Positions 1 to 64,000 of a stretch of 64,000 nucleotides of DNA are shown here, in pieces (the stretch's first letter is position 1; each line of letters opens with the position of its first letter). Under the pieces are notes generated by a model that was given only the letters and a program-made list of their open reading frames with translations, did not search any database and was not told the DNA's origin. This stretch comes from Vibrio sp. CB1-14 (GTDB lineage Bacteria; Pseudomonadota; Gammaproteobacteria; Enterobacterales; Vibrionaceae). The stretch covers positions 1,364,001 through 1,428,000 of the forward strand of contig NZ_CP115921.1 in the NCBI RefSeq assembly GCF_040412085.2, given 5' to 3'. A program made the position numbers and the translations under genes.

Positions 1-187
1 CGGAGCGTGCAGTCCATTCCGCGAGTGTTTTCTTTGCCATTCGCGGAGCAACGGCTAAGAAATAAAACCAGCGTTCAAGTAGCACACTCCAGAGCAAAAA
101 ACTGAGAATAAAGATGGCGAATAAGACATCACCACCCATTCCTAAAAAGCGTCTTATCGACTCAAATTCTTCGACTAACCACCACAT
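1..187 (-). CDS. exbB: ExbB-type proton channel subunit of a TonB system (partial, runs off window start)
   Basis: This is the N-terminal ~62 residues of a MotA/TolQ/ExbB-family inner-membrane protein. ExbB uses proton-motive force to energise TonB-dependent outer-membrane transport. The reading frame starts with MWWLVEEFESIRRFLGMGG, followed by one hydrophobic helix at about residues 19-36, and is still open at base 1. The start is supported by AAGGAG five bases upstream. It lies 9 bp after ttpC on the same strand, so the two are probably co-transcribed. The short N-terminus before the first helix resembles ExbB2-type proteins of Vibrio TonB2/TonB3 clusters. Which of the two systems this is cannot be decided because exbD and tonB lie outside the window. 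Confidence 0.85.
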   Translation of the reverse strand, partial: MWWLVEEFESIRRFLGMGGDVLFAIFILSFLLWSVLLERWFYFLAVAPRMAKKTLAEWTARS

Positions 188-196
188 AGTCGCTCC

Positions 197-1564
197 TTAT
201 GCCTCTGACGAGTGCAGTTTTTCTTGGTAGCGAGCAATAAATCCAGCGCTTTGCTCTTCGAGTGTCTGAACCAGTCGACGTGCTTTACTATGGACTAGGG
301 TGTAGAAGAACAGCAGTGGGATAGCGACAACGAGGCCAAGCATAGTGGTCACGAGTGCTTCTGAAATACCGCCGGCCATCAGCTTAGGATCTCCTGTACC
401 GAAGAGTGTGATGGCCTGGAACGTACCAATCATACCCATTACTGTACCCAGTAGGCCGAGTAGGGGAGCAACGGAAGCAAATAGCTTAATTGAGCCAACG
501 AAACGCTCGATTCGCGGTGCATTGCGCATAATGATCTCATCCAGTTTCGCTTCTAGATCTTCAAGGTTGCTGCCTTTATGTGATTGGTATGCTTCGATAA
601 CTTCGCCAAGAGGGTTACTCTTTAGTACTTCCTCAGACTTCGCTTGTTTACGCATTTTACCGCCGATGACTAGAAGGCGTAGGTAACAAGCGACCGCAAT
701 TAAGGCACCAATAAGACCCATACCCAAAATGATATAGCCGACGATGCCACCTTGATCGACGCGCTCTTTAACGGTTGGGCTTTGCACTAATAGTGAAAGG
801 ATCACACCACGTGATGGGTCAACAAACAGCGGTTGATAACTGTCTTCAGTGCTTTCAAACGGTGATACAAGGGTAGTGATGTTGGTAGATGGCTGACGAG
901 ACAGCTCTTCAAACTTGCCCGTTTGTGGAACGTACGTGACGTACTTACCGTCAGCGATAGCATTGAACTCACCCACTAAAGTGACGTCAGTTTGTGCTTC
1001 GTTACCTTCACCATAAACCACGGTGGCGTTAGCCTTTGATGTTTCACCAGAGGCCACAATTTGCTGAAGAATGGTGTACCAGAAACCTTCAAGCTCGGCT
1101 GTCGATGGGAGCTCTTTACTCTCAGCGAGCTTTGTCAAGAGTGCACCACGCTCTGGGAACTTAACCGCGTTTTGAGAGGCGTTAAATAGCCCTTTAAACT
1201 CACCCGCGTACTGTCTAAGGACACCAAACATTTCACCGAGAGTGCCTGAACGTTGGCGAAGAGTTTCAGTGAGCTCAGTGAGGAGGACATCGTTGTTATC
1301 AAATGTCGCTTTAAGTGTGTCGCCGCGAGTCGTTTCTTGCGCGAGTTGAGCTCGGGCTTTTTCAAGTAGCGCCTGCTGGTTATTTCGATCGGCTAAGAAC
1401 TCTGCTTCACGCTCTTTGTTCTCTTTAGATTCTAGCGAGCTTTGCGATTTAACCGTTTTTAGAAGCTCGTTCATGGAAATCGGTTTGGTTTCTGCGCTCG
1501 CGACGCACGGCAAAAGCAATAGGCCAGAGAGCACAAGTGAGGCCATAGATTTAAATGCAGTCAT
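197..1564 (-). CDS. ttpC: TonB-system accessory protein TtpC (MotA/TolQ/ExbB domain, 455 aa)
   Basis: TtpC is the extra, ExbB-like inner-membrane component that Vibrio TonB2-type systems need besides ExbB, ExbD and TonB. The protein has a signal peptide (residues 1-24, ending SAE), a charged helical periplasmic region with coiled-coil character at about 40-110, and three membrane helices near 272-296, 360-385 and 402-425. The last two belong to the conserved MotA/TolQ/ExbB core (VAPLLGLLGTVMGMI). The length of 455 aa fits TtpC and is far longer than ExbB (~175 aa). The start overlaps the stop of the upstream DUF3450 gene (TAATG) and has a GGGGAG ribosome site, indicating translational coupling. 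Confidence in the family is high. Assignment as TtpC rather than a generic ExbB-like protein rests on length and neighbours. Confidence 0.85.
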   Translation of the reverse strand: MTAFKSMASLVLSGLLLLPCVASAETKPISMNELLKTVKSQSSLESKENKEREAEFLADRNNQQALLEKARAQLAQETTRGDTLKATFDNNDVLLTELTETLRQRSGTLGEMFGVLRQYAGEFKGLFNASQNAVKFPERGALLTKLAESKELPSTAELEGFWYTILQQIVASGETSKANATVVYGEGNEAQTDVTLVGEFNAIADGKYVTYVPQTGKFEELSRQPSTNITTLVSPFESTEDSYQPLFVDPSRGVILSLLVQSPTVKERVDQGGIVGYIILGMGLIGALIAVACYLRLLVIGGKMRKQAKSEEVLKSNPLGEVIEAYQSHKGSNLEDLEAKLDEIIMRNAPRIERFVGSIKLFASVAPLLGLLGTVMGMIGTFQAITLFGTGDPKLMAGGISEALVTTMLGLVVAIPLLFFYTLVHSKARRLVQTLEEQSAGFIARYQEKLHSSEA

Positions 1565-2331
1565 TATTGTTTCTCCCCGGTGTAGATTGGTAGCTTGATC
1601 AGTGCTGGTGGCGCTTGCTTCTTAGCAACGCGTAGACCTTGTTGAACTGCGCCGCGATATTGCTCTGGGAGTGCCTCCCATTCGCGAGTTTGCTGATTCC
1701 ACATGCCGGTTTCTAGACCGTCTGGAGATTGATAAAGAAGCGCTGTGCGACCGATGCGTAAAAAGTCATAAGTGACGACTTCGCCATCGCGCTCGAGGCT
1801 GGCTTTGTAAGATTCGATTGAGCGCGAGAAGCCTTCTTCAATTTGGTAGGCTTCCATTACCTTACGGTATTTCTCTGATGTCGTAACATCAGCACGATCC
1901 ATTAGGCGTTTAAGCTCGGCAACACGTTTGCCACGCTCTTCGATTTGGAAGGGGAGGTCGAGCTCTATGAAGTCTTCGAGTGCTTGCACCATATTCAGCG
2001 TAAGCGGGACGACTTCCATTGCGGTTTGGTCAATTTGAGAGATCTGACTGTTGAGTGAGTTAATCTCGCCTTGTTGTGAGTTCACCATCTTTTCGATTTG
2101 CTGGTTATACGCTTTCATGCTGTCGATTTGACGCAACAAACCCTTGTATTCTGCTAGCATCGAGTCGGTATTTTCCGCGTATTTGTCGATTTTTGCCTGC
2201 GATGTTTGCGCGTTTTTGTTCGCTTTTGCTTGTGTAGCGACGACTTGGCCACTATCCGCAGCGTAGCTGGTTCCACCAATAGCGAGCATGGCTATGGTGA
2301 GACTACTCAGCGCGATATCCTTAATCTTCAT
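1564..2331 (-). CDS. DUF3450 periplasmic coiled-coil protein of the TonB cluster
   Basis: This 255-aa protein starts with a Sec signal peptide (cleavage near residue 24, SYA-AD), followed by a long helical, Gln/Ser-rich coiled coil at about residues 30-105, then a mixed domain containing GRTALLYQSPDG. This is the pattern of DUF3450 proteins, which commonly precede ttpC in TonB clusters of Vibrio and related bacteria. Their biochemical role is not established; a periplasmic partner of TtpC is an inference from the shared signal peptides, coiled coils and strict gene order. AGGA lies seven bases before the ATG. It is the first gene of the DUF3450-ttpC-exbB unit and follows the receptor gene after a terminator. 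Confidence 0.8.
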   Translation of the reverse strand: MKIKDIALSSLTIAMLAIGGTSYAADSGQVVATQAKANKNAQTSQAKIDKYAENTDSMLAEYKGLLRQIDSMKAYNQQIEKMVNSQQGEINSLNSQISQIDQTAMEVVPLTLNMVQALEDFIELDLPFQIEERGKRVAELKRLMDRADVTTSEKYRKVMEAYQIEEGFSRSIESYKASLERDGEVVTYDFLRIGRTALLYQSPDGLETGMWNQQTREWEALPEQYRGAVQQGLRVAKKQAPPALIKLPIYTGEKQ

Positions 2332-2358
2332 GTGTGCATCCTTGTGTTATGTCAGTCG

Positions 2359-2385
2359 AAAAAAGCCGGCACGCGAACGTGCCGG
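2359..2385 (-). terminator. Rho-independent terminator after the TonB-dependent receptor gene
   Basis: On the minus strand an 8-bp perfect stem (CCGGCACG/CGTGCCGG at 2366-2373 and 2378-2385) closes a TTCG tetraloop and is followed by six T residues (A6 at 2359-2364 on plus). It sits between the receptor stop (2406) and the DUF3450 start (2331), so it should attenuate read-through from the receptor into the TonB-energising genes. Confidence 0.85.
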
Positions 2386-2405
2386 AAACAGGAGGAAGGG
2401 ATTAA

Positions 2406-5060
2406 TTAGAATTTCATGTTTACATTGGCGTAGAAGTAACGGCCAATAACGTCATAGGTTGTGGAGTCTGTGTTACCCGAGATGGTGTCTAGGATAAGCG
2501 GTGGTGTTTCGTCAAACAGGTTGTTGACACCGCCAGACAGAGTGAAGCCGTTATCAAACGCGTAGCCAGCGCTCAAGTCATGGTAGAACATGGTAGGTAC
2601 GCTAAAGTTGTATGTGTCTTGTGGGGCGTCAGCAGCCCCTGACAGTTCGTAGTCAACACCTGCGATCATGCGAGTATTCCAGTTCACACGCCATGCATCG
2701 CGAGTTACGCCCAAGTTAAGCGTTGAGCGGTACTTACTGTATAGGCCGATTTGGTCGCTGATGAATTTACCAGCGTAATCGACAACAGAGCCATCCGCTT
2801 GTGTGACTTCGTGCTTGAAGTTGTAGGTGTTGTCCCAGTTAGCTTTGAAGACGACGACGTCAAAGTCATGCACGTAGCGCAAGTTGAAGTCGATACCGTT
2901 TTTCTCAAGCTTACCTAGGTTTGTGGTACGAGCATCGATAGAAACAATGTCGCCGTTTCCGTCACGGGTGATCTTGTCACAGTACTCACCAGTTTTGGCA
3001 CATTGATCCAACATCAACTGAGGGTCAACGTTGTCAATTAGGTTCTCAAGCTCTACCTGCCAGTAGTCAACCGTTGCAGAGAAACCCTCTGCGAATGATG
3101 GTGACAAAACAAAACCAAGTGACGCTGTGTGGCCTTCTTCAGGCTGAAGTTCTTGGTTTGAGCCGTAGAATACAGGGAACTGCGTGCGGCCACTGGTGTC
3201 TTGACCCGTAGGATCCGATAGAACATCCGCACTTTCTTGCGCGCCACCGTACAGATCAGCAATTGACGGGGCACGGAATACTTCATTGTAGGTACCGCGA
3301 AGCATCAAATCGCCAATCGGTTGGTACAAGAAGCTGTAACCCATAGTGGTCGCGCCACCAAATGTGGAGTATTTATCATGACGAGCGGTGATCTTTGCTT
3401 CCAAATATTCTGCCATCGTCACTTCGGACAGAATTGGAACCAGTAATTCGCCGTAGAATGAGTCAACTGTGTAGCCACCCGAGGTTTCTGATTCTGCATT
3501 ACCCGAAGCGTTACCGAGAACAACTAATGCATCTGGTTGGTTCGCACCTTGCTCATCACGGTTTTGGTAACCGGCAGCAAAAGCGATGGTGCCCATCTCG
3601 GTTTCGTAGATGTCGCCCGTTACGTTGAAGTTGATGATTTGCTGTTGGTTAAAGCCGGTATCTTGGCGAGTGAATGTCGCGTAATCCAGTGCTTCTTGGC
3701 TTACGTTTCCAAGAATGTCCATGGGCACACAGCCAGCAATCACGTTACCACCCGCATCAAGACATTGACCATTTGCAGATGGACCTACCGCGTTACTCAC
3801 GCGATCTTTCATAAATACGCCATCTTCAATTTGCTTGGTTTTGGTTTTACCCCAGTTGTAGTTGGCATCCCACGTCCAACCATTTTGGAACTCACCATCT
3901 AGACCTAATACAACACGGCCCGTATCTGACTCGAAGAAGCGATTACGACCACCGGTCTCAACCATGCGTCGGCGCCAATCAACGATATCAGAACCTGTGT
4001 TGTTGAATTCATTGTCTTTTGAGATAGGGTCATAGCCATTAAACTTACCGAAAATAGGTTCAGCTGCAAGTAAATAGTTGGACTCAGAGTTGGAGTAGAG
4101 AGCTTCGAATGTTGCCGTCACTGGACCAAGTATGCTGGTTTCACCTAGTAGGTAGTTGCCTTGAGCAGCAAGGTAGCGACGCTGCGCTGGGCGTTTTAAG
4201 TAGTTGTCCGGCGCATAGTTGTAGAGATCACCAGGCGCATTAAAGTCACGTAGAGTATCGCTGCCCTCTGGTCCAAATGTCTTACCATCGTAGTAACCCC
4301 ATGGAGGAGCCGAGCTACCACTTTGGAACTGGCCGCCATAGCCATCATGCTGTTGGTCGGTATTGGCAAAACCACGATCACCGGCCATGATTTCATCTTC
4401 TTTGGTCATGCCTGCAGAGAAGGTAATATTACCGCGATCGTTTGATGCACCTGCGAGCATGCTGATGTCGGTCACCTGGCCATCGCTGTTTGATGTGGTG
4501 CCGCGCTTAGCATTAAGCTCGAACCCTTCAAAATTCTGTTTAGTGATGATGTTAACTACACCACCGATTGCATCAGAACCGTAGACAGAAGACGCACCAT
4601 TTTTCAGTACTTCAATACGTTCTACCATTGCAGCAGGAATCATATTCAAGTCAACGGATGCGTCTGCCCCCGTGCCACCATTAACCATACGGCGGCCATT
4701 GACAAGAACGAGCGTACGTTCAGCGCCTAAACCACGTAAGTTGACCGTTGCTGCGCCGTTACTGCCGTTGTTTACAGATGTGCTTTGTACCGTACCACCC
4801 ACGCCAGGTAATTGGTTCAAGACATCACCTATTGCAACTAGACCTGTATTTTCAATGTATTCTGATGAAAGGACTTGAACTGGCTCTGCGCCTTCCATCT
4901 CTACACGAGAAATGCGTGACCCAGTCACTTTCATTTTTTGAAGCTTTTCTACGTCCTGTTGTCCCGTTTCTTCAGCAAACGCTATAGGCACTGCGAATAA
5001 ATTCGCGGTACCAAGCGCAAGACTCACTGCTACCGAGAGACATGTGCTTTTTTTTAACAT
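2406..5060 (-). CDS. TonB-dependent outer-membrane receptor
   Basis: This 884-aa outer-membrane transporter imports an unknown ligand using energy from a TonB complex. The chosen start (ATG at 5060, with GGAG seven bases upstream) gives a normal signal peptide ending in AFAEE. An upstream ATG at 5111 would add 17 non-signal residues and has no ribosome site. After the signal come VTGSRISR and a plug domain (about residues 30-165, with DVLNQLPGVGG and LVLVNGRRMVNGG), then a long beta-barrel that ends in the aromatic YANVNMKF typical of outer-membrane proteins. An extracellular loop contains two close cysteines (QCLDAGG...AGC). No sequence resembling a Fur box is visible upstream, so a non-iron substrate such as a glycan or peptide is possible. 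It lies directly upstream of DUF3450-ttpC-exbB, suggesting a dedicated energising system. Confidence 0.9.
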   Translation of the reverse strand: MLKKSTCLSVAVSLALGTANLFAVPIAFAEETGQQDVEKLQKMKVTGSRISRVEMEGAEPVQVLSSEYIENTGLVAIGDVLNQLPGVGGTVQSTSVNNGSNGAATVNLRGLGAERTLVLVNGRRMVNGGTGADASVDLNMIPAAMVERIEVLKNGASSVYGSDAIGGVVNIITKQNFEGFELNAKRGTTSNSDGQVTDISMLAGASNDRGNITFSAGMTKEDEIMAGDRGFANTDQQHDGYGGQFQSGSSAPPWGYYDGKTFGPEGSDTLRDFNAPGDLYNYAPDNYLKRPAQRRYLAAQGNYLLGETSILGPVTATFEALYSNSESNYLLAAEPIFGKFNGYDPISKDNEFNNTGSDIVDWRRRMVETGGRNRFFESDTGRVVLGLDGEFQNGWTWDANYNWGKTKTKQIEDGVFMKDRVSNAVGPSANGQCLDAGGNVIAGCVPMDILGNVSQEALDYATFTRQDTGFNQQQIINFNVTGDIYETEMGTIAFAAGYQNRDEQGANQPDALVVLGNASGNAESETSGGYTVDSFYGELLVPILSEVTMAEYLEAKITARHDKYSTFGGATTMGYSFLYQPIGDLMLRGTYNEVFRAPSIADLYGGAQESADVLSDPTGQDTSGRTQFPVFYGSNQELQPEEGHTASLGFVLSPSFAEGFSATVDYWQVELENLIDNVDPQLMLDQCAKTGEYCDKITRDGNGDIVSIDARTTNLGKLEKNGIDFNLRYVHDFDVVVFKANWDNTYNFKHEVTQADGSVVDYAGKFISDQIGLYSKYRSTLNLGVTRDAWRVNWNTRMIAGVDYELSGAADAPQDTYNFSVPTMFYHDLSAGYAFDNGFTLSGGVNNLFDETPPLILDTISGNTDSTTYDVIGRYFYANVNMKF

Positions 5061-5828
5061 CCTTGTACTCCGTTTCGCCAGATTTCCACTGACGTCTGTT
5101 GTGTATTGCATTTTTGGTTGAGTCGTTAACTCGGTGTTAACAACAAGCGCAACTTATGACGGGTTAAAAAAGTAATGTCAAATCAGCCAGTTAAAACGAA
5201 TGCTAGTTTGTAAAAAGTATTATGTTCTTTAAATTGTCATTAAAATGGTGTTTTCTTGTAAGTAAGTTGCAAAAACTAGTGTGATTTATAAAAATTTCCA
5301 TTGAATCTAGCAATTGCCGTAAAAGCAGATCATTATTCGATCTTACATTAAACAATTGGCATTTTATGCTGTTAATTCACGCGAACTTGAACTTATTGGC
5401 TAATTGCAAAGTTACACAATAATTCATCGCATAGACTCATCGTCTATAATCTAACCATTGGGGCAACAAAGCTTTAATGCATAAGCGATATGAGAGTCAA
5501 TAGTATACTTGGTTCATACTGCTCATCTGAATATTTATGCACAATTAATGGATCGATTCTTACAATTTTATGTAGAGTCAATGCTCTATCTTCCAGTTTG
5601 ATATATTGGAGAGGGTTTATTTATGAAATTTTGTTCTTTTTTTAAAATTATGAGTGTTATTAATTAAAAGTGACAGTGTTTGTGGTTTGTGATAAAAACG
5701 TTGTCGAAAATAAAGAGTGATAAAATTAATTGTCTGAGCAAGGAAGCCGAGTAATTAATTTTTAGCCAAAAATTAAAGGCTAATTAGTATCGCTATTTAG
5801 TGAACAGCAAACATGGAGAAGTTGATAA
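5061..5828. other. 768-bp AT-rich divergent intergenic region (receptor / Yej-like operon)
   Basis: No long gene is present. It must hold the promoters of the receptor (minus) and of the ABC importer operon (plus). A weak inverted repeat TTAGCC...GGCTAA (5762-5767 / 5778-5783) lies 45 bp before the first permease start. A 14-codon reading frame with a good ribosome site is listed separately. I could not place -35/-10 boxes with confidence. Confidence 0.5.
5623..5667 (+). CDS. Possible 14-aa leader peptide upstream of the ABC importer operon
   Basis: GGAGAGG lies eight bases before an ATG that opens the peptide MKFCSFFKIMSVIN and then stops at TAA. The frame ends about 160 bp before the first permease gene. 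The strong ribosome-binding sequence in otherwise very AT-rich DNA is the only support. No attenuator hairpin was recognised after it, so it may be chance. Confidence 0.2.
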   Translation: MKFCSFFKIMSVIN

Positions 5829-6854
5829 ATGCTGTCTTATTTCCTTCGTCGTCTGGCACTCGTAGTGCCGACATTTATTGGCGTAACAATTCTAATATTT
5901 GCGATAACAAGGTTTGTCCCTGGAGGGCCAGTGGAGAGAATGTTAGCGAATATGCATTCTCAAGGAGATGGCGGCGGTTCCCTGTCCATGTCGGGCACAA
6001 ACTCAGCATTATCTGAGGAGCAAATCCAAGAACTTAATGCATTTTACGGTCTCGATAAGCCTGTTCATGTGGCCTATTTTGAGTGGCTGAGCAATTTAGC
6101 TAGCTTAGATCTTGGTGAGTCGACCCGATATTATGAGCCTGTATCGGATATGATTGCCGAGCGTTTACCTGTATCGCTGTTCTATGGAGGGATGACTTTC
6201 TTTATCAGCTATTTTATCTCTATCCCTCTTGGTTACTATAAAGCATTGAAACACGGCTCTATTTTCGATTCAGTATCTTCCGTAGCCATCTTCGTTGGCT
6301 ACGCACTCCCTGGTTATGTCGTTGGCGTGTTGCTGATCACACTGTTTAGTTATCACCTCGAATGGACTCCCATGGGAGGTTTTACGAGTGATGATTTTGA
6401 AGACTATGAGTTATTGTCCGAGCAAGTAAAAGATATAATGTGGCATGCCATACTACCGTTAATTTGTTACTTGATTGGTGACTTTGCGACACTGACAATG
6501 ACTATGAAAAACAATCTCATGGAGAACCTATCAGCAGACTATATAAGAACGGCAATTGCCAAAGGTTTACCGTTCAAACACGCAGTAAGAAAGCATGCAC
6601 TTCGCAATAGCCTGATTCCTATTGCCAGTCACTTTGGTAACTCATTGTTATTTTTTATGACAGGCGCATTTTTGATAGAAGTAATATTTAATATAGATGG
6701 CATTGGATTGCTTGGTTATGAGTCCATTATGGAACGCGACTATCCGGTCGTAATGGGAATAGTCGCAATTAATGCCATATTATTACTGTTCGGAAATATC
6801 ATATCCGATATATGCGTCGCATTTGTTGATCCGCGCGTGAAGTTTGGGAGTTAG
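5829..6854 (+). CDS. Yej-like (oligopeptide / microcin C family) ABC transporter permease, YejB type
   Basis: This inner-membrane permease of 341 aa belongs to the binding-protein-dependent (DppB/YejB) family. It has an N-terminal helix (about 10-29), a periplasmic loop with FYGLDKPVHVAYFEWL, then five further helices. The cytoplasmic EAA loop (DYIRTAIAKGL...HALRNSLIP, about 225-260) contacts the ATPases. Motifs such as GYALPGYVVGVLLI, LLGYESIMERDYPVV and a C-terminal DPRVKF match E. coli YejB better than DppB or OppB. It is the first gene of a five-gene operon and is followed after 3 bp by the second permease. GGAGAAG precedes the ATG by seven bases. The substrate is probably a modified or short peptide, but is not proven. 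Confidence 0.85.
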   Translation: MLSYFLRRLALVVPTFIGVTILIFAITRFVPGGPVERMLANMHSQGDGGGSLSMSGTNSALSEEQIQELNAFYGLDKPVHVAYFEWLSNLASLDLGESTRYYEPVSDMIAERLPVSLFYGGMTFFISYFISIPLGYYKALKHGSIFDSVSSVAIFVGYALPGYVVGVLLITLFSYHLEWTPMGGFTSDDFEDYELLSEQVKDIMWHAILPLICYLIGDFATLTMTMKNNLMENLSADYIRTAIAKGLPFKHAVRKHALRNSLIPIASHFGNSLLFFMTGAFLIEVIFNIDGIGLLGYESIMERDYPVVMGIVAINAILLLFGNIISDICVAFVDPRVKFGS

Positions 6855-6857
6855 TTC

Positions 6858-7910
6858 ATGGTTATTAGTCCTCTTACTAAGAAGAAGCTCATTAACTTCA
6901 GGCGAATCAAGCGAGGTTACTGGTCGTTTATTATACTGTCCACAATGTTAGTGTTGTCTTTATTTGCGGAGTTCTTAATAAATAGCAAAGCACTGCTGGT
7001 GAAGTATCAAGGTAGTTATTATTTTCCAGTTGTCAGTGATGTGCGATTAGGAATTGAATTCGGTCAAGACAGTGCTGGCGAGGCTAATTATCGCGCGTTA
7101 CAACTCTCCTTTGAGGCGGAGGCGGAGGCGGAGGCGGGAGAGGATTTTGTCATCATGCCTTTAGTACCTTGGAACCCTTACGAGCAAGATTTTTCTGGCG
7201 AATACCCACCTAATGCGCCGAGCGTTGAGTCTAGGCACTTTTTAGGTACGGATGTGATAGGGCGAGATATTTTGGCTCGCCTAGTTTATGGCTTTAGGAC
7301 GGCTATGGGGTTTGCGCTGCTTACTATGGCGGCGTCATACGCTATTGGGGTTGCTGTAGGCTGTGCCATGGGTTTTCTGGGTGGCAAGTTTGATCTGTTT
7401 GTTCAGCGTTTTATCGAGATTTGGTCAATGGTACCGTTCTTGTATGTGATTATGATTTTAGTGTCGATTGTGCAGCCGAGCTTCGCGTTGTTTGTGGCAA
7501 TAAACGTGATGTTTGGATGGATGGGGATTACTTGGTACATGCGCACCATGACGTACAAAGAAGTCGCACGGGAATATGTATCTGCTGCCAAAGCATTGGG
7601 CGCTTCTAATATACGTATAGTATTCAATCATATCTTGCCTAACACCATGGTAATGATTGTCACTTTGGCGCCATTTACCATCGCTGCGAATATTACGGCG
7701 CTGACGGCGCTCGATTATTTGGGTTTAGGTCTCATGCCACCAACACCGAGTTGGGGAGAGTTGCTGCAGCAAGGAAAGTCGAATTTAGACTCCCCGTGGA
7801 TAGTGACATCTGTCGTAACGGCTATTGTAGCGGTGTTGGTCATGGTGACGTTTATTGGAGAAGCAGTGAGAGCGGCCTTCGACCCCAAGAAGTTTACCCG
7901 CTATGTTTAA
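6858..7910 (+). CDS. Yej-like ABC transporter permease, YejE type
   Basis: The second permease (350 aa) pairs with the upstream YejB-type protein. Features shared with E. coli YejE are the N-terminal RRIKRGYWSFIILS, the phrase LLVKYQGSYYFPVV just after the first helix (about 22-42), a large periplasmic insertion before the GTDVIGRDILARLVYG motif, the EAA loop at about 240-263, and the C-terminal FIGEAVRAAFDPKK. The insertion contains an EAEAEAEA run at residues 86-93 encoded by a perfect hexanucleotide repeat (listed separately). Only 3 bp separate it from the previous gene. The 99-bp gap before the binding-protein gene is compatible with one operon. Confidence 0.85.
   Translation: MVISPLTKKKLINFRRIKRGYWSFIILSTMLVLSLFAEFLINSKALLVKYQGSYYFPVVSDVRLGIEFGQDSAGEANYRALQLSFEAEAEAEAGEDFVIMPLVPWNPYEQDFSGEYPPNAPSVESRHFLGTDVIGRDILARLVYGFRTAMGFALLTMAASYAIGVAVGCAMGFLGGKFDLFVQRFIEIWSMVPFLYVIMILVSIVQPSFALFVAINVMFGWMGITWYMRTMTYKEVAREYVSAAKALGASNIRIVFNHILPNTMVMIVTLAPFTIAANITALTALDYLGLGLMPPTPSWGELLQQGKSNLDSPWIVTSVVTAIVAVLVMVTFIGEAVRAAFDPKKFTRYV
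7113..7136 (+). repeat. Four tandem GAGGCG hexanucleotides inside the YejE-type permease gene
   Basis: Four uninterrupted GAGGCG copies encode alternating Glu-Ala in the periplasmic insertion. Because the unit is 6 bp, copy-number changes would stay in frame and only lengthen or shorten the Glu-Ala run. Confidence 0.9.
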
Positions 7911-8009
7911 AATACACGGTTTGAATGCGGGCGAGTCTAGGACCGTATTAACCTTTTGAAAAAGGCGTTTGGGGCGTCTTGCGATTGGAAGTAAGGATAA
8001 GGATATCTC

Positions 8010-9845
8010 ATGCATAAGAATACATTGTTGACTGCGGCAGTATTGGCTGCACTCTCTTTTGGCAGCAGCGCTAATGAACTCCCGTCCGGATTGACCTGGA
8101 TTGATAATATGAATGAGCCGCTATTTGCTTCTGATGAAGCAAAGTTCGGTGGGACTTTGCGCACTCATATGTCGAGTTTTCCGCAAACGCTAAGAAGTGT
8201 GGGCTCCGATTCTAACTCGGGTTTACGGCACTACTTTATGGACGGTACTCCAAAACTTGCGGCGAGACACCCAAATACAGGTAATTGGATACCTCAATTA
8301 GCGGAAGCATGGGCCTATGGTGATGACAACCAAACGGTCTACTTCAAGCTCAACCCCGAAGCAAAATGGTCTGACGGTGAGAAGGTGGATGCCGACGACT
8401 ACCTGTTCATGCTTACTTACAACCGTTCAAAAGACATTGTAGCGCCGTGGTATAACGACTTTTTCACTAACAAAATTGAAGACGTCAGCAAAATTGATGA
8501 CTACACCATTGCCATCAAGTCAGCGACGAAAATGAGCCAAGAAGAGTTGATGATACAAATCAACTTGCCAAGCAATGGGCTTCAGCCAAGACCGGAGCAC
8601 TTCTTTGCCAATCCTAAGAAGGATGAAAATGGTGATGGCATCGAAGACAATTTCGTGCGTAAATTTAATTTCAAGGCAGAGCCAACGACTTGGGCTTATT
8701 ACATGTCCAATGTGAAAAAAGGCAAGAGCGTGACCTTTAAACACGTCGGTCAAGACTGGTGGGGTTACAGCAATCGCTATTACAAGAATCGTTACAATGT
8801 TGAGAAAGTGCGTTTAACGGTAATTCGTGACTCCGATATCGCACGAAAACACTTTGAGAAAGGTGATCTTGATGTGTTTGGTTTAGTGCTTCCAAGCCTT
8901 TGGCATGAGAAAGCGGATAGCAAACCCTACCAACAAGGCTATATCCAAAAATTTTGGGGTTACAATCAAACCGCTCAAGGTGCAGGTGGTCTTTGGATGA
9001 ACACTTCAATGCCGCTGTTAGAGAGTCGTGATGTAAGAGCGGGTATCGTCTACGCCTCTGATTATGACGGCATGCTAAAAAAAGTGCTTCGTGGTGACTA
9101 TCTTCGTATGCCTCACAGCATGGGGGCTGGTCATGGTGGCTACGACCGACCGAATAATCAAGCGCCAGCTTTCGATCCTAAAAAGGCAATTCGTTATTTT
9201 GAAGCTGCGGGCTTTAACAAGGTCGGTGCGGATGGAATTCGTGTCAATGACAAAGGTCAGCGCTTGAGTTTCGATATTACTTACGGCTACCCACCACATA
9301 CTCCAAGAGTTGCATATCTCAAAGAGCAAGCGAAACAAGCGGGGTTGGAGTTTAATCTCAACCTAGTTGATGGATCGTCAGCCTTTAAGTTCATTTTAGA
9401 GAAAAAACACCAGCTTGCTTTCTTACATATGGGCGGTGGCGAAATCCCGGCGTATTGGGAGTATTTACATTCAGACAATGCTAAGCCGCAAACCAATAAT
9501 CATACCTTCTATCAAAACCCAGACATGGACAATCTGATCGACCAGTATGTGGTTGAGTTTGATGTCGCGAAAAAGCAGCAACTGTCTCATCAGATCCAAC
9601 AAAAAGTGTCAGATGAGTACTTAATTGTTCCTGGTTATATGGTGCCATACACTCGTGAAGCGCATTGGCGTTGGCTACGGGTACCAGAAAAAGGCATGAC
9701 TAAGCTGACTGAAACCATGTTCTCGGTAACGGATGTGGCAAATTTTTGGATTGATAGCGATGTAAAAACACAGACCAAGTCAGCCCTGAAAAAAGGCGAA
9801 AGCTTTGAGCCTGTCACCATTATCGACGATACCTATAAACTGTGA
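8010..9845 (+). CDS. Periplasmic peptide-binding protein, SBP family 5 (YejA-like)
   Basis: This 611-aa family-5 solute-binding protein delivers its ligand to the Yej-type permeases. A signal peptide (residues 1-21, ending SSA) is followed by KFGGTLRTHMSSFPQTLR, typical of the YejA/microcin C branch, then by the family signature LAEAWAYGDDNQTVYFKLNP. Later motifs include VLRGDYLRMPHSMGAG and a C-terminal lobe with the substrate-cleft region WRWLRVPE. The length agrees with YejA (~600 aa) rather than DppA or OppA (~540 aa). AAGGA precedes the ATG by six bases. The next gene starts immediately after its stop. The ligand is unknown: YejA homologues bind microcin C-like and other short peptides. 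Confidence 0.85.
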   Translation: MHKNTLLTAAVLAALSFGSSANELPSGLTWIDNMNEPLFASDEAKFGGTLRTHMSSFPQTLRSVGSDSNSGLRHYFMDGTPKLAARHPNTGNWIPQLAEAWAYGDDNQTVYFKLNPEAKWSDGEKVDADDYLFMLTYNRSKDIVAPWYNDFFTNKIEDVSKIDDYTIAIKSATKMSQEELMIQINLPSNGLQPRPEHFFANPKKDENGDGIEDNFVRKFNFKAEPTTWAYYMSNVKKGKSVTFKHVGQDWWGYSNRYYKNRYNVEKVRLTVIRDSDIARKHFEKGDLDVFGLVLPSLWHEKADSKPYQQGYIQKFWGYNQTAQGAGGLWMNTSMPLLESRDVRAGIVYASDYDGMLKKVLRGDYLRMPHSMGAGHGGYDRPNNQAPAFDPKKAIRYFEAAGFNKVGADGIRVNDKGQRLSFDITYGYPPHTPRVAYLKEQAKQAGLEFNLNLVDGSSAFKFILEKKHQLAFLHMGGGEIPAYWEYLHSDNAKPQTNNHTFYQNPDMDNLIDQYVVEFDVAKKQQLSHQIQQKVSDEYLIVPGYMVPYTREAHWRWLRVPEKGMTKLTETMFSVTDVANFWIDSDVKTQTKSALKKGESFEPVTIIDDTYKL

Positions 9846-9871
9846 AGAGTAGCGAGCAGGGAGAGGTAATA

Positions 9872-10726
9872 ATGCAAGATGATGTGATATTAAGTGTAAG
9901 AGACCTCGCGGTACGTTTTTATAACGATGAGGGTAATCGTGAGGTACTGCACGGCGTGAGTTTCGATGTAAAAGCGGGGCGCACTTTGGGTATTGTGGGT
10001 GAATCTGGAAGTGGAAAGAGTGTTACTGCCATGTCTATTATGGGACTTTTGCCAAAACCATACGGAGAGGTCACAGCAGGACAGATTCTATATCGTGATA
10101 CTGATTTACTTCAGTTAATACCTGAGCAAATGTACGCGATGCGGGGTGACCGAATATCGATTATCTTCCAAGACCCTATGACAGCGCTAAATCCAGTGCA
10201 GAGCGTTGGCAAACAGCTCAATGAGGTGTTAGAGCTGCATCGTCCGGAGCTGAACAAAGTCGAGCGTCGTGCTACGTCATTGGAGATGCTCACTAAGGTT
10301 CGGATACCACTTCCGGAAAAGCGTCTTGATGAGTATCCTCACAACCTGTCTGGGGGAATGCGTCAACGCGTTATGATAGCAATGGCGCTCGCTTGTAAGC
10401 CTGACATCTTGATATGCGATGAACCTACCACGGCGCTCGATGTCACTGTGCAGGCGTCTATTTTGGAACTTATGCAGGAGCTACAGCGAGAGACTGGTAT
10501 GTCGATGATTTTTATCACACATGATCTAGGCGTCGTAGCTGAGATCTGCGATGACGTAGCAGTGATGTTCGCGGGGCGAATTGTCGAACAAGCCGATGTC
10601 TTTGAGCTCTTTGATCATCCTAAGCATCCATACACCGAACGTTTACTGGGTCTGATACCGAGCTTAGAGAATCCACCAAAACACAAAATTGATATTAAAC
10701 CGATTACCGAAGACATGTTCCATTAA
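9872..10726 (+). CDS. Peptide ABC transporter ATPase, DppD/OppD type
   Basis: This ATPase (284 aa from the chosen start) has Walker A GESGSGKS at residues 43-50, Q-loop Q100, signature LSGGM at 159-163, Walker B ILICDEP at 179-185, H-loop H217, and the C-terminal oligopeptide-type extension with [16 protein letters not shown] at 9842 overlapping the binding-protein stop could start the frame ten codons earlier, but GAGAGG five bases before the ATG at 9872 makes the latter the better start. In E. coli the two Yej ATPase halves are fused in YejF; here they are separate genes. Confidence 0.88.
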
Positions 10727-10763
10727 GGTAATCCTTTGAGTTACAGACTCTTAAGGTATTTAG

Positions 10764-11573
10764 ATGAGTGAATTACTGAAGATAACGGACTTGAAGCAGT
10801 ATTTTCGATCTGGCAGTGGCATTTTCCGTCGCGGCTACGTGATGAAAGCGGTGGATGGCGTTTCATTATCGATAAAGTGCGGAGAAACGCTGGGACTTGT
10901 CGGGGAGTCAGGATGTGGCAAAAGCACATTGGGCAGAACGATTTTAAAGCTGCTTGAGCCGGGTGATGGAAAAATATTCTTTGAAGGCAACGACATTACT
11001 AAGCTGTCGCCAAAGGCTATGCGTCCGCTTCGCAAAAAAATGCAAATTGTGTTTCAAGATCCAATGGAGTCATTGAACCCAAGGCACACTGTTGGGATGA
11101 TTTTGGAAGAGCCGTTTATCATCCATAAATTAGGAAATCCGATCGAGAGGCAGAAATGGGTAAGAGAACTACTTGAGAAAGTAGGCCTGCCAGAAGACGC
11201 CATTGATCGATATCCCCATGAGTTTTCTGGTGGGCAGCGTCAAAGGATTGGAATAGCGCGAGCTATAGCGGTTAAACCTAAGCTGCTTATCTGCGATGAA
11301 TCCGTATCGGCTCTCGATGTATCGGTGCAGGCGCAAATTCTCAACTTGCTGCTCGATTTACAGCGTGAACTCAATTTGGCCATTATTTTCATTTCCCATG
11401 ATCTGTCGGTGGTGAGACACGTTTCGGATAATGTTGCGGTGATGAAAGCGGGCAGGGTCGTGGAATATGGCACTAGTGATGAGGTGTATCGCACACCAAA
11501 GCATGACTATACGAAGACTTTATTATCCGCTATACCTATTACTCACCCAAAATATCGAAAATCAAGAAGCTAG
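10764..11573 (+). CDS. Peptide ABC transporter ATPase, DppF/OppF type
   Basis: This 269-aa second ATPase of the importer has Walker A GESGCGKS (residues 47-54), QDPMESLNPR, signature FSGGQRQR (154-161), Walker B LLICDES with Ser instead of the usual Pro (174-180), and H-loop ISHDLSVV. The C-terminal domain is short compared with the partner, ending after the TLLSAIP motif. It begins 37 bp after the preceding ATPase gene and closes the operon. The strand shifts after it, with a shared hairpin terminator. The two-ATPase arrangement is that of Opp/Dpp, while the permeases and binding protein are Yej-like. Confidence 0.88.
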   Translation: MSELLKITDLKQYFRSGSGIFRRGYVMKAVDGVSLSIKCGETLGLVGESGCGKSTLGRTILKLLEPGDGKIFFEGNDITKLSPKAMRPLRKKMQIVFQDPMESLNPRHTVGMILEEPFIIHKLGNPIERQKWVRELLEKVGLPEDAIDRYPHEFSGGQRQRIGIARAIAVKPKLLICDESVSALDVSVQAQILNLLLDLQRELNLAIIFISHDLSVVRHVSDNVAVMKAGRVVEYGTSDEVYRTPKHDYTKTLLSAIPITHPKYRKSRS

Positions 11574-11593
11574 ATAAACTTCATTAATTACAC

Positions 11594-11624
11594 AAAAAAG
11601 CTCGGGCAAAAATGACCGAGCTTT
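11594..11624. terminator. Hairpin terminator between convergent ABC importer and yqhD-like genes
   Basis: AAAGCTCGG (11597-11605) pairs with CCGAGCTTT (11616-11624) around a 10-nt loop. The A-tract on the left gives a run of T on the minus strand, so termination is best for the minus-strand reductase gene. On the plus strand the T-run is only the stem's own TTT. Confidence 0.75.
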
Positions 11625-11642
11625 ATGTATAAAAAGGGCTAT

Positions 11643-12785
11643 TTACAACGCGTTTTCTAAGATCTGACGTGATACATCTATGGTGATGGCTTGATTTTCA
11701 CCAAGCTTGAGATAGCCGTTGTCTTCGAGTTTCTTAATCACCGCTTCTACAGCCTCAGATTTGTCGCCTTCAACTTCTGAAAGGCGCGTATCTACCTTCA
11801 ATTTGGCATAGAAAGCCTCGATTGCATTGATGGTGCGTTCGGCTAAATCGTCACTCGACGAGAGACCGAATACGTTTCGACCCATCTGCTCGATTTTTCC
11901 TTGCTTAAACTCCATTTGGCTGCGAAGTAGTGACGGCTGAACAATGGCTAGCGAACGTGCGTGATCCACGTGCCAAAGGGCAGTAAGCTGGTGGCCTATC
12001 ATATGCGTCGCCCAATCTTGTGGCATACCAGTACCAATTAGGCCGTTTAGAGCTTGGTTCGCTGTCCACATTAGATTCGCTCGCCATGCATCATCACGTT
12101 GCTCAAACGAGTCTCCGAGCACTATTAGATTGCGAAGCAGCACTTCAGCATAACCTTCTTGAACCATGTGACCTGTTGGCGAGGTGATGTATTGCTCGCA
12201 GACGTGTACCCAAGCGTCAACTAAGCCATTGATCAGTTGGCGTTCAGGTAGAGTTTTCATAGCATCTGGGTCTAGAACAGCGAATGCGGGTCTGACAGTA
12301 GGCGATAGGAAACCGAGCTTTTCTTGGGTCGCTTTCTTAGTCACAACGGCGCCCATGTTTGACTCAGAGCCGGTAGCTGGCAGTGTGAGTACGACACCTA
12401 GCGGAATCGCAGTTTCTGGTTTGTAGACTCCGGTGATCAGATCCCAACTATCGCCATCGTGCAAAGACGCGGCGGCCACGTATTTGGTGCCATCTATGAC
12501 GCTACCGCCACCCACAGCAAGCAAATACGTGACGTTTTCTGCTTTCACTATGTCGATGGCTTTATCAAGAGTTTCTTTTGTTGGATTAGCCTCAACGCCT
12601 GAGAACTCGAGCCACTCATGATCGCCCAGTGCTGCGGTTACTTGGTCATAAACGCCGTTCTTTTTGATAGAGCCGCCGCCGTAGATAACGAGGACTTTTG
12701 AATCTTTTGGGATGCTATTGGTGATCTGTACAATCTGACCTTGGCCAAAGTGAATCACAGTAGGGTTTACGTAGCTGAATTTCAT
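11643..12785 (-). CDS. Iron-containing alcohol dehydrogenase, YqhD-like aldehyde reductase
   Basis: A 380-aa cytosolic NAD(P)H-dependent reductase of the Fe-ADH family. YqhD-type enzymes reduce toxic short-chain aldehydes formed during lipid peroxidation and other oxidative stress. The N-terminus MKFSYVNPTVIHFGQGQI, the nucleotide-binding GGGS motifs (36-39 and 92-95), the SESNMGAVVT stretch and the metal ligands D190, H194, H261 and H275 (in GLVDAWVH, DWATHMIGH and WHVDHARS) are all in place. Single gene: it converges on the ABC operon and has its own upstream region of about 175 bp. The coenzyme cannot be fixed by eye, though the GGGS near residue 37 is typical of NADPH-using YqhD. Confidence 0.88.
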   Translation of the reverse strand: MKFSYVNPTVIHFGQGQIVQITNSIPKDSKVLVIYGGGSIKKNGVYDQVTAALGDHEWLEFSGVEANPTKETLDKAIDIVKAENVTYLLAVGGGSVIDGTKYVAAASLHDGDSWDLITGVYKPETAIPLGVVLTLPATGSESNMGAVVTKKATQEKLGFLSPTVRPAFAVLDPDAMKTLPERQLINGLVDAWVHVCEQYITSPTGHMVQEGYAEVLLRNLIVLGDSFEQRDDAWRANLMWTANQALNGLIGTGMPQDWATHMIGHQLTALWHVDHARSLAIVQPSLLRSQMEFKQGKIEQMGRNVFGLSSSDDLAERTINAIEAFYAKLKVDTRLSEVEGDKSEAVEAVIKKLEDNGYLKLGENQAITIDVSRQILENAL

Positions 12786-12899
12786 GACTTTGCCTTTTGA
12801 CTAGTATAGGTAGCTTTGGATGTATTGCCTTGTATGTATAACCTGGAGAATTGATTCCCGGTTAATTTAATGCTGTTACTTATACTTGGGGCAAATAGA

Positions 12900-12922
12900 T
12901 CAGGCTTCAAGGGGAAGCCTGA
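12900..12922 (-). terminator. Hairpin downstream of the glycine-zipper lipoprotein gene
   Basis: TCAGGCTTC (12900-12908) and GAAGCCTGA (12914-12922) form a perfect 9-bp stem with a 5-nt loop about 40 bp after the lipoprotein stop. The T-run on the minus strand is poor (TCTATTT), so it may be a weak terminator. Confidence 0.45.
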
Positions 12923-12961
12923 GTCAGATTGGTTTATTTCGAAGAGTGTGATGGTGTCAAA

Positions 12962-13576
12962 TTAGCTACAATTTGGCGCGCTACCTGCGATTTGACGCTC
13001 TTGTTGAAGCTCTTTGTGTAAAGCTTCCAACTGGACTTTTGCTTGGTTTACATCGTTCATACTAGAGCTGAGTTTGACGTATTTGCTCACCGCTCTATCA
13101 ACACCTTCTGTGTTGTCACGGTCGTAATCAATCAAGCCTTGCATGGCGACGCCTGCTTCTTTGTAGGATTGCTGTGACGCTTCCTCAGCTCTTAGTGCAG
13201 CACGGTAAGCATCATCATGCTGACAAGCTATCAATGCTGTTACGGAGCTTTCTACATCGGGACCGAATTCAAGCATTGGTTTTGCCGGTGGAGGTGGGGC
13301 GCTTTCCGACGCTTGCTTGGCTTCTGCCTGTTGGTCTTTGGCATACCCATCCACAGCACCTGCAGTCCCCCCAGCCAGAGCGCCAGCTGTTACGTTGCGG
13401 CTCAAACGATATGTATCGACTTCACCATCAACAATGAGGTCAGTTAATGCGCCAAGCATTCCTGCAGACACTGCGCCTACAGCTGCGCCTTCTGCGGCTC
13501 CTTGGGTTGTGTTGGCACCGCACCCCACTAGCAAACTAGCTGCGATAGCACTCGCTAAAAGCGATTTTAACTTCAT
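12962..13576 (-). CDS. Glycine-zipper lipoprotein (hypothetical)
   Basis: A 204-aa predicted lipoprotein: MKLKSLLASAIAASLLVGC is a lipoprotein signal ending in a lipobox, so the mature protein starts at Cys19. Residues about 25-80 hold small-residue repeats (GAAEGAAVGAVSAGMLGAL, AGALAGGTAGAVDGYA) of the glycine-zipper type, common in envelope proteins that insert in or span membranes. After a Pro-rich linker (APPPPAKP) comes a helical, charged domain with one Cys near the middle and one at the C-terminus. A second ATG three codons upstream (13585) lacks proper ribosome-site spacing. AGGA lies eight bases before the chosen ATG. The function is unknown. It stands alone between the reductase and chitinase genes. 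Confidence 0.75.
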   Translation of the reverse strand: MKLKSLLASAIAASLLVGCGANTTQGAAEGAAVGAVSAGMLGALTDLIVDGEVDTYRLSRNVTAGALAGGTAGAVDGYAKDQQAEAKQASESAPPPPAKPMLEFGPDVESSVTALIACQHDDAYRAALRAEEASQQSYKEAGVAMQGLIDYDRDNTEGVDRAVSKYVKLSSSMNDVNQAKVQLEALHKELQQERQIAGSAPNCS

Positions 13577-13985
13577 GGTTTCCATCCTATGTAACTGACT
13601 GTAATAAAAGCATTATAGGACGATTTTGTTGAAAATAGATCGACAAAATCTGAATTGCTTTTTGACCGACTAAAAAACAGTATTTTTGTCTAGAGCGAAA
13701 CGCTGTAGATGAAAGGTTATGTAACATTCTTCACCATCGAAAAATTGGGTTGTTGCTGCAAATTAAGTTCTAGTCATTTACATCTAAGTAGCAAATTATT
13801 GCGAGGCATTTCTTAATAAAACCTATTAAAAATCTCAATAAGCGCAAATTTCACCCACTTAATTTTCTTGGTAACTAAAGTGTTTGTGATTTATCAATCG
13901 GTCGCTAGCTATATATTCTTCAGGTGAATGGGCTTGTTGGGTATGGATGTCTAGTGTTAAACACTGCTTAATGGAAAATAAACCA
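13577..13985. other. Divergent intergenic region upstream of chitinase
   Basis: No gene seen in about 409 bp. A possible chitinase promoter is TTTATC at 13890-13895 with TATATT at 13912-13917 (16-bp spacer). Just before it, TGTGA at 13885-13889 could be half of a CRP site. These are by-eye matches without conservation support. Confidence 0.3.
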
Positions 13986-16415
13986 ATGGAAAATTCTATT
14001 CAGAAGGAGCTGGTGAATACTGGCAGTAAACTGAGTTTACTGGCTGTTATTTGCGCTGCTACGATCTACTCACCAATTTCAGCTGCAACTACTACGCAGC
14101 CTGACTGTCGACCTGATGGTCTCTATCAAACCCCAGGTGTTCAAGTTCCCTACTGCACGATTTACGATGCAGAAGGGCGCGAGATCATGGGAGCCGATCA
14201 CCCAAGACGAGTGATTGGCTATTTCACCAGTTGGCGTTCTGGTGATGACCCGCAGGCTGCCTATCTTGTTAGTGACATACCTTGGGAGCAGCTCACTCAT
14301 ATCAACTATGCATTTGTCAGTATAGGCTCTGATGGCCAGGTTAATGTTGGTGACGTTAACGATCCGACCAACGTAGCAGTTAATAAAGAATGGTCTGGGG
14401 TAGAAATCGATCCCGCTCTTGGCTTTAAAGGACACTTTGGTGCACTGGCGACAGCTAAAAAGAAACACGGTGTAAAAACGCTTATTTCAATTGGTGGCTG
14501 GGCTGAGACCGGTGGTCACTTTGCTCCAGATGGTACACGAATCGCCGATGGCGGTTTTTATACGATGACGACCAACGCCGATGGATCTGTAAACACCCAA
14601 GGTATCGAGACGTTTGCCAGCTCTGCTGTTGAAATGATGCGAAACTATCAATTTGATGGTTTAGACATTGATTACGAATACCCAACTTCAATGTCAGGAG
14701 CGGGTAACCCAGATGATAAAGCCTTTGCCGAGTCCAGGCGCCCGCATTTGTGGAAGTCTTACGAAGTCCTAATGAAGGTGCTGCGTGAGAAGCTTGATGC
14801 GGCGAGTGCGCAAGATGGCGTTCATTACATGCTGACGATCGCAGCACCTTCGTCGGGCTACTTGTTACGTGGTATGGAAACCATGTCCGTTAATCAGTAC
14901 CTCGATTACGTTAATATCATGACCTACGATTTGCACGGTGCCTGGAACGACCACGTGGGTCACAACGCAGCGCTCTATGATACGGGCAAAGATTCTGAAC
15001 TTGCGATGTGGAATGTTTATGGCACTGCCGCTTATGGTGGGATTGGTTATCTGAATACGGATTGGGCGTATCATTACTTCCGCGGCTCGATGCCAGCAGG
15101 TCGAATCAATATTGGTGTTCCTTATTACACTCGTGGATGGCAGAACGTTACCGGTGGTACCAATGGCTTATGGGGTAGGGCACCGTTACCAAGTCAATCA
15201 GAATGTCCAGCGGGCACGGGTGAAGGTGAGAAGAACAACTGTGGCTATGGTGCGCTGGGTATCGATAACATGTGGCATGACAAAGATGCCAATGGCAATG
15301 AGATGGGCGCAGGCTCTAACCCAATGTGGCATGCCAAAAACCTTGAAAAGGGTATTTGGGGCTCTTACGCCGAGGCGTATGGCCTAGATCCAGTGAATGA
15401 TCCTACCGATAAGTTTGTTGGTACCTATACGCGTAACTACGACAGTGTTGCAGTGGCTCCTTGGTTATGGAATGCAGAGAAAAATGTCTTCCTTTCCACT
15501 GAAGATGTCGATTCTATCAATACCAAAGCGCAGTACGTCATCGACAAGGAGATTGGTGGCATTATGTTTTGGGAGTTAGCGGGTGACTATAACTGCTACG
15601 TCCTTGATGCTAATGGTAACCGTGGTGCAGTTGATTTAACGGAGAGTGCGTGTGCGACGGGTAATGGTGAGTACCATATGGGTAACAGCATGACCAAGGC
15701 CATGTACGACAAGTTCTTGAGTGCTACGCCTTATGGCAACAAAGTTGCTACAGGAGGGGTGCCTGAAAAAGCGGTGGATATCACGGTTTCCATCAGTGGT
15801 TTCAAAGTCGGTGACCAAAACTATCCAATTAATCCGAAAGTGACCTTTACCAACAACACGGGCAGCGATCTTCCTGGTGGTACTGAGTTCCAGTTTGATA
15901 TTCCTGTTTCTGCGCCAGATAATGCGAAAGACCAATCGGGTGGTGGTTTGAAGGTGATTGCTTCGGGCCACACGAGAGCGAACAATATTGGTGGTCTTGA
16001 TGGACCAATGCATCGAGTAGCGTTCAGTTTACCAAGTTGGAAGAACTTAGCGGCTGGTGCCACTTACGAGCTGGATATGGTGTATTACTTGCCAATTTCT
16101 GGGCCTGCTAATTACACCGTGAATGTAAATGGCTTAGATTACGCGTTCGCATTTGAGCAGCCTAATCTTCCGCTTGCAGACCTAAATGCAGGTGGCGGTA
16201 ACGGTGGTGGTACAGGCGGTGGGGGTAGTGATACTTGTAGTCTTACAGGCGTAAACGAGTACCCGAATTTCCCTAACCTTGATTGGGAAGGCAAGCCAAG
16301 TCACGCCAGCGGTGGTGATAAGATGAGCTATCAAGGTGTCGTATATAAAGCGAAGTGGTGGACGAATTCGGTACCGGGAAGTGATGGAAGCTGGGAAAAA
16401 GTGTGTGTTATCTAA
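13986..16415 (+). CDS. Secreted GH18 chitinase with ChiC-type domain and CBM5/12
   Basis: An extracellular endochitinase (809 aa from the chosen start) hydrolysing beta-1,4-GlcNAc polymers. Layout: signal peptide (~34 residues, ending ISAA); short N-terminal segment with paired Cys; GH18 barrel from about residue 75 to 550 containing the catalytic DGLDIDYE (general acid E231) and the substrate-site MTYDLHGAW; a ChiC-like all-beta domain (about 590-725); a Gly-rich linker; and a C-terminal chitin-binding CBM5/12 with [11 protein letters not shown] and AKWWT. Three in-frame ATGs exist (13947, 13971, 13986). The last gives the best signal peptide and has GGAAAA nearby, but the start is uncertain. 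A strong terminator follows. It should feed chitin oligosaccharides to the cell; TfoX-type competence, linked to chitin in Vibrio, is represented 6 kb away. Confidence 0.92.
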
Positions 16416-16443
16416 TACACGAGAGTAACGAACACCCATGAAC

Positions 16444-16475
16444 AAAAGCCGCTCGGGGGAGAGCGGCTTTTCTGT
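16444..16475. terminator. Strong bidirectional terminator between chitinase and glgC
   Basis: AAAAGCCGCTC (16444-16454) pairs perfectly with GAGCGGCTTTT (16461-16471) around GGGGGA. T-rich sequence follows on plus and an A-tract precedes, so it can serve both convergent genes. Confidence 0.9.
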
Positions 16476-16517
16476 ATTTTTTAATTGGGTATTATTCAAG
16501 GAGAAACAATAGCTTAA

Positions 16518-17735
16518 CTATTCAAAAACATAGCCTTCAGGGATCACTACAATGCCTTTCTCTGAAATATGAAAGCGTCGAGCGTCTTCTTTCGGGTTCA
16601 CGCCGATCACTGTGCCATCAGGAATATTGACGTGCTTATCGACGATACAGTTGACCAACTGACAGCCTTCCCCCACCGTCACTTCACCAAACAAGATGCT
16701 ATCGGCAATGGTTGCGCCATCATTGATACGTACATTGGATGACAAAATGGAATGGTGTACAGAGCCTCCGGAGTTCACCACGCCATTGGCGATAATAGAG
16801 TTAATAAAAATACCTTCGTTACCCGTCGCCGAAGGTACAGTGCGCGCTGGTGGAAGCTGAGGCTCGTAGGTGCGAATTCCCCAGTTTTCTTGATATAAGT
16901 TCATGGGAGGAACGGGCTCTAGCAAATCCATATTTGCTTCATAAAAAGAATCAATGGTGCCGACATCACGCCAGTAACAATCACGCGCTACACGACCCTT
17001 GTCATCACCAAAGTTGTATGCGTAGACTCCTTGCGAGTCGATAAGTTTAGGTATGATGTCCTTACCAAAGTCGTGACTTGAACTGTCGAGCTCCGCATCT
17101 TGCTCCAGTGCTTGTTGCAGCGCTTCCATTTCAAACACATAAATCCCCATAGAAACCAAAGAACGATTTGGATCGTCTGGCATTGAGGCAGGATCGCTCG
17201 GTTTTTCGTAAAAGTCGGTGACTTGCTTTTGCTCGTTGGTGGCCATAACACCAAAGGCCGTTGCTTCTTCTCGAGGGACGTCCATGCAGGCCACAGTGAG
17301 TTTAGCACCACTTTGTTTGTGTTCCTGGACCATGGCTTCGTAGTCCATGCGATAGATGTGGTCGCCGGACAAAACCACCACATGCTTGGCTTCACTTCGC
17401 GACAGCAGCCACATATTGTGATAAATCGCGTCCGCAGTTCCTTCGTACCAAGCTCCTCCCTTTCTCATCTGTGGGGGGACCACAGTAATGTATTCTTTGA
17501 GTTCTGGGTTGAAGATGGACCAACCATCACGGATATGTTTATGTAAAGAATGGGATTTGTACTGGGTCAGAACCAATATTTGACGAAGGCCTGAATGCAA
17601 ACAGTTGGTTAGCGTGAAGTCGATGATCCGATATTTTCCGCCAAAAGGAACTGCTGGCTTGGCTCTGTCATCGGTTAGGGGGCTTAACCGTGAGCCCATG
17701 CCGCCCGCGAGGACGATGGTAAGAACGTCTTGCAT
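16518..17735 (-). CDS. glgC: Glucose-1-phosphate adenylyltransferase (ADP-glucose pyrophosphorylase)
   Basis: A 405-aa cytosolic enzyme making ADP-glucose from ATP and glucose-1-phosphate, the committed step of glycogen synthesis. The N-terminal nucleotide-binding motif GGMGSRLSPLTDDRAKP, the region GGKYRIIDFTLTNC, the substrate loops FYEKPSDP and GIYVFE, and the C-terminal left-handed beta-helix repeats (NVRINDGATIADSILFGEV) are all present. A GGGAGAA ribosome site precedes the ATG. No glgA or glgB is adjacent, so this is a stand-alone glgC as in vibrios that carry two copies. Allosteric behaviour cannot be judged from sequence by eye. Confidence 0.95.
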   Translation of the reverse strand: MQDVLTIVLAGGMGSRLSPLTDDRAKPAVPFGGKYRIIDFTLTNCLHSGLRQILVLTQYKSHSLHKHIRDGWSIFNPELKEYITVVPPQMRKGGAWYEGTADAIYHNMWLLSRSEAKHVVVLSGDHIYRMDYEAMVQEHKQSGAKLTVACMDVPREEATAFGVMATNEQKQVTDFYEKPSDPASMPDDPNRSLVSMGIYVFEMEALQQALEQDAELDSSSHDFGKDIIPKLIDSQGVYAYNFGDDKGRVARDCYWRDVGTIDSFYEANMDLLEPVPPMNLYQENWGIRTYEPQLPPARTVPSATGNEGIFINSIIANGVVNSGGSVHHSILSSNVRINDGATIADSILFGEVTVGEGCQLVNCIVDKHVNIPDGTVIGVNPKEDARRFHISEKGIVVIPEGYVFE

Positions 17736-18115
17736 CTTATTTCTCCCTGAAATTGTGCAATTAGAGTAGGTCTAGTCTTTTACCTTTCAAGAAACACGCC
17801 AGAGGCTAACGTGTTGAATATCAATGAAGAGCTTAGTTGTTGACGGTGTGATTGCACCAATTTAGGGATGAAGTATGACAGGATGCACGTTTGTTGTGCT
17901 TGAGATTTATTGATGTTTCAACTTGGTGCAAAATAAGGCAGATATTGGGGTTATTGCGTTGTGAGCAGCTATTTGTCACCAAACAAGATTAAAGCTGTAC
18001 AGCGCTTGTCTTGAAAGCCAATTGTGTTCTTGTTTTACATTGTAAATTGAAGCGGCGAATCGACACTAAAATTTGCGAGTTAGTGCCGATTCTCTAGATG
18101 AGTGATGTGCAATGA
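17736..18115. other. 380-bp intergenic region between idi and glgC
   Basis: It contains the glgC promoter region on minus and the 3' flank of idi. A 9-bp inverted pair, TTGCACCAA at 17852-17860 and TTGGTGCAA at 17923-17931 (71 bp between starts), could be regulatory or chance. No reading frame of note. Confidence 0.35.
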
Positions 18116-18664
18116 TCAGTCGTTGAGATGCGCTGTGACTTTATTTAAGACCAGTTTAAACCAGGCGGTATAGGCTTGCGGCTGAGCGATTATTCCCTGT
18201 TCAATCGCACTGATCGTTTGCCATTCACACGTTTCTGCCTCGCGGGGGTTGATATCTAATGTGACATCGCTGCTTTGTGCAATCACAATATGATCCAACT
18301 CGTTTTCTGTAAGGCCATTGTCGAACTTGGCAAGATAGCTAATAGTACCGATATCGGTAAATGTTAAAGCGTCTCGGATACCGAGCTCTTCTTCTAGGCG
18401 ACGTTTTGAGGCATGAATGATGTCTTCGTCGGGTCTAGGGTGAGAGCAGCAGGTGTTGCTCCAAAGTCCACCACTGTGATACTTGTTTGACGCACGTTTT
18501 TGCATTAGGAACTCAAGTTCACCATCACGATAGCGATACAGCATGACTGAAAAGGCTAGGTGACGAAAGCCCATTCGGTGTGCATCTAACTTATCTTCGG
18601 TTCCAATTGGGTTTCCAAATTTATCGACAACAACAACGAGATCTTCAAGCATAGGTACTCTCAT
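18116..18664 (-). CDS. idi: Isopentenyl-diphosphate delta-isomerase, type I
   Basis: A 182-aa cytosolic Nudix-fold enzyme interconverting isopentenyl and dimethylallyl diphosphate for isoprenoid synthesis. Diagnostic motifs are HLAFSVMLYR, the catalytic-cysteine segment WSNTCCSHPRPDE, and the Nudix-like SKRRLEEELGI carrying the metal/acid residues. The length matches E. coli Idi (182 aa). The frame starts MRVPMLEDLVVVVD; initiation at the internal Met5 is also possible because neither ATG has a strong ribosome site. Single-gene unit, downstream of and codirectional with amrA after a 140-bp gap. Confidence 0.92.
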   Translation of the reverse strand: MRVPMLEDLVVVVDKFGNPIGTEDKLDAHRMGFRHLAFSVMLYRYRDGELEFLMQKRASNKYHSGGLWSNTCCSHPRPDEDIIHASKRRLEEELGIRDALTFTDIGTISYLAKFDNGLTENELDHIVIAQSSDVTLDINPREAETCEWQTISAIEQGIIAQPQAYTAWFKLVLNKVTAHLND

Positions 18665-18804
18665 GGTGTGGCAACCGCGACATCCACTGTTCGCTGTACC
18701 AGTTTAAAAAGCTCACTCAACTCCTGTTGTGAGCGCGAATCATACCACCAAAGATTTAAATAGCACACAGATTGAAAGTACGGCGAGAAAATCAGTAAGA
18801 TCGT

Positions 18805-19404
18805 CTACATTCTCCGGTACTTACGGCTCAATTTTTGAACGTCGAATACTTTTACCGTCATATCTTCTGGCCAATAGGTAGGGTGCCAGCCAGCTTTTTG
18901 TTTGAGGTGCTGAAGAAAATGAATAGGACTTGGTAGCTGCTCCCAAACCTGAGGAAGAAACAGTGCGGCTTTTTTTTCATCAGACAACGTCAGTCCACAT
19001 TTGTTATTGGTAAGATAAGCAATGAGTGCGGATTCAGAAACAACATCGAGGGATTTAGGCTCCGTCAGAACCGATATTTCGATCTCCAAACCATCGACTT
19101 GCGATTTTTGCAGTGGTAGAAACCGTTTATCCTGACAGCAACTCGCCCAAGCTTTGCGCATCACCTCTAGAACTAATGGTACTTTAGGGACTGTGGTTCC
19201 AATGCAGCCTTGAAGCTGGCCATCGACATGTAGACTGACAAAGCACGCGCCTTTTTCTGCTATGGCTTTTGGATAGTCGTCAAGTCGCACTTTAGGTAAA
19301 GGCTTTTCCGCCAAATAACAGCTCACGGTGACTTCAACCATATCGAGTAGCTTTGATAGTTCCTGATTGGTTAGCGTTTTATCTTGATATTGCGTAGCTG
19401 ACAT
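18805..19404 (-). CDS. amrA: AmmeMemoRadiSam system protein A (AMMECR1 domain)
   Basis: A 199-aa AMMECR1-domain protein. The family signature is the strand-turn GACFVSLHVDGQLQGCIGT (residues 52-70), with the invariant GCIG, and a C-terminal WHPTYWPEDMTVKVFDVQ. The domain is conserved from archaea to humans. In bacteria it is found next to MEMO1-like and radical SAM genes, but its biochemical role is unknown. The start overlaps the end of amrB by 26 bp, so translation is likely coupled. It forms the minus-strand arm of a divergent three-gene locus. Confidence 0.9.
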   Translation of the reverse strand: MSATQYQDKTLTNQELSKLLDMVEVTVSCYLAEKPLPKVRLDDYPKAIAEKGACFVSLHVDGQLQGCIGTTVPKVPLVLEVMRKAWASCCQDKRFLPLQKSQVDGLEIEISVLTEPKSLDVVSESALIAYLTNNKCGLTLSDEKKAALFLPQVWEQLPSPIHFLQHLKQKAGWHPTYWPEDMTVKVFDVQKLSRKYRRM

Positions 19405-20173
19405 AACCTACCACCTTGTTTCTATCGCCATGAGGGCTGTCTCCTGAATTGGTGCGAGACAGTCGTTTTAATTGGCATCGTTGTTGTTTTATGAGCTTAT
19501 TTGCTGCATTGATTCCAAGATAGCCGCAGGCTTCTTTACTTGTTAGCGGTTTACCAGCTTCTATTTTGTTACAGCTTTTAGTATCAATGTCGTCACACTC
19601 TTCGTAAGGATGGAAATGGCTGAGATCCGAGCTAATGACAAGGAGTGTTGTATCGTCCCAGTAAGGTTCGATTAGGTGAGCGACATCGATGGGATCTACC
19701 GTGCCAGTTAGCAAAGGAATCAACTCAAAATCGGACAAGCAATGCTGCAAAAAAGGTAGTTGCACCTCGAGGCAGTGCTCCTCAGCGTGGGCATGATCAT
19801 TGTAGTGACAGTGAGGGTCGTTGACCAGGTGTTCGATCGCCCTAGTGTCGAGAGGTATATTGCCAAGTGGAGTAGAAAAGCTGCGATGTTTCGGTAGCGC
19901 ACAACCATGGAAGGCGACACGATGATTTGGACCCACTAAGAGTACTCGTTTAAATTGATTTTTCGTATCCTTTAGTAGGCTATAAGCCGCAGCTGCGGTA
20001 GAACCCGAGAAGATAAACCCTGCATGCGGAACAATCAGCCCTGACAACGGATGGTTGTCATCGAGTTTTGCGACCTCGTTATAAAGGGATAGCAACTGCG
20101 TGAGGTGTTGATGCAGCTGATTGGCATCGGCAAAGTAAAATCGACCCGCGACAGCGGTTGGTCGCACTTCCAT
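19379..20173 (-). CDS. amrB: AmmeMemoRadiSam system protein B (MEMO1 family)
   Basis: A 264-aa MEMO1-like protein, whose fold resembles class III extradiol dioxygenases. The N-terminus MEVRPTAVAGRFY, the motifs IVPHAGFIFSG (His near 50), VGPNHR (His near 82), HAEEHCLEVQLPFLQ and SSDLSHF, and the C-terminal SGDSPHGDRNKVVGYVSYAI are as in the family. The conserved histidines could bind a metal as reported for human MEMO1. Enzyme activity is not established for the bacterial members. The start codon is only 104 bp from the divergent amrS start, with a perfect 26-bp palindrome between them. Confidence 0.92.
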   Translation of the reverse strand: MEVRPTAVAGRFYFADANQLHQHLTQLLSLYNEVAKLDDNHPLSGLIVPHAGFIFSGSTAAAAYSLLKDTKNQFKRVLLVGPNHRVAFHGCALPKHRSFSTPLGNIPLDTRAIEHLVNDPHCHYNDHAHAEEHCLEVQLPFLQHCLSDFELIPLLTGTVDPIDVAHLIEPYWDDTTLLVISSDLSHFHPYEECDDIDTKSCNKIEAGKPLTSKEACGYLGINAANKLIKQQRCQLKRLSRTNSGDSPHGDRNKVVGYVSYAISR

Positions 20174-20199
20174 GTCGCCTCCATAATCCCTGTAGGGCT

Positions 20200-20225
20200 A
20201 ATCTATACTCTAATGAGTATAGATT
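20200..20225. promoter_or_regulatory. Perfect 26-bp palindrome in the amrB/amrS divergent promoter
   Basis: AATCTATACTC (20200-20210) and GAGTATAGATT (20215-20225) are perfect 11-bp arms around TAAT. Each arm contains a TATACT -10-like hexamer, one per strand (20204-20209 on plus, 20216-20221 on minus). The symmetry suits a dimeric regulator covering two back-to-back promoters. No -35 elements were recognised with confidence. Confidence 0.65.
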
Positions 20226-20277
20226 TTGTGGAGCCTAGGTGCAGGCTGAAATAGCAATGTGATGGTCAAGGTGTGAG

Positions 20278-21357
20278 ATGGGGTCAGTAGGTAGCATGTA
20301 CCCGACAGAGTATTGGCAGCCGTTACCAGATGGCCGTATTCGTTGTACTTTGTGTCCGCGTTACTGCTCTTTAAGAGAAGGAAAGCGCGGTGCTTGCTTT
20401 GTACGTCAGGCACATCAAGGTGAAATTGTACTCACAACCTATGGCCGCTCCAGCGGATTTTGTATTGACCCGATTGAAAAGAAACCACTCAATCATTTTT
20501 ATCCCGGTAGCTCAGTGCTCTCTTTTGGTACCGCTGGATGCAACCTCGGTTGTAAGTTTTGTCAAAATTGGAATATTAGTAAATCTCGTCAAATGGAGTC
20601 ATTGAGTCGGCGAGCAACTCCTCAACAGATTGCAAACACCGCTAACGTTCATCATTGCGACAGTATTGCGTTCACCTACAACGACCCGGTTATTTTTTTA
20701 GAATACGCGGTCGAAACCGCTATGGTGTGTCGCGAAGTGAATATCCACACCGTTGCCGTGTCTGCTGGGTATATCAATGAAAAGCCGAGAGAGCAATTTT
20801 TCTCAGTGATAGATGCGGCTAATATTGATCTAAAAGCGTTTTCAGAACGTTTCTACAAAAAGGTTTGTGGTGGAGCGCTCGCACCTGTTTTGGACACACT
20901 CAAATATTTGCATCAAGAGACATCTGTGTGGTTTGAACTGACGACGCTATTGATCCCTGGCGAAAATGATAGTGAGCGCGAAATAGATCAAATGACTCAG
21001 TGGGTTGTCGAGCATTTAGGGGGCGATGTTCCACTTCATTTCAGCGCTTTTCATCCTGATTTTAAAATGATGGAAACGCCTCGGACACCTTCGAACACGC
21101 TTGTCATGGCGAGACATATAGCTTTGCGAAATGGGCTAAATTACGTATATGTCGGTAATGTCCATAATGAACAGTGCAGTAGCACCTATTGCCCAAACTG
21201 CGGTCATAAAGTGCTGAGTCGGAATTGGTTTGAGTTAGGAACTTGGGCGCTTACTGAAACGGGTCGGTGTAGTCATTGCGATACTCAAATTGCCGGGCGT
21301 TTCGCCGTGAATTCCAAACCCTTCGGAAGACGACGAATACCCGTTGATATTATTTAG
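20278..21357 (+). CDS. amrS: AmmeMemoRadiSam system radical SAM enzyme
   Basis: A 359-aa radical S-adenosylmethionine protein related to pyruvate-formate-lyase activating enzymes. The 4Fe-4S site is GCNLGCKFC with Cys88, Cys92 and Cys95 (CxxxCxxC). Before it is a Cys-rich N-terminus (RCTLCPRYCSLREGKRGAC), and at the end is a zinc-ribbon-like module with two Cys pairs (CPNCGH and CSHCDTQIAGRF). Substrate and reaction are unknown. The gene family co-occurs with AMMECR1 and MEMO1 proteins, here encoded divergently. AAGG lies six bases before the chosen ATG; Met7 is an alternative. A small gene and a terminator follow on the same strand. Confidence 0.92.
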   Translation: MGSVGSMYPTEYWQPLPDGRIRCTLCPRYCSLREGKRGACFVRQAHQGEIVLTTYGRSSGFCIDPIEKKPLNHFYPGSSVLSFGTAGCNLGCKFCQNWNISKSRQMESLSRRATPQQIANTANVHHCDSIAFTYNDPVIFLEYAVETAMVCREVNIHTVAVSAGYINEKPREQFFSVIDAANIDLKAFSERFYKKVCGGALAPVLDTLKYLHQETSVWFELTTLLIPGENDSEREIDQMTQWVVEHLGGDVPLHFSAFHPDFKMMETPRTPSNTLVMARHIALRNGLNYVYVGNVHNEQCSSTYCPNCGHKVLSRNWFELGTWALTETGRCSHCDTQIAGRFAVNSKPFGRRRIPVDII

Positions 21358-21497
21358 TAAATCATAGAATTGTCAGCAATAATTTAGAGCGTCTCAAAGT
21401 TGATAATGGAAATTATACTTTAGTCTTAAAGGGTTGATCGTTACCGATTGAGTCGCTAATGTAGTAGTTAAACAGACCGGAGTATCAGGAGATAGAC

Positions 21498-21647
21498 ATG
21501 GATGTAGTCGTAATGCTAACCAACGGACGTTTTGGTGTTCTTGAAGATTGTGACAAGCTTGAATTAGAAGGTCAGATGGTCGAGTGTTGGGTTGAGGAAG
21601 AAGAAGGCTTTGAACTAGCGACAGGTGAAGTGGAACGCGTTCTTTAG
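21498..21647 (+). CDS. Small acidic protein, 49 aa, downstream of amrS (hypothetical)
   Basis: An ATG with an ideal AGGAGA ribosome site five bases upstream opens a 49-codon frame: MDVVVMLTNGRFGVLEDCDK, then an acidic stretch with VECWVEEEEGFELATGEVERV. The composition looks coded (alternating strands, 13 Asp/Glu) and the frame is closed 28 bp before a strong terminator. A small beta-rich cytosolic protein is likely. I do not recognise a family. Possible co-transcription with amrS (140 bp upstream) or its own promoter. Confidence 0.7.
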   Translation: MDVVVMLTNGRFGVLEDCDKLELEGQMVECWVEEEEGFELATGEVERVL

Positions 21648-21674
21648 ATTTTAATACCAACTAAATTAACAAAT

Positions 21675-21709
21675 AAAACCCCGCAATTGCGTTCGCTTTG
21701 CGGGGTTTT
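21675..21709. terminator. Bidirectional terminator after the 49-aa gene
   Basis: AAAACCCCGC (21675-21684) pairs with GCGGGGTTTT (21700-21709). It is flanked by A-rich and T-rich DNA, so it works for the plus-strand small gene and the convergent minus-strand membrane-protein gene. Confidence 0.9.
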
Positions 21710-21760
21710 GTTATTTGTGCGTAGTAGTTTCTATTTAGCCGCTGTTGCTTAATTGCGTAA

Positions 21761-22267
21761 TTAAGCTTGTTGTGCTGTTAGGGCACGCTTTTCAAGAAAC
21801 TTAGCGATAGCAGTAACACCAGCAATGTACATCGCACCACCAAGAAGTGCTACAGCCATCCAAGAGAAACCGTGCTCAACAACGTGATCTTTGTGAAGAA
21901 TACACATTACTACGTACGCGAATGTGATGTAGCTGAATGCAAAGTGAGCGATAGGACCCATGCCGATAGTGACAAGTACTACACCAGCAACGTAGATGTA
22001 GAATGCGTTCTCACCACCAACGACTGGAGCTAGCGCACCAAGTGTTGCTGGGATCAACATACCCATTGCGATACCAACGATACCCGCTGCAAAGATGTTC
22101 TTTAGCTTAGATAGGTCGAACTTCGCTTCAAAGAAGAAAATAAGCGCTAGGAAAGCAGGCCATTTGTCGTGGATACCTAGTTTCTGAAGGATAACAGTGC
22201 CAGCTACGATCCAGAGCGTTAGCATAAGCGTTTTAGTCATGTGCGCTGAGTTGAATACTTGATTCAT
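21761..22267 (-). CDS. Small integral membrane protein, 168 aa (hypothetical)
   Basis: A hydrophobic protein with about five predicted membrane helices (roughly 12-29, 36-48, 57-82, 88-125 and 132-155) and a short basic C-terminus (AKFLEKRALTAQQA). Polar features inside the membrane part are HDKWP, FFFEAKFDLSK and a His/Asp cluster LHKDHVVEHG between the last helices. It is not a family I can name. Single-gene unit bounded by terminators, with a long upstream region. The clean frame, codon use and C-terminal terminator make it a real gene; the function is unknown. Confidence 0.75.
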   Translation of the reverse strand: MNQVFNSAHMTKTLMLTLWIVAGTVILQKLGIHDKWPAFLALIFFFEAKFDLSKLKNIFAAGIVGIAMGMLIPATLGALAPVVGGENAFYIYVAGVVLVTIGMGPIAHFAFSYITFAYVVMCILHKDHVVEHGFSWMAVALLGGAMYIAGVTAIAKFLEKRALTAQQA

Positions 22268-22738
22268 GATTTGTTCTCATAGGGTGTATGTAAGAAGTTT
22301 GGGCGCGGAGTCTATAGTGTGTTGCGTGTTGGGTCACTAGGGAAAAAATGGCAACCATAGTGAATATTGGAAGTATGAAGGTCTTATTGATAGCTATATG
22401 AATTGGTGTATAAAACTTGAGCGTTGGCTATTTTGGAGCTGAATAAGGCGGAGATTAGAATTAAGGTTGTCTATTAGAGCAAAGGAACTAACTCTGGGCG
22501 TTGAGGTAAAAATGGTGCGATGGAATGCGGGTGTTTTGTTTGAAAAATGCCCAATTGAATGAAACTTACCCTCTCAGCCACATTTGGAAACAATGCTTCA
22601 CGGTTTTACACTAGCTCGAAACGGTTTGATAAACATCTTCGCTACCAACACGCGGGTTAGGGTGATTTAATGAAACCTGTGTTTAGTTGTTCTGTCCACT
22701 TCAATTAACCACACACATCCAACATTGTATTGATGTTT
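22268..22738. other. 470-bp intergenic region, possible plus-strand small RNA
   Basis: No reading frame of note. It contains the promoter of the 168-aa membrane protein (minus). On plus it ends in a GAAA-loop intrinsic terminator (22739-22772) that no annotated plus-strand gene uses, so a small RNA starting somewhere around 22600-22650 is a candidate. No promoter could be assigned firmly. Confidence 0.3.
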
Positions 22739-22772
22739 GCCCTGCTGTGAAAACAGCAGGGCGTTTTTATTT
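22739..22772 (+). terminator. Orphan intrinsic terminator with GNRA loop
   Basis: GCCCTGCTGT (22739-22748) pairs with ACAGCAGGGC (22753-22762) around GAAA, followed by GTTTTTATTT. The T-run is only on the plus strand, whereas the neighbouring genes are both on minus, so it must end an unannotated plus-strand transcript. Confidence 0.8.
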
Positions 22773-22774
22773 GA

Positions 22775-23392
22775 TTAATGTGTTGCGTAATCGCAGCCTG
22801 CTTGGTGGGTCAATGTTTGGCGCTGTGGTTCAGGTAGAATAGTCCAATGAATACCTTCTAATGCTCCAGCTATGCAAAATAGTAGGTTAACTCCAGGGTG
22901 TTTGTCTTGACTGATACACACTGCCTTGAAGGCATTGACTGGACCGCGCTCTCTTAGCTCGTCAATAGAATGAATTCCTGCTTTGCGAAGCATACGCTCG
23001 GTTTTGTACTGCATGTTTGGAAGGTCTTTGATTCGCGTTGGAGTCTCTTTGCGTACTTTCTCTTTAAGTCCCGCGCTCCAGACTTCTTCGCATAGAGTCG
23101 CTACTTGCTTTTGACTGTGCGCGACGGTTTCTGGCAGTGAGTAGTAGTTCGATAGACTAGGGTAGTTACGTGAATGCGCCCGCCAGTTAAACTCATAAGG
23201 TGTGCACCCTAGCGCCTTAAACTCTTCCTTCAAACTTGAACTGCTTGCCCTAAGGTAGATATCGTCGCCCTTTATTAGTGCAAACATGATCCCACCAGAG
23301 AGCACCCCTTTTCCTCCAAAAACAGAACGAACGCTAATGTCGTCCAGTGCGGTATGAGCTTCGATAGACTCTACAAAGGTTTCCAACATCAT
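22775..23392 (-). CDS. TfoX/Sxy family DNA transformation regulator
   Basis: A 205-aa two-domain protein. The TfoX_N part (about 1-110) shows ISVRSVFGGKGVLSGGIMFALI, the family's MFGG-like signature with Val for Met. The TfoX_C part (about 118-195) shows RIKDLPNMQYKTERMLRKAGI and ends near IHWTILPEPQRQ. In Vibrio, TfoX (chitin-induced competence) and TfoY (type VI secretion and motility) share this architecture. This copy is too divergent for me to say which it is. GGAGAG lies before the double ATG. No c-di-GMP riboswitch, the hallmark upstream of tfoY, was found in the leader. The upstream gap is shared with the divergent cupin gene. Confidence 0.82.
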   Translation of the reverse strand: MMLETFVESIEAHTALDDISVRSVFGGKGVLSGGIMFALIKGDDIYLRASSSSLKEEFKALGCTPYEFNWRAHSRNYPSLSNYYSLPETVAHSQKQVATLCEEVWSAGLKEKVRKETPTRIKDLPNMQYKTERMLRKAGIHSIDELRERGPVNAFKAVCISQDKHPGVNLLFCIAGALEGIHWTILPEPQRQTLTHQAGCDYATH

Positions 23393-23658
23393 ATTTCTCT
23401 CCTTGAAATGTACTTAGCGTCTTCAAATGACGGCTATCAAACTAAAACTGTGATACATCTTGCATTAAGTGTTCCAACTTTTAGCTTGGTTACAAAATTA
23501 TGAGAGTTTTGCTGTTTAATCCGCTGGATACAGGTATGAATGTGGCGGCGAGTCATCCTGTCAGGTTCAATGAGAATTTGTTCTTCTTCAAGTATACTAT
23601 TCCAATTCCAACTCAGATTTTGACATCACAGAACGAGGTGATGTGCCAGGAGTAAAAC

Positions 23659-23979
23659 ATGCAGGCCGGAAACATGTTCAGCCAAATTCCATCTCAACTA
23701 CCCGAAGAGATATTCGAGGATCTCCTCACCACTGACAACCTGAGAATAGAGCGCATTCTTTCTGATGGGCATTTTACCCCAGAAGGAGACTGGTACGATC
23801 AAGAGCAAAGCGAATGGGTCATGGTGATGCAAGGTCAGGGGATCATTGAGTATCATGATGGTGCTATGCTGACCCTAAATGTTGGTGACTACGTGAATAT
23901 TCCCGCGCACATCAAACACCGCGTTAAATCCACCTCTGCTGATGCCGTCACGATTTGGCTGGCTATTTTTTACGGCTAA
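23659..23979 (+). CDS. Small cupin-domain protein
   Basis: A 106-aa single-domain cupin: EWVMVMQGQGIIEYHDG supplies the first motif and LNVGDYVNIPAHIKHRV the second, with metal-binding His residues (PAHIKHR). Cupins of this size are metal-dependent enzymes or sugar-binding proteins; the substrate is unknown. AGGAG sits seven bases before the ATG. Just upstream, ACATCAC (23623-23629) and GTGATGT (23638-23644) form a small inverted repeat that could be an operator or leader hairpin. It is followed closely by the DUF3820 gene on the same strand. Confidence 0.8.
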   Translation: MQAGNMFSQIPSQLPEEIFEDLLTTDNLRIERILSDGHFTPEGDWYDQEQSEWVMVMQGQGIIEYHDGAMLTLNVGDYVNIPAHIKHRVKSTSADAVTIWLAIFYG

Positions 23980-24025
23980 TCCTTTTTTAGACAGACTATT
24001 ACGCAAAGAGAAAACGGTAACCGAA

Positions 24026-24241
24026 ATGCTTCAGAAAGAAAACTTAATAAAACTAGCCCGTATGCAAATGCCTTTCGGTAAGTACGCCGGGCGAGTACTC
24101 ATCGACCTACCGGAAGAGTATTTGCTTTGGTTTCGAAAGCAGGGTTTTCCGGAAGGGGAGCTGGGGCTTTTGATGGCGTTGGCCCTTGAGATGAAAATTG
24201 AAGGGCTAGATAGTGTCATAAAGCCCCTAAAGCGAATGTAA
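24026..24241 (+). CDS. DUF3820 family protein, 71 aa
   Basis: A small cytosolic protein with the family block MPFGKYAGRVLIDLPEEYL then LWFRKQGFPEGELG and a C-terminal EGLDSVIKPLKRM. Related proteins are annotated as putative quorum-sensing-regulated virulence factors, but the function is not demonstrated. The frame is open further upstream into the cupin gene, but the family N-terminus fixes the ATG at 24026 (weak ribosome site). It is followed by a truncated copy of the gene that normally comes next (stub at 24272). A broken second copy of this gene's 3' end lies at 29339-29472, see findings. Confidence 0.8.
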   Translation: MLQKENLIKLARMQMPFGKYAGRVLIDLPEEYLLWFRKQGFPEGELGLLMALALEMKIEGLDSVIKPLKRM

Positions 24242-24271
24242 TTTGCCACAGACTTAAATAAAAGACTTACT

Positions 24272-24325
24272 ATGAATTTTGGTATCGAAGCATTGAGACT
24301 TCATCAACTGGAAGTAATCTGCTAA
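24272..24325 (+). pseudogene. 17-codon stub homologous to the 80-aa gene at 29515
   Basis: MNFGIEALRLHQLEVIC and a stop. The first 13 residues match the start of the intact gene at 29515 (MNFDINALKHHQL), as does the preceding spacer (both contain TTAAATA and GACT before TATGAATTTTG). Homology ends at about 24311; a C9 tract follows at 24326-24334. It is interpreted as the broken left junction of an insertion. Confidence 0.7.
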
Positions 24326-24371
24326 CCCCCCCCCTTAGTTTCTCCCAAAATAAGTCTTTCTTCTATTGAAA

Positions 24372-24404
24372 GAGTCAGACCGCGAGGCTGACTCAGTTTT
24401 CCCC
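24372..24404 (+). terminator. Intrinsic terminator downstream of the DUF3820 gene
   Basis: GAGTCAG (24372-24378) and CTGACTC (24388-24394) form a stem with a GC-rich loop, followed by TTTTCCCCTTTT. It ends the cupin-DUF3820 transcript. Confidence 0.7.
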
Positions 24405-24517
24405 TTTTGGCGTTAGAGCATATAATCTCTGACCAATCGGAGCGATGTAATACTCGACTTACGCATGCACACTTCTCTGTCTATACTCAAGCTATTCGTT
24501 TCGAAGGATATAACGCT

Positions 24518-25771
24518 ATGAGTACTAAACTGAGCATCGTCTTAGTGGTGATTCTGTCTGCATTTGCTCTTGTATCTTGCCGAGATAACTCTGACCCAGA
24601 AACAAGAACAGACATTTCTAATTTTATGACATTTTTTCAGTCTATTAGCGCAAAGTACAACCCTCTCGGAGAAGAGATAATACAAGAAAGTTGCACACCC
24701 AAAATATTGCAACCCACAGATGCTATGCACACCAGAGGCACAGTCATTATGCTGCATGGATTTACCGCATGTAACCAGCAGTTTCTTGATTGGGCTGAGT
24801 AGTTGATGCAAGAGGGATACTATGTCGTTTTACCTTTATTACCCGCTCATGGCATCGATTTTGGAACCAAATACACCGACAAAGAAGGCAGCCTTTTAGC
24901 CAAAGAATCAGAGGTTTACGAAGAGTTTGCTAAGGATATGGTCGAACTTGCTGAAAATGCGCCTGGCCCAGATAAGATAATTGTTGGGTTAAGTGTCGGT
25001 GGAGCTATAGCCACTAAAGCAACACTCATTGGCGATGGTTTGTTCGACAAATCAATTATTCTATCGCCTTTCTTGGCTATTCCGGGCACATATTCCAGTA
25101 ACACCAACGATGAAGAATTATTACTAACATTAAATGAAGAGTTATCAGTTCTGGAAAGTGCTCTTTTAGGTTTAGCTGATGTCAGCGCATTGGATATGTC
25201 TACTATTTGGCAAACGATAGAAGCTGGAATGCTCTCAGTGGTTGGCAAAATCGGTAGAGATGCAGTAAAAGTACTACGAGCAGCAGCTGTGGTTCCTACG
25301 ATAGATGTTGGATGGGGAGACGCGTGCGAATTAGAGAGAAATAGTGGCCGGGCTGGATATTGTAATTTCGAAGTGCAGCATATCTTTGCGGTAGATCAAT
25401 TTGGTGAACGCACGCTATTAGCCCTTGAATCAATAACAAGCCTGAACACTAGAATTCAAATAATAGGAGTCGAGAACGTTGGCGGAGCAGACTCACTCGC
25501 AGTCAAAGAGCTAGCTAATTTAATGAACACTCGAACCCCTCAGTCTAGTTTCTGTCTCTACCCAGAAGGAATCGTGCCACATTCCTTTATCTCCAAATAC
25601 GACAATATTGACCTTGTTGGCGATGTGCACGAAGGCGAAGACGTCCACGAGCTTGCATTACAGGAGATGAGAGAGCGATGGCTGGCCACATTTGAATCCG
25701 AAATAATGAGCTTCATCACTTCTGAGGATGCAGATTATTTTGAGGCCATCGATGGAACCCGCATTCTTTAA
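24518..25771 (+). pseudogene. Lipase-like alpha/beta-hydrolase lipoprotein, interrupted by an in-frame TAG
   Basis: The single reading frame would give a 417-aa lipoprotein but has an amber stop at 24800-24802. The N-terminal part has a lipoprotein signal (MSTKLSIVLVVILSAFALVSC) and the oxyanion-hole motif VIMLHGFTACNQQF. After the stop, the same frame continues with the strand LMQEGYYVVLPLLPAHG, the nucleophile elbow GLSVGGA and a catalytic-His candidate in IVPHSF. Reading CAG (Gln) for TAG gives the normal family phrase, so a single transition explains the lesion. Both halves retain good coding character, so the change is recent or is a sequencing error. Restart at 24806 would lack the signal and oxyanion loop. 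It lies in the inserted 5-kb segment. Confidence 0.8.
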
Positions 25772-25833
25772 CTTGTTTCTATCTAATTCAGAAAGTGACG
25801 TTTAAGTATACCTTAATATAAGGCTGTGCTTTT

Positions 25834-28800
25834 TTATGAGTGCTGATGTATATATTTACTCAGTTCCACTTCATCAATTTGGCTTTCTGGCAGATACGTT
25901 TCCGCGTATCTGAGATAGATCCCGCTAGATAAAAAGAGCTTAAACAAGTCCATGTCAAAATGATCATCCAGTGCCATTCTATACATGATGTCAACTGCAA
26001 CACTGATAGGTTTGGCTTTTTTGTATGGTCTGTCTGAAGCAGTCAAGGCTTCAAAAATATCTGCAATAACCAAAATACGCTCAGGAATTGAGAGGTCGTC
26101 ACCTGTTAATTTTCTCGGGTAGCCCGTTCCTTTGAGTGTTTCGTGGTGGGTTGATGCATATCTTGGAACACGACTTAGTTCTGACGGGAAAGGCAATCTT
26201 TCGAGCATTTTAATGCCGCTTATCGTATGTTCATTGATTTTAAAGCGATCTTCTTCTGTCAGCGTGCCACGGCGAATCGTTAGGTTATAAACTTCACCCA
26301 AGTTATACTGATGCTCTGGTACTTTCACATTGATATTCAACGCGGGATCATACTCTCGTGGACCCGTACGAGGCGTTATATGATCGTCCCTATCTTGAAG
26401 CAGTTTTTCTTTGGTTGGAACTGGCGTTGAGGGCTGGGTAATCGCTAACTCTTCTTGAGGGGATAGACCCAGTCTATCATCAAACTGACGCGTCCAAGTC
26501 TGTTCGGCAATCTGCTTAATACGCTCTATCTTTTCATCATCCATAAACTCACCGCCAACATTTGCAGTTGCGATAAACTCAAAGTCATCTTTTAGCGCTT
26601 GTTGTAGTACAGCGAGTTTTTGACGTAACTGAAGTTCGTCATCTGGTGATTGCATTAACTGTTTCAACATATCAATCTCAGCATCTCTCCACAATACTTC
26701 AAACCGCATTCTAACCTCATGAATTCGGTTATAGTTCGCTTCTAGCTTGCTCCCTTTATCGATAATGTGCTCAGGGGTCGTGATTTTTCCACAATCATGT
26801 AACCATGCGGCAATTCTAAACTCTCTGCGTTCATCATCATTCGCGAATTTAAAGGTTTTAAACTTGCCATTATCACAAGCTTCAACTGCTTCAGCGAGCA
26901 TGATTCCAAGCTCAGGAACTCGATTACAGTGTCCGGCAGTATACGGCGACTTGTCATCGATCGCTTCCGCAATAAGTTTAATGATCGCCTCGATTAAATC
27001 TTGTTGAGTTTTCTCATGAGCCTGTATCTTGAAGCCCAAATCATGAACTGCGGTTGAAAGATCCCAAATCTCTTTGATCGGAGAGTCAATCAGTTTAAGT
27101 TGATCATACTGCCTTGCTTGAATTTTCAACGTTTCCTCGCGTAACAAATTTATTGGACGGACAATTGGACTTCCAAATACCCAGGCTAACGGCAACAATA
27201 GCAACATAATACCTGCTGTAATTGCGATAGACGTTTGCACACGGTCTTTTACTCGGTTGAGAACAATTTCCTCTGATACAACCACAGCAAAGTATTCTTG
27301 GATACCACTCGCGCTACCGACCGTTGTGACAAAGAGATATTGCGGTTTTCCACCAATTTCGGCATAGATGAGCTTGTCTAACTCGCTTTTATCATCCGCT
27401 ACTTGTATCAGCTTTTTATATGGAACCATTGCAGAGAACGCCGCACTTGGCTTGCCAAACTCTGCTTCTAACCATTTTTGACTTAGCGCAGTTCGTTGCT
27501 CAGTTGAGATATTGGTAATTGCTTGATTGAGAATAGGCAGCAGAGCCGCATCCGCTTGTTTTAAGACCATATAGAACTGATTAGAAAATTGCTGATTAAC
27601 ATCGCGCAAAGGTGGATGCACTTGCAAATTATAGTCGAATGACTGTGCGGCTTTATGCTTAACAATAGCATCGCTTTCCAATACTGCATCAACATCTCCA
27701 TTTTTTAGGGCATCAAAGGCGAGGTGAAGCGAAGGAAACGTCATAATTTGTACATTAGGGAAAGCGCGATTCAGATCAGGAATAATGGACCAGCCAGCTA
27801 ACATGCCCACTTTTTTCCCGGACAAACTTTCAAAATACTCGATCGTTTTTGTGTTGGCTTGTGTCACTAAGCTAAATGGTAATTGGTAAAGTGGTTCAGT
27901 AAATACACCGACGTCTTGCGTGCTACTGTTTTTTTGTATGGAGTGCAAGATATCAATCGATCCATTTTGATAATCAGAGACCAGTTCTTCCCAACTGCGG
28001 CCGTTGATATATTCAAATTCCAGGCCAGTATCGTTAGCAATTATGTCTAATAAATCAATTACATAACCTTTTGGTTCACCGGCCAAAGTAAAATCAATGG
28101 GCGCCCAATCGTTCTCGTTTGAAACCTTAAGCGGTTGGGTAGACTCAATCAGTTGACGCTGCTTGTCCGTTAGCGCGAATGGTTTTGAACTCGGGATGAT
28201 GGTTTCTGCTTCCAAGATTTGATTTGATGCGACAATTTCTCCATTTTCAGAGTATAGATACACTTCTGCCGCTTCATCTTTATTATTCACTTTAATGTTT
28301 TCGGAGAAATTTGCTGCCAGAGATGAGAGAACAATGTCAACACCTATTACCGCCTTTCGACCTTCTATGGGTAAAGAATAAGTTTGTCCTGTCACTTGCC
28401 AGTTATGGAACAAATACGGTTCCGTTTTGGTCGGTGTCTCGTTGTTTTGAACTTTGTACCAAGGACGCTTTGTTGGGTAATAATTACTTGGCTCCACTTT
28501 TGTATCACGAATCGTAAAATCATCATTTAAAAATAGGACTTCTTAATGCGATTCCCGGCCTCATCATAAAGGTGTGTCACCATTGCCCAACGATCTTGAG
28601 CAATCGCATCGGTTTTATCGCGAATTAATATAGAGGCATCGAGATTGACCAGTTGGAAAAACTCATCTTTCTCATTTGCAACATAAATACTGTACAGATT
28701 GTTGTTGGCGCGAAGGGCTTCAGCAAATAACTCAGCTAGCGGAAAAATATCATTTGTTGCTTCAAAATGTTGTTCGGAGATCTTAGCAAACAGCTTGGCG

Positions 28801-29012
28801 GTGTATGAGGCATCGTAATCAAGTTTATTAATATACTCAGTTATCGTCGCAGCGGTGCGATTGTATCGTGAGAAAATATGTTCTTTTGAAAGCTCTTTGG
28901 CAAAGTGATATTGAAGGAAAATAGCAACCGATCCGGTGAGAAATGTAGCGATGATAAACATCCCACTTACCGTTATTCGAATAGAGATTTTTTTTCTCTG
29001 TTTGCGCTGCAT
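25834..29012 (-). pseudogene. Membrane sensor HD-GYP protein (Cache + SBP_bac_3 + HAMP + HD-GYP), frameshifted
   Basis: A c-di-GMP phosphodiesterase-type sensor split by a -1 frameshift at 28529-28533. Part one (29012-28527, 161 aa) has an N-terminal helix (about 10-32) and the start of a periplasmic Cache domain. Part two continues with the Cache motif YYPTKRPWYKV, a periplasmic SBP family-3 domain (NDWAPIDFTLAGEPKGYVID onward), a second membrane helix (AITAGIMLLLLPLAWVFG), HAMP, and a cytoplasmic HD domain with AWLHDCGK and the GYP motif HHETLKGTGYP. Adding one base to the A5 tract rejoins the frames through SYFLNDDFTIRDTK and gives exactly 1059 codons. The HD and GYP parts are separated by an unusually long insert (~170 aa). 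If real, the lesion removes a c-di-GMP hydrolase next to a giant adhesin. Confidence 0.85.
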
Positions 29013-29090
29013 TTGTAGCTCCTAGCCTTAAAGTAAGGAAATCCTTTCAATTTTTACAGTGTAGCAAGGGGTTATCATTATCCAAGTGCC

Positions 29091-29249
29091 CTAAGAAAAA
29101 CGTGGCCTTTCCCATACTTTAGCTAATCCGTTATATCCTAATTTAGTAATGTAACTGACAGGCTTTTGTCCAGAGCAGTACTGACCGAGGCATGTAATAC
29201 GAATTTGCTTCTTTCCGTGTTTCAAGTCATTCCCTTGCAAAAGGGAGTC
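29091..29249 (-). pseudogene. 52-codon open fragment without a start (possible gene remnant)
   Basis: Stop-bounded frame on minus that reads like protein: KHGKKQIRITCLGQYCSGQ, then KPVSYITKLGYNGLAKVWER and a stop. It lacks an ATG and is preceded by TGA. The balanced composition with two Cys suggests the 3' end of a lost gene inside the decaying segment. I recognise no family, and it could be chance. Confidence 0.3.
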
Positions 29250-29338
29250 TCATTCAGCGCGTTGCAAAGCTGACAGTCACTTGGTCGATGATTTTCAGAT
29301 ATCTACACGCGGTAAGAGAGCCTTACTTTTATGAGGAT

Positions 29339-29472
29339 GACGAATATATTGAAGGAAGATGGTTTGATAAAAAGGCTTCCCTAATAGTGAACTGGGTGAC
29401 TTATTGAAACTCTGCTTAGCGTAAAAGATTGAAGGGCTGGATAGTCTGGTTAAGTCCTTAAAACGCATGTAA
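29339..29472 (+). pseudogene. Broken 3' fragment of a second DUF3820 gene
   Basis: The fragment reads EGRWFDK, then after a -1 shift at an A5 tract (29369-29373) GFPNSELGDLLKLCLA, stop, KIEGLDSLVKSLKRM, stop. This matches the intact DUF3820 protein (GFPEGELGLLMALALEMK, then IEGLDSVIKPLKRM). It has lost its 5' half, carries a frameshift and an internal TAA, and directly precedes the intact 80-aa gene, mirroring the order at 24.0-24.3 kb. Confidence 0.75.
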
Positions 29473-29514
29473 CCTACCGAAGAAATACCATTTATTTAAA
29501 TAGAAAGAGTGACT

Positions 29515-29757
29515 ATGAATTTTGATATCAATGCATTGAAACACCACCAACTTGTCGAAGACGTCCCACTAGAGGGGTGTTACATTCATCAGCCAGCCAA
29601 AGGCAGTCAGCAAGACGACAAAGTGGTTATGGCGGAGCGTGAAGCGCTGGAAAAAATGGGGTTTAAAGTAATGCAGGTTCAAGCCAAGGGCGGAACAACC
29701 ACCTTTGCCGAGGCGATGCAAAAATTCGCGACAAAGACCGGGCACCAGCCAAAGTAA
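29515..29757 (+). CDS. Conserved-looking small protein, 80 aa (hypothetical)
   Basis: The protein MNFDINALKHHQLVEDVPLE... ends in KFATKTGHQPK; its middle is charged and helical (KVVMAEREALEKMGFKV). The ATG at 29515 has AAGAG five bases upstream; a GTG two codons earlier is a less likely start. Real-gene status is supported by a truncated homologue of its first 13 codons at 24272, which shows purifying-type similarity (mostly third-base changes). No family recognised. In the inferred ancestral order it followed a DUF3820 gene. Confidence 0.65.
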   Translation: MNFDINALKHHQLVEDVPLEGCYIHQPAKGSQQDDKVVMAEREALEKMGFKVMQVQAKGGTTTFAEAMQKFATKTGHQPK

Positions 29758-29923
29758 TAATTAAGGGCAGTCGAACTGGTTTTAATTATTGCGGATTGAG
29801 TGCTTTTTGTCTCACATTGGAATCCACGGGTATTTTCTACGATTTTAATGGCATTTTTCACAACGCTCCGTTCTTTAAATACTATCTTTATATGAAAGAC
29901 TTAGTATCGAGTGGAGACCAAAG

Positions 29924-32900
29924 ATGGTGCCAGTGCTTTATGTTCAGATGGGTGATGTGGTTTGGAAGGTGTTCCCCAATGGGACGTGGGAGCGCGTTGC
30001 ACCCGATGAGACTCTATTGGAGGGTGTTCAGGTCGTCAATCAACCCATCGTTGAACTGGGTGATGAAGGCACGCTGTCCTCAGAGCAAGTTGCCGCGATT
30101 GAAAAAGCACTGTCCGAAACGCTTAACGACCTTACAAGCAATATAGTCAGCCAACAAGGACAAGTTGACCTCAGCTCTGGAGGAAGTAGCGATAGTGCTG
30201 GTTTTGTGGTTTCAATTAAAGCCACGCTAGATGAGACAATAGCGCGCGCCGGGTTTGATACGCGGCCTAGTTCGGAGCCAGACGACGAGCGAAATTCAGA
30301 ACAAGCCTCACTAGATATCCTATCTGATCAAGCCAAATTAACGGTAGACATCCTTGATGGCGGCGACGGCTATGAAAACCAATTCGAAGTTCCCAGTGTC
30401 GTTATCCAAGGTACGGCAACAGACGTACGTGATGGGCGTATTGTGCTTATCACCGTCACTGACCAAGATGGCAATACCATTCAGTTGCAATCCATCACAA
30501 GCAATCAAGCCTACTCAGTTTCCGATGTTGATCTTTCTTCTTTAGTTGAAGGCCCTTTAAAGGTCGATGCCATTATCTCTGATGATTTTGGTAACAGTAT
30601 TACCGCTCAAGATACGACGATTAAAGACACGTTAGCCATTATCAACGTTGAACTGGACGGCTTTGGAGATGAGTTTGTTAACGCAGCAGAATCTCCCAAT
30701 GCAGCATTTACTGGTAAAACCGAATTTGTGGAGTCTGGACAAACTATCAATTGGGTGGTGACTGACGAACTTGGCGGCACGGTAACAGGAACTGCGTCCG
30801 TCACCGAATCTGGTCTTTGGAGCATTTCTAATCTTGATGTTTCTGGGCTCTCTGATGGTGTCCTTACGGTCGAAGCCTCCACCATAGATATAGCTGGAAA
30901 CCCGGCGGTCGCCACGGATACCATTGTCAAAGACACGCAGGCTGATATTACGGTGCAGTTTGAAGATATCGACGGCATTGTGAATGAAATTGAAATATCG
31001 GGTACCACGTTGTCAGGAACAGTGACCGATGTTGAAGATGGTCAAAGCGTCAATATCACCATATCTGGAAGCCAAGGTGACCCAATAAGTCTAACCACAA
31101 CGGTGGTCAATGGCGGCTGGACAATACTAGACGTTGACTTATCGAGGTTTGAAGATGGTGAGCTATCTGTCACCGCAACGACAGCAGACATCGCTGGGAA
31201 TCCTGCAACGACGACGGATACGTCTTTGGTCAATACCGTCAAGCCATTTATCGATATTGATACTTTGCAGGGTTTTAATATTCTTGCGTTTCGTGGCGGT
31301 ACTCTAACAAGTTTACAAGGCACAACCAATCTTGTTGAAGAAGGACTTCCTGTTACTGTCGTGGTCAGTGATGGGGTTTCTACACTTGAATTTCAAAGCG
31401 CCGTTGATGCCAACGGCGACTGGCTAGTCGTTGATATAGACGTTTCTAGTTTGGATCTTTCTGTTGAGTGGACTCTGGACGCTAAAGTTACTAATGCGAT
31501 AGGCAACTCCGCCATAGATGATATGCCGACGATAGTGTTACCTGAGTCGCTGACGTTCAGTGATACGGTGATTGGTATTTTTGGCAATCAAGAGAAAGAA
31601 TCGGATGTAAGAATTCAAGATGCTGAGTTTGTGTTCTTTGCTGATCAATCGCTGGTCGATGAACTGACATCTAACGGCCTTTCAATCACGGTTTCGGTAT
31701 CTGATTATCGAGTTATTGGGACTCGAAGCGATGGTGAAGTGGTCTTTGAAGCTAGTTTGAGCGGCGATCAAGTCGATGTCGCGTTCAAGCAAGTTATCGA
31801 CCAATCTCCAGATTTAAATTCGATACAGACAGCTCTTTTGATCCAAGGTACCCAAACGGATGCCGATGGCACAACAGAAGTCGTCATCGGGCATCTACCC
31901 ATCAACATAGCCGATATAGAGCCCCTTATTTTTGACGATTTTGCCTTCATGATCGAAGGCGAAGTTAAGTCTGGTAATGTGCTGAACAATGATATTGATC
32001 TTGATGGAGCATTGATTGTTTCTAGGGTGATTATCGATGGCTCGGAATACCCAGTGTCGGGCAGCACGCCTACCTTGATTTCTCTACCTGAAGGTGAGCT
32101 AAGCGTATTTGCGAATGGTCACTACAATTTTTCGGCCAATCGAAATTTAGATAACTCTGCTGGAAGGCAGAGAGTGAGCTTTGATTATGTAGCAGGTGAT
32201 CAAGAGAATGATTTTGGGCAAGGAACCGCGACGATATTTATCGATGATGGCGAGGCGGGGAGCATTGAATCTAGCAGTTACCAATATACCGAGCCCGACA
32301 GCAATCAAAGTCCACAAACTTTTGAAACCACCTTTTTAGTATCGCCAGGCTCTGACAATCCCGATCCCAATAGTCTCTATTTCTCGACTTCTACACTTAA
32401 CGTGCTCGACAGTTTAGGGTTAACCAGCGGTGCCAGCCCAATTCCTCTCACATACCAACTAAACGATGCTGGCAACACCGTTACTGCATCCATCAGTGGC
32501 AACACCGTGTTTACTCTAAGTTTATCGGGGCAAGTAACACCGTCGGATGCGACTTCTGTGACCGCTAACCTGACCATTACACAAGAGCGGCCACTCAATC
32601 AGCCCAACAAGAACGATTTGCTAAAACTGCCGCTGCTTATTGGCGGTAGAGACACCGATGGCACTGAGCTAGAACAAGGTGAGTTCACATTAATTATCGC
32701 TGATGGCTCTGATCCTATTCTAACCAGTATATCGAACGTATCGGTGTCGGAAGCCGAGCTCGCTTTTAATCCGGTTGTCGATATGGGGCTATTTCGCGTG
32801 GAGCTCGGCGCAGATGACCTCGATACTAATATGTCTCTCAATCCGTCACTGTTTTTTGATATCCAGGATCAGCCACAGGTTTGGAGTGATGGCCAACTCA

Positions 32901-35900
32901 TCACTTATACCATTGATGCAACAGGGGCGATTCTAACGGGCAATATCTTAGATGAAAATGACGACAAAATTCCTGTTTTTGAAATCGGCTTTTCACAAGC
33001 AAGTGCTGCTGTAGGAGGAGACGTTCCTTATACCTTTGTACTGCTACAAAATATCGATAATACCAGCGACCCACTGGAGATCCCCTTTATTGTGACCGCG
33101 AGAGATTCAGACGGCGATGAAGCGAAATTGACGCTCAACGTGAGTGTGTCTGATTCTGGCAATGCAACGCTTACAGGTTCTACGTTGACGGTTACCGAAC
33201 TCCCGCAGAAAACGACAATAACAGAAAGCAACTCTGATACTGCTAGCATTTCGATTACCGCAGCGCAAGATGACATAGTGGATATCGATCTCGCTATCAC
33301 TGCTGCAAGTCTAGTTCTTGATAGCTCAGGCAACGCCATTACGAGTAATGGATTGGATATCTTATGGCGTAATAATGGTGACAACAGCTATGACGCCGTC
33401 GATGAGAATGGCATGGTGGTATTTAGAGTCGCACTACCTGCTGAAATCGATATTCCTGCTTCTACGAATCAGTCTGTAGACATTGGGGTACGGCTTTTTA
33501 GAGAAATCGATCATGGCAGTGTGGGCGATATCGATGAGCTTTCCATCACTCTGCCTATTGTGGTAACGGATTTTGATGGCTCTCAGACCCAGCAAGATTC
33601 TACCTTAACCATATTAGACGGGCTTGATCCATCGATTGAAACCATTGCTCTGTCGGTAGCAGAAGCCAACCTCGAAGCTACAGGTGAAGTTGAGGTGATT
33701 CAATCGGATACGTTGACCTTTGTTCGTGGTTCAGATTCGATTGTTTCTTTTGACATCAATGTTAGTGATTTTGGCAGCTATCAAAGCGGGGGCGAAACGA
33801 TTGCTTTGGCCGAGCGAGATATCGATGGCTGGTTTATTGGTTCCACACAAAATACCAACCAAGAAGTCTTTCGATTGCGGTTAAATGTCGATGGCTCTGC
33901 GGAGTTTTTGCTGTTTAAACCTTTAGACCATCCGGCAGGTGATGGCGCGAACCTACTCAATTTACAGTTTCCTGTAGTTGCGACCGACAAAGATGGCGAT
34001 ACCTCAAGCCCTACAATGTTAACGGTTGAAGTTACAGATGATATTCCAACGTCAGGTACTGAACAAACGCTAGAAATTACTGAGGGTGACAGCTTTAGCG
34101 GCAACCTACTCAGTGCAACTCGCATTGGTGTTGATGGGGGTTCAATTACTGAGGTTCGTTACGAAGGTGTTGATTACGATTTTAGTACCACTGACCTTAT
34201 CTTCATTAACTTGACTAACGAGAACGACGCCAACTCAATATACGGCACATTGGAGTTAAAGTCGGATGGCAGTTACACCATCACCACAATCACCAATGTC
34301 GACGCTGATCCTGCTTTGGAAGATAGGATTCGTTTTACTGTAACGGACGGCGATGGCGATACGGTGTCTAACTTTGCCAACTTAATATTGGACGACATTG
34401 GCGGCTTTATCCGTGTCGAGAACACTGAAGTTCGCGAGGATGAGCTGGCTGGCGTCGATATCAAAGTGTTTGTTGGTGATATTGATCAAGGGGAAAATGT
34501 CACCGAAATCACCATTTCCAATTTACAAGGTGGAACCCTTTATTATGGTGGTGTTGAGCTCATTCCTGATGCTGGTGGGAGCGTTACCTTGACGGACGCG
34601 CAAATTATGCAGCAACCGGGACAAAATTATTTCGTGTCCGCTCTACCAATCACCTATTTGCCAAAACTTAATGAGTCGAATACCACGCTTACCTCAAATG
34701 TGGTGGCGCTGAGTGTTGGGGCGACCATTGCCAGAAATGGAATTGCGGATGAGATTGTCAGCAATCAAACTTTACAAGTGTCGGTACTACCCGTTGCCGA
34801 CACGCCAGAGTGGGGCAGTTCTCAGCTTGAATACGTTTTGACCGAAGATATAGGTCGTACTTTCCCATTAGATATTGATGCGTTATTGGTCGATACCGAC
34901 AGCTCTGAATCCCTGAGCTACCAAATCACCAATATACCGAGCGGCATCACGATAAAGCTGGATGGAAATAACATAGTCGAAGGCAAATCTTATACACAAA
35001 AGCAACTCGACCAAATGACGGTTACAGTGAAGAAAAACCTCGCTGGTGAGTTTAGTTTTGACCTCAAAGCCACCGCGACGGAAAAGGGCAGTGACTTTGC
35101 GCAAAGCTCAGATAAAACGGCCGACATTGACACTCCGGTAGTGATTAAAGTATCCCCTGATGCCGATACGCCAGAATTGTCGGTTCGTGACATTCGAGGG
35201 CTTGAAGACGTCAACATCGATTTGAGTGATGCGATTTTTGGCAGCTTAACGGATACCGATGGCTCGGAATCGTTGTTTTACGACATTGAAGTGCAAGATG
35301 GCTGGTCATTTACAGGAACGGGTTTTGTGCAAACAGGAACCAACTCTTATCGGGTTGAATCTGACGCGATAGCCAATGGCTCAGCGCTGTTAACACCAAA
35401 AGCAGACATTAGTTCCGTGACTGAGAGTTTGTTTATTAAAGTGTCTGCGGTTTCTGTTGAATCTACGATTGATGGTTTAACACCAGTGAATCAAGAAGCC
35501 AGCAGCGTAGAGAAAACCATCAACATTACCTTAAAAGGTGTCGTGGATGAGCCCATCGCTCAGGATGGCGGTAATGGCCATTGGCAGTATGATGCAGCCA
35601 ATAGAACCATAGAAACAGCGGCGTCGTTCTACGAAGATGGCTTGGTACCACTCGACTTTCTGTTTGTGACCTCTGATGATGATATATCAGAGTCTTTAAA
35701 TATCCTCATTACCAATATACCGGATGACATTGCCATTGTTGACAGCAGTGGGCAAGTTGTAGCACTGACAATCGCTGATCTAGACCCAGTAACTGGCCCT
35801 GTGTATCAGGTGAGTAATGCTGATTTAGCCAAACTGTTTGTAAAACCAAAATTAGACTTCAGTGGTCGCATTACTTTTGATGCCAATGTGGTTTCCACTG

Positions 35901-38900
35901 AGCCCGATGGTGATAGCGGCACATTCGACTACAAGGTACAAATTGATTTATTGCCAGAGGTTGACCAAAGCGATGGCGTCACTGTGGTGACAACAGGTCT
36001 TGAAGATAGGCAAATCGCTCTGGATTTAGAGCCTAGGATCAGCGGCGATAGTGATGGTAGTGAAACGCTGACAGGCTACTTCATAGACCCGCTGCCAAGT
36101 GACCTCACTTTACTGTTTGATGGATCTCCCATCTCTGTCCCAGCTACAGGCCTAGATCTTGAAGGGTTAATAGATAGTACGACACCAACTTTAGATTCAT
36201 TACTTAACAGTGGGCGCTTAAGTGTGCAAGCCACCCAGGACTTGAGTGGAACCTTTGTTATTCCAGTGCGGTATGAAGTAACTGATACCTCTGAACTTGG
36301 TGAAATTACGACTAAAATGATTTCAGGGTCACTTACCGTGGTAGTGGATGCGAAGGTTGAGGGGGACACTCGTCTCGAAACGTCATCGGAGGTCTTTATT
36401 AGTGACGATGGCCGTCCGGTTGATGTATCCGCTGCTGTTAGGTTTATTGAAGAAGATATCGATGGATCCGAATACCTTGACTACATCTTACTTCAGGTGC
36501 CCCAAGGCTACGATATTGTTGTTAATAGCGGCACAAATGAGGCACAGCAAACGCCAGATGGTAATTGGATTATACCTGCAGCAGGCTTAACCAGTGACAC
36601 AGTACAAGATGTGGCTGCGTTTATTCTCGACAATGTGACCATATCCAGTAATCAAGATACACCGGTTCTAGATATCGTTGTGCGAGCGAGAGTCATTGAT
36701 GGCGAAGACTCGCGTTATATTGACGGGGAATTTCAAATTCAGATTACCGGACACAGTGGTGGCGGTACGCCTTGTGATCCCGTTGGTCCTCCTGGGGAGA
36801 TCGAGTCTGAAGATGACATCACATTCGATGAAGGAACGGAAGTCTTAGATCTAGGGCAATACCTTGATCCAGACATTGCGAGCGATCCGGACAATGAGAT
36901 TTCGTTCTTTATTCCGTCAGACTCGCTACCTGATGATGTTGAACTAGAAGGTGATGGTGTGATTGCTGTATTTGATAACGATGGCGATATCATCGGCTAT
37001 TCAATCAGCCAGACAGGCCTGAGCAACCTTAAAATTACGGGTCTTGATGAAGATTTTGCAGGTTGTATTACTTTTGATATTGAAACGACTGAAACCTCAA
37101 CTTGTAACGGCTCTAGCTTAACGACTACGCAGACAGTTAGCATTGCAATTCGTCCTATCGTCGATGACATTATTCTGTCAACGGCATTTAGCCGCATTGA
37201 TGAGGACGTGGCTTCCGATCTTGATTTACAGTTGGTGCTTGGCGATTCAATTAAGCTTGATGGCAGTCAAACGGTCATCGGTGAAGGAGAATCGTCAACA
37301 GGTAAAGAAACCGCTAACTCGTTTACCATTCGAGTATCTGACGGAGCAACGCTCTCTGGCGACCCAAGCTGGTTAACCGACAACGGAGATGGCTCTTGGA
37401 CTGTGACAGATGTGACACGTTTACCGGATGTAGTACTCACACCTCCTACCCACTTTAGTGGCGAAATAACGTTAACTGCCGAAGTAAACATTACCGACAA
37501 AACCGATTGTTTAGCAGAAACCGATACCCAAACTAAAGTCGTGACAAAGGTCATCGAAATCAATCCGATTGTGGATCCTGCCAGTTTGGTGTCTGCGGAC
37601 TTCACTGGTGACGAAGATACTTATATTTCGCTGGCAAGTCTTGATGCAGAGCTGATTGACCAAGATGGCTCCGAAAATATGTCACTCAGTCTATCTGGGG
37701 TTCCCGAAGGTGCAGTGGTTGTGGTTCAAGTGGGGTCAAGCTTTGAGTTAGTGCCAAACAACGGAGTGGACGGAGGCAGTTTCAATGGCAAGCCAACGTA
37801 TGAGTGGCAGTTAGAGGCAAGCCAACTCGATAATACGTTTATATTACCGCCACTTGATTTTAGTGGGGACATTCCGTTGACACTCAAGGCCATTACTCAG
37901 GAGCTTGCAACCGGAGATACTAGGATTACAGAGTCAGCATTTACCCTAGGCGTTAATCCTATTGCCGATGAGATTGAGTTCTTTAACGCCCCAGAAAAGG
38001 TAAACGGCGACGAAGATGCCGTCATCGATATCCCTATTGATATCGTTTCCCAAGAGACCAATAGTGATGAATCTATCGCGCTATTGGTAACAGCAAAAGC
38101 TGTGAATGATTCCAGCTCAATTGATGATATCGCGAGTATTCGAATCGATGGAAAAACTGCACGATTTATCCAAGTTGGTGACAGTGCAACCGCTACTATT
38201 ATCGTAGCGGCAAGTTCAATTAATAGCATTGAGCTATTCGCTGGCGATGCCTTTGGCGATATTGACCTCACTATTCGTGCAGACGCAAGAGACACGGCCA
38301 CTGTACTCGGTTCCAATAAAGGCGACTTTGGCCCGATAAAACAAGAAACTATCCGATTAAAAATCACTCCGGAACCGGATGCCCCAATTTTAGATTTAAC
38401 TCATGACAACATTCTCGCCGAAGCGAGTAGCGATGCACCTTTAGGGTTGAGTTTTAACCTAGTGAATCCTGCTGCCGATGAACAGGGAATGCTAACCATA
38501 GAAGGGCTTCCAGATGAGGTAGAGCTTACTGCTGGGCAGCGAGTAGGCGATGATTGGGAGGTCTTACAAGGCGAGATTGCAGACTTGGCGATTAAAGCCG
38601 ATGACAATCTTCAAAATGATCTCAACTTTACCTTAATTCTAAAGCCTTCAGCAGAGCTCAAAGGCAATACCGCGGATGGGGCGGTAGAGACGATAGATGT
38701 TGAATGGTTTATCAAAGGCGATCAAACGCTGATCGGAAACTACCAGCGAGACTATATTTCAAGTGGAAGCGGTGATGACACCATCACTGGCGGGCTAAGC
38801 GCCGATACATTTGCATTTACTAATGAAGATATTGGTCTGTTGGCGCACACGGATATCATCACAGATTTCAATGCCAGTGCGAATAGCGACAGTATCGACC

Positions 38901-39139
38901 TCAGCCGAATCCTGTCTGCTACTAATGCTTCAGATGCAGAAAAGCAACTCGACTTAGTTGAGGTTGGCACCGACCTACGTATCGATTTAAGACCAAATGA
39001 AGGTCTGATTAGGCATCATATAGTGCTCGAAAACACCATATTGAACGATTTGTATGGCGGGGATGCGGCGGGTGTTTCTGAGAGCGATATTATTCAAAAA
39101 ATGCTGGATGACCAAAATCTTATTTTGTCGTCAAACTAG
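29924..39139 (+). CDS. Giant T1SS-secreted surface adhesin (LapA/BapA-like, 3071 aa)
   Basis: This is a cell-surface/biofilm adhesin exported by the type I secretion genes downstream. Residues 1-115 look like a LapA-type retention module (VWKVFPNGTWERVAPDETLL). Residues ~140-560 are Ig-like repeats (VKDTQADITVQFEDIDG; LVNTVKPFIDID). Residues ~640-770 and ~1410-1540 are VCBS/cadherin-like domains (GNVLNNDIDLDGALIV; FTVTDGDGDTV). From ~1650 to ~2700 a ~130-aa unit recurs around DxDGSExL, near residues 1656, 1777, 1915, 2042, 2176 and 2578, probably binding Ca2+. The C-terminus has a short RTX-type GSGDDTITGG followed by a VCA0849-class secretion signal (TDIITDFNASANSDSIDLS). There is no N-terminal signal peptide, as expected. 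GGAG lies eight bases before the ATG. The transporter gene follows after 19 bp. Confidence 0.9.
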   Translation: MVPVLYVQMGDVVWKVFPNGTWERVAPDETLLEGVQVVNQPIVELGDEGTLSSEQVAAIEKALSETLNDLTSNIVSQQGQVDLSSGGSSDSAGFVVSIKATLDETIARAGFDTRPSSEPDDERNSEQASLDILSDQAKLTVDILDGGDGYENQFEVPSVVIQGTATDVRDGRIVLITVTDQDGNTIQLQSITSNQAYSVSDVDLSSLVEGPLKVDAIISDDFGNSITAQDTTIKDTLAIINVELDGFGDEFVNAAESPNAAFTGKTEFVESGQTINWVVTDELGGTVTGTASVTESGLWSISNLDVSGLSDGVLTVEASTIDIAGNPAVATDTIVKDTQADITVQFEDIDGIVNEIEISGTTLSGTVTDVEDGQSVNITISGSQGDPISLTTTVVNGGWTILDVDLSRFEDGELSVTATTADIAGNPATTTDTSLVNTVKPFIDIDTLQGFNILAFRGGTLTSLQGTTNLVEEGLPVTVVVSDGVSTLEFQSAVDANGDWLVVDIDVSSLDLSVEWTLDAKVTNAIGNSAIDDMPTIVLPESLTFSDTVIGIFGNQEKESDVRIQDAEFVFFADQSLVDELTSNGLSITVSVSDYRVIGTRSDGEVVFEASLSGDQVDVAFKQVIDQSPDLNSIQTALLIQGTQTDADGTTEVVIGHLPINIADIEPLIFDDFAFMIEGEVKSGNVLNNDIDLDGALIVSRVIIDGSEYPVSGSTPTLISLPEGELSVFANGHYNFSANRNLDNSAGRQRVSFDYVAGDQENDFGQGTATIFIDDGEAGSIESSSYQYTEPDSNQSPQTFETTFLVSPGSDNPDPNSLYFSTSTLNVLDSLGLTSGASPIPLTYQLNDAGNTVTASISGNTVFTLSLSGQVTPSDATSVTANLTITQERPLNQPNKNDLLKLPLLIGGRDTDGTELEQGEFTLIIADGSDPILTSISNVSVSEAELAFNPVVDMGLFRVELGADDLDTNMSLNPSLFFDIQDQPQVWSDGQLITYTIDATGAILTGNILDENDDKIPVFEIGFSQASAAVGGDVPYTFVLLQNIDNTSDPLEIPFIVTARDSDGDEAKLTLNVSVSDSGNATLTGSTLTVTELPQKTTITESNSDTASISITAAQDDIVDIDLAITAASLVLDSSGNAITSNGLDILWRNNGDNSYDAVDENGMVVFRVALPAEIDIPASTNQSVDIGVRLFREIDHGSVGDIDELSITLPIVVTDFDGSQTQQDSTLTILDGLDPSIETIALSVAEANLEATGEVEVIQSDTLTFVRGSDSIVSFDINVSDFGSYQSGGETIALAERDIDGWFIGSTQNTNQEVFRLRLNVDGSAEFLLFKPLDHPAGDGANLLNLQFPVVATDKDGDTSSPTMLTVEVTDDIPTSGTEQTLEITEGDSFSGNLLSATRIGVDGGSITEVRYEGVDYDFSTTDLIFINLTNENDANSIYGTLELKSDGSYTITTITNVDADPALEDRIRFTVTDGDGDTVSNFANLILDDIGGFIRVENTEVREDELAGVDIKVFVGDIDQGENVTEITISNLQGGTLYYGGVELIPDAGGSVTLTDAQIMQQPGQNYFVSALPITYLPKLNESNTTLTSNVVALSVGATIARNGIADEIVSNQTLQVSVLPVADTPEWGSSQLEYVLTEDIGRTFPLDIDALLVDTDSSESLSYQITNIPSGITIKLDGNNIVEGKSYTQKQLDQMTVTVKKNLAGEFSFDLKATATEKGSDFAQSSDKTADIDTPVVIKVSPDADTPELSVRDIRGLEDVNIDLSDAIFGSLTDTDGSESLFYDIEVQDGWSFTGTGFVQTGTNSYRVESDAIANGSALLTPKADISSVTESLFIKVSAVSVESTIDGLTPVNQEASSVEKTINITLKGVVDEPIAQDGGNGHWQYDAANRTIETAASFYEDGLVPLDFLFVTSDDDISESLNILITNIPDDIAIVDSSGQVVALTIADLDPVTGPVYQVSNADLAKLFVKPKLDFSGRITFDANVVSTEPDGDSGTFDYKVQIDLLPEVDQSDGVTVVTTGLEDRQIALDLEPRISGDSDGSETLTGYFIDPLPSDLTLLFDGSPISVPATGLDLEGLIDSTTPTLDSLLNSGRLSVQATQDLSGTFVIPVRYEVTDTSELGEITTKMISGSLTVVVDAKVEGDTRLETSSEVFISDDGRPVDVSAAVRFIEEDIDGSEYLDYILLQVPQGYDIVVNSGTNEAQQTPDGNWIIPAAGLTSDTVQDVAAFILDNVTISSNQDTPVLDIVVRARVIDGEDSRYIDGEFQIQITGHSGGGTPCDPVGPPGEIESEDDITFDEGTEVLDLGQYLDPDIASDPDNEISFFIPSDSLPDDVELEGDGVIAVFDNDGDIIGYSISQTGLSNLKITGLDEDFAGCITFDIETTETSTCNGSSLTTTQTVSIAIRPIVDDIILSTAFSRIDEDVASDLDLQLVLGDSIKLDGSQTVIGEGESSTGKETANSFTIRVSDGATLSGDPSWLTDNGDGSWTVTDVTRLPDVVLTPPTHFSGEITLTAEVNITDKTDCLAETDTQTKVVTKVIEINPIVDPASLVSADFTGDEDTYISLASLDAELIDQDGSENMSLSLSGVPEGAVVVVQVGSSFELVPNNGVDGGSFNGKPTYEWQLEASQLDNTFILPPLDFSGDIPLTLKAITQELATGDTRITESAFTLGVNPIADEIEFFNAPEKVNGDEDAVIDIPIDIVSQETNSDESIALLVTAKAVNDSSSIDDIASIRIDGKTARFIQVGDSATATIIVAASSINSIELFAGDAFGDIDLTIRADARDTATVLGSNKGDFGPIKQETIRLKITPEPDAPILDLTHDNILAEASSDAPLGLSFNLVNPAADEQGMLTIEGLPDEVELTAGQRVGDDWEVLQGEIADLAIKADDNLQNDLNFTLILKPSAELKGNTADGAVETIDVEWFIKGDQTLIGNYQRDYISSGSGDDTITGGLSADTFAFTNEDIGLLAHTDIITDFNASANSDSIDLSRILSATNASDAEKQLDLVEVGTDLRIDLRPNEGLIRHHIVLENTILNDLYGGDAAGVSESDIIQKMLDDQNLILSSN

Positions 39140-39158
39140 TAAGCAGTAAGGATGTGCA

Positions 39159-41306
39159 GTGGAAGTGTCAAAAAGGGACAATTGGCTAGAAGCGATTAAA
39201 TGGTTGTGCCAGTACCATGAGGTGCGTTGTCACCCGGTTAAAATAGTCAGTGGACTACCGTTAGATGATGGGCAGCTATCAGAGCCCCTCTTTTTAAGAG
39301 CGTTGGAAAGCACGCCACTTCTGGCGCTTGAGCTCAATGCGCGTGAAGTAGCGAAAGCAAGCACGCCATTTGTGATGATAGACAGTAAAAACGAACAGCC
39401 TTTGATCATCACCAAAGTAACGGGGCAGCGCGTCACTTTACTTGAAGTCGCTGAGGAGTTTAAACAGAAGGAAATAACCCTAGATGCACTTCGCCAATTG
39501 AGTAAAGGGATACTGTGGCAAGTAAGTGGAGATTCCACTATCGATAGCCGAGTTGAGGAGCTTAAACCTTCTACACCCACCAGTTGGCTGTGGAAAACGA
39601 TAAAGGAAGTTCGCCCTTGGTATCGTGACTTAATGTTGGCATCGTTTGTCATTAACTTGCTGGCTCTCATTGTCCCGTTATTTACCATGAATGTGTACGA
39701 TCGCGTGGTGCCTAATCAAGCAATGAGTACCCTGTGGGTGCTGGCTGCAGGAGTAATGATCGTTGTTGTGTTTGATTGGATATTAAAAGAAGCTCGAAGC
39801 TCTGTGACAGATATGGCTGGGCGCTATATCGACAATAAACTCTCAGCGACACTGTTCTCAAAAACCATCGGTATGAAGTTAGAAAATCGTCCTCAATCAA
39901 CAGGGGCGTTTGCGCGTCAGTTACAAGACTTTGATGCAGTAAAAGAGTTCTTTACTTCCGTGACGCTGGTGACCTTGGTGGATTTGCCGTTTACCTTTTT
40001 ATTCCTAGTTTTAATTGGCTGGCTTGGCGGCGCCATGATGTGGATCCCTGTTGTGGTTATGGGATTGCTCGTCGGTGTCAGTGTGCTAATGAAACGTAAT
40101 GTTGAGAGCACGCTAGAAGAGACATCGCGATTGTCTACTCAACGTCAAGCACAGTTGATTGAAACCCTAAACGCCCTACCTGAAATTAAACAAAACAATG
40201 CTCAAAGCTTGCTGCAAAAGCGCTGGGAAAGCGTTATTTCTTCCTTATCGACATGGCAAACGCGCTCGCGTACATACACCAATATAGTCACTCATTGTAT
40301 TCAATCTAGCCAGCAAGTAGTGACGGTGTCACTTATCGTATTTGGCGTCTATCAGATAGGAGCCGGAGTACTCACCATGGGTGGCTTGATTGCTATTGTG
40401 ATGTTGAGTGGTCGAGCGGGAAACGCAATTAATCAGTTATCGATGTTAGTGCTGCGCTATCAGCAGTCCAAAACTGCGTTGGTCGGTTTAAATCAAATCA
40501 TGGAATTACCGCAAGAGGCCAGTGATCAACAAGTGATCGACCGAGGGGAATTTCAAGGCAACGTCAAACTCAGCAATGTGGGCTATCTATACCCGGAAGC
40601 AACCTCAGCGGCAGTGAGTGACATTAATGTCAACATTCAAGCGGGAGAGCGCATTGGTGTGATTGGATCTGCGGGTGCTGGTAAATCAACGTTATTGTCA
40701 CTGCTTCTCAAGCAGGTCGAGCCTAGCAGCGGACAAATCTACTTCGAAGGACTTGATGCCAAATTATGGCCACATAGTGTGGTGCGCAAAGCATCCGGTT
40801 GGGTGGCGCAAAGTAGTGTACTGATGTTTGGATCGGTATTGGAAAATATTGTGTTTGGTGAGTCTAGTATTGATGAGCAGCGGCTCGGTTACGCTATTCA
40901 ATACTCGGGACTAAATGACTATTTATCACGCCTTGAAAACGGCTTAGAAACTCAAGTTGGTGAGGGCGGCCGACATTTATCGGGGGGGCAACGTCAGGCG
41001 GTGGCACTAGCAAGAGCGCTCTACCGTCAACCTAAGTTTCTTGTTCTTGATGAGCCGACCAGCGCACTAGATAATCAAGCTGAACGACGCTTCTACCAAG
41101 CATTAGCACGTATGCCACGTAGCATGACCATAGTAATGAGTTCACATCGTCAGTCGCTCTTGTCGTTGTGCGACAGAGTTTTAGTGCTTGAGAAAGGCAA
41201 ACTCGTCATGGACGGTCCACCAAAGTCTATTCTGGAAACACCAAGTAAGCAAAAACACAAAGTGAAGAACATCGCTATCGTCAAAGGAGGTAACGATGAG
41301 CACTAG
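39159..41306 (+). CDS. Type I secretion ABC transporter (LapB-like)
   Basis: A 715-aa fused permease-ATPase that exports the adhesin. The N-terminal ~125 residues are a C39-peptidase-like domain lacking the catalytic Cys context, so it probably binds rather than cleaves substrate, as in LapB/HlyB. A six-helix membrane domain spans about 155-430 (FVINLLALIVPLFTMNVYDRVVP). The ATPase has Walker A GSAGAGKST, signature LSGGQRQA and Walker B FLVLDEPTSALD. The start is GTG with AAGGA six bases upstream; no ATG fits the domain start. It overlaps the next gene by 11 bp. Partners are the HlyD-type protein and TolC-like channel just downstream. Confidence 0.9.
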   Translation: MEVSKRDNWLEAIKWLCQYHEVRCHPVKIVSGLPLDDGQLSEPLFLRALESTPLLALELNAREVAKASTPFVMIDSKNEQPLIITKVTGQRVTLLEVAEEFKQKEITLDALRQLSKGILWQVSGDSTIDSRVEELKPSTPTSWLWKTIKEVRPWYRDLMLASFVINLLALIVPLFTMNVYDRVVPNQAMSTLWVLAAGVMIVVVFDWILKEARSSVTDMAGRYIDNKLSATLFSKTIGMKLENRPQSTGAFARQLQDFDAVKEFFTSVTLVTLVDLPFTFLFLVLIGWLGGAMMWIPVVVMGLLVGVSVLMKRNVESTLEETSRLSTQRQAQLIETLNALPEIKQNNAQSLLQKRWESVISSLSTWQTRSRTYTNIVTHCIQSSQQVVTVSLIVFGVYQIGAGVLTMGGLIAIVMLSGRAGNAINQLSMLVLRYQQSKTALVGLNQIMELPQEASDQQVIDRGEFQGNVKLSNVGYLYPEATSAAVSDINVNIQAGERIGVIGSAGAGKSTLLSLLLKQVEPSSGQIYFEGLDAKLWPHSVVRKASGWVAQSSVLMFGSVLENIVFGESSIDEQRLGYAIQYSGLNDYLSRLENGLETQVGEGGRHLSGGQRQAVALARALYRQPKFLVLDEPTSALDNQAERRFYQALARMPRSMTIVMSSHRQSLLSLCDRVLVLEKGKLVMDGPPKSILETPSKQKHKVKNIAIVKGGNDEH

Positions 41307-42621
41307 TCATATCGAGTGGAGCAACACCCAGTTAGCGTACCGTTCACGCAGGCTTATTTGGATTATCGCCAGTTTATTTGTCAGTGCTTTGCTTTGGGCA
41401 TCTTGGGCGACGCTTGAAGAAGTCGTCGTGGGAGAGGGCACTGTGGTGCCAAGCCAGTCGGTACAATCGATACAAAGTTTGGAAGGTGGGATTGTAAAAA
41501 ACATACTGGTGCGTCAAGGGGACAGTGTTAAGGCTGGGCAAAGCTTAGCAGTATTGGATGACACTCGTTTTCGCGCTTCCTATCAAGAGACAGGCAAGCA
41601 ATTTGATAGCCTGACTGCTCAGCGGTTGAGATTGGAAGCGGAGCTGGCGAGCGTCAAAGTAACCAGTAGCAACAACTGGCAAACACAAGTTCAAATTGAG
41701 CCTCGTTCAATCATCGGTGCAGATAACCCCAGCCCAGCTTTGTTTAATGCTCAAGCTAACTATCTGGAGAGATTGAGTCAGTTATCATCCGAACTTGAAG
41801 AATCAAAACTACGAATCGAGCAACAAGCCCAAGCCGTCAGTGATACTCAAACCTCTATTCGAACCTTACAAAGCAGTCTCGCTATTGTGGAAAAAGAGCG
41901 CGATTTGCTGCGCGTAGTAGTGGAAAGCGGTGCAGTAGCGGAAGTTGAGTTATTGAAACTAAATCGAGATGTCATTCGTCTTGAGGGCGATTTATCGAGT
42001 GCTCGTGTCACCGAGCAAAAGCAACGAGCGGCCTATTCTGAGGCGATTGCGGATCACCGTGGGATTGCTCTGGACTTTCGAACTAAAGCGCAAGGCCAAT
42101 TAAATGAAATATCCGCCACACTTGCCCAACTGAATGAGAGCCGCCAGGCAATCGCTGATCAATTGAGGCGTACCGATGTCGTTGCTCCAGTAGATGGTAC
42201 TGTGAAAGAAGTGTTTGTTCGCACCATAGGTGGCGTCGTTCGTCCAGGTGAACCCATTATGGAATTGGTGCCAGAAAACTCGGCACTCATCATTGAAGCT
42301 AAGATCGCGCCCCAAGATATTGCTTTTATTTCAGTAGGTTTAGAGGCAATGGTGAAGTTTTCGGCCTATGATTTTGTTATCTACGGCGGACAAAAAGGCA
42401 AAGTGACCTATGTGAGTGCTGATGCATTGCAAACTGAAGACGGGACGGCCTACTACCGAGCGCACATAGAATTGAATAATCAACAAGATCAAGAGGCGAA
42501 CTTTTCTGTAATACCGGGTATGCAAGCCGCAGTGGACATTCTTACTGGCGAAAAAACGGTGTTGCAATATTGGCTTAAGCCAATCTTAAGAGCAAAAGAG
42601 AATTCATTGAGAGAAAGATAA
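41296..42621 (+). CDS. T1SS membrane-fusion protein, HlyD family (LapC-like)
   Basis: A 441-aa periplasmic adaptor bridging the ABC transporter and the outer-membrane channel. A short cytoplasmic N-terminus and one membrane helix (about 20-40) are followed by a lipoyl half-motif (LEGGIVKNILVRQGDSVKAG), a long coiled-coil hairpin (about 95-275), the second half-motif (VVAPVDGTVKEVFVRTIGGV) and a beta-barrel C-terminal domain. GGAGG five bases before the ATG lies inside the end of the transporter gene. The 11-bp overlap implies translational coupling. Confidence 0.92.
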   Translation: MSTSHIEWSNTQLAYRSRRLIWIIASLFVSALLWASWATLEEVVVGEGTVVPSQSVQSIQSLEGGIVKNILVRQGDSVKAGQSLAVLDDTRFRASYQETGKQFDSLTAQRLRLEAELASVKVTSSNNWQTQVQIEPRSIIGADNPSPALFNAQANYLERLSQLSSELEESKLRIEQQAQAVSDTQTSIRTLQSSLAIVEKERDLLRVVVESGAVAEVELLKLNRDVIRLEGDLSSARVTEQKQRAAYSEAIADHRGIALDFRTKAQGQLNEISATLAQLNESRQAIADQLRRTDVVAPVDGTVKEVFVRTIGGVVRPGEPIMELVPENSALIIEAKIAPQDIAFISVGLEAMVKFSAYDFVIYGGQKGKVTYVSADALQTEDGTAYYRAHIELNNQQDQEANFSVIPGMQAAVDILTGEKTVLQYWLKPILRAKENSLRER

Positions 42622-42639
42622 TAACCATAAGGAAAGCGT

Positions 42640-43971
42640 ATGCGTGTGACAAAACTCGTGCTATCGAGTTGCCTTGCTATCACCCCTCTAGCGTTGACTC
42701 CGGCTGCGAGCGCTATTTCTCTGGAACAGTCTGTAGCGTTTGCGATTGATTACAGTCCAGAAGTTTTAGCGCAATATTCTCGATATCAATCCGTTATCAG
42801 AGATGGTGATGCTGCTGGTGGTGACCGATTACCACAAGTGAATTTGTATGCCGCAGCGGGTGTAGAGGAAACCCGATATAACAACGGTAACTTCATAGAC
42901 CCAGACGATAGACGACTTAATCGAACAGAGATGGGTGTGCGTGTTTCTCAGCTTTTGTTTGATGGGTTTGGTACTAGCGCCAATGTTAAGCGTTTGGGCT
43001 ATGAAGCTGAAGCAGAGCGCTTGACGTTGATATCCCGCGCTGAAAACGTCTCCCTGGATGTCACCAGAACGTATCTTGAGCTTTTAGAGGCTGAAACTCT
43101 GTTGCAATTAGCTAACCGCAACGTGCTTGAGCATCAAGAAATCTATAAAGATGTACTCGACAAAAAAGGCCAAGGACTAGCGAGTAATTCGGACTTAGCC
43201 CAGATTTCCGCTCGAGTGGCAACAGCGCAATCGTCACAAATTGCGGCACAAAATAACCTGTTTGACCTCAAAACCCAATTTCTACGCCAAGTTGGCAAGC
43301 CCGGCAGTGACCTAGTCCTTCCCAAATTTGATAGCGCACTACTTCCCAGCACTTTAGATGTTGCTATTCAACAAGCGGTCGACAACCACCCGGAGATTAA
43401 AGCGGCCATGATAGACATGGACGCCGCGAGGCAAGAAATACGACGCGAAAAAGGGGACTATTTCCCAGAGGTTAAAATTGAGTTGCATGCCAACAAAAAT
43501 CGCAACGTGGGTAATGTCATCGGGCCGGATGAAGACATGCGCGCCATGCTGACCTTAGATTATGACCTATTCAACGGCTTTTCGACCGATGCTAGAGTTG
43601 AATCTTCCGCATGGCGATTGGAAGAGGCGCGAGCCATACGTGTAAGAACTGAGCGTGAAGTGCGCGAAGGCACAGAACTCGCTTGGAATGCCTATTCGAT
43701 GCTAGAGCAGCAAATAAGACTTTTGGAGCAAAATGTGGACGCGGCAAAAATAGCCGAGCTCGGCTATATACAGCAGTTCAATGTCGGGCGTCGCAGCTTA
43801 CTTGATGTACTTGATGCCAAGGTGGAAGTGTTTCTTGCGAGACAAAACTACGTGAGAAGTAAATACGATAGGACCTTTGCAGCTTATCGATTGCTTAATG
43901 CGATGGGAGTGTTGACGTACGCGTTGCGCGTCGAGCATCCAGAAGAGTGGCAGAAAGAGGGGGAGTCATAA
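42640..43971 (+). CDS. TolC-family outer-membrane channel (LapE/AggA-like)
   Basis: A 443-aa outer-membrane efflux protein forming the exit duct of the adhesin secretion system. The signal peptide ends near residue 25 (ASA). Two OEP repeats follow, with the typical phrases GVRVSQLLFDGFGTSANV, DVTRTYLELLEAETLL, LTLDYDLFNGFSTDARV and QFNVGRRSLLDVLDAKVE. AAGGAAA precedes the ATG by five bases. Its stop overlaps the start of the OmpA-family gene (TAATG), so all components appear to be made from one message. Confidence 0.92.
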   Translation: MRVTKLVLSSCLAITPLALTPAASAISLEQSVAFAIDYSPEVLAQYSRYQSVIRDGDAAGGDRLPQVNLYAAAGVEETRYNNGNFIDPDDRRLNRTEMGVRVSQLLFDGFGTSANVKRLGYEAEAERLTLISRAENVSLDVTRTYLELLEAETLLQLANRNVLEHQEIYKDVLDKKGQGLASNSDLAQISARVATAQSSQIAAQNNLFDLKTQFLRQVGKPGSDLVLPKFDSALLPSTLDVAIQQAVDNHPEIKAAMIDMDAARQEIRREKGDYFPEVKIELHANKNRNVGNVIGPDEDMRAMLTLDYDLFNGFSTDARVESSAWRLEEARAIRVRTEREVREGTELAWNAYSMLEQQIRLLEQNVDAAKIAELGYIQQFNVGRRSLLDVLDAKVEVFLARQNYVRSKYDRTFAAYRLLNAMGVLTYALRVEHPEEWQKEGES

Positions 43972-44609
43972 TGAAGCTAACAGTGAAGACTTTGTCTTTC
44001 GTGCTAACGCTGTGTTTGCCCTTATCCCTGCTCATCGGTTGTGCTGAAACGCCAAACACACAAACCACTCGTCATCAGATTGATGATTTACGCGATCAAG
44101 ACAGTGATGGCATCATCAATCAGCGTGATCGCTGCTTGGATACTCCAACTGGTGTTGTTGTCGATAATGAAGGCTGTGCAGAATGGCAGTTTTCAGAGAA
44201 GCCTGTTGTGGTTACGGTCAACTTTGATTACGACAAATCGCTGATACGTCCCGATCAAGAGCCAAAGGTATCTGAACTCTCAAATATGCTCAAACAAACT
44301 CCACAAGCTAGTGTGGTGTTAATTGGAGATACCAGTTCCGAAGGCACTAACGATTATAACCGCGCCTTAGCTAAGCGCAGAACGGCAGCGATTAAAGAAG
44401 CGCTGGAGCAGAAAGGCATTGATAGCACACGAGTCTCAGAGCAGGAGTTTACCGAGGTGACGTTTTACACCGAAAAGCTCAAGCAACGTAAACGCCGAAC
44501 CATTGCAGTGTTCTATCATCCTGAAATGTCAGCCACTCAGCAGTGGGATATTTTTACTTCAGAGAAAAGTTTGACCAGTTCAAGTAGTGTGGAGGCGCCT
44601 CGTGACTAA
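43971..44609 (+). CDS. OmpA-family lipoprotein with thrombospondin type-3 repeat
   Basis: A 212-aa outer-membrane lipoprotein. The chosen ATG overlaps the channel gene stop and has GGGGGAG seven bases upstream. The signal ends in the lipobox LLIGC. Next is an acidic calcium-binding TSP3-type loop (DLRDQDSDGIINQRDRC) and then an OmpA_C peptidoglycan-binding domain (VNFDYDKSLIRPDQEPKV, AKRRTAAIKEAL). OmpA-like genes occur at the same position in LapA/BpfA-type operons, presumably anchoring the secretion or adhesin complex to the cell wall. Its end overlaps the next gene by 8 bp. Confidence 0.88.
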   Translation: MKLTVKTLSFVLTLCLPLSLLIGCAETPNTQTTRHQIDDLRDQDSDGIINQRDRCLDTPTGVVVDNEGCAEWQFSEKPVVVTVNFDYDKSLIRPDQEPKVSELSNMLKQTPQASVVLIGDTSSEGTNDYNRALAKRRTAAIKEALEQKGIDSTRVSEQEFTEVTFYTEKLKQRKRRTIAVFYHPEMSATQQWDIFTSEKSLTSSSSVEAPRD

Positions 44610-45531
44610 GACTTTTAAAGCGCTCAGCGCAACAGCACTCTCTTGTGGGATGATGGCCTCGCCATTGCTATCAGCAGAGACATTAGATGCGCAGCATTCT
44701 AAAGTGGCCGTTGAACCCAATCTCGTACCGCTTATGGAAGCCTTGATACAAGCTAGGAAACTTGATATTGATGTCCAGGCCAGTGAAGATATCGCGACAA
44801 GTTTAACCAAAGATAATCTGCTACTCGGTATCAGTTCACGTAAATGGCAAGATGATGAAGTGGCAAAGTTTACCCATTTGAGAGGTTACAAACCTACCGA
44901 GCTTTTTTTTACCGCTGACGTTATCGCCATTATTGCCAATCAAGACAATCCGGCCAAAGCCGTAACCCTTGCTGAGCTCAAGGACGTTTTTGGTTGCAAC
45001 CAGCAGCTTAACGTCACTCGCTGGCGTGATAGTCAAGGTACAGAGCTTGGCGCCATGGTTCCATTAGCTATCGACAATCAACTAAAGGGGCATGGTACGT
45101 TTGCCAAGTGGGTTGCGTGCGACAATGCTGAGTTTTCGACGACTAATTTTGTTATCGACAAGCCTGCATTGCTAAGTGAAATCTCGGCGCAGTCAGATGC
45201 GATTGGTTACTCGGTTTACACCGACGATCTTAACGATCAAAACTTGCTAAATGTCATCAATAACTTTGGTGAGTCGTACGATGTGAATAAAGAAACCATT
45301 TTGTCGGGACGCTATCCACTGGCGAGTGTTTACTACATGTACCTTGACTTGCCACCGAACCGAGAACATTTTAATCAGCAGGAAGAATACTTTATCAGTC
45401 TGACGCTGTCTGATGAGCCAAAGCCAACATTAAACCAATTTGGCTTTATCAGCTTGCCGCCAGAGGCAATACAGCGCAATAAAGTTCGTCTGCGTTTAAC
45501 AGAGCCGATGATTGAAGGCGGTTACAAATAA
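44602..45531 (+). CDS. PstS-like periplasmic binding protein in the adhesin operon
   Basis: A 309-aa protein with a signal peptide (ending LSA-ET) and the fold features of phosphate-type binding proteins (PBP_like_2): LLLGISSRKW, VIAIIANQDNPAKAVTLAEL with KDVFG, a degenerate GTELGAM loop, DAIGYSVYTDD, GRYPLASVYYMYL and GFISLPP. The classical phosphate-binding Ser/Thr-Gly-Ser pocket is not obvious, so phosphate binding is uncertain. Start GTG at 44602 with GGAGG six bases upstream; it overlaps the OmpA gene. No transporter genes accompany it, so a sensor or accessory role in adhesin export is more likely than uptake. In related operons this position holds the LapG/LapD-type control genes. Confidence 0.8.
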   Translation: MTKTFKALSATALSCGMMASPLLSAETLDAQHSKVAVEPNLVPLMEALIQARKLDIDVQASEDIATSLTKDNLLLGISSRKWQDDEVAKFTHLRGYKPTELFFTADVIAIIANQDNPAKAVTLAELKDVFGCNQQLNVTRWRDSQGTELGAMVPLAIDNQLKGHGTFAKWVACDNAEFSTTNFVIDKPALLSEISAQSDAIGYSVYTDDLNDQNLLNVINNFGESYDVNKETILSGRYPLASVYYMYLDLPPNREHFNQQEEYFISLTLSDEPKPTLNQFGFISLPPEAIQRNKVRLRLTEPMIEGGYK

Positions 45532-45568
45532 TCAATCTGGTTATATTTATCACCGCAGTAAGACTAAG

Positions 45569-45605
45569 ACAGCTTCTTGGATTCTCTCTTCAAGAGGCTG
45601 TTTTT
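45569..45605. terminator. Terminator at the end of the adhesin operon, overlapping the tetR 3' end
   Basis: ACAGCTTCTTG (45569-45579) pairs with CAAGAGGCTGT (45591-45601) with one G-T wobble, then T5. It ends the adhesin operon on plus. Its right arm overlaps the last codons of the convergent tetR-type gene. Confidence 0.75.
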
Positions 45606-46186
45606 GCGTTTAGCCTTCGCAGATAATCACAAAGAACTCTGGTGGCTACATCAATCTCTTTATGGCGTTTAGCCTTTCCAAGTACGCGCATCCCTTGCAT
45701 TTGACAGATAACAAATTGTCCTATTGCTGTCACATCTTGCTCATCGCTGATTTCAAGGCGCTGCTGAGCGTGGGATAGCGAAGAAACGATAGCTTGCTCT
45801 AAGGTATCGAACAGCATGTTGCTTCGCTTCAATACCTCATCATTTTCACCAGCATGTTCAACGACAGCATTCTGAATAAAACAGCCACAGCTGTCTTGCT
45901 TTTGTTTGTCGGCAAATGCGCTGAGAAACTGACAGAGGGTGTCAATTCCAGAGTTTGAGCTTCGAAGCGGTTCAAGCTTGGGAAAAGACACCGAGGTTAA
46001 GTAGTTATCAAGCGCTTGGTAATAAAGCGCCTCTTTGTCACCAAAGCTGTTGTAAAGACTAAAGCGGTTGATAGCAAGAGTGTCAGTCAAATCGCTAATA
46101 GACGTATTGGCATAGCCCTTACTCCAAAACAGCATCATTGCTTGTTCTAGCTTTTCTTGCTTACAAAAATTGGCTTTTCTTGCCAT
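45590..46186 (-). CDS. TetR/AcrR family transcriptional regulator
   Basis: A 198-aa repressor-type protein. The chosen ATG (46186, with GAGGG four bases upstream) gives MARKANFCKQEKLEQAMMLF and a helix-turn-helix at about residues 25-47 (GYANTSISDLTDTLAINRFSLYNSFGDKE split over the recognition helix). A longer frame from 46258 has no ribosome site and would cover an operator-like repeat. The C-terminal ligand domain has two Cys close together (SCGCF), which might sense electrophiles or oxidants. Divergent from a glutathione S-transferase gene across two symmetrical sites, so it probably represses that gene and itself. Confidence 0.85.
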   Translation of the reverse strand: MARKANFCKQEKLEQAMMLFWSKGYANTSISDLTDTLAINRFSLYNSFGDKEALYYQALDNYLTSVSFPKLEPLRSSNSGIDTLCQFLSAFADKQKQDSCGCFIQNAVVEHAGENDEVLKRSNMLFDTLEQAIVSSLSHAQQRLEISDEQDVTAIGQFVICQMQGMRVLGKAKRHKEIDVATRVLCDYLRRLNAKTAS

Positions 46187-46271
46187 ACGTCCCTCTAAGA
46201 TAAAAACCGCATCAAACTGCACCTTCTGGTCATTGTACAAGTACTTGCCATTATCCACTAATTAATTCTTG

Positions 46272-46315
46272 ACCGATCGTTTAGTTATTGCATAGAGTAT
46301 ATCTAAACGATCGGT
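46272..46315. promoter_or_regulatory. Twin operator sites between tetR and GST genes
   Basis: ACCGATCGTTTAG (46272-46284) and its exact reverse complement CTAAACGATCGGT (46303-46315) form perfect 13-bp arms. Each arm is itself centred on CGATCG, so they may be two copies of a ~14-bp TetR-type operator with centres 34 bp apart. Confidence 0.7.
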
Positions 46316-46394
46316 TAGAAATCAAAGCTGATCAAAAAAACTCTCATAAAGATGGTAATTCTCTAAAAACATACGTGCCAAAAGGAATGAACAC

Positions 46395-47012
46395 ATGAAA
46401 TTGTATGATCACTCGGTTACAGTCAGCTCGAAGCGCCTAAATCTATTTCTGAAAGAAATTGGTGTTACCGATATTGAAAGAGTGGAAGTGAATGTTAGGG
46501 AAGGGGGAAACCTAGCCCAAAGCTATCAGGACAAAAGCGTAAACGGTAAAGTACCATTGCTTGAGTTGGATGATGGCACTTACCTCAGCGAAACAGTAGC
46601 GATCAGTCGCTATTTTGATGAAATTACGCCGAACGATCTCAACTTATTTGGCGCTAGCACGTTAGAGCGAGCCAAGGTTGAAATGTGGAATCGCATTGTT
46701 GAAATTGATGGTATCCAAAACGCATTCCAAGCCTTTAGAAATCTATCGGGTATCTACGCCGACCGAGAGAATTGCGTTGAAGCATGGGGAGAAGAAGCGA
46801 AGCATCGAGTCGAGTTGTTCTTGCCTAAACTCGACAAGCAGTTGGGTCAGTCTAAGTACGTAGCGACAGACAATTACACCATCGCAGACATCAGTGCCTA
46901 TATTTTTGTTTTTGTAGCGGTCAATGCGCTCAAGGTTGATGTATTTGAGACCAGCCAGAACATCAAGCGTTGGTTTGATGATGTGTCTTCTCGTCCAGCT
47001 CTACAAAACTAA
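46395..47012 (+). CDS. Glutathione S-transferase family protein
   Basis: A 205-aa cytosolic GST-like protein. The thioredoxin-fold N-terminal domain (about 1-80) carries VNGKVPLLELDDGTYLSETVAISRY, which has the conserved cis-Pro (VPLL) and the Glu-Ser glutathione-binding pair (SET variant). The C-terminal domain (about 90-200) has the NYTIADISAY N-capping motif. It may conjugate or reduce electrophiles. AAGGA is eight bases before the ATG. Regulation by the adjacent TetR-type protein through the twin operators is inferred. A terminator follows. Confidence 0.85.
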   Translation: MKLYDHSVTVSSKRLNLFLKEIGVTDIERVEVNVREGGNLAQSYQDKSVNGKVPLLELDDGTYLSETVAISRYFDEITPNDLNLFGASTLERAKVEMWNRIVEIDGIQNAFQAFRNLSGIYADRENCVEAWGEEAKHRVELFLPKLDKQLGQSKYVATDNYTIADISAYIFVFVAVNALKVDVFETSQNIKRWFDDVSSRPALQN

Positions 47013-47051
47013 ATTTTAGGCCGCACTTTTGGAAAGTGTCCAATGGAAGAA

Positions 47052-47084
47052 AAAGGGATGAAGATTGCTCATCCCTTTGTATTT
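47052..47084 (+). terminator. Terminator after the GST gene
   Basis: AAAGGGATGA (47052-47061) pairs with TCATCCCTTT (47069-47078) around seven bases, followed by GTATTTG. Confidence 0.75.
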
Positions 47085-47139
47085 GAAAAATCTCAGCATT
47101 TCACTAGGTTTATAAAGAGCGCCTAATGGAGAGCAGAGA

Positions 47140-47832
47140 GTGAGCCAAAAAAAAATTCTGATGGTTCTAACATCACATAGTCGGATGGGAGAGACTGAAC
47201 ATAAAACTGGCTTTTGGCTTGAGGAGTTTGCCGCGCCTTACTATGTGTTCAAAGATGCCGGCTTGCATATCACCTTATGTTCACCCGCTGGTGGCCACCC
47301 TCCAATTGACCCAATTAGCCAACTAGACGAGCAGCAAACTCCCGCCACTCAACGTTTCGAAGCTGATGAGGTCGCGAAAACCCATCTGACTAACACCTTA
47401 CGCTTGGTTGAAGTCCGAGAGGCCGATTATGATGCGGTGTTTTATCCGGGCGGTCACGGCCCGCTTTGGGATCTCACCTGTGATCCAGACTCTGTCACAC
47501 TGATTGATGACTTTTATAGTGCTCACAAACCGATAGGGGTTGTCTGCCATGCGGCTGGTGTACTCATTAATGCCGCCAATGAAGACGAATCCCCAATGGT
47601 TGAAGGTAAACAGGTCACCGGCTTTAGTAACAGCGAGGAGCAAGCCGTTGGATTAACAGATATTGTGCCTTTTTCGCTGCAAGATGAACTTGTAAAGCGT
47701 GGTGCGAGCTTCTCAAAAGCACCAAACTGGCAAGAGTACGTTGTCGTTGACGACCTGCTCGTGACTGGTCAAAACCCAGCCAGTTCTGAAGCCGCAGCAA
47801 AAGCGCTGATAAAACTACTGTTAACCGACTAA
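47140..47832 (+). CDS. DJ-1/PfpI family protein (type 1 glutamine amidotransferase-like)
   Basis: A 230-aa cytosolic protein of the Hsp31/YhbO side of the DJ-1 superfamily. The nucleophile elbow is GVVCHAAG with Cys136 and His137. The conserved acidic residue lies near WLEEFAAPYY (27-36) and the glycine-rich loop is FYPGGHGPLWDL. Members act as glyoxalase III-type enzymes, chaperones or amidases under aldehyde stress; which applies here is not certain. Start GTG with GGAG eight bases upstream. An A9 tract in codons 4-6 is a potential slippage site. It is close to GST and near other detoxification genes. Confidence 0.85.
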   Translation: MSQKKILMVLTSHSRMGETEHKTGFWLEEFAAPYYVFKDAGLHITLCSPAGGHPPIDPISQLDEQQTPATQRFEADEVAKTHLTNTLRLVEVREADYDAVFYPGGHGPLWDLTCDPDSVTLIDDFYSAHKPIGVVCHAAGVLINAANEDESPMVEGKQVTGFSNSEEQAVGLTDIVPFSLQDELVKRGASFSKAPNWQEYVVVDDLLVTGQNPASSEAAAKALIKLLLTD

Positions 47833-47975
47833 ATCTACCTATCATTTTAATTCCACCAAGTGTGATGGCGGCTACGATTCGAAGAAAATATAATGCCGCT
47901 ATGACAGGATTCTGACATTGTCCTCAATATTACGTTTTTGAATACAAACAGTCCGTAACATTGTTGGAAGAAAAG

Positions 47976-48545
47976 ATGTCGACAAGAACAGAACGAGAAA
48001 AAATGCTGGCAGGTGAGCCTTATCTAGCTTGGGATGAAGAGCTATTATCTGCGCGAGTTAAGTGCCGTCATACACTAAAGAAACTCAACGATAGTATTCC
48101 GAATACGCCTGAGTGGAAGGAAGCGCAAGAAGCGTTGATCCCAAACCGTAAAGGCAACCTATATCTTGAGCCGCCATTTCGCTGCGACTATGGTGAAAAC
48201 ATCCATGCTGGCAAGAACTTCTACGCTAACTTCAATTGCGTGATTCTAGATGTCAATGTGGTCGAAATTGGAGACAACGTATTGTTTGCACCAAATGTTC
48301 AAATATATACGGCAGGTCATCCGTTAGATGTAAAAGGCCGCGTTGAAGAGGAAGTTGAATTTGGCTTACCAATTAAAATCGGCAATAACGTTTGGATTGG
48401 CGGAGGGGCGATCGTTTGTCCTGGTGTTACGATTGGCGACAATGCGGTCATTGGTGCAGGCAGTGTGGTCACCAAAGACATTCCGGCTAACACTCTCGCT
48501 GTAGGCAACCCGTGTCGAGTTATCAAACAAATCAATAACGATTAG
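47976..48545 (+). CDS. maa: Maltose/galactoside O-acetyltransferase (hexapeptide-repeat)
   Basis: A 189-aa trimeric left-handed beta-helix acetyltransferase transferring acetyl from acetyl-CoA to sugars. The N-terminal Mac domain ([18 protein letters not shown]) and hexapeptide repeats ([19 protein letters not shown] with catalytic His115; [20 protein letters not shown]) are complete. The ATG at 47976 has GGAAG five bases upstream; a start five codons earlier is possible. Physiological substrate in Vibrio unknown. Confidence 0.88.
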
Positions 48546-48592
48546 AGTTGCCTCCTAATTACTTTTTTGGCGCTTGCCAACTTGTCTTTTGA

Positions 48593-48630
48593 TCACCTAA
48601 TGTGGGTACATGTTAGGTGACTTTCTCTTT
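48593..48630 (+). terminator. Possible terminator after maa
   Basis: TCACCTAA (48593-48600) pairs with TTAGGTGA (48613-48620), followed by a pyrimidine-rich CTTTCTCTTT. It is a weak terminator by T-run. Confidence 0.5.
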
Positions 48631-48775
48631 GGTTATCCAAATTAGCACCAATAGTTTATGGTGCGTCAAAAAACTGCTGCCAAATCATCGACTTTTTGAC
48701 GTTTTATTTGATGTTGGTTCCATTAAACCCTATCATGTTCGCTTTGTAATACTCGGTAAAACACTAGTTGTAAAC

Positions 48776-50395
48776 ATGGCGTTGCATTATATGGATTTTG
48801 AATTGTCGTTAGGTTTGATGGAGTCTGCGTTAGAAAGCGCGTCTGTTGCTGTCATTATTACCGACGAACAAGCTCAAATTTGTTTCGTCAACGATCAGTT
48901 CGTCAAGCTAACAGGCTATGCCCGCGAAGAAGTCTTGGGCAAAAATCCGAAACTGCTAAAGTCAGGAAAAACCACATTAGCAACCTATGAGGATATGTGG
49001 TCGAAGCTGCTTCAAGGTAAAGATTGGGTAGGCGAACTGGTTAACAAAACGAAAAACGGCTCGCTGTTTATCGAGCATGCTCATATCAGTCCTTTCATCT
49101 ATTTGGGCAAGTCCTATTACATTGCGGTCAAACGTGATGTGACGTCTGAAAAACACCTCAACGATAAGCTGAGCGATCTCGCTTATTTTGATCCGCTTAC
49201 TCGTCTTCCAAACCGCACCTCTTTCTTTGAGCATCTGCAACGCTTTCTAGTCGAAGAGCAACAAGCGGAGCACCCGTATTCGTTGTTGTTAATCGATCTC
49301 AATGAGTTTAAGTCTATTAACGACAGTAAAGGACACGATTTCGGCGATCTGTTCCTTCAAGATGTAGCGAAGCGCTTTAGAGCGGCGGTAGGGGACAACG
49401 GCCTAGTCGCAAGGCTTGGTGGTGATGAGTTTGTCGCATTGCTACCCAATTGCTCACAAAGTCGAGCGGAACATTACGCTCAGCATTTGGTCGACGCGAT
49501 CGCCTTCATAGAAGTTGGTAACAAATCTGAGCGAGGCTCTGCGTCTGTTGGTGTGACTACAAATGTAAGTCGCAACGTTCCAACGAGTTTGCTACTAAAG
49601 CAAGCGGATCTTGCGATGTACCGTGCCAAGCAGTGTCAAACTACCTGGATGAGTTATGACGAAGCAATGGGTGAGCAGTGGGGGCGTAAAACGGCGATGG
49701 CTCAACGTCTCTCGCAAGCTATCGAATCACACAGGCTAGAGGTCAGCTTCTTACCCGTAGTTGAGATTGAAACGCATCGTATTGTTGCGTTTAAAAGCCG
49801 ACTAGAATGGAGTGACTCGATGTTCGGTGATGTTGATAGATTCGAGTTCATTCCTATCGCTGAAGAGTCTCAGCTGATCCGCAAACTGAATTTATTCACT
49901 ATTGAGCAAGCCTGCAAGTACGCTTCGGTCGGTGAATTAAAAACGGTGGCGGTAAAAGTTTCCTCTAAGAACTTTGGTCATGGATTGTTTACTAAGGAAG
50001 TGACAGAGATTCTCAACAAGTATCATCTGCCACCTCATTGTTTGGTGCTTGAAGTGTTCGAGGACATGTTGTCTAAGAAACGTTGTGTGGATGAGTTATA
50101 CCAATTAGTGGCGCTTGGTTGTCAAATTACCGTGGCAGACTTTGGTATGGGGCACATTTCTATATCCGAGCTTCGCGAGCTACCATTGCAAAAACTTAAA
50201 GTTGGCGCGCAGTTGGTGGCAGAAATTGCACAAGATCGCTCGGTGGAGCAGGTGGCGAAAGCGATTGTAAGTCTCGCCAAAGTACTAAACATTGAGACCA
50301 TTGCCGAAGGTGTTGAAACATCAGGGCAACTAGAGTCTCTAAAAGCTATTGGCTGTCATTATGCCTCTGGTCCCTACATTTCTGCCAATATGTAA
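48776..50395 (+). CDS. PAS-GGDEF-EAL protein; probable diguanylate cyclase with degenerate EAL
   Basis: A 539-aa cytosolic signalling protein (start chosen at the ATG before MALHYMDFELS; ribosome site weak; a longer frame opening at 48617 lies inside a terminator). A PAS domain (about 10-125; ICFVNDQFVKLTGYAREEVLG) is followed by GGDEF (about 135-290) with intact RLGGDEFVALL and no RxxD inhibition site at the usual spacing. The EAL domain (about 310-539) has lost its signature: the EALxR position reads AFKSRLEW, and the DDFGTG loop reads ADFGMG. So it probably makes c-di-GMP and does not hydrolyse it, or uses the EAL part only for binding. Stand-alone gene between maa and the rbs operon. Confidence 0.85.
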   Translation: MALHYMDFELSLGLMESALESASVAVIITDEQAQICFVNDQFVKLTGYAREEVLGKNPKLLKSGKTTLATYEDMWSKLLQGKDWVGELVNKTKNGSLFIEHAHISPFIYLGKSYYIAVKRDVTSEKHLNDKLSDLAYFDPLTRLPNRTSFFEHLQRFLVEEQQAEHPYSLLLIDLNEFKSINDSKGHDFGDLFLQDVAKRFRAAVGDNGLVARLGGDEFVALLPNCSQSRAEHYAQHLVDAIAFIEVGNKSERGSASVGVTTNVSRNVPTSLLLKQADLAMYRAKQCQTTWMSYDEAMGEQWGRKTAMAQRLSQAIESHRLEVSFLPVVEIETHRIVAFKSRLEWSDSMFGDVDRFEFIPIAEESQLIRKLNLFTIEQACKYASVGELKTVAVKVSSKNFGHGLFTKEVTEILNKYHLPPHCLVLEVFEDMLSKKRCVDELYQLVALGCQITVADFGMGHISISELRELPLQKLKVGAQLVAEIAQDRSVEQVAKAIVSLAKVLNIETIAEGVETSGQLESLKAIGCHYASGPYISANM

Positions 50396-50593
50396 TTCGC
50401 GTAATCTTGTCCAAGTTAATCTCTAGATATCTGTGTCTTGAGATTACTTGGGTATGCTATTCATTACCTTGCATTCTCATCCTTTTTAGCAATCAGTTAA
50501 GCCCTATTTGTAGGCTGTGAAGCCGCTTTCATACCCCTTCTATCCAGTCAAAAATCTCGTTGAGTAGGAATTTGAATCTATTCACGAAAAATG

Positions 50594-50611
50594 CATCGAA
50601 ACGTTTCGATG
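50594..50611. promoter_or_regulatory. Upstream RbsR-type operator
   Basis: Perfect 18-bp palindrome CATCGAAACGTTTCGATG, the CGAAACGTTTCG core typical of LacI-family RbsR sites. Identical to the second site; centres are 83 bp apart. Confidence 0.85.
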
Positions 50612-50676
50612 GGGCGATCTAAGTCACAGTTAAATGCTACCTCTCTCGATCTTTGTACACGCTACGCTAGGATTGC

Positions 50677-50694
50677 CATCGAAACGTTTCGATG
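50677..50694. promoter_or_regulatory. Downstream RbsR-type operator
   Basis: Second identical CATCGAAACGTTTCGATG palindrome, about 110 bp before the rbsD start. The pair spaced by 83 bp (close to eight helical turns) would favour DNA looping by an RbsR tetramer or two dimers. Confidence 0.85.
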
Positions 50695-50805
50695 ATTGTT
50701 TTATCAACAGTGAATAGGTAGTGATGACCTCTACTTTTGCAACCGTTGTTTGACGGTTATTCAAGCCCTACAGATTTAATAAAGCCGCATGAAGCAGGTA
50801 TAAAA

Positions 50806-51225
50806 ATGAAAAAAAGTGCCCTAATAAATTCAGAACTTTCTTATTTGGTGTCGACATTGGGCCATACCGATGAGGTAACGATTTGTGACGCTGGCCTTCC
50901 GATTGCAGATGAAGTTCAGCGTATTGACTTAGCTCTGACCCATGGCGTTCCAGCGTTCTTGGATACGGTAAAAGTGTACCTTTCTGAAGCTCAGATTGAA
51001 GGCGTCATTTTGGCAGAAGAGTTTAAGCAGGTGAGCCCTGAGTTGCATGATGCTTTTTTATCCGTGATTGAGCAGGAGCGAGAAACAAGCGGTAAAGCAA
51101 TTTCGATCTCCTATATTTCTCACGAAGACTTCAAGACAAAAACTTTGGATTCAAGAGCTGTCGTGAGAACGGGTGAGTGTACACCGTATGCCAATGTGAT
51201 TTTCCAAGCTGGCGTCGTCTTTTAG
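50806..51225 (+). CDS. rbsD: D-ribose pyranase
   Basis: A 139-aa cytosolic mutarotase converting beta-pyranose ribose to the furanose used by ribokinase. The length equals E. coli RbsD (139 aa). Characteristic phrases are [20 protein letters not shown] with the catalytic His, [20 protein letters not shown] and the C-terminal [16 protein letters not shown]. An upstream in-frame ATG at 50737 would add 23 unrelated residues. AGG lies seven bases before the chosen ATG. First gene of the rbs operon. Confidence 0.95.
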
Positions 51226-51274
51226 AGCGCCACTTATTACGAGTTCAGTTCAGCGAAATATACAGGACATCCTC

Positions 51275-52779
51275 ATGCTGCAACCCATTTTACAACTCAG
51301 CGAGATTGAAAAAGCTTTCCCGGGAGTGAAAGCTTTGGATAAAGCCAGCTTAAATGTGTACCCCGGAAAAGTGATGGCATTGCTTGGTGAAAACGGCGCC
51401 GGTAAATCGACGCTTATGAAAGTGCTGACGGGTATCTACTCGAAAGACTCTGGCGAACTTCGCTATCTAGACCAAGACGTCTCGTTTAAAGGTCCGCGTG
51501 ATTCACAGCAAGCGGGCATCAGTATTATTCACCAAGAGCTTAATCTTATTCCTGAGCTCACTATTGCTGAAAACATCTTCCTCGGCCGAGAAAAACCAAC
51601 GCGTTTGGTCGCATCTTATGGTCGCAGATGTATGCCGAAGCGGATCGCCTACTGGCGAGGCTTAATGTGAAACACCGCGCGAAAACGCCGCTTGGTGAGC
51701 TTAGTCTTGGTGAGCAGCAAATGGTTGAAATTGCGAAAGCGCTGTCATTTGAGTCTAAGGTCATCATTATGGATGAGCCGACTGATGCGCTCACTGATAC
51801 GGAGACGGAATCATTATTTAGCGTGATCAACGAACTGCGCGAACAAGGCTGCGGCATTGTTTATATCTCGCACCGCCTCAAAGAAATCTTCGAGATTTGC
51901 GACGATATTACGGTATTACGTGACGGCAAGTTTATTGGTCAGCGCACAGTGGCTGAAACAGACGAAGATACGTTGATCGAAATGATGGTAGGACGCAAGC
52001 TTGATGAGCAGTATCCGCGAATTGATGCCGTTCACGGTAAAACCAGTCTTGAAGTGAAAAACCTTTCAGGTTCTGGTGTCAATGACGTGAGCTTCACTCT
52101 GGATCAAGGTGAAATTCTTGGCATTTCAGGTTTGATGGGCGCAGGCCGTACAGAGCTGATGAAAATCATTTATGGCGCGCTAAAACGCCAATCTGGTGAG
52201 GTGATTCTCAACGGAAAAACGATCAATCCAGACAGCCCTCAAGAAGGTCTTGCCAATGGTATTGCTTACATTTCTGAGGATCGTAAAGGTGATGGCTTAG
52301 TTCTGGGCTTATCAGTAAAAGAGAATATGTCGATTTGTGCGTTGGAGCAGTTGTCGAAAGGCATGCAAATTCAACACAGCGAAGAAGTCATTGCTGTTGA
52401 AGACTTCATTAAGCTTTTTAATATCAAAACTCCAACACGCGATCAAATTATTGGCAATCTTTCCGGTGGTAACCAACAAAAAGTGGCGATTGCAAAAGGG
52501 CTGATGACCAAACCTAAAGTTCTGATTTTGGATGAGCCAACACGCGGTGTCGATGTAGGCGCCAAGAAAGAGATCTACCAACTTATCAACAAATTTAAAG
52601 CAGATGGCATGAGCATTATTTTGGTGTCATCTGAAATGCCAGAAGTACTTGGCATGAGCGATCGAATTTTGGTGATGCATGAAGGGCATATAAGCGGTGA
52701 GTTTATGGCTCAAGATGCAGACCAAGAGAAACTACTAGCATGCGCTGTCGGTAAAAATGTAAGTGAGGAAGCAGCATGA
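51275..52779 (+). pseudogene. rbsA: Ribose ABC transporter ATPase, frameshifted by 1 nt
   Basis: A tandem-ATPase sugar importer subunit split by a -1 frameshift near codon 106. Frame one (51275-51670) has Walker [10 protein letters not shown] and [22 protein letters not shown]. Frame two resumes at [15 protein letters not shown] and carries [22 protein letters not shown], the second ATPase with LSGGNQQK and [12 protein letters not shown], and the normal end. Six A instead of five at 51591-51595 would read [20 protein letters not shown] and give exactly 501 aa, the E. coli RbsA length. The rest of the gene and operon is intact, so this is either a very recent mutation or a sequencing error. 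The end overlaps rbsC (ATGA). Confidence 0.9.
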
Positions 52780-53768
52780 ACAACAAAACCATCAACAAAG
52801 AGATGAGCGTTGAAATGGAAAACAAAAAGCCTCTTTTCAATAAAGAATGGTTGATTGAGCAAAAATCACTGATTGCGCTGATCTTCCTAATTGTCGTGGT
52901 GTCTTTTTTAAACCCGAACTTTTTCACCGTCGATAATATTCTGAATATTCTGCGTCAAACCTCTGTGAACGCAATTATCGCAGTCGGTATGACATTGGTC
53001 ATTTTAACTGCAGGCATCGACTTGAGTGTTGGCTCGGTACTCGCACTTTGTGGCGCGTTTGCGGCCAGTTTGATAGCGATGGAAGTTCCGGTACTGATTG
53101 CGGTTCCAACCGCACTTCTTGCTGGTGCAGCTCTTGGTGCTATCAGCGGTATTATCATTGCCAAGGGTAAGGTTCAGGCGTTTATCGCTACCTTGGTGAC
53201 TATGACACTTCTGCGCGGCGTGACCATGGTGTACACCGACGGTCGTCCAATTTCTACGGGCTTTACTGATACTGCTGACGCATTCGCATGGTTTGGCACG
53301 GGTTACGCTCTGGGCATCCCCGTTCCAGTTTGGATTATGGTCGTTGTGTTCGCATCCGTTTGGTATCTACTTAACCACACTCGCTTTGGCCGCTACGTTT
53401 ACGCGCTAGGTGGTAACGAATCAGCGACTCGCTTGTCAGGTATCAATGTCGATAAAGTGAAGATTGGTGTTTACGCCATCTGTGGTCTGCTTGCTGCACT
53501 GGCTGGCATTATCGTTACCTCTCGTCTGTCATCCGCTCAGCCTACAGCGGGTATGGGATACGAGCTTGATGCTATCGCAGCGGTTGTTCTTGGCGGTACC
53601 AGCTTGATGGGTGGAAAAGGTCGAATTATGGGTACGCTTATTGGTGCTCTGATCATCGGCTTCTTGAACAACGCACTTAACCTATTAGATGTTTCCTCTT
53701 ACTACCAAATGATCGCAAAAGCAGTGGTTATCTTGCTGGCGGTACTGGTAGACAACAAAAACAAGTAA
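52776..53768 (+). CDS. rbsC: Ribose ABC transporter permease
   Basis: A 330-aa inner-membrane permease of the BPD_transp_2 family with about ten hydrophobic segments. Family phrases are [18 protein letters not shown], the ABC-contact region [16 protein letters not shown] and [20 protein letters not shown]. The N-terminus is about 9 residues longer than E. coli RbsC (321 aa). The start codon overlaps the rbsA stop, so translation is coupled. Imports ribose presented by RbsB. Confidence 0.95.
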
Positions 53769-53846
53769 CTTCGATTAACACTAGATTATTTACAATAACA
53801 GGCTCGACAATGAGTTGAGCCGCCCCCTACACAAAGGACTAAAACG

Positions 53847-54725
53847 ATGAAAAAACTAGCCACTTTAATCTCTGCTGCCGTGCTATCTGCTTCTATGTCT
53901 ACAGCTGCATCAGCACAAGACACGATGGCGATTGTTGTCTCTACGCTTAACAACCCGTTCTTCGTAACGATGAAAGAGGGCGCGGAAGCGAAAGCCAAGG
54001 ATTTAGGTTACAACCTAATCGTTTTGGACTCGCAAAATGACCCAAGCAAAGAGCTATCAAACATCGAAGATTTAACTGTACGTGGCGTTAAGGCAATTCT
54101 TATCAACCCTACAGATTCAGACGCAGTATCTAACGCTATCCGCATGGCAAACCGCTCGAACATCCCAGTACTTACGCTTGACCGTGGCGCTAGCCGTGGT
54201 GACGTAGTGAGCCACATTGCATCTGACAACGTAGTCGGTGGCGAAATGGCTGGTCACTACATCATGGAGAAAGTAGGTGAGAAAGCGAAAGTTATCCAAC
54301 TAGAAGGTATCGCAGGTACGTCAGCAGCACGTGAGCGCGGTGAAGGCTTCATGAACTCAGTAAAAGGTTCTCAAATGGAACTTCTTGCTAGCCAACCAGC
54401 AGATTTCGACCGTACTAAAGGACTGAATGTAATGGAAAACCTTCTAGCAGCGAACCCAGATGTACAAGCGGTATTCGCACAGAACGACGAAATGGCACTC
54501 GGTGCACTTCGCGCAGTTCAAGCAGCGGGGAAAGACGTGATGATCGTTGGTTTCGATGGCACTGAAGATGGTATGGCAGCGGTGAAACGCGGCAAACTAG
54601 CAGCAACCATCGCACAGCAACCAGACATGATCGGTGCACTAGGTGTGGAAACGGCTGACAAAGTACTGAAAGGCGAGAAAGTAGAAGAGTACATCCCAGT
54701 ACCTCTAAAAGTAGTCGCTGAGTAA
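53847..54725 (+). CDS. rbsB: Ribose-binding periplasmic protein
   Basis: A 292-aa periplasmic family-1 sugar-binding protein. The signal peptide is [20 protein letters not shown] with cleavage after ASA. The mature part begins [17 protein letters not shown], as in E. coli Rbs[40 protein letters not shown] and [10 protein letters not shown] line the ribose site. AAAGGA precedes the ATG. The 78-bp gap after rbsC and the repeat-bearing gap after it suggest it is the most abundantly translated or a processed segment of the operon. Confidence 0.96.
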
Positions 54726-54759
54726 TCGGCGAAGCGACGGTAGGAGCCAGCCGTCAGTA

Positions 54760-54794
54760 GTTCTCCCCCTTAATAAGGGGGAGTTAGAGGGGGT
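54760..54794 (+). repeat. Intergenic palindromic repeat, copy 1 (between rbsB and rbsK)
   Basis: The copy starts GTTCTCCCCCTTAATAAG and ends GGGGGAGTTAGAGGGGGTA. It includes the perfect hairpin CTCCCCCTT-AAT-AAGGGGGAG. It resembles widespread G/C-tract intergenic repeats of marine Gammaproteobacteria. Copy 2 lies 60 bp away in inverted orientation. Confidence 0.75.
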
Positions 54795-54854
54795 AAAGTG
54801 TGCTGTAGTATACCCCAAGTGCATTACTTAATGTGTCGACGGAACTTCAAGAGC

Positions 54855-54889
54855 ACCCCTCCTAACCTCCACTTATAAAGGGGAGGAAC
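54855..54889 (-). repeat. Intergenic palindromic repeat, copy 2 (inverted)
   Basis: Read on minus: GTTCCTCCCCTTTATAAG then TGGAGGTTAGGAGGGGT, the same unit as copy 1 with several substitutions. Together the two copies can fold as individual hairpins or as one long stem-loop in the rbsB-rbsK message. Confidence 0.7.
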
Positions 54890-55020
54890 TAACGGATCAC
54901 AGCGCATCGCCTTACAAAAACCAGATACCTTCGGCTTGCCACTCCAAGGCAACCCCAAGTTATCTATCAAACTGATACTAAAAAATCAGTAATAAACAAA
55001 AGAGTTAAAAGGAACAAAGT

Positions 55021-55941
55021 ATGAATAAACTCATTGTGCTGGGTAGTGTGAATGCAGACCACGTTCTGCAAGTTCCTTCTTTCCCTCGACCTGGCGAAAC
55101 GTTACATGGTGCTAATTACCAAGTCATTCCTGGTGGCAAAGGGGCGAACCAAGCTGTTGCCGCTGCAAGACTGGGTGGTGACACAGGTTTTATCGCATGT
55201 GTAGGTGATGATGCATTTGGTATTAATATTCGCGAAGCATTCAAAGCTGATGGTATCAACATCGCGGGTGTTCAATTAGAGCCAGGCACGCCAACGGGTA
55301 TAGCTATGATTCAAGTAGTAGATAGTGGCGAGAACAGCATCTGTATTTCAGCGGAAGCCAACGCCAAGCTCACGACCGCACGTGTAGAGCCACACAAAGG
55401 TCTAATTGAAGGTGCGAACTACTTGCTAACGCAATTAGAAACGCCAATAGAAGGCATCGAATATGCAGCGAAAATTGCTAAGGCGGCAAAAACTAACGTC
55501 GTCCTCAATCCAGCGCCGGCTAGAGAGCTTCCTGATTCATTGCTGGGGTGTGTTGATGTCATTACTCCGAATGAAACCGAGGCAGAAGTGCTGACTGGAA
55601 TAACGGTCAACGATGATGAGTCTGCGCAAGAAGCAGCGAACGCTCTACATCGAAAGGGTATTGAAATCGTCATGATCACTTTGGGCTCGAAAGGTGTATG
55701 GCTAAGCCAAAACGGTCGTGGTGAGCGAATCCCGGGCTTCAAAGTAGAAGCAACCGATACCACTGCGGCAGGTGATACCTTTAACGGCGCTTTAGTGACA
55801 GGGTTAATTGAAGGAAAGTCTATCGAAGAGGCAATGGTATTTGCTCACGCAGCTGCAGCTATCTCTGTAACGCGATTTGGTGCTCAGACTTCCATTCCAA
55901 CGCTAGATGAAGTACAACAGTTTTTAGAGCAGCAAGCCTAA
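55021..55941 (+). CDS. rbsK: Ribokinase
   Basis: A 306-aa cytosolic PfkB-family kinase phosphorylating ribose to ribose-5-phosphate. The N-terminal MNKLIVLGSVNADHVL, the substrate motif GGKGANQAVAAARLGG and the ATP/anion-hole motif DTTAAGDTFNGALV with the catalytic Asp are intact. AAAAGGAAC precedes the ATG. Separated from rbsB by 295 bp carrying the inverted repeat pair, which may lower its expression relative to the transporter genes. Confidence 0.96.
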   Translation: MNKLIVLGSVNADHVLQVPSFPRPGETLHGANYQVIPGGKGANQAVAAARLGGDTGFIACVGDDAFGINIREAFKADGINIAGVQLEPGTPTGIAMIQVVDSGENSICISAEANAKLTTARVEPHKGLIEGANYLLTQLETPIEGIEYAAKIAKAAKTNVVLNPAPARELPDSLLGCVDVITPNETEAEVLTGITVNDDESAQEAANALHRKGIEIVMITLGSKGVWLSQNGRGERIPGFKVEATDTTAAGDTFNGALVTGLIEGKSIEEAMVFAHAAAAISVTRFGAQTSIPTLDEVQQFLEQQA

Positions 55942-55995
55942 GTTGAGAAATTAACGCGCTCAATTATAAGAAGAAGCAGTGGAGACCCTTGCCCA

Positions 55996-57000
55996 ATGGC
56001 AACGATGAAGGACATAGCAAGACTTGCGGGTGTTTCAACCTCAACCGTGAGTCATGTCATCAATAAAACACGATTCGTTAGTGAAGAGATTTCTGAGCGC
56101 GTTAACAGCGCAGCAAAGGAACTCAACTACGCGCCTTCTGCGTTGGCGCGCAGCTTAAAAATGAATCGTACACGAACAATTGGAATGTTAGTGACTACCT
56201 CGACCAACCCGTTTTTTGGTGAAGTAGTAAAAGGGGTCGAACGCAGTTGTTATCATCAAAACTACAACCTTATCCTTTGTAACACTGAAGGTGATACTGA
56301 GCGCATGAAAGCTTCCATCGATACCTTGCTTCAAAAGCGTGTCGATGGTCTGATTTTGATGTGCTCTACTTTGGAGGGGGAGAAGCTGGATATTTTCGAT
56401 CAGTATCCATCCATTCCTGTGGTTGTGATGGACTGGGGACCAATGCATTTTGAAAGCGACAAGATCCAGGACAACTCGTTTCTTGGTGGCTATCTTGCAA
56501 CGAAGCATCTCATTGAAAGCGGGCACACAGAGATTGGTTGTATCACAGGACCTTTAAATCGGCACCAAGCTTTAATGCGTTATGAAGGGTATAAGAAGGC
56601 GTTGAGTGAACGTCATATTGCGATTAATCCAGACTGGATTGTTGAATCGGACTTTGAATGTGATGGTGGCGCAAAATCGCTGGAGACATTAATCAACCGT
56701 GGGGCACTGCCTACGTCACTGTTTGTTTGCAATGACATGATGGCTATGGGGGCTATCAATGTAGCCCATGATAAAGGTATACATGTTCCCAACGATCTTT
56801 CGATCATTGGCTACGATGACATTCACATTGCCAAGTTCATGTCACCGTCTCTCACTACGATCCATCAACCTAAGTATCGCTTAGGAAAAGCGGCCGTTGA
56901 AACCTTACTTGCGAAAATTGAAAAAACCAGTCTTGCTGCAGATGTCGTGCAACTAGAGCCTTCGCTAGTCGTACGTGGCAGTGTCAAAAACCTTAAATAG
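55996..57000 (+). CDS. rbsR: Ribose operon repressor, LacI family
   Basis: A 334-aa LacI/GalR-type repressor. The HTH begins MATMKDIARLAGVSTSTVSH, followed by the hinge ALARSLKMNRTRTIGMLV and a periplasmic-binding-protein-like effector domain (VCNDMMAMGAINVAHDKG, IGYDDIHIAKFMSPSLTTI). The expected sites are the two identical palindromes before rbsD. Last gene of the rbs operon, 54 bp after rbsK, hence autoregulated through operon transcription. Confidence 0.95.
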   Translation: MATMKDIARLAGVSTSTVSHVINKTRFVSEEISERVNSAAKELNYAPSALARSLKMNRTRTIGMLVTTSTNPFFGEVVKGVERSCYHQNYNLILCNTEGDTERMKASIDTLLQKRVDGLILMCSTLEGEKLDIFDQYPSIPVVVMDWGPMHFESDKIQDNSFLGGYLATKHLIESGHTEIGCITGPLNRHQALMRYEGYKKALSERHIAINPDWIVESDFECDGGAKSLETLINRGALPTSLFVCNDMMAMGAINVAHDKGIHVPNDLSIIGYDDIHIAKFMSPSLTTIHQPKYRLGKAAVETLLAKIEKTSLAADVVQLEPSLVVRGSVKNLK

Positions 57001-57017
57001 TGTTTTGTGCGCAGCCT

Positions 57018-58196
57018 CTATTGAGGCTGAGCAACGCGAAAACCACGAACAATATTACTAAACGTCACCAATGCAAATAGCGTGATCACAATCGATAGGT
57101 GCCAAGGCTGACTTAGGCCGAGCTGAACCAACCCCATACTGACTAGCGATGAGACAATCATTTGTCCACCACCCGATAACGCTGCCGCGGCGCCAGCTTG
57201 TTTCTTATACGGCAGCATTACCATCGCCTGTGCGCAAGGCAGGGCGATGCCATTTCCCAGAATCATCAGCATTTGCCCTAGCATGATATATAAAGGCTCC
57301 ATCGGGCAAACGAACAACCAAATAGCCGACGCAATGTGTAGAGCTGGAGTACACAACAGCATCTTCTTAGTACCGATGATAGGGCGAACGCGATTGCAAA
57401 TAGTCGTGCCGCTGATCATACCGAACGCTGGAATGAGTACCCACAATGCATATTCGTCTGAGTTCATACCGATTTGGTTTTGCATGATAAACGGCATGAC
57501 CGATACCGCCGTGATCATCAGACTGAAATTGAGCCAACTGATACTGGCGAAACTGATGAAGTAGCTAGAGCGCAGAAGCTCGTCATACTGGTTCACGACA
57601 CGTTTGAATGAGGGGATCGGTGACTTTTCAGCGACGGTCTCTTTAAACAGCATGGTGATGACAACCCAGGCAAGAGCGACATAGCTAAATAGTGACACAA
57701 ACACCATGTTCCAACCAAAGTGAAAGTTAATAAACCCGCCCAAAACGGGTGCTATGACCGGCGTGATGGAAGCGGCCATCGCGATATAAGAGAGGGCAAT
57801 AGGGAGCTGAGCCCCACTAAACTGATCGCGTGTTGAGGCTCGTGCGAGAACCGCGCAGCAGCCAGTACCAACGCCTTGCAGAAAACGGCCAAAAACCATG
57901 CCTTCAAACGAATGGTTCATAGTAATAATCAAGATAAGGCCGAGCAGGGCGATAACTAGACCAGCAAGCAGCACCTTCTTTCTGCCGATAGCATCAGAGA
58001 TAGGGCCGTAAATGAATTGCGAGGGACCAAAACCCAGTAGATAAATACCGACGAGCAGTTGCGCTTGATCGAGGCTAATACCAAAATCTTTCGCTATCCA
58101 AGGCAGCGAAGGTAGCACTAGCCCCATACTGAGCTGACCGATACTGATAATGAGACACGCGAGAAGAATGACTTTGTAGCGAATTCCTTGAGCCAT
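57018..58196 (-). CDS. Bcr/CflA-type MFS multidrug transporter
   Basis: A 392-aa inner-membrane proton-drug antiporter with about twelve helices. Family features are SLPWIAKDFGISLDQAQ, the motif-A loop GPISDAIGRKKVLLAGL, and RFLQGVGTGCCAVLARA. The partner substrate is unknown. The stop codon lies in a small hairpin (CAGCCTC/GAGGCTG at 57012-57029) shared with the 3' end of the convergent rbs operon. Divergent from selO with ~190 bp between them. No regulator gene adjacent. Confidence 0.88.
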   Translation of the reverse strand: MAQGIRYKVILLACLIISIGQLSMGLVLPSLPWIAKDFGISLDQAQLLVGIYLLGFGPSQFIYGPISDAIGRKKVLLAGLVIALLGLILIITMNHSFEGMVFGRFLQGVGTGCCAVLARASTRDQFSGAQLPIALSYIAMAASITPVIAPVLGGFINFHFGWNMVFVSLFSYVALAWVVITMLFKETVAEKSPIPSFKRVVNQYDELLRSSYFISFASISWLNFSLMITAVSVMPFIMQNQIGMNSDEYALWVLIPAFGMISGTTICNRVRPIIGTKKMLLCTPALHIASAIWLFVCPMEPLYIMLGQMLMILGNGIALPCAQAMVMLPYKKQAGAAAALSGGGQMIVSSLVSMGLVQLGLSQPWHLSIVITLFALVTFSNIVRGFRVAQPQ

Positions 58197-58384
58197 TAAT
58201 AATCCATACTTAGAGAGGCGAATGCGAAGAACCCAAGATTTTGGCTACCTTTAGCCAATGCCCTTAGGTTGTTTAGGGTAAATCTAAATGAATCAAACTA
58301 TATCATAAGGTTATTGGGCTTTATTGAGCTATCTTCGTATCATGACAACAAAATCACGCATCATTGCACGGAGTAGGATTGACG

Positions 58385-60088
58385 ATGAGCGAACCAAAAT
58401 CACCAAAGACGCTTAACTCAATAACCAATATGGATGAGTTTGCAAACACGGCAAGTTACTCGCTACTAGAGGCGCTTAATGCGGATCCTGGGGCAACAGA
58501 TAGTGGTGAAGATTACTGGCCGCGACAAGTGTTTTCGGGTCACTATGTACCGGTGAAACCAACGCCTATCCGAAATCCTGCTTACATCAGCCACAGTGCA
58601 AGCTTATTTGATGAACTAGGGGTTGATCCTGCGTTGGCGCAAGAGAAACACTTTGCAGAAATGTTTTCGGGTGATTTGTCTGGAGTTCCCACTCCAATAA
58701 ACCCGTTTGGCTGGGCAACAGGCTACGCGCTTTCCATTTATGGTACGGAGTACAACGAGCAGTGCCCTTTCAAAACAGGAAATGGCTATGGCGACGGCCG
58801 TGCACTCTCCGTCTTTGAAGGTGTACTGAATGGCAAACGATGGGAAATGCAGCTCAAGGGCGGCGGCACGACGCCATATTGCCGTGGCGCTGACGGCAGA
58901 GCCGTATTGCGCTCCAGCGTGCGCGAGTTTCTAGCTCAAGAGTTCATGCACGCGCTTGGTATTCCATCGACGCGCTCGTTATGTTTATTTGCTTCACAAT
59001 CAGAAACCGTTGACCGCCCTTGGTATCGAGAAGGTTCGCATTCTGAAAACCCCGATATTATGGTTCCCAGCCCTGTTGCCATTACGACCCGAGTTGCCTC
59101 TTCCTTTTTGCGTGTTGGTCAAATTGAGTTATTCGCACGCCGAGCGCGCAGTCAAGCCCATTCCACGGCGATGCAAGAGCTTGAGCATATTGTCGAATAC
59201 GCGATAGAGCGAGAATATAAACAGCAGATAGACCGAAGTTTACCCCTACCAGAAAAAGTAATCACGCTCGCCACCGAGTTTAGAGAGCGCTTGACCACAT
59301 TAGTGACACACTGGATGCGCGTTGGTTTCTGCCAAGGAAATTTTAATAGTGACAACTGCGCCGTTGGCGGCTTCACCCTCGATTTTGGGCCGTTCGGTTT
59401 TTGCGAACGCTTTGAGCCATACTTCCAGCCTTGGACTGGCGGCGGCCGTCACTTCTCGTTTTTTAATCAGCCTTTGGCCGCAGAGAAAAACTTCGAGTCC
59501 TTTTGCTCTGCATTGATGCCCCTTATCGTAAAGGACGAAGCGGCGTTAGAAAAACTTGGTCTAATTCAGGATGAATTTTCGACAGTGATGCAAGCCAAAC
59601 TCAAACATATGTGGTCGAGAAAGCTCGGCTATGAAGAGTTTGATAGCGACTTGCTACAAAACCTGTTCAAACTCATGATGATGACGCACGTTGACTACAC
59701 GATTTTCTTCCGCGAACTGTCTCAACTACCTGACAATGCCTCTGCGCTTGCTGCAAGCTTTTACACCGAACCTGATGAAGACACGATGATCGAGTGGCAA
59801 GCCTGGCTAAATGAATGGCGTGAAAAGCTTCCATCTGCAAACACAGAGAAAGAAATTATGTCAAAAATGAAACAGGTTAACCCCAAGTACACGTGGCGTG
59901 AATGGTTAGTGGTACCGGCTTATAAGCAAGCGGAGCGGGGAGAATATTCTCTCATTCATGAGTTGCAGCAGGTGTTTGCTGATCCTTATGGCGAGCAAGG
60001 GGCAGAGTTGGAAGGTAAGTATTATCAGCTTCGCCCGTTGAAGCTTTTCGATGTAGGTGGGGTGACACATTATAGTTGTTCGTCGTAA
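58385..60088 (+). CDS. selO: Protein adenylyltransferase SelO (YdiU/UPF0061)
   Basis: A 567-aa pseudokinase-fold enzyme that transfers AMP from ATP to Ser/Thr/Tyr of target proteins, linked to oxidative-stress control. Conserved blocks are the glycine-rich [39 protein letters not shown], the metal-site [20 protein letters not shown], and the C-terminal YSCSS with Cys at the position of selenocysteine in eukaryotic SelO. The ATG at 58385 (AGGA six bases upstream) is preferred to one seven codons earlier. Single-gene unit. Confidence 0.93.
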
Positions 60089-60106
60089 CTTCGAGTATTG
60101 GTTAAA

Positions 60107-60144
60107 CGGTGTGTAATTGTGCTTATAAGCACAACTGCACACCG
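60107..60144. repeat. Nested palindrome between selO and the serine hydrolase gene
   Basis: Outer arms CGGTGTG (60107-60113) and CACACCG (60138-60144) enclose the perfect 18-bp palindrome TTGTGCTTATAAGCACAA (60117-60134). It lies between convergent genes and lacks a T-run on either side. It may work as a Rho-independent-like barrier, a cruciform or a protein site. Confidence 0.65.
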
Positions 60145-60183
60145 TGGTTAAGCTACTCCAAAGCACATACCAGTTGCTCTGAT

Positions 60184-61491
60184 TTAATCCTTGTTCATCA
60201 AGTATTCTGCAACCGCCTGATAGGCAGGTAGTGAGGTAGGGTCGATTTTACTGTTTTTGGCACTTGGGAATGAGGAATAACGAACGATCACCATCTCAGC
60301 GGTTGGATCTATATAAATTGTCTGACCATGAACACCACGTGCAGCTATCGCGCCATTAGCGTTGTGAAAAATCCACCACATACTCTTATAACTACCACCA
60401 GGCAGAGTTGTGTATCCAGCTTTCGCAAAATCCTCTTTATCACCACCGGCCATGATGTTTTCAATCACTTCACTTGGGAAAAGGGATTGCCCCTCAAACT
60501 TGCCTTTATTGAGCACCAGTGACCCAATGCGGCCAAGATCACGAAGACTTGCGCTTAGACCACCCCCAGCGAATGGCATGCCTTTGGCGTCGACGGTCAT
60601 ATAACCATCTTGCTCCATTCCAATTTTCTGCCAGATTCGCTCAGACAATAGTTCAGCAACGTTTTTTCCGGTCGCTCTTGCGATAATCCAGCCCAGTGCA
60701 TCTGTATTGATTGTCTTGTAGCCAAAAGCTTCACCATGAGCGCCGCTTTTGCCCACGGTTTGTAAGTACTCAAGATAACCATTTGGACCATCGTAGCCCT
60801 GCGGTTTTGGAAGCGGACTCGCTGCCTTAGAGTAGATCCAGATATCAGCATTTGGGTCGGCGTAGTCTTCGCTGTAATCAAGTCCTGTAGTCATATCCAT
60901 TACCTGACGTACGGTGGCACTTCCAAAAGCGCTATCCTTGAGCTCTGGGACAATTGAAGTAACTTTTGCGTTTTCATCAAGAGTACCTTCAGCAAGCAGA
61001 ATTTCAGCTAAAAGCCCTGTCAGAGATTTGGTCATCGACATAGCAGCATGCTGACCTAGTTCATCTAGGCAGCCTAGGTAACGTTCGTAAACGATCTGGC
61101 CTTTATGAAGAATAAGAATGCCATCGGTATAGTTTGCTGATAGCGATTCTTGCCATGTCATTTCTCGTTCGTTGTTGAGAGGCTGGAATGTAATGGCGTC
61201 GATATTGTCATCTTTGGCATACGTAAAGGGAGTGGGTGCGCCAATCCCACGGGTGACCTGCTTGGTAGGCATCAATTCGCGAATATGACACACAGTCCAA
61301 CGCATTTTGGGGAAACTGAAAAAGTCGGATTCTGGCTGCATAATCAGCTTATCTTTTGGTGGCGGAAAGCCAACCATCCACTTCATCTTAACCGGATCTG
61401 AAGCTTCGGCATTTAAAGTGGCAGAAGGGATGCTATTAGCATAGCTGAGACTGCTTATCGCCAAAGTTAATAATGTAATCGCGATTCTCAT
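60184..61491 (-). CDS. Periplasmic serine hydrolase (class C beta-lactamase fold)
   Basis: A 435-aa protein with a signal peptide (residues 1-18, ending SYA). It belongs to the beta-lactamase/esterase family PF00144: the active-site SxxK is SMTK (in AAMSMTKSLTGLL), the Tyr motif is GLDYSEDY, and a His-Gly loop is GVHGQTIYIDP. The sequence MTKSLTGLLAEILLAEG resembles 6-aminohexanoate-oligomer hydrolases and related esterases rather than true AmpC enzymes. The substrate is unknown; antibiotic resistance is not implied. Convergent with selO. Upstream gap shared with the lipoprotein gene on plus. Confidence 0.85.
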   Translation of the reverse strand: MRIAITLLTLAISSLSYANSIPSATLNAEASDPVKMKWMVGFPPPKDKLIMQPESDFFSFPKMRWTVCHIRELMPTKQVTRGIGAPTPFTYAKDDNIDAITFQPLNNEREMTWQESLSANYTDGILILHKGQIVYERYLGCLDELGQHAAMSMTKSLTGLLAEILLAEGTLDENAKVTSIVPELKDSAFGSATVRQVMDMTTGLDYSEDYADPNADIWIYSKAASPLPKPQGYDGPNGYLEYLQTVGKSGAHGEAFGYKTINTDALGWIIARATGKNVAELLSERIWQKIGMEQDGYMTVDAKGMPFAGGGLSASLRDLGRIGSLVLNKGKFEGQSLFPSEVIENIMAGGDKEDFAKAGYTTLPGGSYKSMWWIFHNANGAIAARGVHGQTIYIDPTAEMVIVRYSSFPSAKNSKIDPTSLPAYQAVAEYLMNKD

Positions 61492-61784
61492 TTTGGTCTC
61501 TCTTCAATTTTCGTTATGGCAAAGACACGAATTTAGGAATGTAACTTGCTAGGAAGTCTGATTTATACACGCCTAATCATTGTTTGAATAGTCCTTAAAG
61601 ATAATAGCATTTCATACCAATTAGGTTATGCATTAAGTGAGTCTGAAAAGCGTTGTTTATTATTGATAGTTTAAGCTTATGTGAGTGGTGCAACACATTG
61701 TGCGGTTTGATCTATGTATATTTAGCCCCCGGGTAGGAATGGACTTACTCAAAAAAAATAATAGCGATATAGGTGTTTATTCAA

Positions 61785-63218
61785 ATGAATATGAGAAAGC
61801 TGGTGCTTTGTGGTCTCGTCTCTGGGTTAGTTGGCTGCGGTGGAGGTAGTGATAGTGGGGGCAATGAAGGTGGTGCAAGTGTTACAAACCTCAGTGGGAA
61901 GGTTATTGATGGGTATGTCATTGGTGCGACTGTGTATCTGGATGTCAATTTCAACAATCAATTAGATAACAATGAACCGCGCGTTGTCACACAGGAACAA
62001 GGTGATTTTAATTTAGAAGTACCGCCTGTTTATCGCGAGTGCTCAAAATATGTTCCAATCGTGGTAGACGTACCCCAAGGTGCTATCGATACGGATTTCC
62101 CAGATACGCCAATTGAAGAAGCTTACACTATGGTGATCGCTCCGAAATATGCCCAGAGTACAGATTCAGATTTGTATAACCTAACACCTCTGACTTCTGT
62201 TGTCTGGAATGAAGTGGAGAAAGAGCTATATGAAAATGTCTCAACTGAGCTTTCTTGTGAATCAATACTACAGGAACAGGAGTTGCGAGAGGATATTGCC
62301 CAGCGTTTGGCAGAGCAAGAAGTTCGTATTGCTCGCCGTTACAATATTACCGTCGAGGAGTTGTATGGAGACTATATAGATTCAGGGAATAATGAAGTAC
62401 ATCAAATCGCGCAAGACATTGTCCCGGGTCTACAGAAATCTTATTCCGATACTCGCCAGTTGCATAGTCAATATCCACAAGCCAACTTAGCTTGGGTAGA
62501 GTACTTTTTAGGAAAGTGGGACAGTTCAAATAACAGCTATGACAACGCTTGGTATCGATATCAGTTTGTGCAAATGTCGAATGGTAATTTTGAATCACAA
62601 ACCAATGAGATGTCGAATGACTTAACAACTGTTATTGGTCTTTATGATAAAAGCTCCATGATGACTACCGTTCGAGATGGGGTGAACATTGAACAGGTGG
62701 TTTCGATGGGTAAAGGCACAAACCAGTACGATTGTTCTGTTAGCGAATGGTTGGAAACCACGGTGCAACTGTCTTCTGGAGTTCGAAACACCGTTTATGG
62801 AAATGTAGGGGATTGGAGTGATTGCAGCAACACTGTTCTAGCTAATAGCTATACAACACAAGCATTAGTGACCAAAGATTATCTAGGACAAGACCTTATC
62901 AGCTACTCAGAGCATACGTATGAGCCTGGAAATGACAGCGGTTTTTCACATCTTGTGGGAGTGACTGACACAGTAGTTGCATCGGATCTTACTCCAGTTC
63001 GCAGTGCCGTTAACACGGATTTCTACAGCGAAGAAAGCCACGGCGCAGATTTCTGGAATAGAACCAAGAATGAGTTTGGTGATGATCCTAGTCAAATAAT
63101 GACAAGCCATACCAGCGATGGGAAGTGGAAACGTATCATCAACTATAAGAATGGTACGCACAAAACGGAATGTGGTGCTTCTGAAGCTGATTTATCCGAA
63201 GCGAACTGTCTGAATTGA
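61785..63218 (+). CDS. Secreted/surface lipoprotein, 477 aa (unknown function)
   Basis: A short signal ending in LVGCGGGSDSGG marks an outer-membrane lipoprotein with a Gly/Ser tether. Then comes a beta-sandwich-like segment SGKVIDGYVIGATVYLDVNF followed by NNQLDNNEP, an acidic loop that looks calcium-binding and is common in Vibrio/Shewanella surface lipoproteins. A helical middle part (EQELREDIAQRLAEQEVRIA) and a C-terminal beta-rich domain with several Cys follow. I recognise no enzymatic motif. The frame may start at GTG 61773, ATG 61785 or ATG 61791; the ribosome site is poor. Stand-alone gene in AT-rich surroundings. Confidence 0.75.
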   Translation: MNMRKLVLCGLVSGLVGCGGGSDSGGNEGGASVTNLSGKVIDGYVIGATVYLDVNFNNQLDNNEPRVVTQEQGDFNLEVPPVYRECSKYVPIVVDVPQGAIDTDFPDTPIEEAYTMVIAPKYAQSTDSDLYNLTPLTSVVWNEVEKELYENVSTELSCESILQEQELREDIAQRLAEQEVRIARRYNITVEELYGDYIDSGNNEVHQIAQDIVPGLQKSYSDTRQLHSQYPQANLAWVEYFLGKWDSSNNSYDNAWYRYQFVQMSNGNFESQTNEMSNDLTTVIGLYDKSSMMTTVRDGVNIEQVVSMGKGTNQYDCSVSEWLETTVQLSSGVRNTVYGNVGDWSDCSNTVLANSYTTQALVTKDYLGQDLISYSEHTYEPGNDSGFSHLVGVTDTVVASDLTPVRSAVNTDFYSEESHGADFWNRTKNEFGDDPSQIMTSHTSDGKWKRIINYKNGTHKTECGASEADLSEANCLN

Positions 63219-63260
63219 TTCATTCATATTAAAGAGGTTTTTAATAAAACATTCTTACAT

Positions 63261-63295
63261 AAAAATAGAGCCCAGCATTGAATCCAATGCTGGGC
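63261..63295 (-). terminator. Terminator after the TldD/PmbA-family gene
   Basis: GCCCAGCATTG (63270-63280) and CAATGCTGGGC (63285-63295) form a perfect 11-bp stem with an AATC loop. On minus it is followed by CTATTTTTATG. It also sits 50 bp after the convergent lipoprotein gene. Confidence 0.85.
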
Positions 63296-63306
63296 GTCAT
63301 TTCTGC

Positions 63307-64000
63307 CTACTTACCACCAATACTCAACCGAGCAAACCTCACATCCGGCGCAAAGAAAGTTCGGCTGTCATTAATCAGTTGGCTATCACCAACTGCATCC
63401 ACTTCTTGCAACATTTTGTAGAAGTTACCCGCAACCGTAATACCTCGTACCGGTTGGACTCTTACTCCGTCACGACACAAGAAACCGCTAGCGCCAAACG
63501 AGAAGTCACCGCTGACTGGGTCGGCACCAGAATGGACGCCTTGCAGTTCAACAAGCTCCAGATAATCGCCTGCTTTGACTTCACTAGCATTGCTTAAGCC
63601 AGAGGCGATCACTTTATGGTTGGCGGAAACGTCTAGGCTGGATTTCGCGCCACGTGCTGCACTGGCAGTGGATACTGCGTCTAGATAGCTTGCAGTATGG
63701 CTATTATGCAATAGCGTATTGAGCTTTCCGCCTGAGATTAGTACGTTGTCTTGAGTCGCAAAGCCTTCGCTGTCGAAGCTAGCGATTGCCATGCCGTTTG
63801 GCATATACGCCATATCTGTCAGAGTAATCAGCTCACTCGCAATTGACTCGCCTATCTTGTTGCCAAGTGGCGTAATGCCTTTCATGGCACTAACACCAGA
63901 GAATGCACTGCTAAAGGCTCCGAATAGGCTGCTTAATGCGTTGATATCGAAAATAGCCGAATACTCACCAGTAGCAACCGGAGCACCGTCGAGTAAGTCA
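63307..64000 (-). CDS. TldD/PmbA-family metalloprotease, C-terminal part (partial, runs off window end)
   Basis: The frame is open to base 64000, so only the last ~230 residues are seen. They match the C-terminal half of PmbA/TldE: FSSAFSGVSAMKGITPLG, FDSEGFATQDNVLI, the nearly invariant GDYLELVELQGVHSGADP then SGDFSFGASGF, and the end RGITVAGNFYKMLQEV. In E. coli, TldD-PmbA is a heterodimeric protease acting on unfolded peptides and microcin/CcdA substrates, with TldD carrying the metal site. No HExxxH motif lies in the visible part, so TldD versus PmbA is judged by similarity to PmbA's C-terminus. It may be a stand-alone homologue. Confidence 0.85.
   Translation of the reverse strand, partial: DLLDGAPVATGEYSAIFDINALSSLFGAFSSAFSGVSAMKGITPLGNKIGESIASELITLTDMAYMPNGMAIASFDSEGFATQDNVLISGGKLNTLLHNSHTASYLDAVSTASAARGAKSSLDVSANHKVIASGLSNASEVKAGDYLELVELQGVHSGADPVSGDFSFGASGFLCRDGVRVQPVRGITVAGNFYKMLQEVDAVGDSQLINDSRTFFAPDVRFARLSIGGK

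What the first reader, a model, noticed from the sequence alone, without database searches (positions are those of the whole stretch)
29924..45531. Adhesin/T1SS operon ends in a PstS-like binding protein where LapG/LapD-type control genes are expected
The order adhesin, ABC exporter, HlyD protein, TolC-like channel and OmpA lipoprotein resembles the Shewanella bpf and Pseudomonas lap loci. As I recall the Shewanella operon, OmpA is followed by a LapG-like protease (bpfG) and a LapD-like c-di-GMP receptor (bpfD). Here all six genes are overlapped or closely spaced (11-bp, 1-bp and 8-bp overlaps, and 18-19-bp gaps), but the sixth encodes a stand-alone periplasmic binding protein of the phosphate type with no transporter. 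This suggests a ligand-sensing accessory, perhaps coupling phosphate or another anion to adhesin release or export. Phosphate control of LapA via c-di-GMP is known in Pseudomonas, but the link here is inference.
Basis: partly seen in the sequence, partly recalled or inferred. Interest (0 to 1): 0.7.

Follow-up and report, generated by a model that had tools for sequence, protein, structure and literature searches.

The report
Binding-protein relic in adhesin secretion operon
A marine Vibrio builds and exports a giant adhesion protein with a fixed set of helper genes, and the last helper looks like a phosphate-binding protein that has lost its binding pocket, and in some related bacteria most of one of its two lobes, so it probably works as a structural part rather than as a phosphate sensor.

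Summary
Six co-directional genes (giant T1SS adhesin, LssB-type ABC exporter, HlyD, TolC-like channel, OmpA lipoprotein, PstS-like protein) lie at 29924-45531 and end in a terminator-like hairpin. The sixth gene is a constant part: 42 of 42 assessable TolC-orthologous loci in 227 genus genomes carry it, and 29 of 30 named loci found with it show all six genes. No lapG is linked where tested; this genome keeps a separate Lap locus. But LapG control is not expected here: none of 38 adhesin N-termini of this family, nor 12 from sister operons, has a LapG di-alanine site. Phosphate sensing is disfavoured: P-loop and lobe-2 phosphate contacts are lost, and in Motilimonas and Psychromonas the sixth gene is a ~180-residue protein lacking most of the second lobe, yet keeping lobe-1 motifs and the C-terminal EGG(Y/H)(K/R) tail. 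TolC and HlyD trees fit one gain and one lobe loss. Best reading: a PstS-derived, ligand-independent periplasmic accessory of a LapG-independent adhesin secretion/retention machine. Its contact partner is inferred, not shown.

The parts
29924..39139 (+). Giant T1SS adhesin, 3071 aa: short N-terminal module, T1SS-143 and other repeats, one weak RTX nonapeptide stretch, VCA0849-type C-terminal secretion target
29924..30268 (+). N-terminal module of the adhesin (about residues 1-115, ending AGFDTRP); no LapG-type [TPAS]AAG site; only a weak match to NCBIfam retention_LapA (13.6 bits, cut-off 50)
39159..41306 (+). Type I secretion ABC exporter, LssB subfamily (TIGR03375)
41296..42621 (+). HlyD-family periplasmic adaptor (TIGR01843)
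42640..43971 (+). TolC-family outer-membrane channel (TIGR01844)
43971..44609 (+). OmpA-domain lipoprotein (ORF opens at 43947; probable ATG start 43971; lipobox LLIGC read by eye)
44602..45531 (+). Sixth gene: PstS-fold pseudo-binding protein with a likely signal peptide (ORF opens at 44587; probable GTG start 44602)
   Evidence: 309-aa homologue; signal peptide by eye
44992..45303 (+). Stretch of the sixth gene with no counterpart in the Motilimonas/Psychromonas mini proteins (about residues 136-239 of the 314-residue ORF, most of the second lobe; the edges are uncertain by about 20 residues)
45514..45528 (+). Conserved C-terminal tail EGGYK of the sixth protein, kept with small changes in full-length and mini forms
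45566..45604 (+). Terminator-like hairpin 34 bp after the sixth gene (16-pair stem, T-rich 3' arm)

Best explanation
The sixth gene encodes a PstS-derived protein that most likely no longer binds phosphate and has become a dedicated periplasmic accessory of this adhesin's own type I secretion/retention machine. Shown: co-inheritance with the operon, loss of phosphate-contact motifs, loss of most of the second lobe in one sister clade, and conservation of lobe-1 motifs and the C-terminal tail. Inferred: it works by protein-protein contact through lobe 1 and the tail, most likely with the OmpA lipoprotein and/or the TolC channel and adhesin N-terminal module at the outer-membrane portal, helping to assemble the machine or to hold the exported adhesin there without LapG control.
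For: Constant operon member: of 43 TolC-orthologous loci in 227 genus genomes, 40 carry the orthologue 598-1025 bp downstream, two more (G009, G095) carry a 26-27% identical version in place, and one (G082) stops at a contig end; 29 of 30 named loci, found by the sixth protein itself, have all six genes in order. Pocket loss: the PhoX phosphate ligands are Ser34, Ser62, Asp80, Arg159, Gly164, Thr165, Asn201 (PMC5439949, passage); against this genome's own PstS all 9 family rows lack the P-loop serine/threonine motif and the RxxxSGT loop, the GSST turn is not kept (P0010 retains GS), the SR serine is kept in 9 of 9 and the Asp in 8 of 9. Mini proteins: 14 proteins of 131-212 aa, none with precomputed Pfam domains; hhalign full against 13 minis 98.8%, E 1.3e-16, 174 columns, control against OmpA 0.9%; the HMM of the full family hits the four operon-borne minis at E 2.8e-7 to 3.7e-11 and the mini HMM hits full-length proteins at E 7.5e-12 to 1.7e-18. 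TolC and HlyD trees: the full group (16 rows) and the mini group (4 rows) are each one side of a branch with 100/97 or better support. No LapG site: 0 of 38 and 0 of 12 N-termini, while the large adhesin near this genome's lap locus has PAAG. OmpA and the adhesin C-terminus show the largest extra divergence between operons with and without the sixth gene (ratios 1.30 and 1.23 against 1.13-1.17 for ABC, HlyD, TolC), a weak pointer to the partner.
Against: No contact was tested and no complex was modelled. Relatives with the same five genes do without a sixth gene (8 of 12 assessable sister loci, and G193), so it is not essential to export as such. G029 keeps an intact-looking ompA and sixth gene after losing the T1SS genes, so the pair may have another use. 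The divergence ratios are small and confounded by clade. The AlphaFold model of the mini protein was poor (pLDDT 54.7), so its fold is not confirmed; minis gave no significant match to a PstS sequence or PDB chain on their own. The full-length form keeps both lobes in most lineages, with an invariant Cys pair and conserved segments in or next to lobe 2, which a pure lobe-1 role does not explain.
Confidence: 0.55

Rival explanations
1. The sixth protein is a phosphate (or similar oxyanion) sensor that couples ligand level to adhesin export or release.
Against: P-loop and RxxxSGT phosphate contacts absent in all 9 rows aligned; most of the second lobe is missing in Motilimonas/Psychromonas; TIGR02136 scores 79.8 against a cut-off of 206.6; no Pho-box-like site directly upstream of the adhesin.
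Confidence: 0.06
2. The full-length protein binds some other small ligand (amino acid, sugar fragment, metal) and signals to the adhesin machine; the mini clade lost this and kept only the docking part.
For: Most lineages keep a two-lobed protein with strongly conserved residues, including invariant C137 and C178 in lobe 2 and the ETILSGRYPLA segment.
Against: G009 and G095 have an eroded second lobe (280 and 286 aa, ligand-loop region deleted), and the mini clade has little of it. No ligand is indicated by any relative found.
Confidence: 0.17
3. The sixth protein is a general assembly or folding factor for the neighbouring outer-membrane lipoprotein or channel, not part of the working machine.
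For: It follows ompA with an 8-bp overlap; OmpA divergence tracks its presence most (ratio 1.30); G029 keeps ompA and the sixth gene as a pair.
Against: Paralogous and sister OmpA proteins do without it.
Confidence: 0.19
4. A passenger gene kept by chance in the operon.
For: Eight of 12 assessable sister operons and G193 lack it.
Against: Kept in 42 of 42 assessable TolC-orthologous genus loci and in Photobacterium and Agarivorans; invariant motifs; a mini form kept in the same position in two further genera.
Confidence: 0.03

Closest known systems
bpf/lap-type RTX adhesin operons (adhesin, T1SS, OmpA, LapG, LapD)
   Same: Giant adhesin with its own ABC, HlyD and TolC-like channel (layout of the full bpf operon recalled); an ompA follows tolC; homologous OmpA (26-33%) and TolC (36-45% over the fragments read) in 12 paralogous loci.
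   Different: No lapG found linked, no di-alanine LapG site, a divergent N-terminal module, and a PstS-like or mini gene, or nothing, after ompA.
V. cholerae LapDG with FrhA and CraA (Kitts et al. 2019, PMC6890996, passages read)
   Same: CraA also carries T1SS-143 repeats, like this adhesin.
   Different: LapG cuts PAAG in FrhA and AAAG in CraA; none of the N-termini of this family that I read has such a site.
PstS/PhoX phosphate-binding proteins (P. aeruginosa 4omb, X. citri PhoX)
   Same: Fold, PF12849, and a Cys pair also seen in the phoBR-linked PstS of this genome.
   Different: P-loop and lobe-2 phosphate contacts lost, no permease genes, conserved C-terminal tail, mini forms without most of lobe 2.
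P. aeruginosa PstS with a phosphate-independent biofilm role (Neznansky et al. 2014; title seen only in a reference list)
   Same: By its title, a PstS protein linked to biofilm without phosphate; the sequence-closest solved chains here are 4omb/4pqj (their link to that paper is recalled).
   Different: That protein still serves phosphate uptake (recalled); this family is operon-bound to a T1SS adhesin and has lost pocket motifs.

Membership tests
LapG/LapD-controlled (lap/bpf) adhesin system | lapG and lapD linked to the operon | tested here: not met
   No LapG hit (BLAST E 1e-5, own LapG as query) in 30 named stretches (up to 10 kb each side of the sixth gene), in 16 stretches of 9-13 kb upstream of adhesins, or in 14 sister loci on either side; LapD matches there are 22-27% to GGDEF/EAL-type proteins. 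LapG and LapD of this genome lie in another locus.
LapG/LapD-controlled (lap/bpf) adhesin system | Di-alanine LapG site near the adhesin N-terminus | tested here: not met
   0 of 38 N-termini in the first 150 aa; control: the adhesin near this genome's lap locus has PAAG.
LapG/LapD-controlled (lap/bpf) adhesin system | LapA-type retention module (NF033682) | tested here: not met
   13.6 bits, E 0.058, cut-off 50 bits; residues 46-114 only; a distant version of the module is not excluded.
Type I secretion giant adhesin operon | ABC, HlyD and TolC-like genes with a T1SS C-terminal target in the adhesin | tested here: met
   TIGR03375, TIGR01843, TIGR01844, TIGR03661 all over cut-off.
PstS phosphate-binding proteins | PstS-type fold | tested here: met
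PstS phosphate-binding proteins | Conserved phosphate-contact residues | tested here: not met
   P-loop and RxxxSGT motif absent in 9 of 9 family rows aligned; SR serine kept in 9 and Asp in 8 (ligand list from PMC5439949).
PstS phosphate-binding proteins | Linked pstC/pstA/pstB | tested here: not met
   None next to it; TetR, GST and DJ-1 genes follow. Two other PF12849 proteins of the genome do have permease- and ATPase-like genes beside them.
PstS phosphate-binding proteins | Phosphate binding in vitro | not testable with these tools
   Needs a binding assay.

The most novel reading that the evidence does not exclude
A two-lobed solute-binding protein was recruited once as a fixed, ligand-free part of a LapG-independent giant-adhesin secretion/retention machine, taking the operon position after ompA that LapG-LapD hold in the paralogous bpf-type operon, and was then cut down to little more than a single lobe in the Psychromonas/Motilimonas lineage: a new kind of adhesin-holding accessory made from half a binding protein.
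Probability: 0.4. Interest if true: 0.75.

Novelty: new variant of a known kind. Interest (0 to 1): 0.6.

Why it matters
It marks a branch of giant-adhesin secretion systems that by sequence should not use LapG release, with an unrecognised accessory family (its members carry names such as PstS-family protein or hypothetical protein). If the accessory holds or assembles the adhesin, it would help answer how LapG-independent adhesins are retained, and it would be a clear case of a binding protein turned into a scaffold by losing its pocket and then most of a lobe. Genome annotations that call it PstS are then misleading.

Tried and rejected
Phosphate regulon: pattern CTGTCATNNNNCTGTCAT with up to 3 mismatches gave 11 window matches (6.2 expected; 3 of 100 shuffles reach 11), none in 29000-29924. 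Conserved upstream regulator: no match to the divergent SBP_bac_3/HD-GYP gene or its 161-aa neighbour in 16 stretches of 9-13 kb upstream of other adhesins (one of them, G344, may lie partly inside the adhesin); only the small ORF hyp82 recurs, in L098/L214 and L099/L215. So this c-di-GMP neighbour is not a fixed part. Literature: searches showed no paper in their listings that I recognised as being on a PstS-like protein in a T1SS adhesin operon; only listings, and passages of four papers (PMC6890996, PMC12758282, PMC9040878, PMC5439949), were seen, and the library is open-licence PMC only. The Neznansky paper itself was not found in the listings. PDB search with the mini profile gave 4omb as best at E 0.044, not significant; hhalign of minis against one PstS sequence was not significant. 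The mini AlphaFold model (fed with full-length homologues) is too poor to use and was not searched. In the first OmpA divergence run the L055 OmpA row was wrong; redone, where ABC has 15 full and 9 none rows because ORFs under 600 aa were dropped. A link between the adhesin AGF motif and the sixth gene was considered and dropped: G118 and G048 break it. Limits: genome searches score only the best few candidates per genome (7, 5, 4), so paralogues can be missed.
Full report
1. The observation. Family searches identify a giant adhesin with T1SS-143 repeats and a VCA0849-type secretion target, an LssB-type ABC exporter, HlyD, a type I TolC, an OmpA-domain lipoprotein, and a protein with one PBP_like_2 domain. 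A strong hairpin with a T-rich arm follows the sixth gene (z -4.2), though the simple terminator scan did not list it. The upstream divergent genes are an SBP_bac_3/HD-domain protein and an unassigned 161-aa protein; downstream are TetR, GST, DJ-1, a hexapeptide transferase and a PAS-GGDEF-EAL gene.

2. Is the sixth gene constant? In 227 genomes of the genus, 42 have a tight orthologue (E 5.6e-63 or better); apart from two fragments (G086, G216) the next listed match is at 5.6e-27, and these weaker ones are probably ordinary PstS. TolC orthologues (E 2.1e-147 or better; next 3.6e-116) are in 43 genomes. In 40 of the 43 the sixth gene lies 598-1025 bp downstream on the same strand. G009 and G095 have a more divergent version (26-27% identity) in place; G082 is cut by a contig end. 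So 42 of 42 assessable loci carry it, counting frameshifted copies (G086, G015). Two genomes have the sixth gene without a TolC orthologue (G061, G029), and G216 has a fragment; I read these as remnants, and G061 and G029 have transposase-like ORFs nearby (by eye). Among 30 named loci of Vibrio, Photobacterium and Agarivorans, which were found with the sixth protein as query, 29 show all six genes in order; L042 (V. gelatinilyticus) keeps only ompA and the sixth gene.

3. LapG and LapD. The genome has one LapG, in a separate locus with lapB-, lapD-, lapG- and lapC-like genes and a large adhesin close by (LapD named by eye). That adhesin carries PAAG in its N-terminus. With own LapG as query there is no hit in the 30 named stretches (which end inside the adhesin upstream), in 16 further stretches of 9-13 kb upstream of adhesins, or in 14 sister loci on either side; weak LapD matches (22-27%) there are to GGDEF/EAL-type proteins. 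The window adhesin and its relatives lack the LapG site: 0 of 38 N-termini (window, L098-L126, L132-L139, out of 51 genomes with a hit; L101 is frameshifted and L104, from G022, has no operon) have [TPAS]AAG in 150 residues. Sister operons likewise: 0 of 12 readable N-termini in 250 residues; G300 and G435 were not readable. V. cholerae LapG needs a di-alanine, PAAG or AAAG (PMC6890996, passages). The NCBIfam retention module scores 13.6 bits against a cut-off of 50. So this adhesin family is by sequence not a LapG substrate.

4. Among 18 relatives searched for Peptidase_C93 (17 with a match, 22 matches, 20 loci given), 12 of 20 loci show TolC-OmpA-LapG-LapD in a row, including G330, G344 and G356, which also have the sixth gene with a TolC orthologue (only G344 read in full). 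The recalled layout is thus borne out, and the two operons are paralogous.

5. Sister operons. Nine show none; one of these (L177) ends 228 bases after ompA, so 8 of 12 assessable lack it. HMMs of both forms find nothing at E 1 or better in these nine or in G193.

6. The mini proteins. They share LSSxxWsDxxxAdYxxxxGxxPxxL, FS(G/T)RxGxxLlYLY and NxVxLGl with an FEGGY(R/K)-like end with the full-length family. Profile comparison gives 98.8%, E 1.3e-16, across 174 columns, with about 104 residues of lobe 2 skipped in one block plus shorter gaps; the OmpA control gives 0.9%. The HMMs cross-match both ways: full-family HMM to minis E 2.8e-7 to 3.7e-11, mini HMM to full-length proteins E 7.5e-12 to 1.7e-18. 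A profile search found 14 proteins including the seeds, none with precomputed Pfam domains, the named ones called hypothetical protein; operon context was read for four. The model of the full-length protein (pLDDT 84.3) has long strands at 104-117 and 246-253; the missing block lies between them, where the second lobe of this fold sits (topology partly recalled; PMC5439949 describes a hinge strand in PhoX, passage). At most about 25 of some 128 residues of that region remain, so I infer that no proper cleft exists.

7. The pocket. Against this genome's own PstS proteins, the P-loop and the RxxxSGT loop are replaced in all 9 family rows aligned; in G009 and G095 the latter is deleted. The GSST turn is not kept, though P0010 retains GS. 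The serine of SR is kept in 9 of 9 and the Asp in 8 of 9. An acidic residue (E43, 90% or more) sits in the P-loop position by my reading; MAFFT places this stretch with a gap, so that column is uncertain. The sequence-closest solved chains are the P. aeruginosa-type phosphate binding proteins 4omb and 4pqj (E 5e-19; organism recalled).

8. History. Trees of TolC and HlyD from 30 operons put the 16 full-length operons on one side of a branch and the 4 mini operons on one side of another, with support of 100/97 or better. In the TolC tree the 10 operons without a sixth gene also group; in the HlyD tree one long row (G305) moves and they need two changes. The simplest history is one gain before the split and one loss of lobe 2. 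The root is a midpoint, so direction is inferred.

9. Mechanism. Shown: fixed co-inheritance, no LapG site in the N-termini read, degenerate pocket, a form without most of lobe 2. Inferred: a structural or assembly part of the periplasmic side of the machine, using lobe 1 and the C-terminal tail, which is conserved although its last three residues have pLDDT under 50. OmpA and the adhesin C-terminus show the largest extra divergence between operons with and without the gene, which weakly favours OmpA or the adhesin as partner.

10. Verdict. Observation confirmed; the phosphate-sensing idea is disfavoured; the absence of LapG/LapD is a family trait of this T1SS branch rather than a replacement proven here. 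Listings of the literature searches did not show this system in print (open-licence library only).

Noticed in passing
25834-29012 (-): Divergent from the adhesin: a periplasmic SBP_bac_3 sensor joined to HD domains (HD-GYP-like, probable c-di-GMP phosphodiesterase) with an unassigned 161-aa gene before it; no match in 16 stretches of 9-13 kb upstream of other adhesins.
   Followed up: partly
29509-29757 (+): Small 82-aa ORF just upstream of the adhesin; kept beside the adhesin in L098 and L099 and near the remnant in L091.
   Followed up: no
48617-50395 (+): PAS-GGDEF-EAL protein a few genes downstream of the operon.
   Followed up: no
L204:7734-9704, L205:5835-7739, L207:6221-8311: In three sister operons of the Shewanella-like group (name inferred) a protein 25% identical to LapD lies about 1.2 kb upstream of the adhesin on the same strand, with no LapG hit in the stretch read; a c-di-GMP link of those operons is not excluded.
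   Followed up: no
L130:5763-6677 (-): Another stand-alone PBP_like_2 protein with intact-looking phosphate motifs and no transporter genes beside it (by eye).
   Followed up: no
L089:13440-15022: G029 keeps intact-looking ompA and sixth gene although no adhesin, ABC, HlyD or TolC match of this system is in the 19 kb read.
   Followed up: partly
L002 and L127: Vibrio-type Lap locus (lapC, lapG, lapD, lapB) with a PAAG adhesin close by on the same replicon.
   Followed up: yes
L038, L039, L040: Draft V. maritimus/V. variabilis copies of the operon are split by apparent frameshifts or stops in several genes, perhaps assembly error.
   Followed up: no
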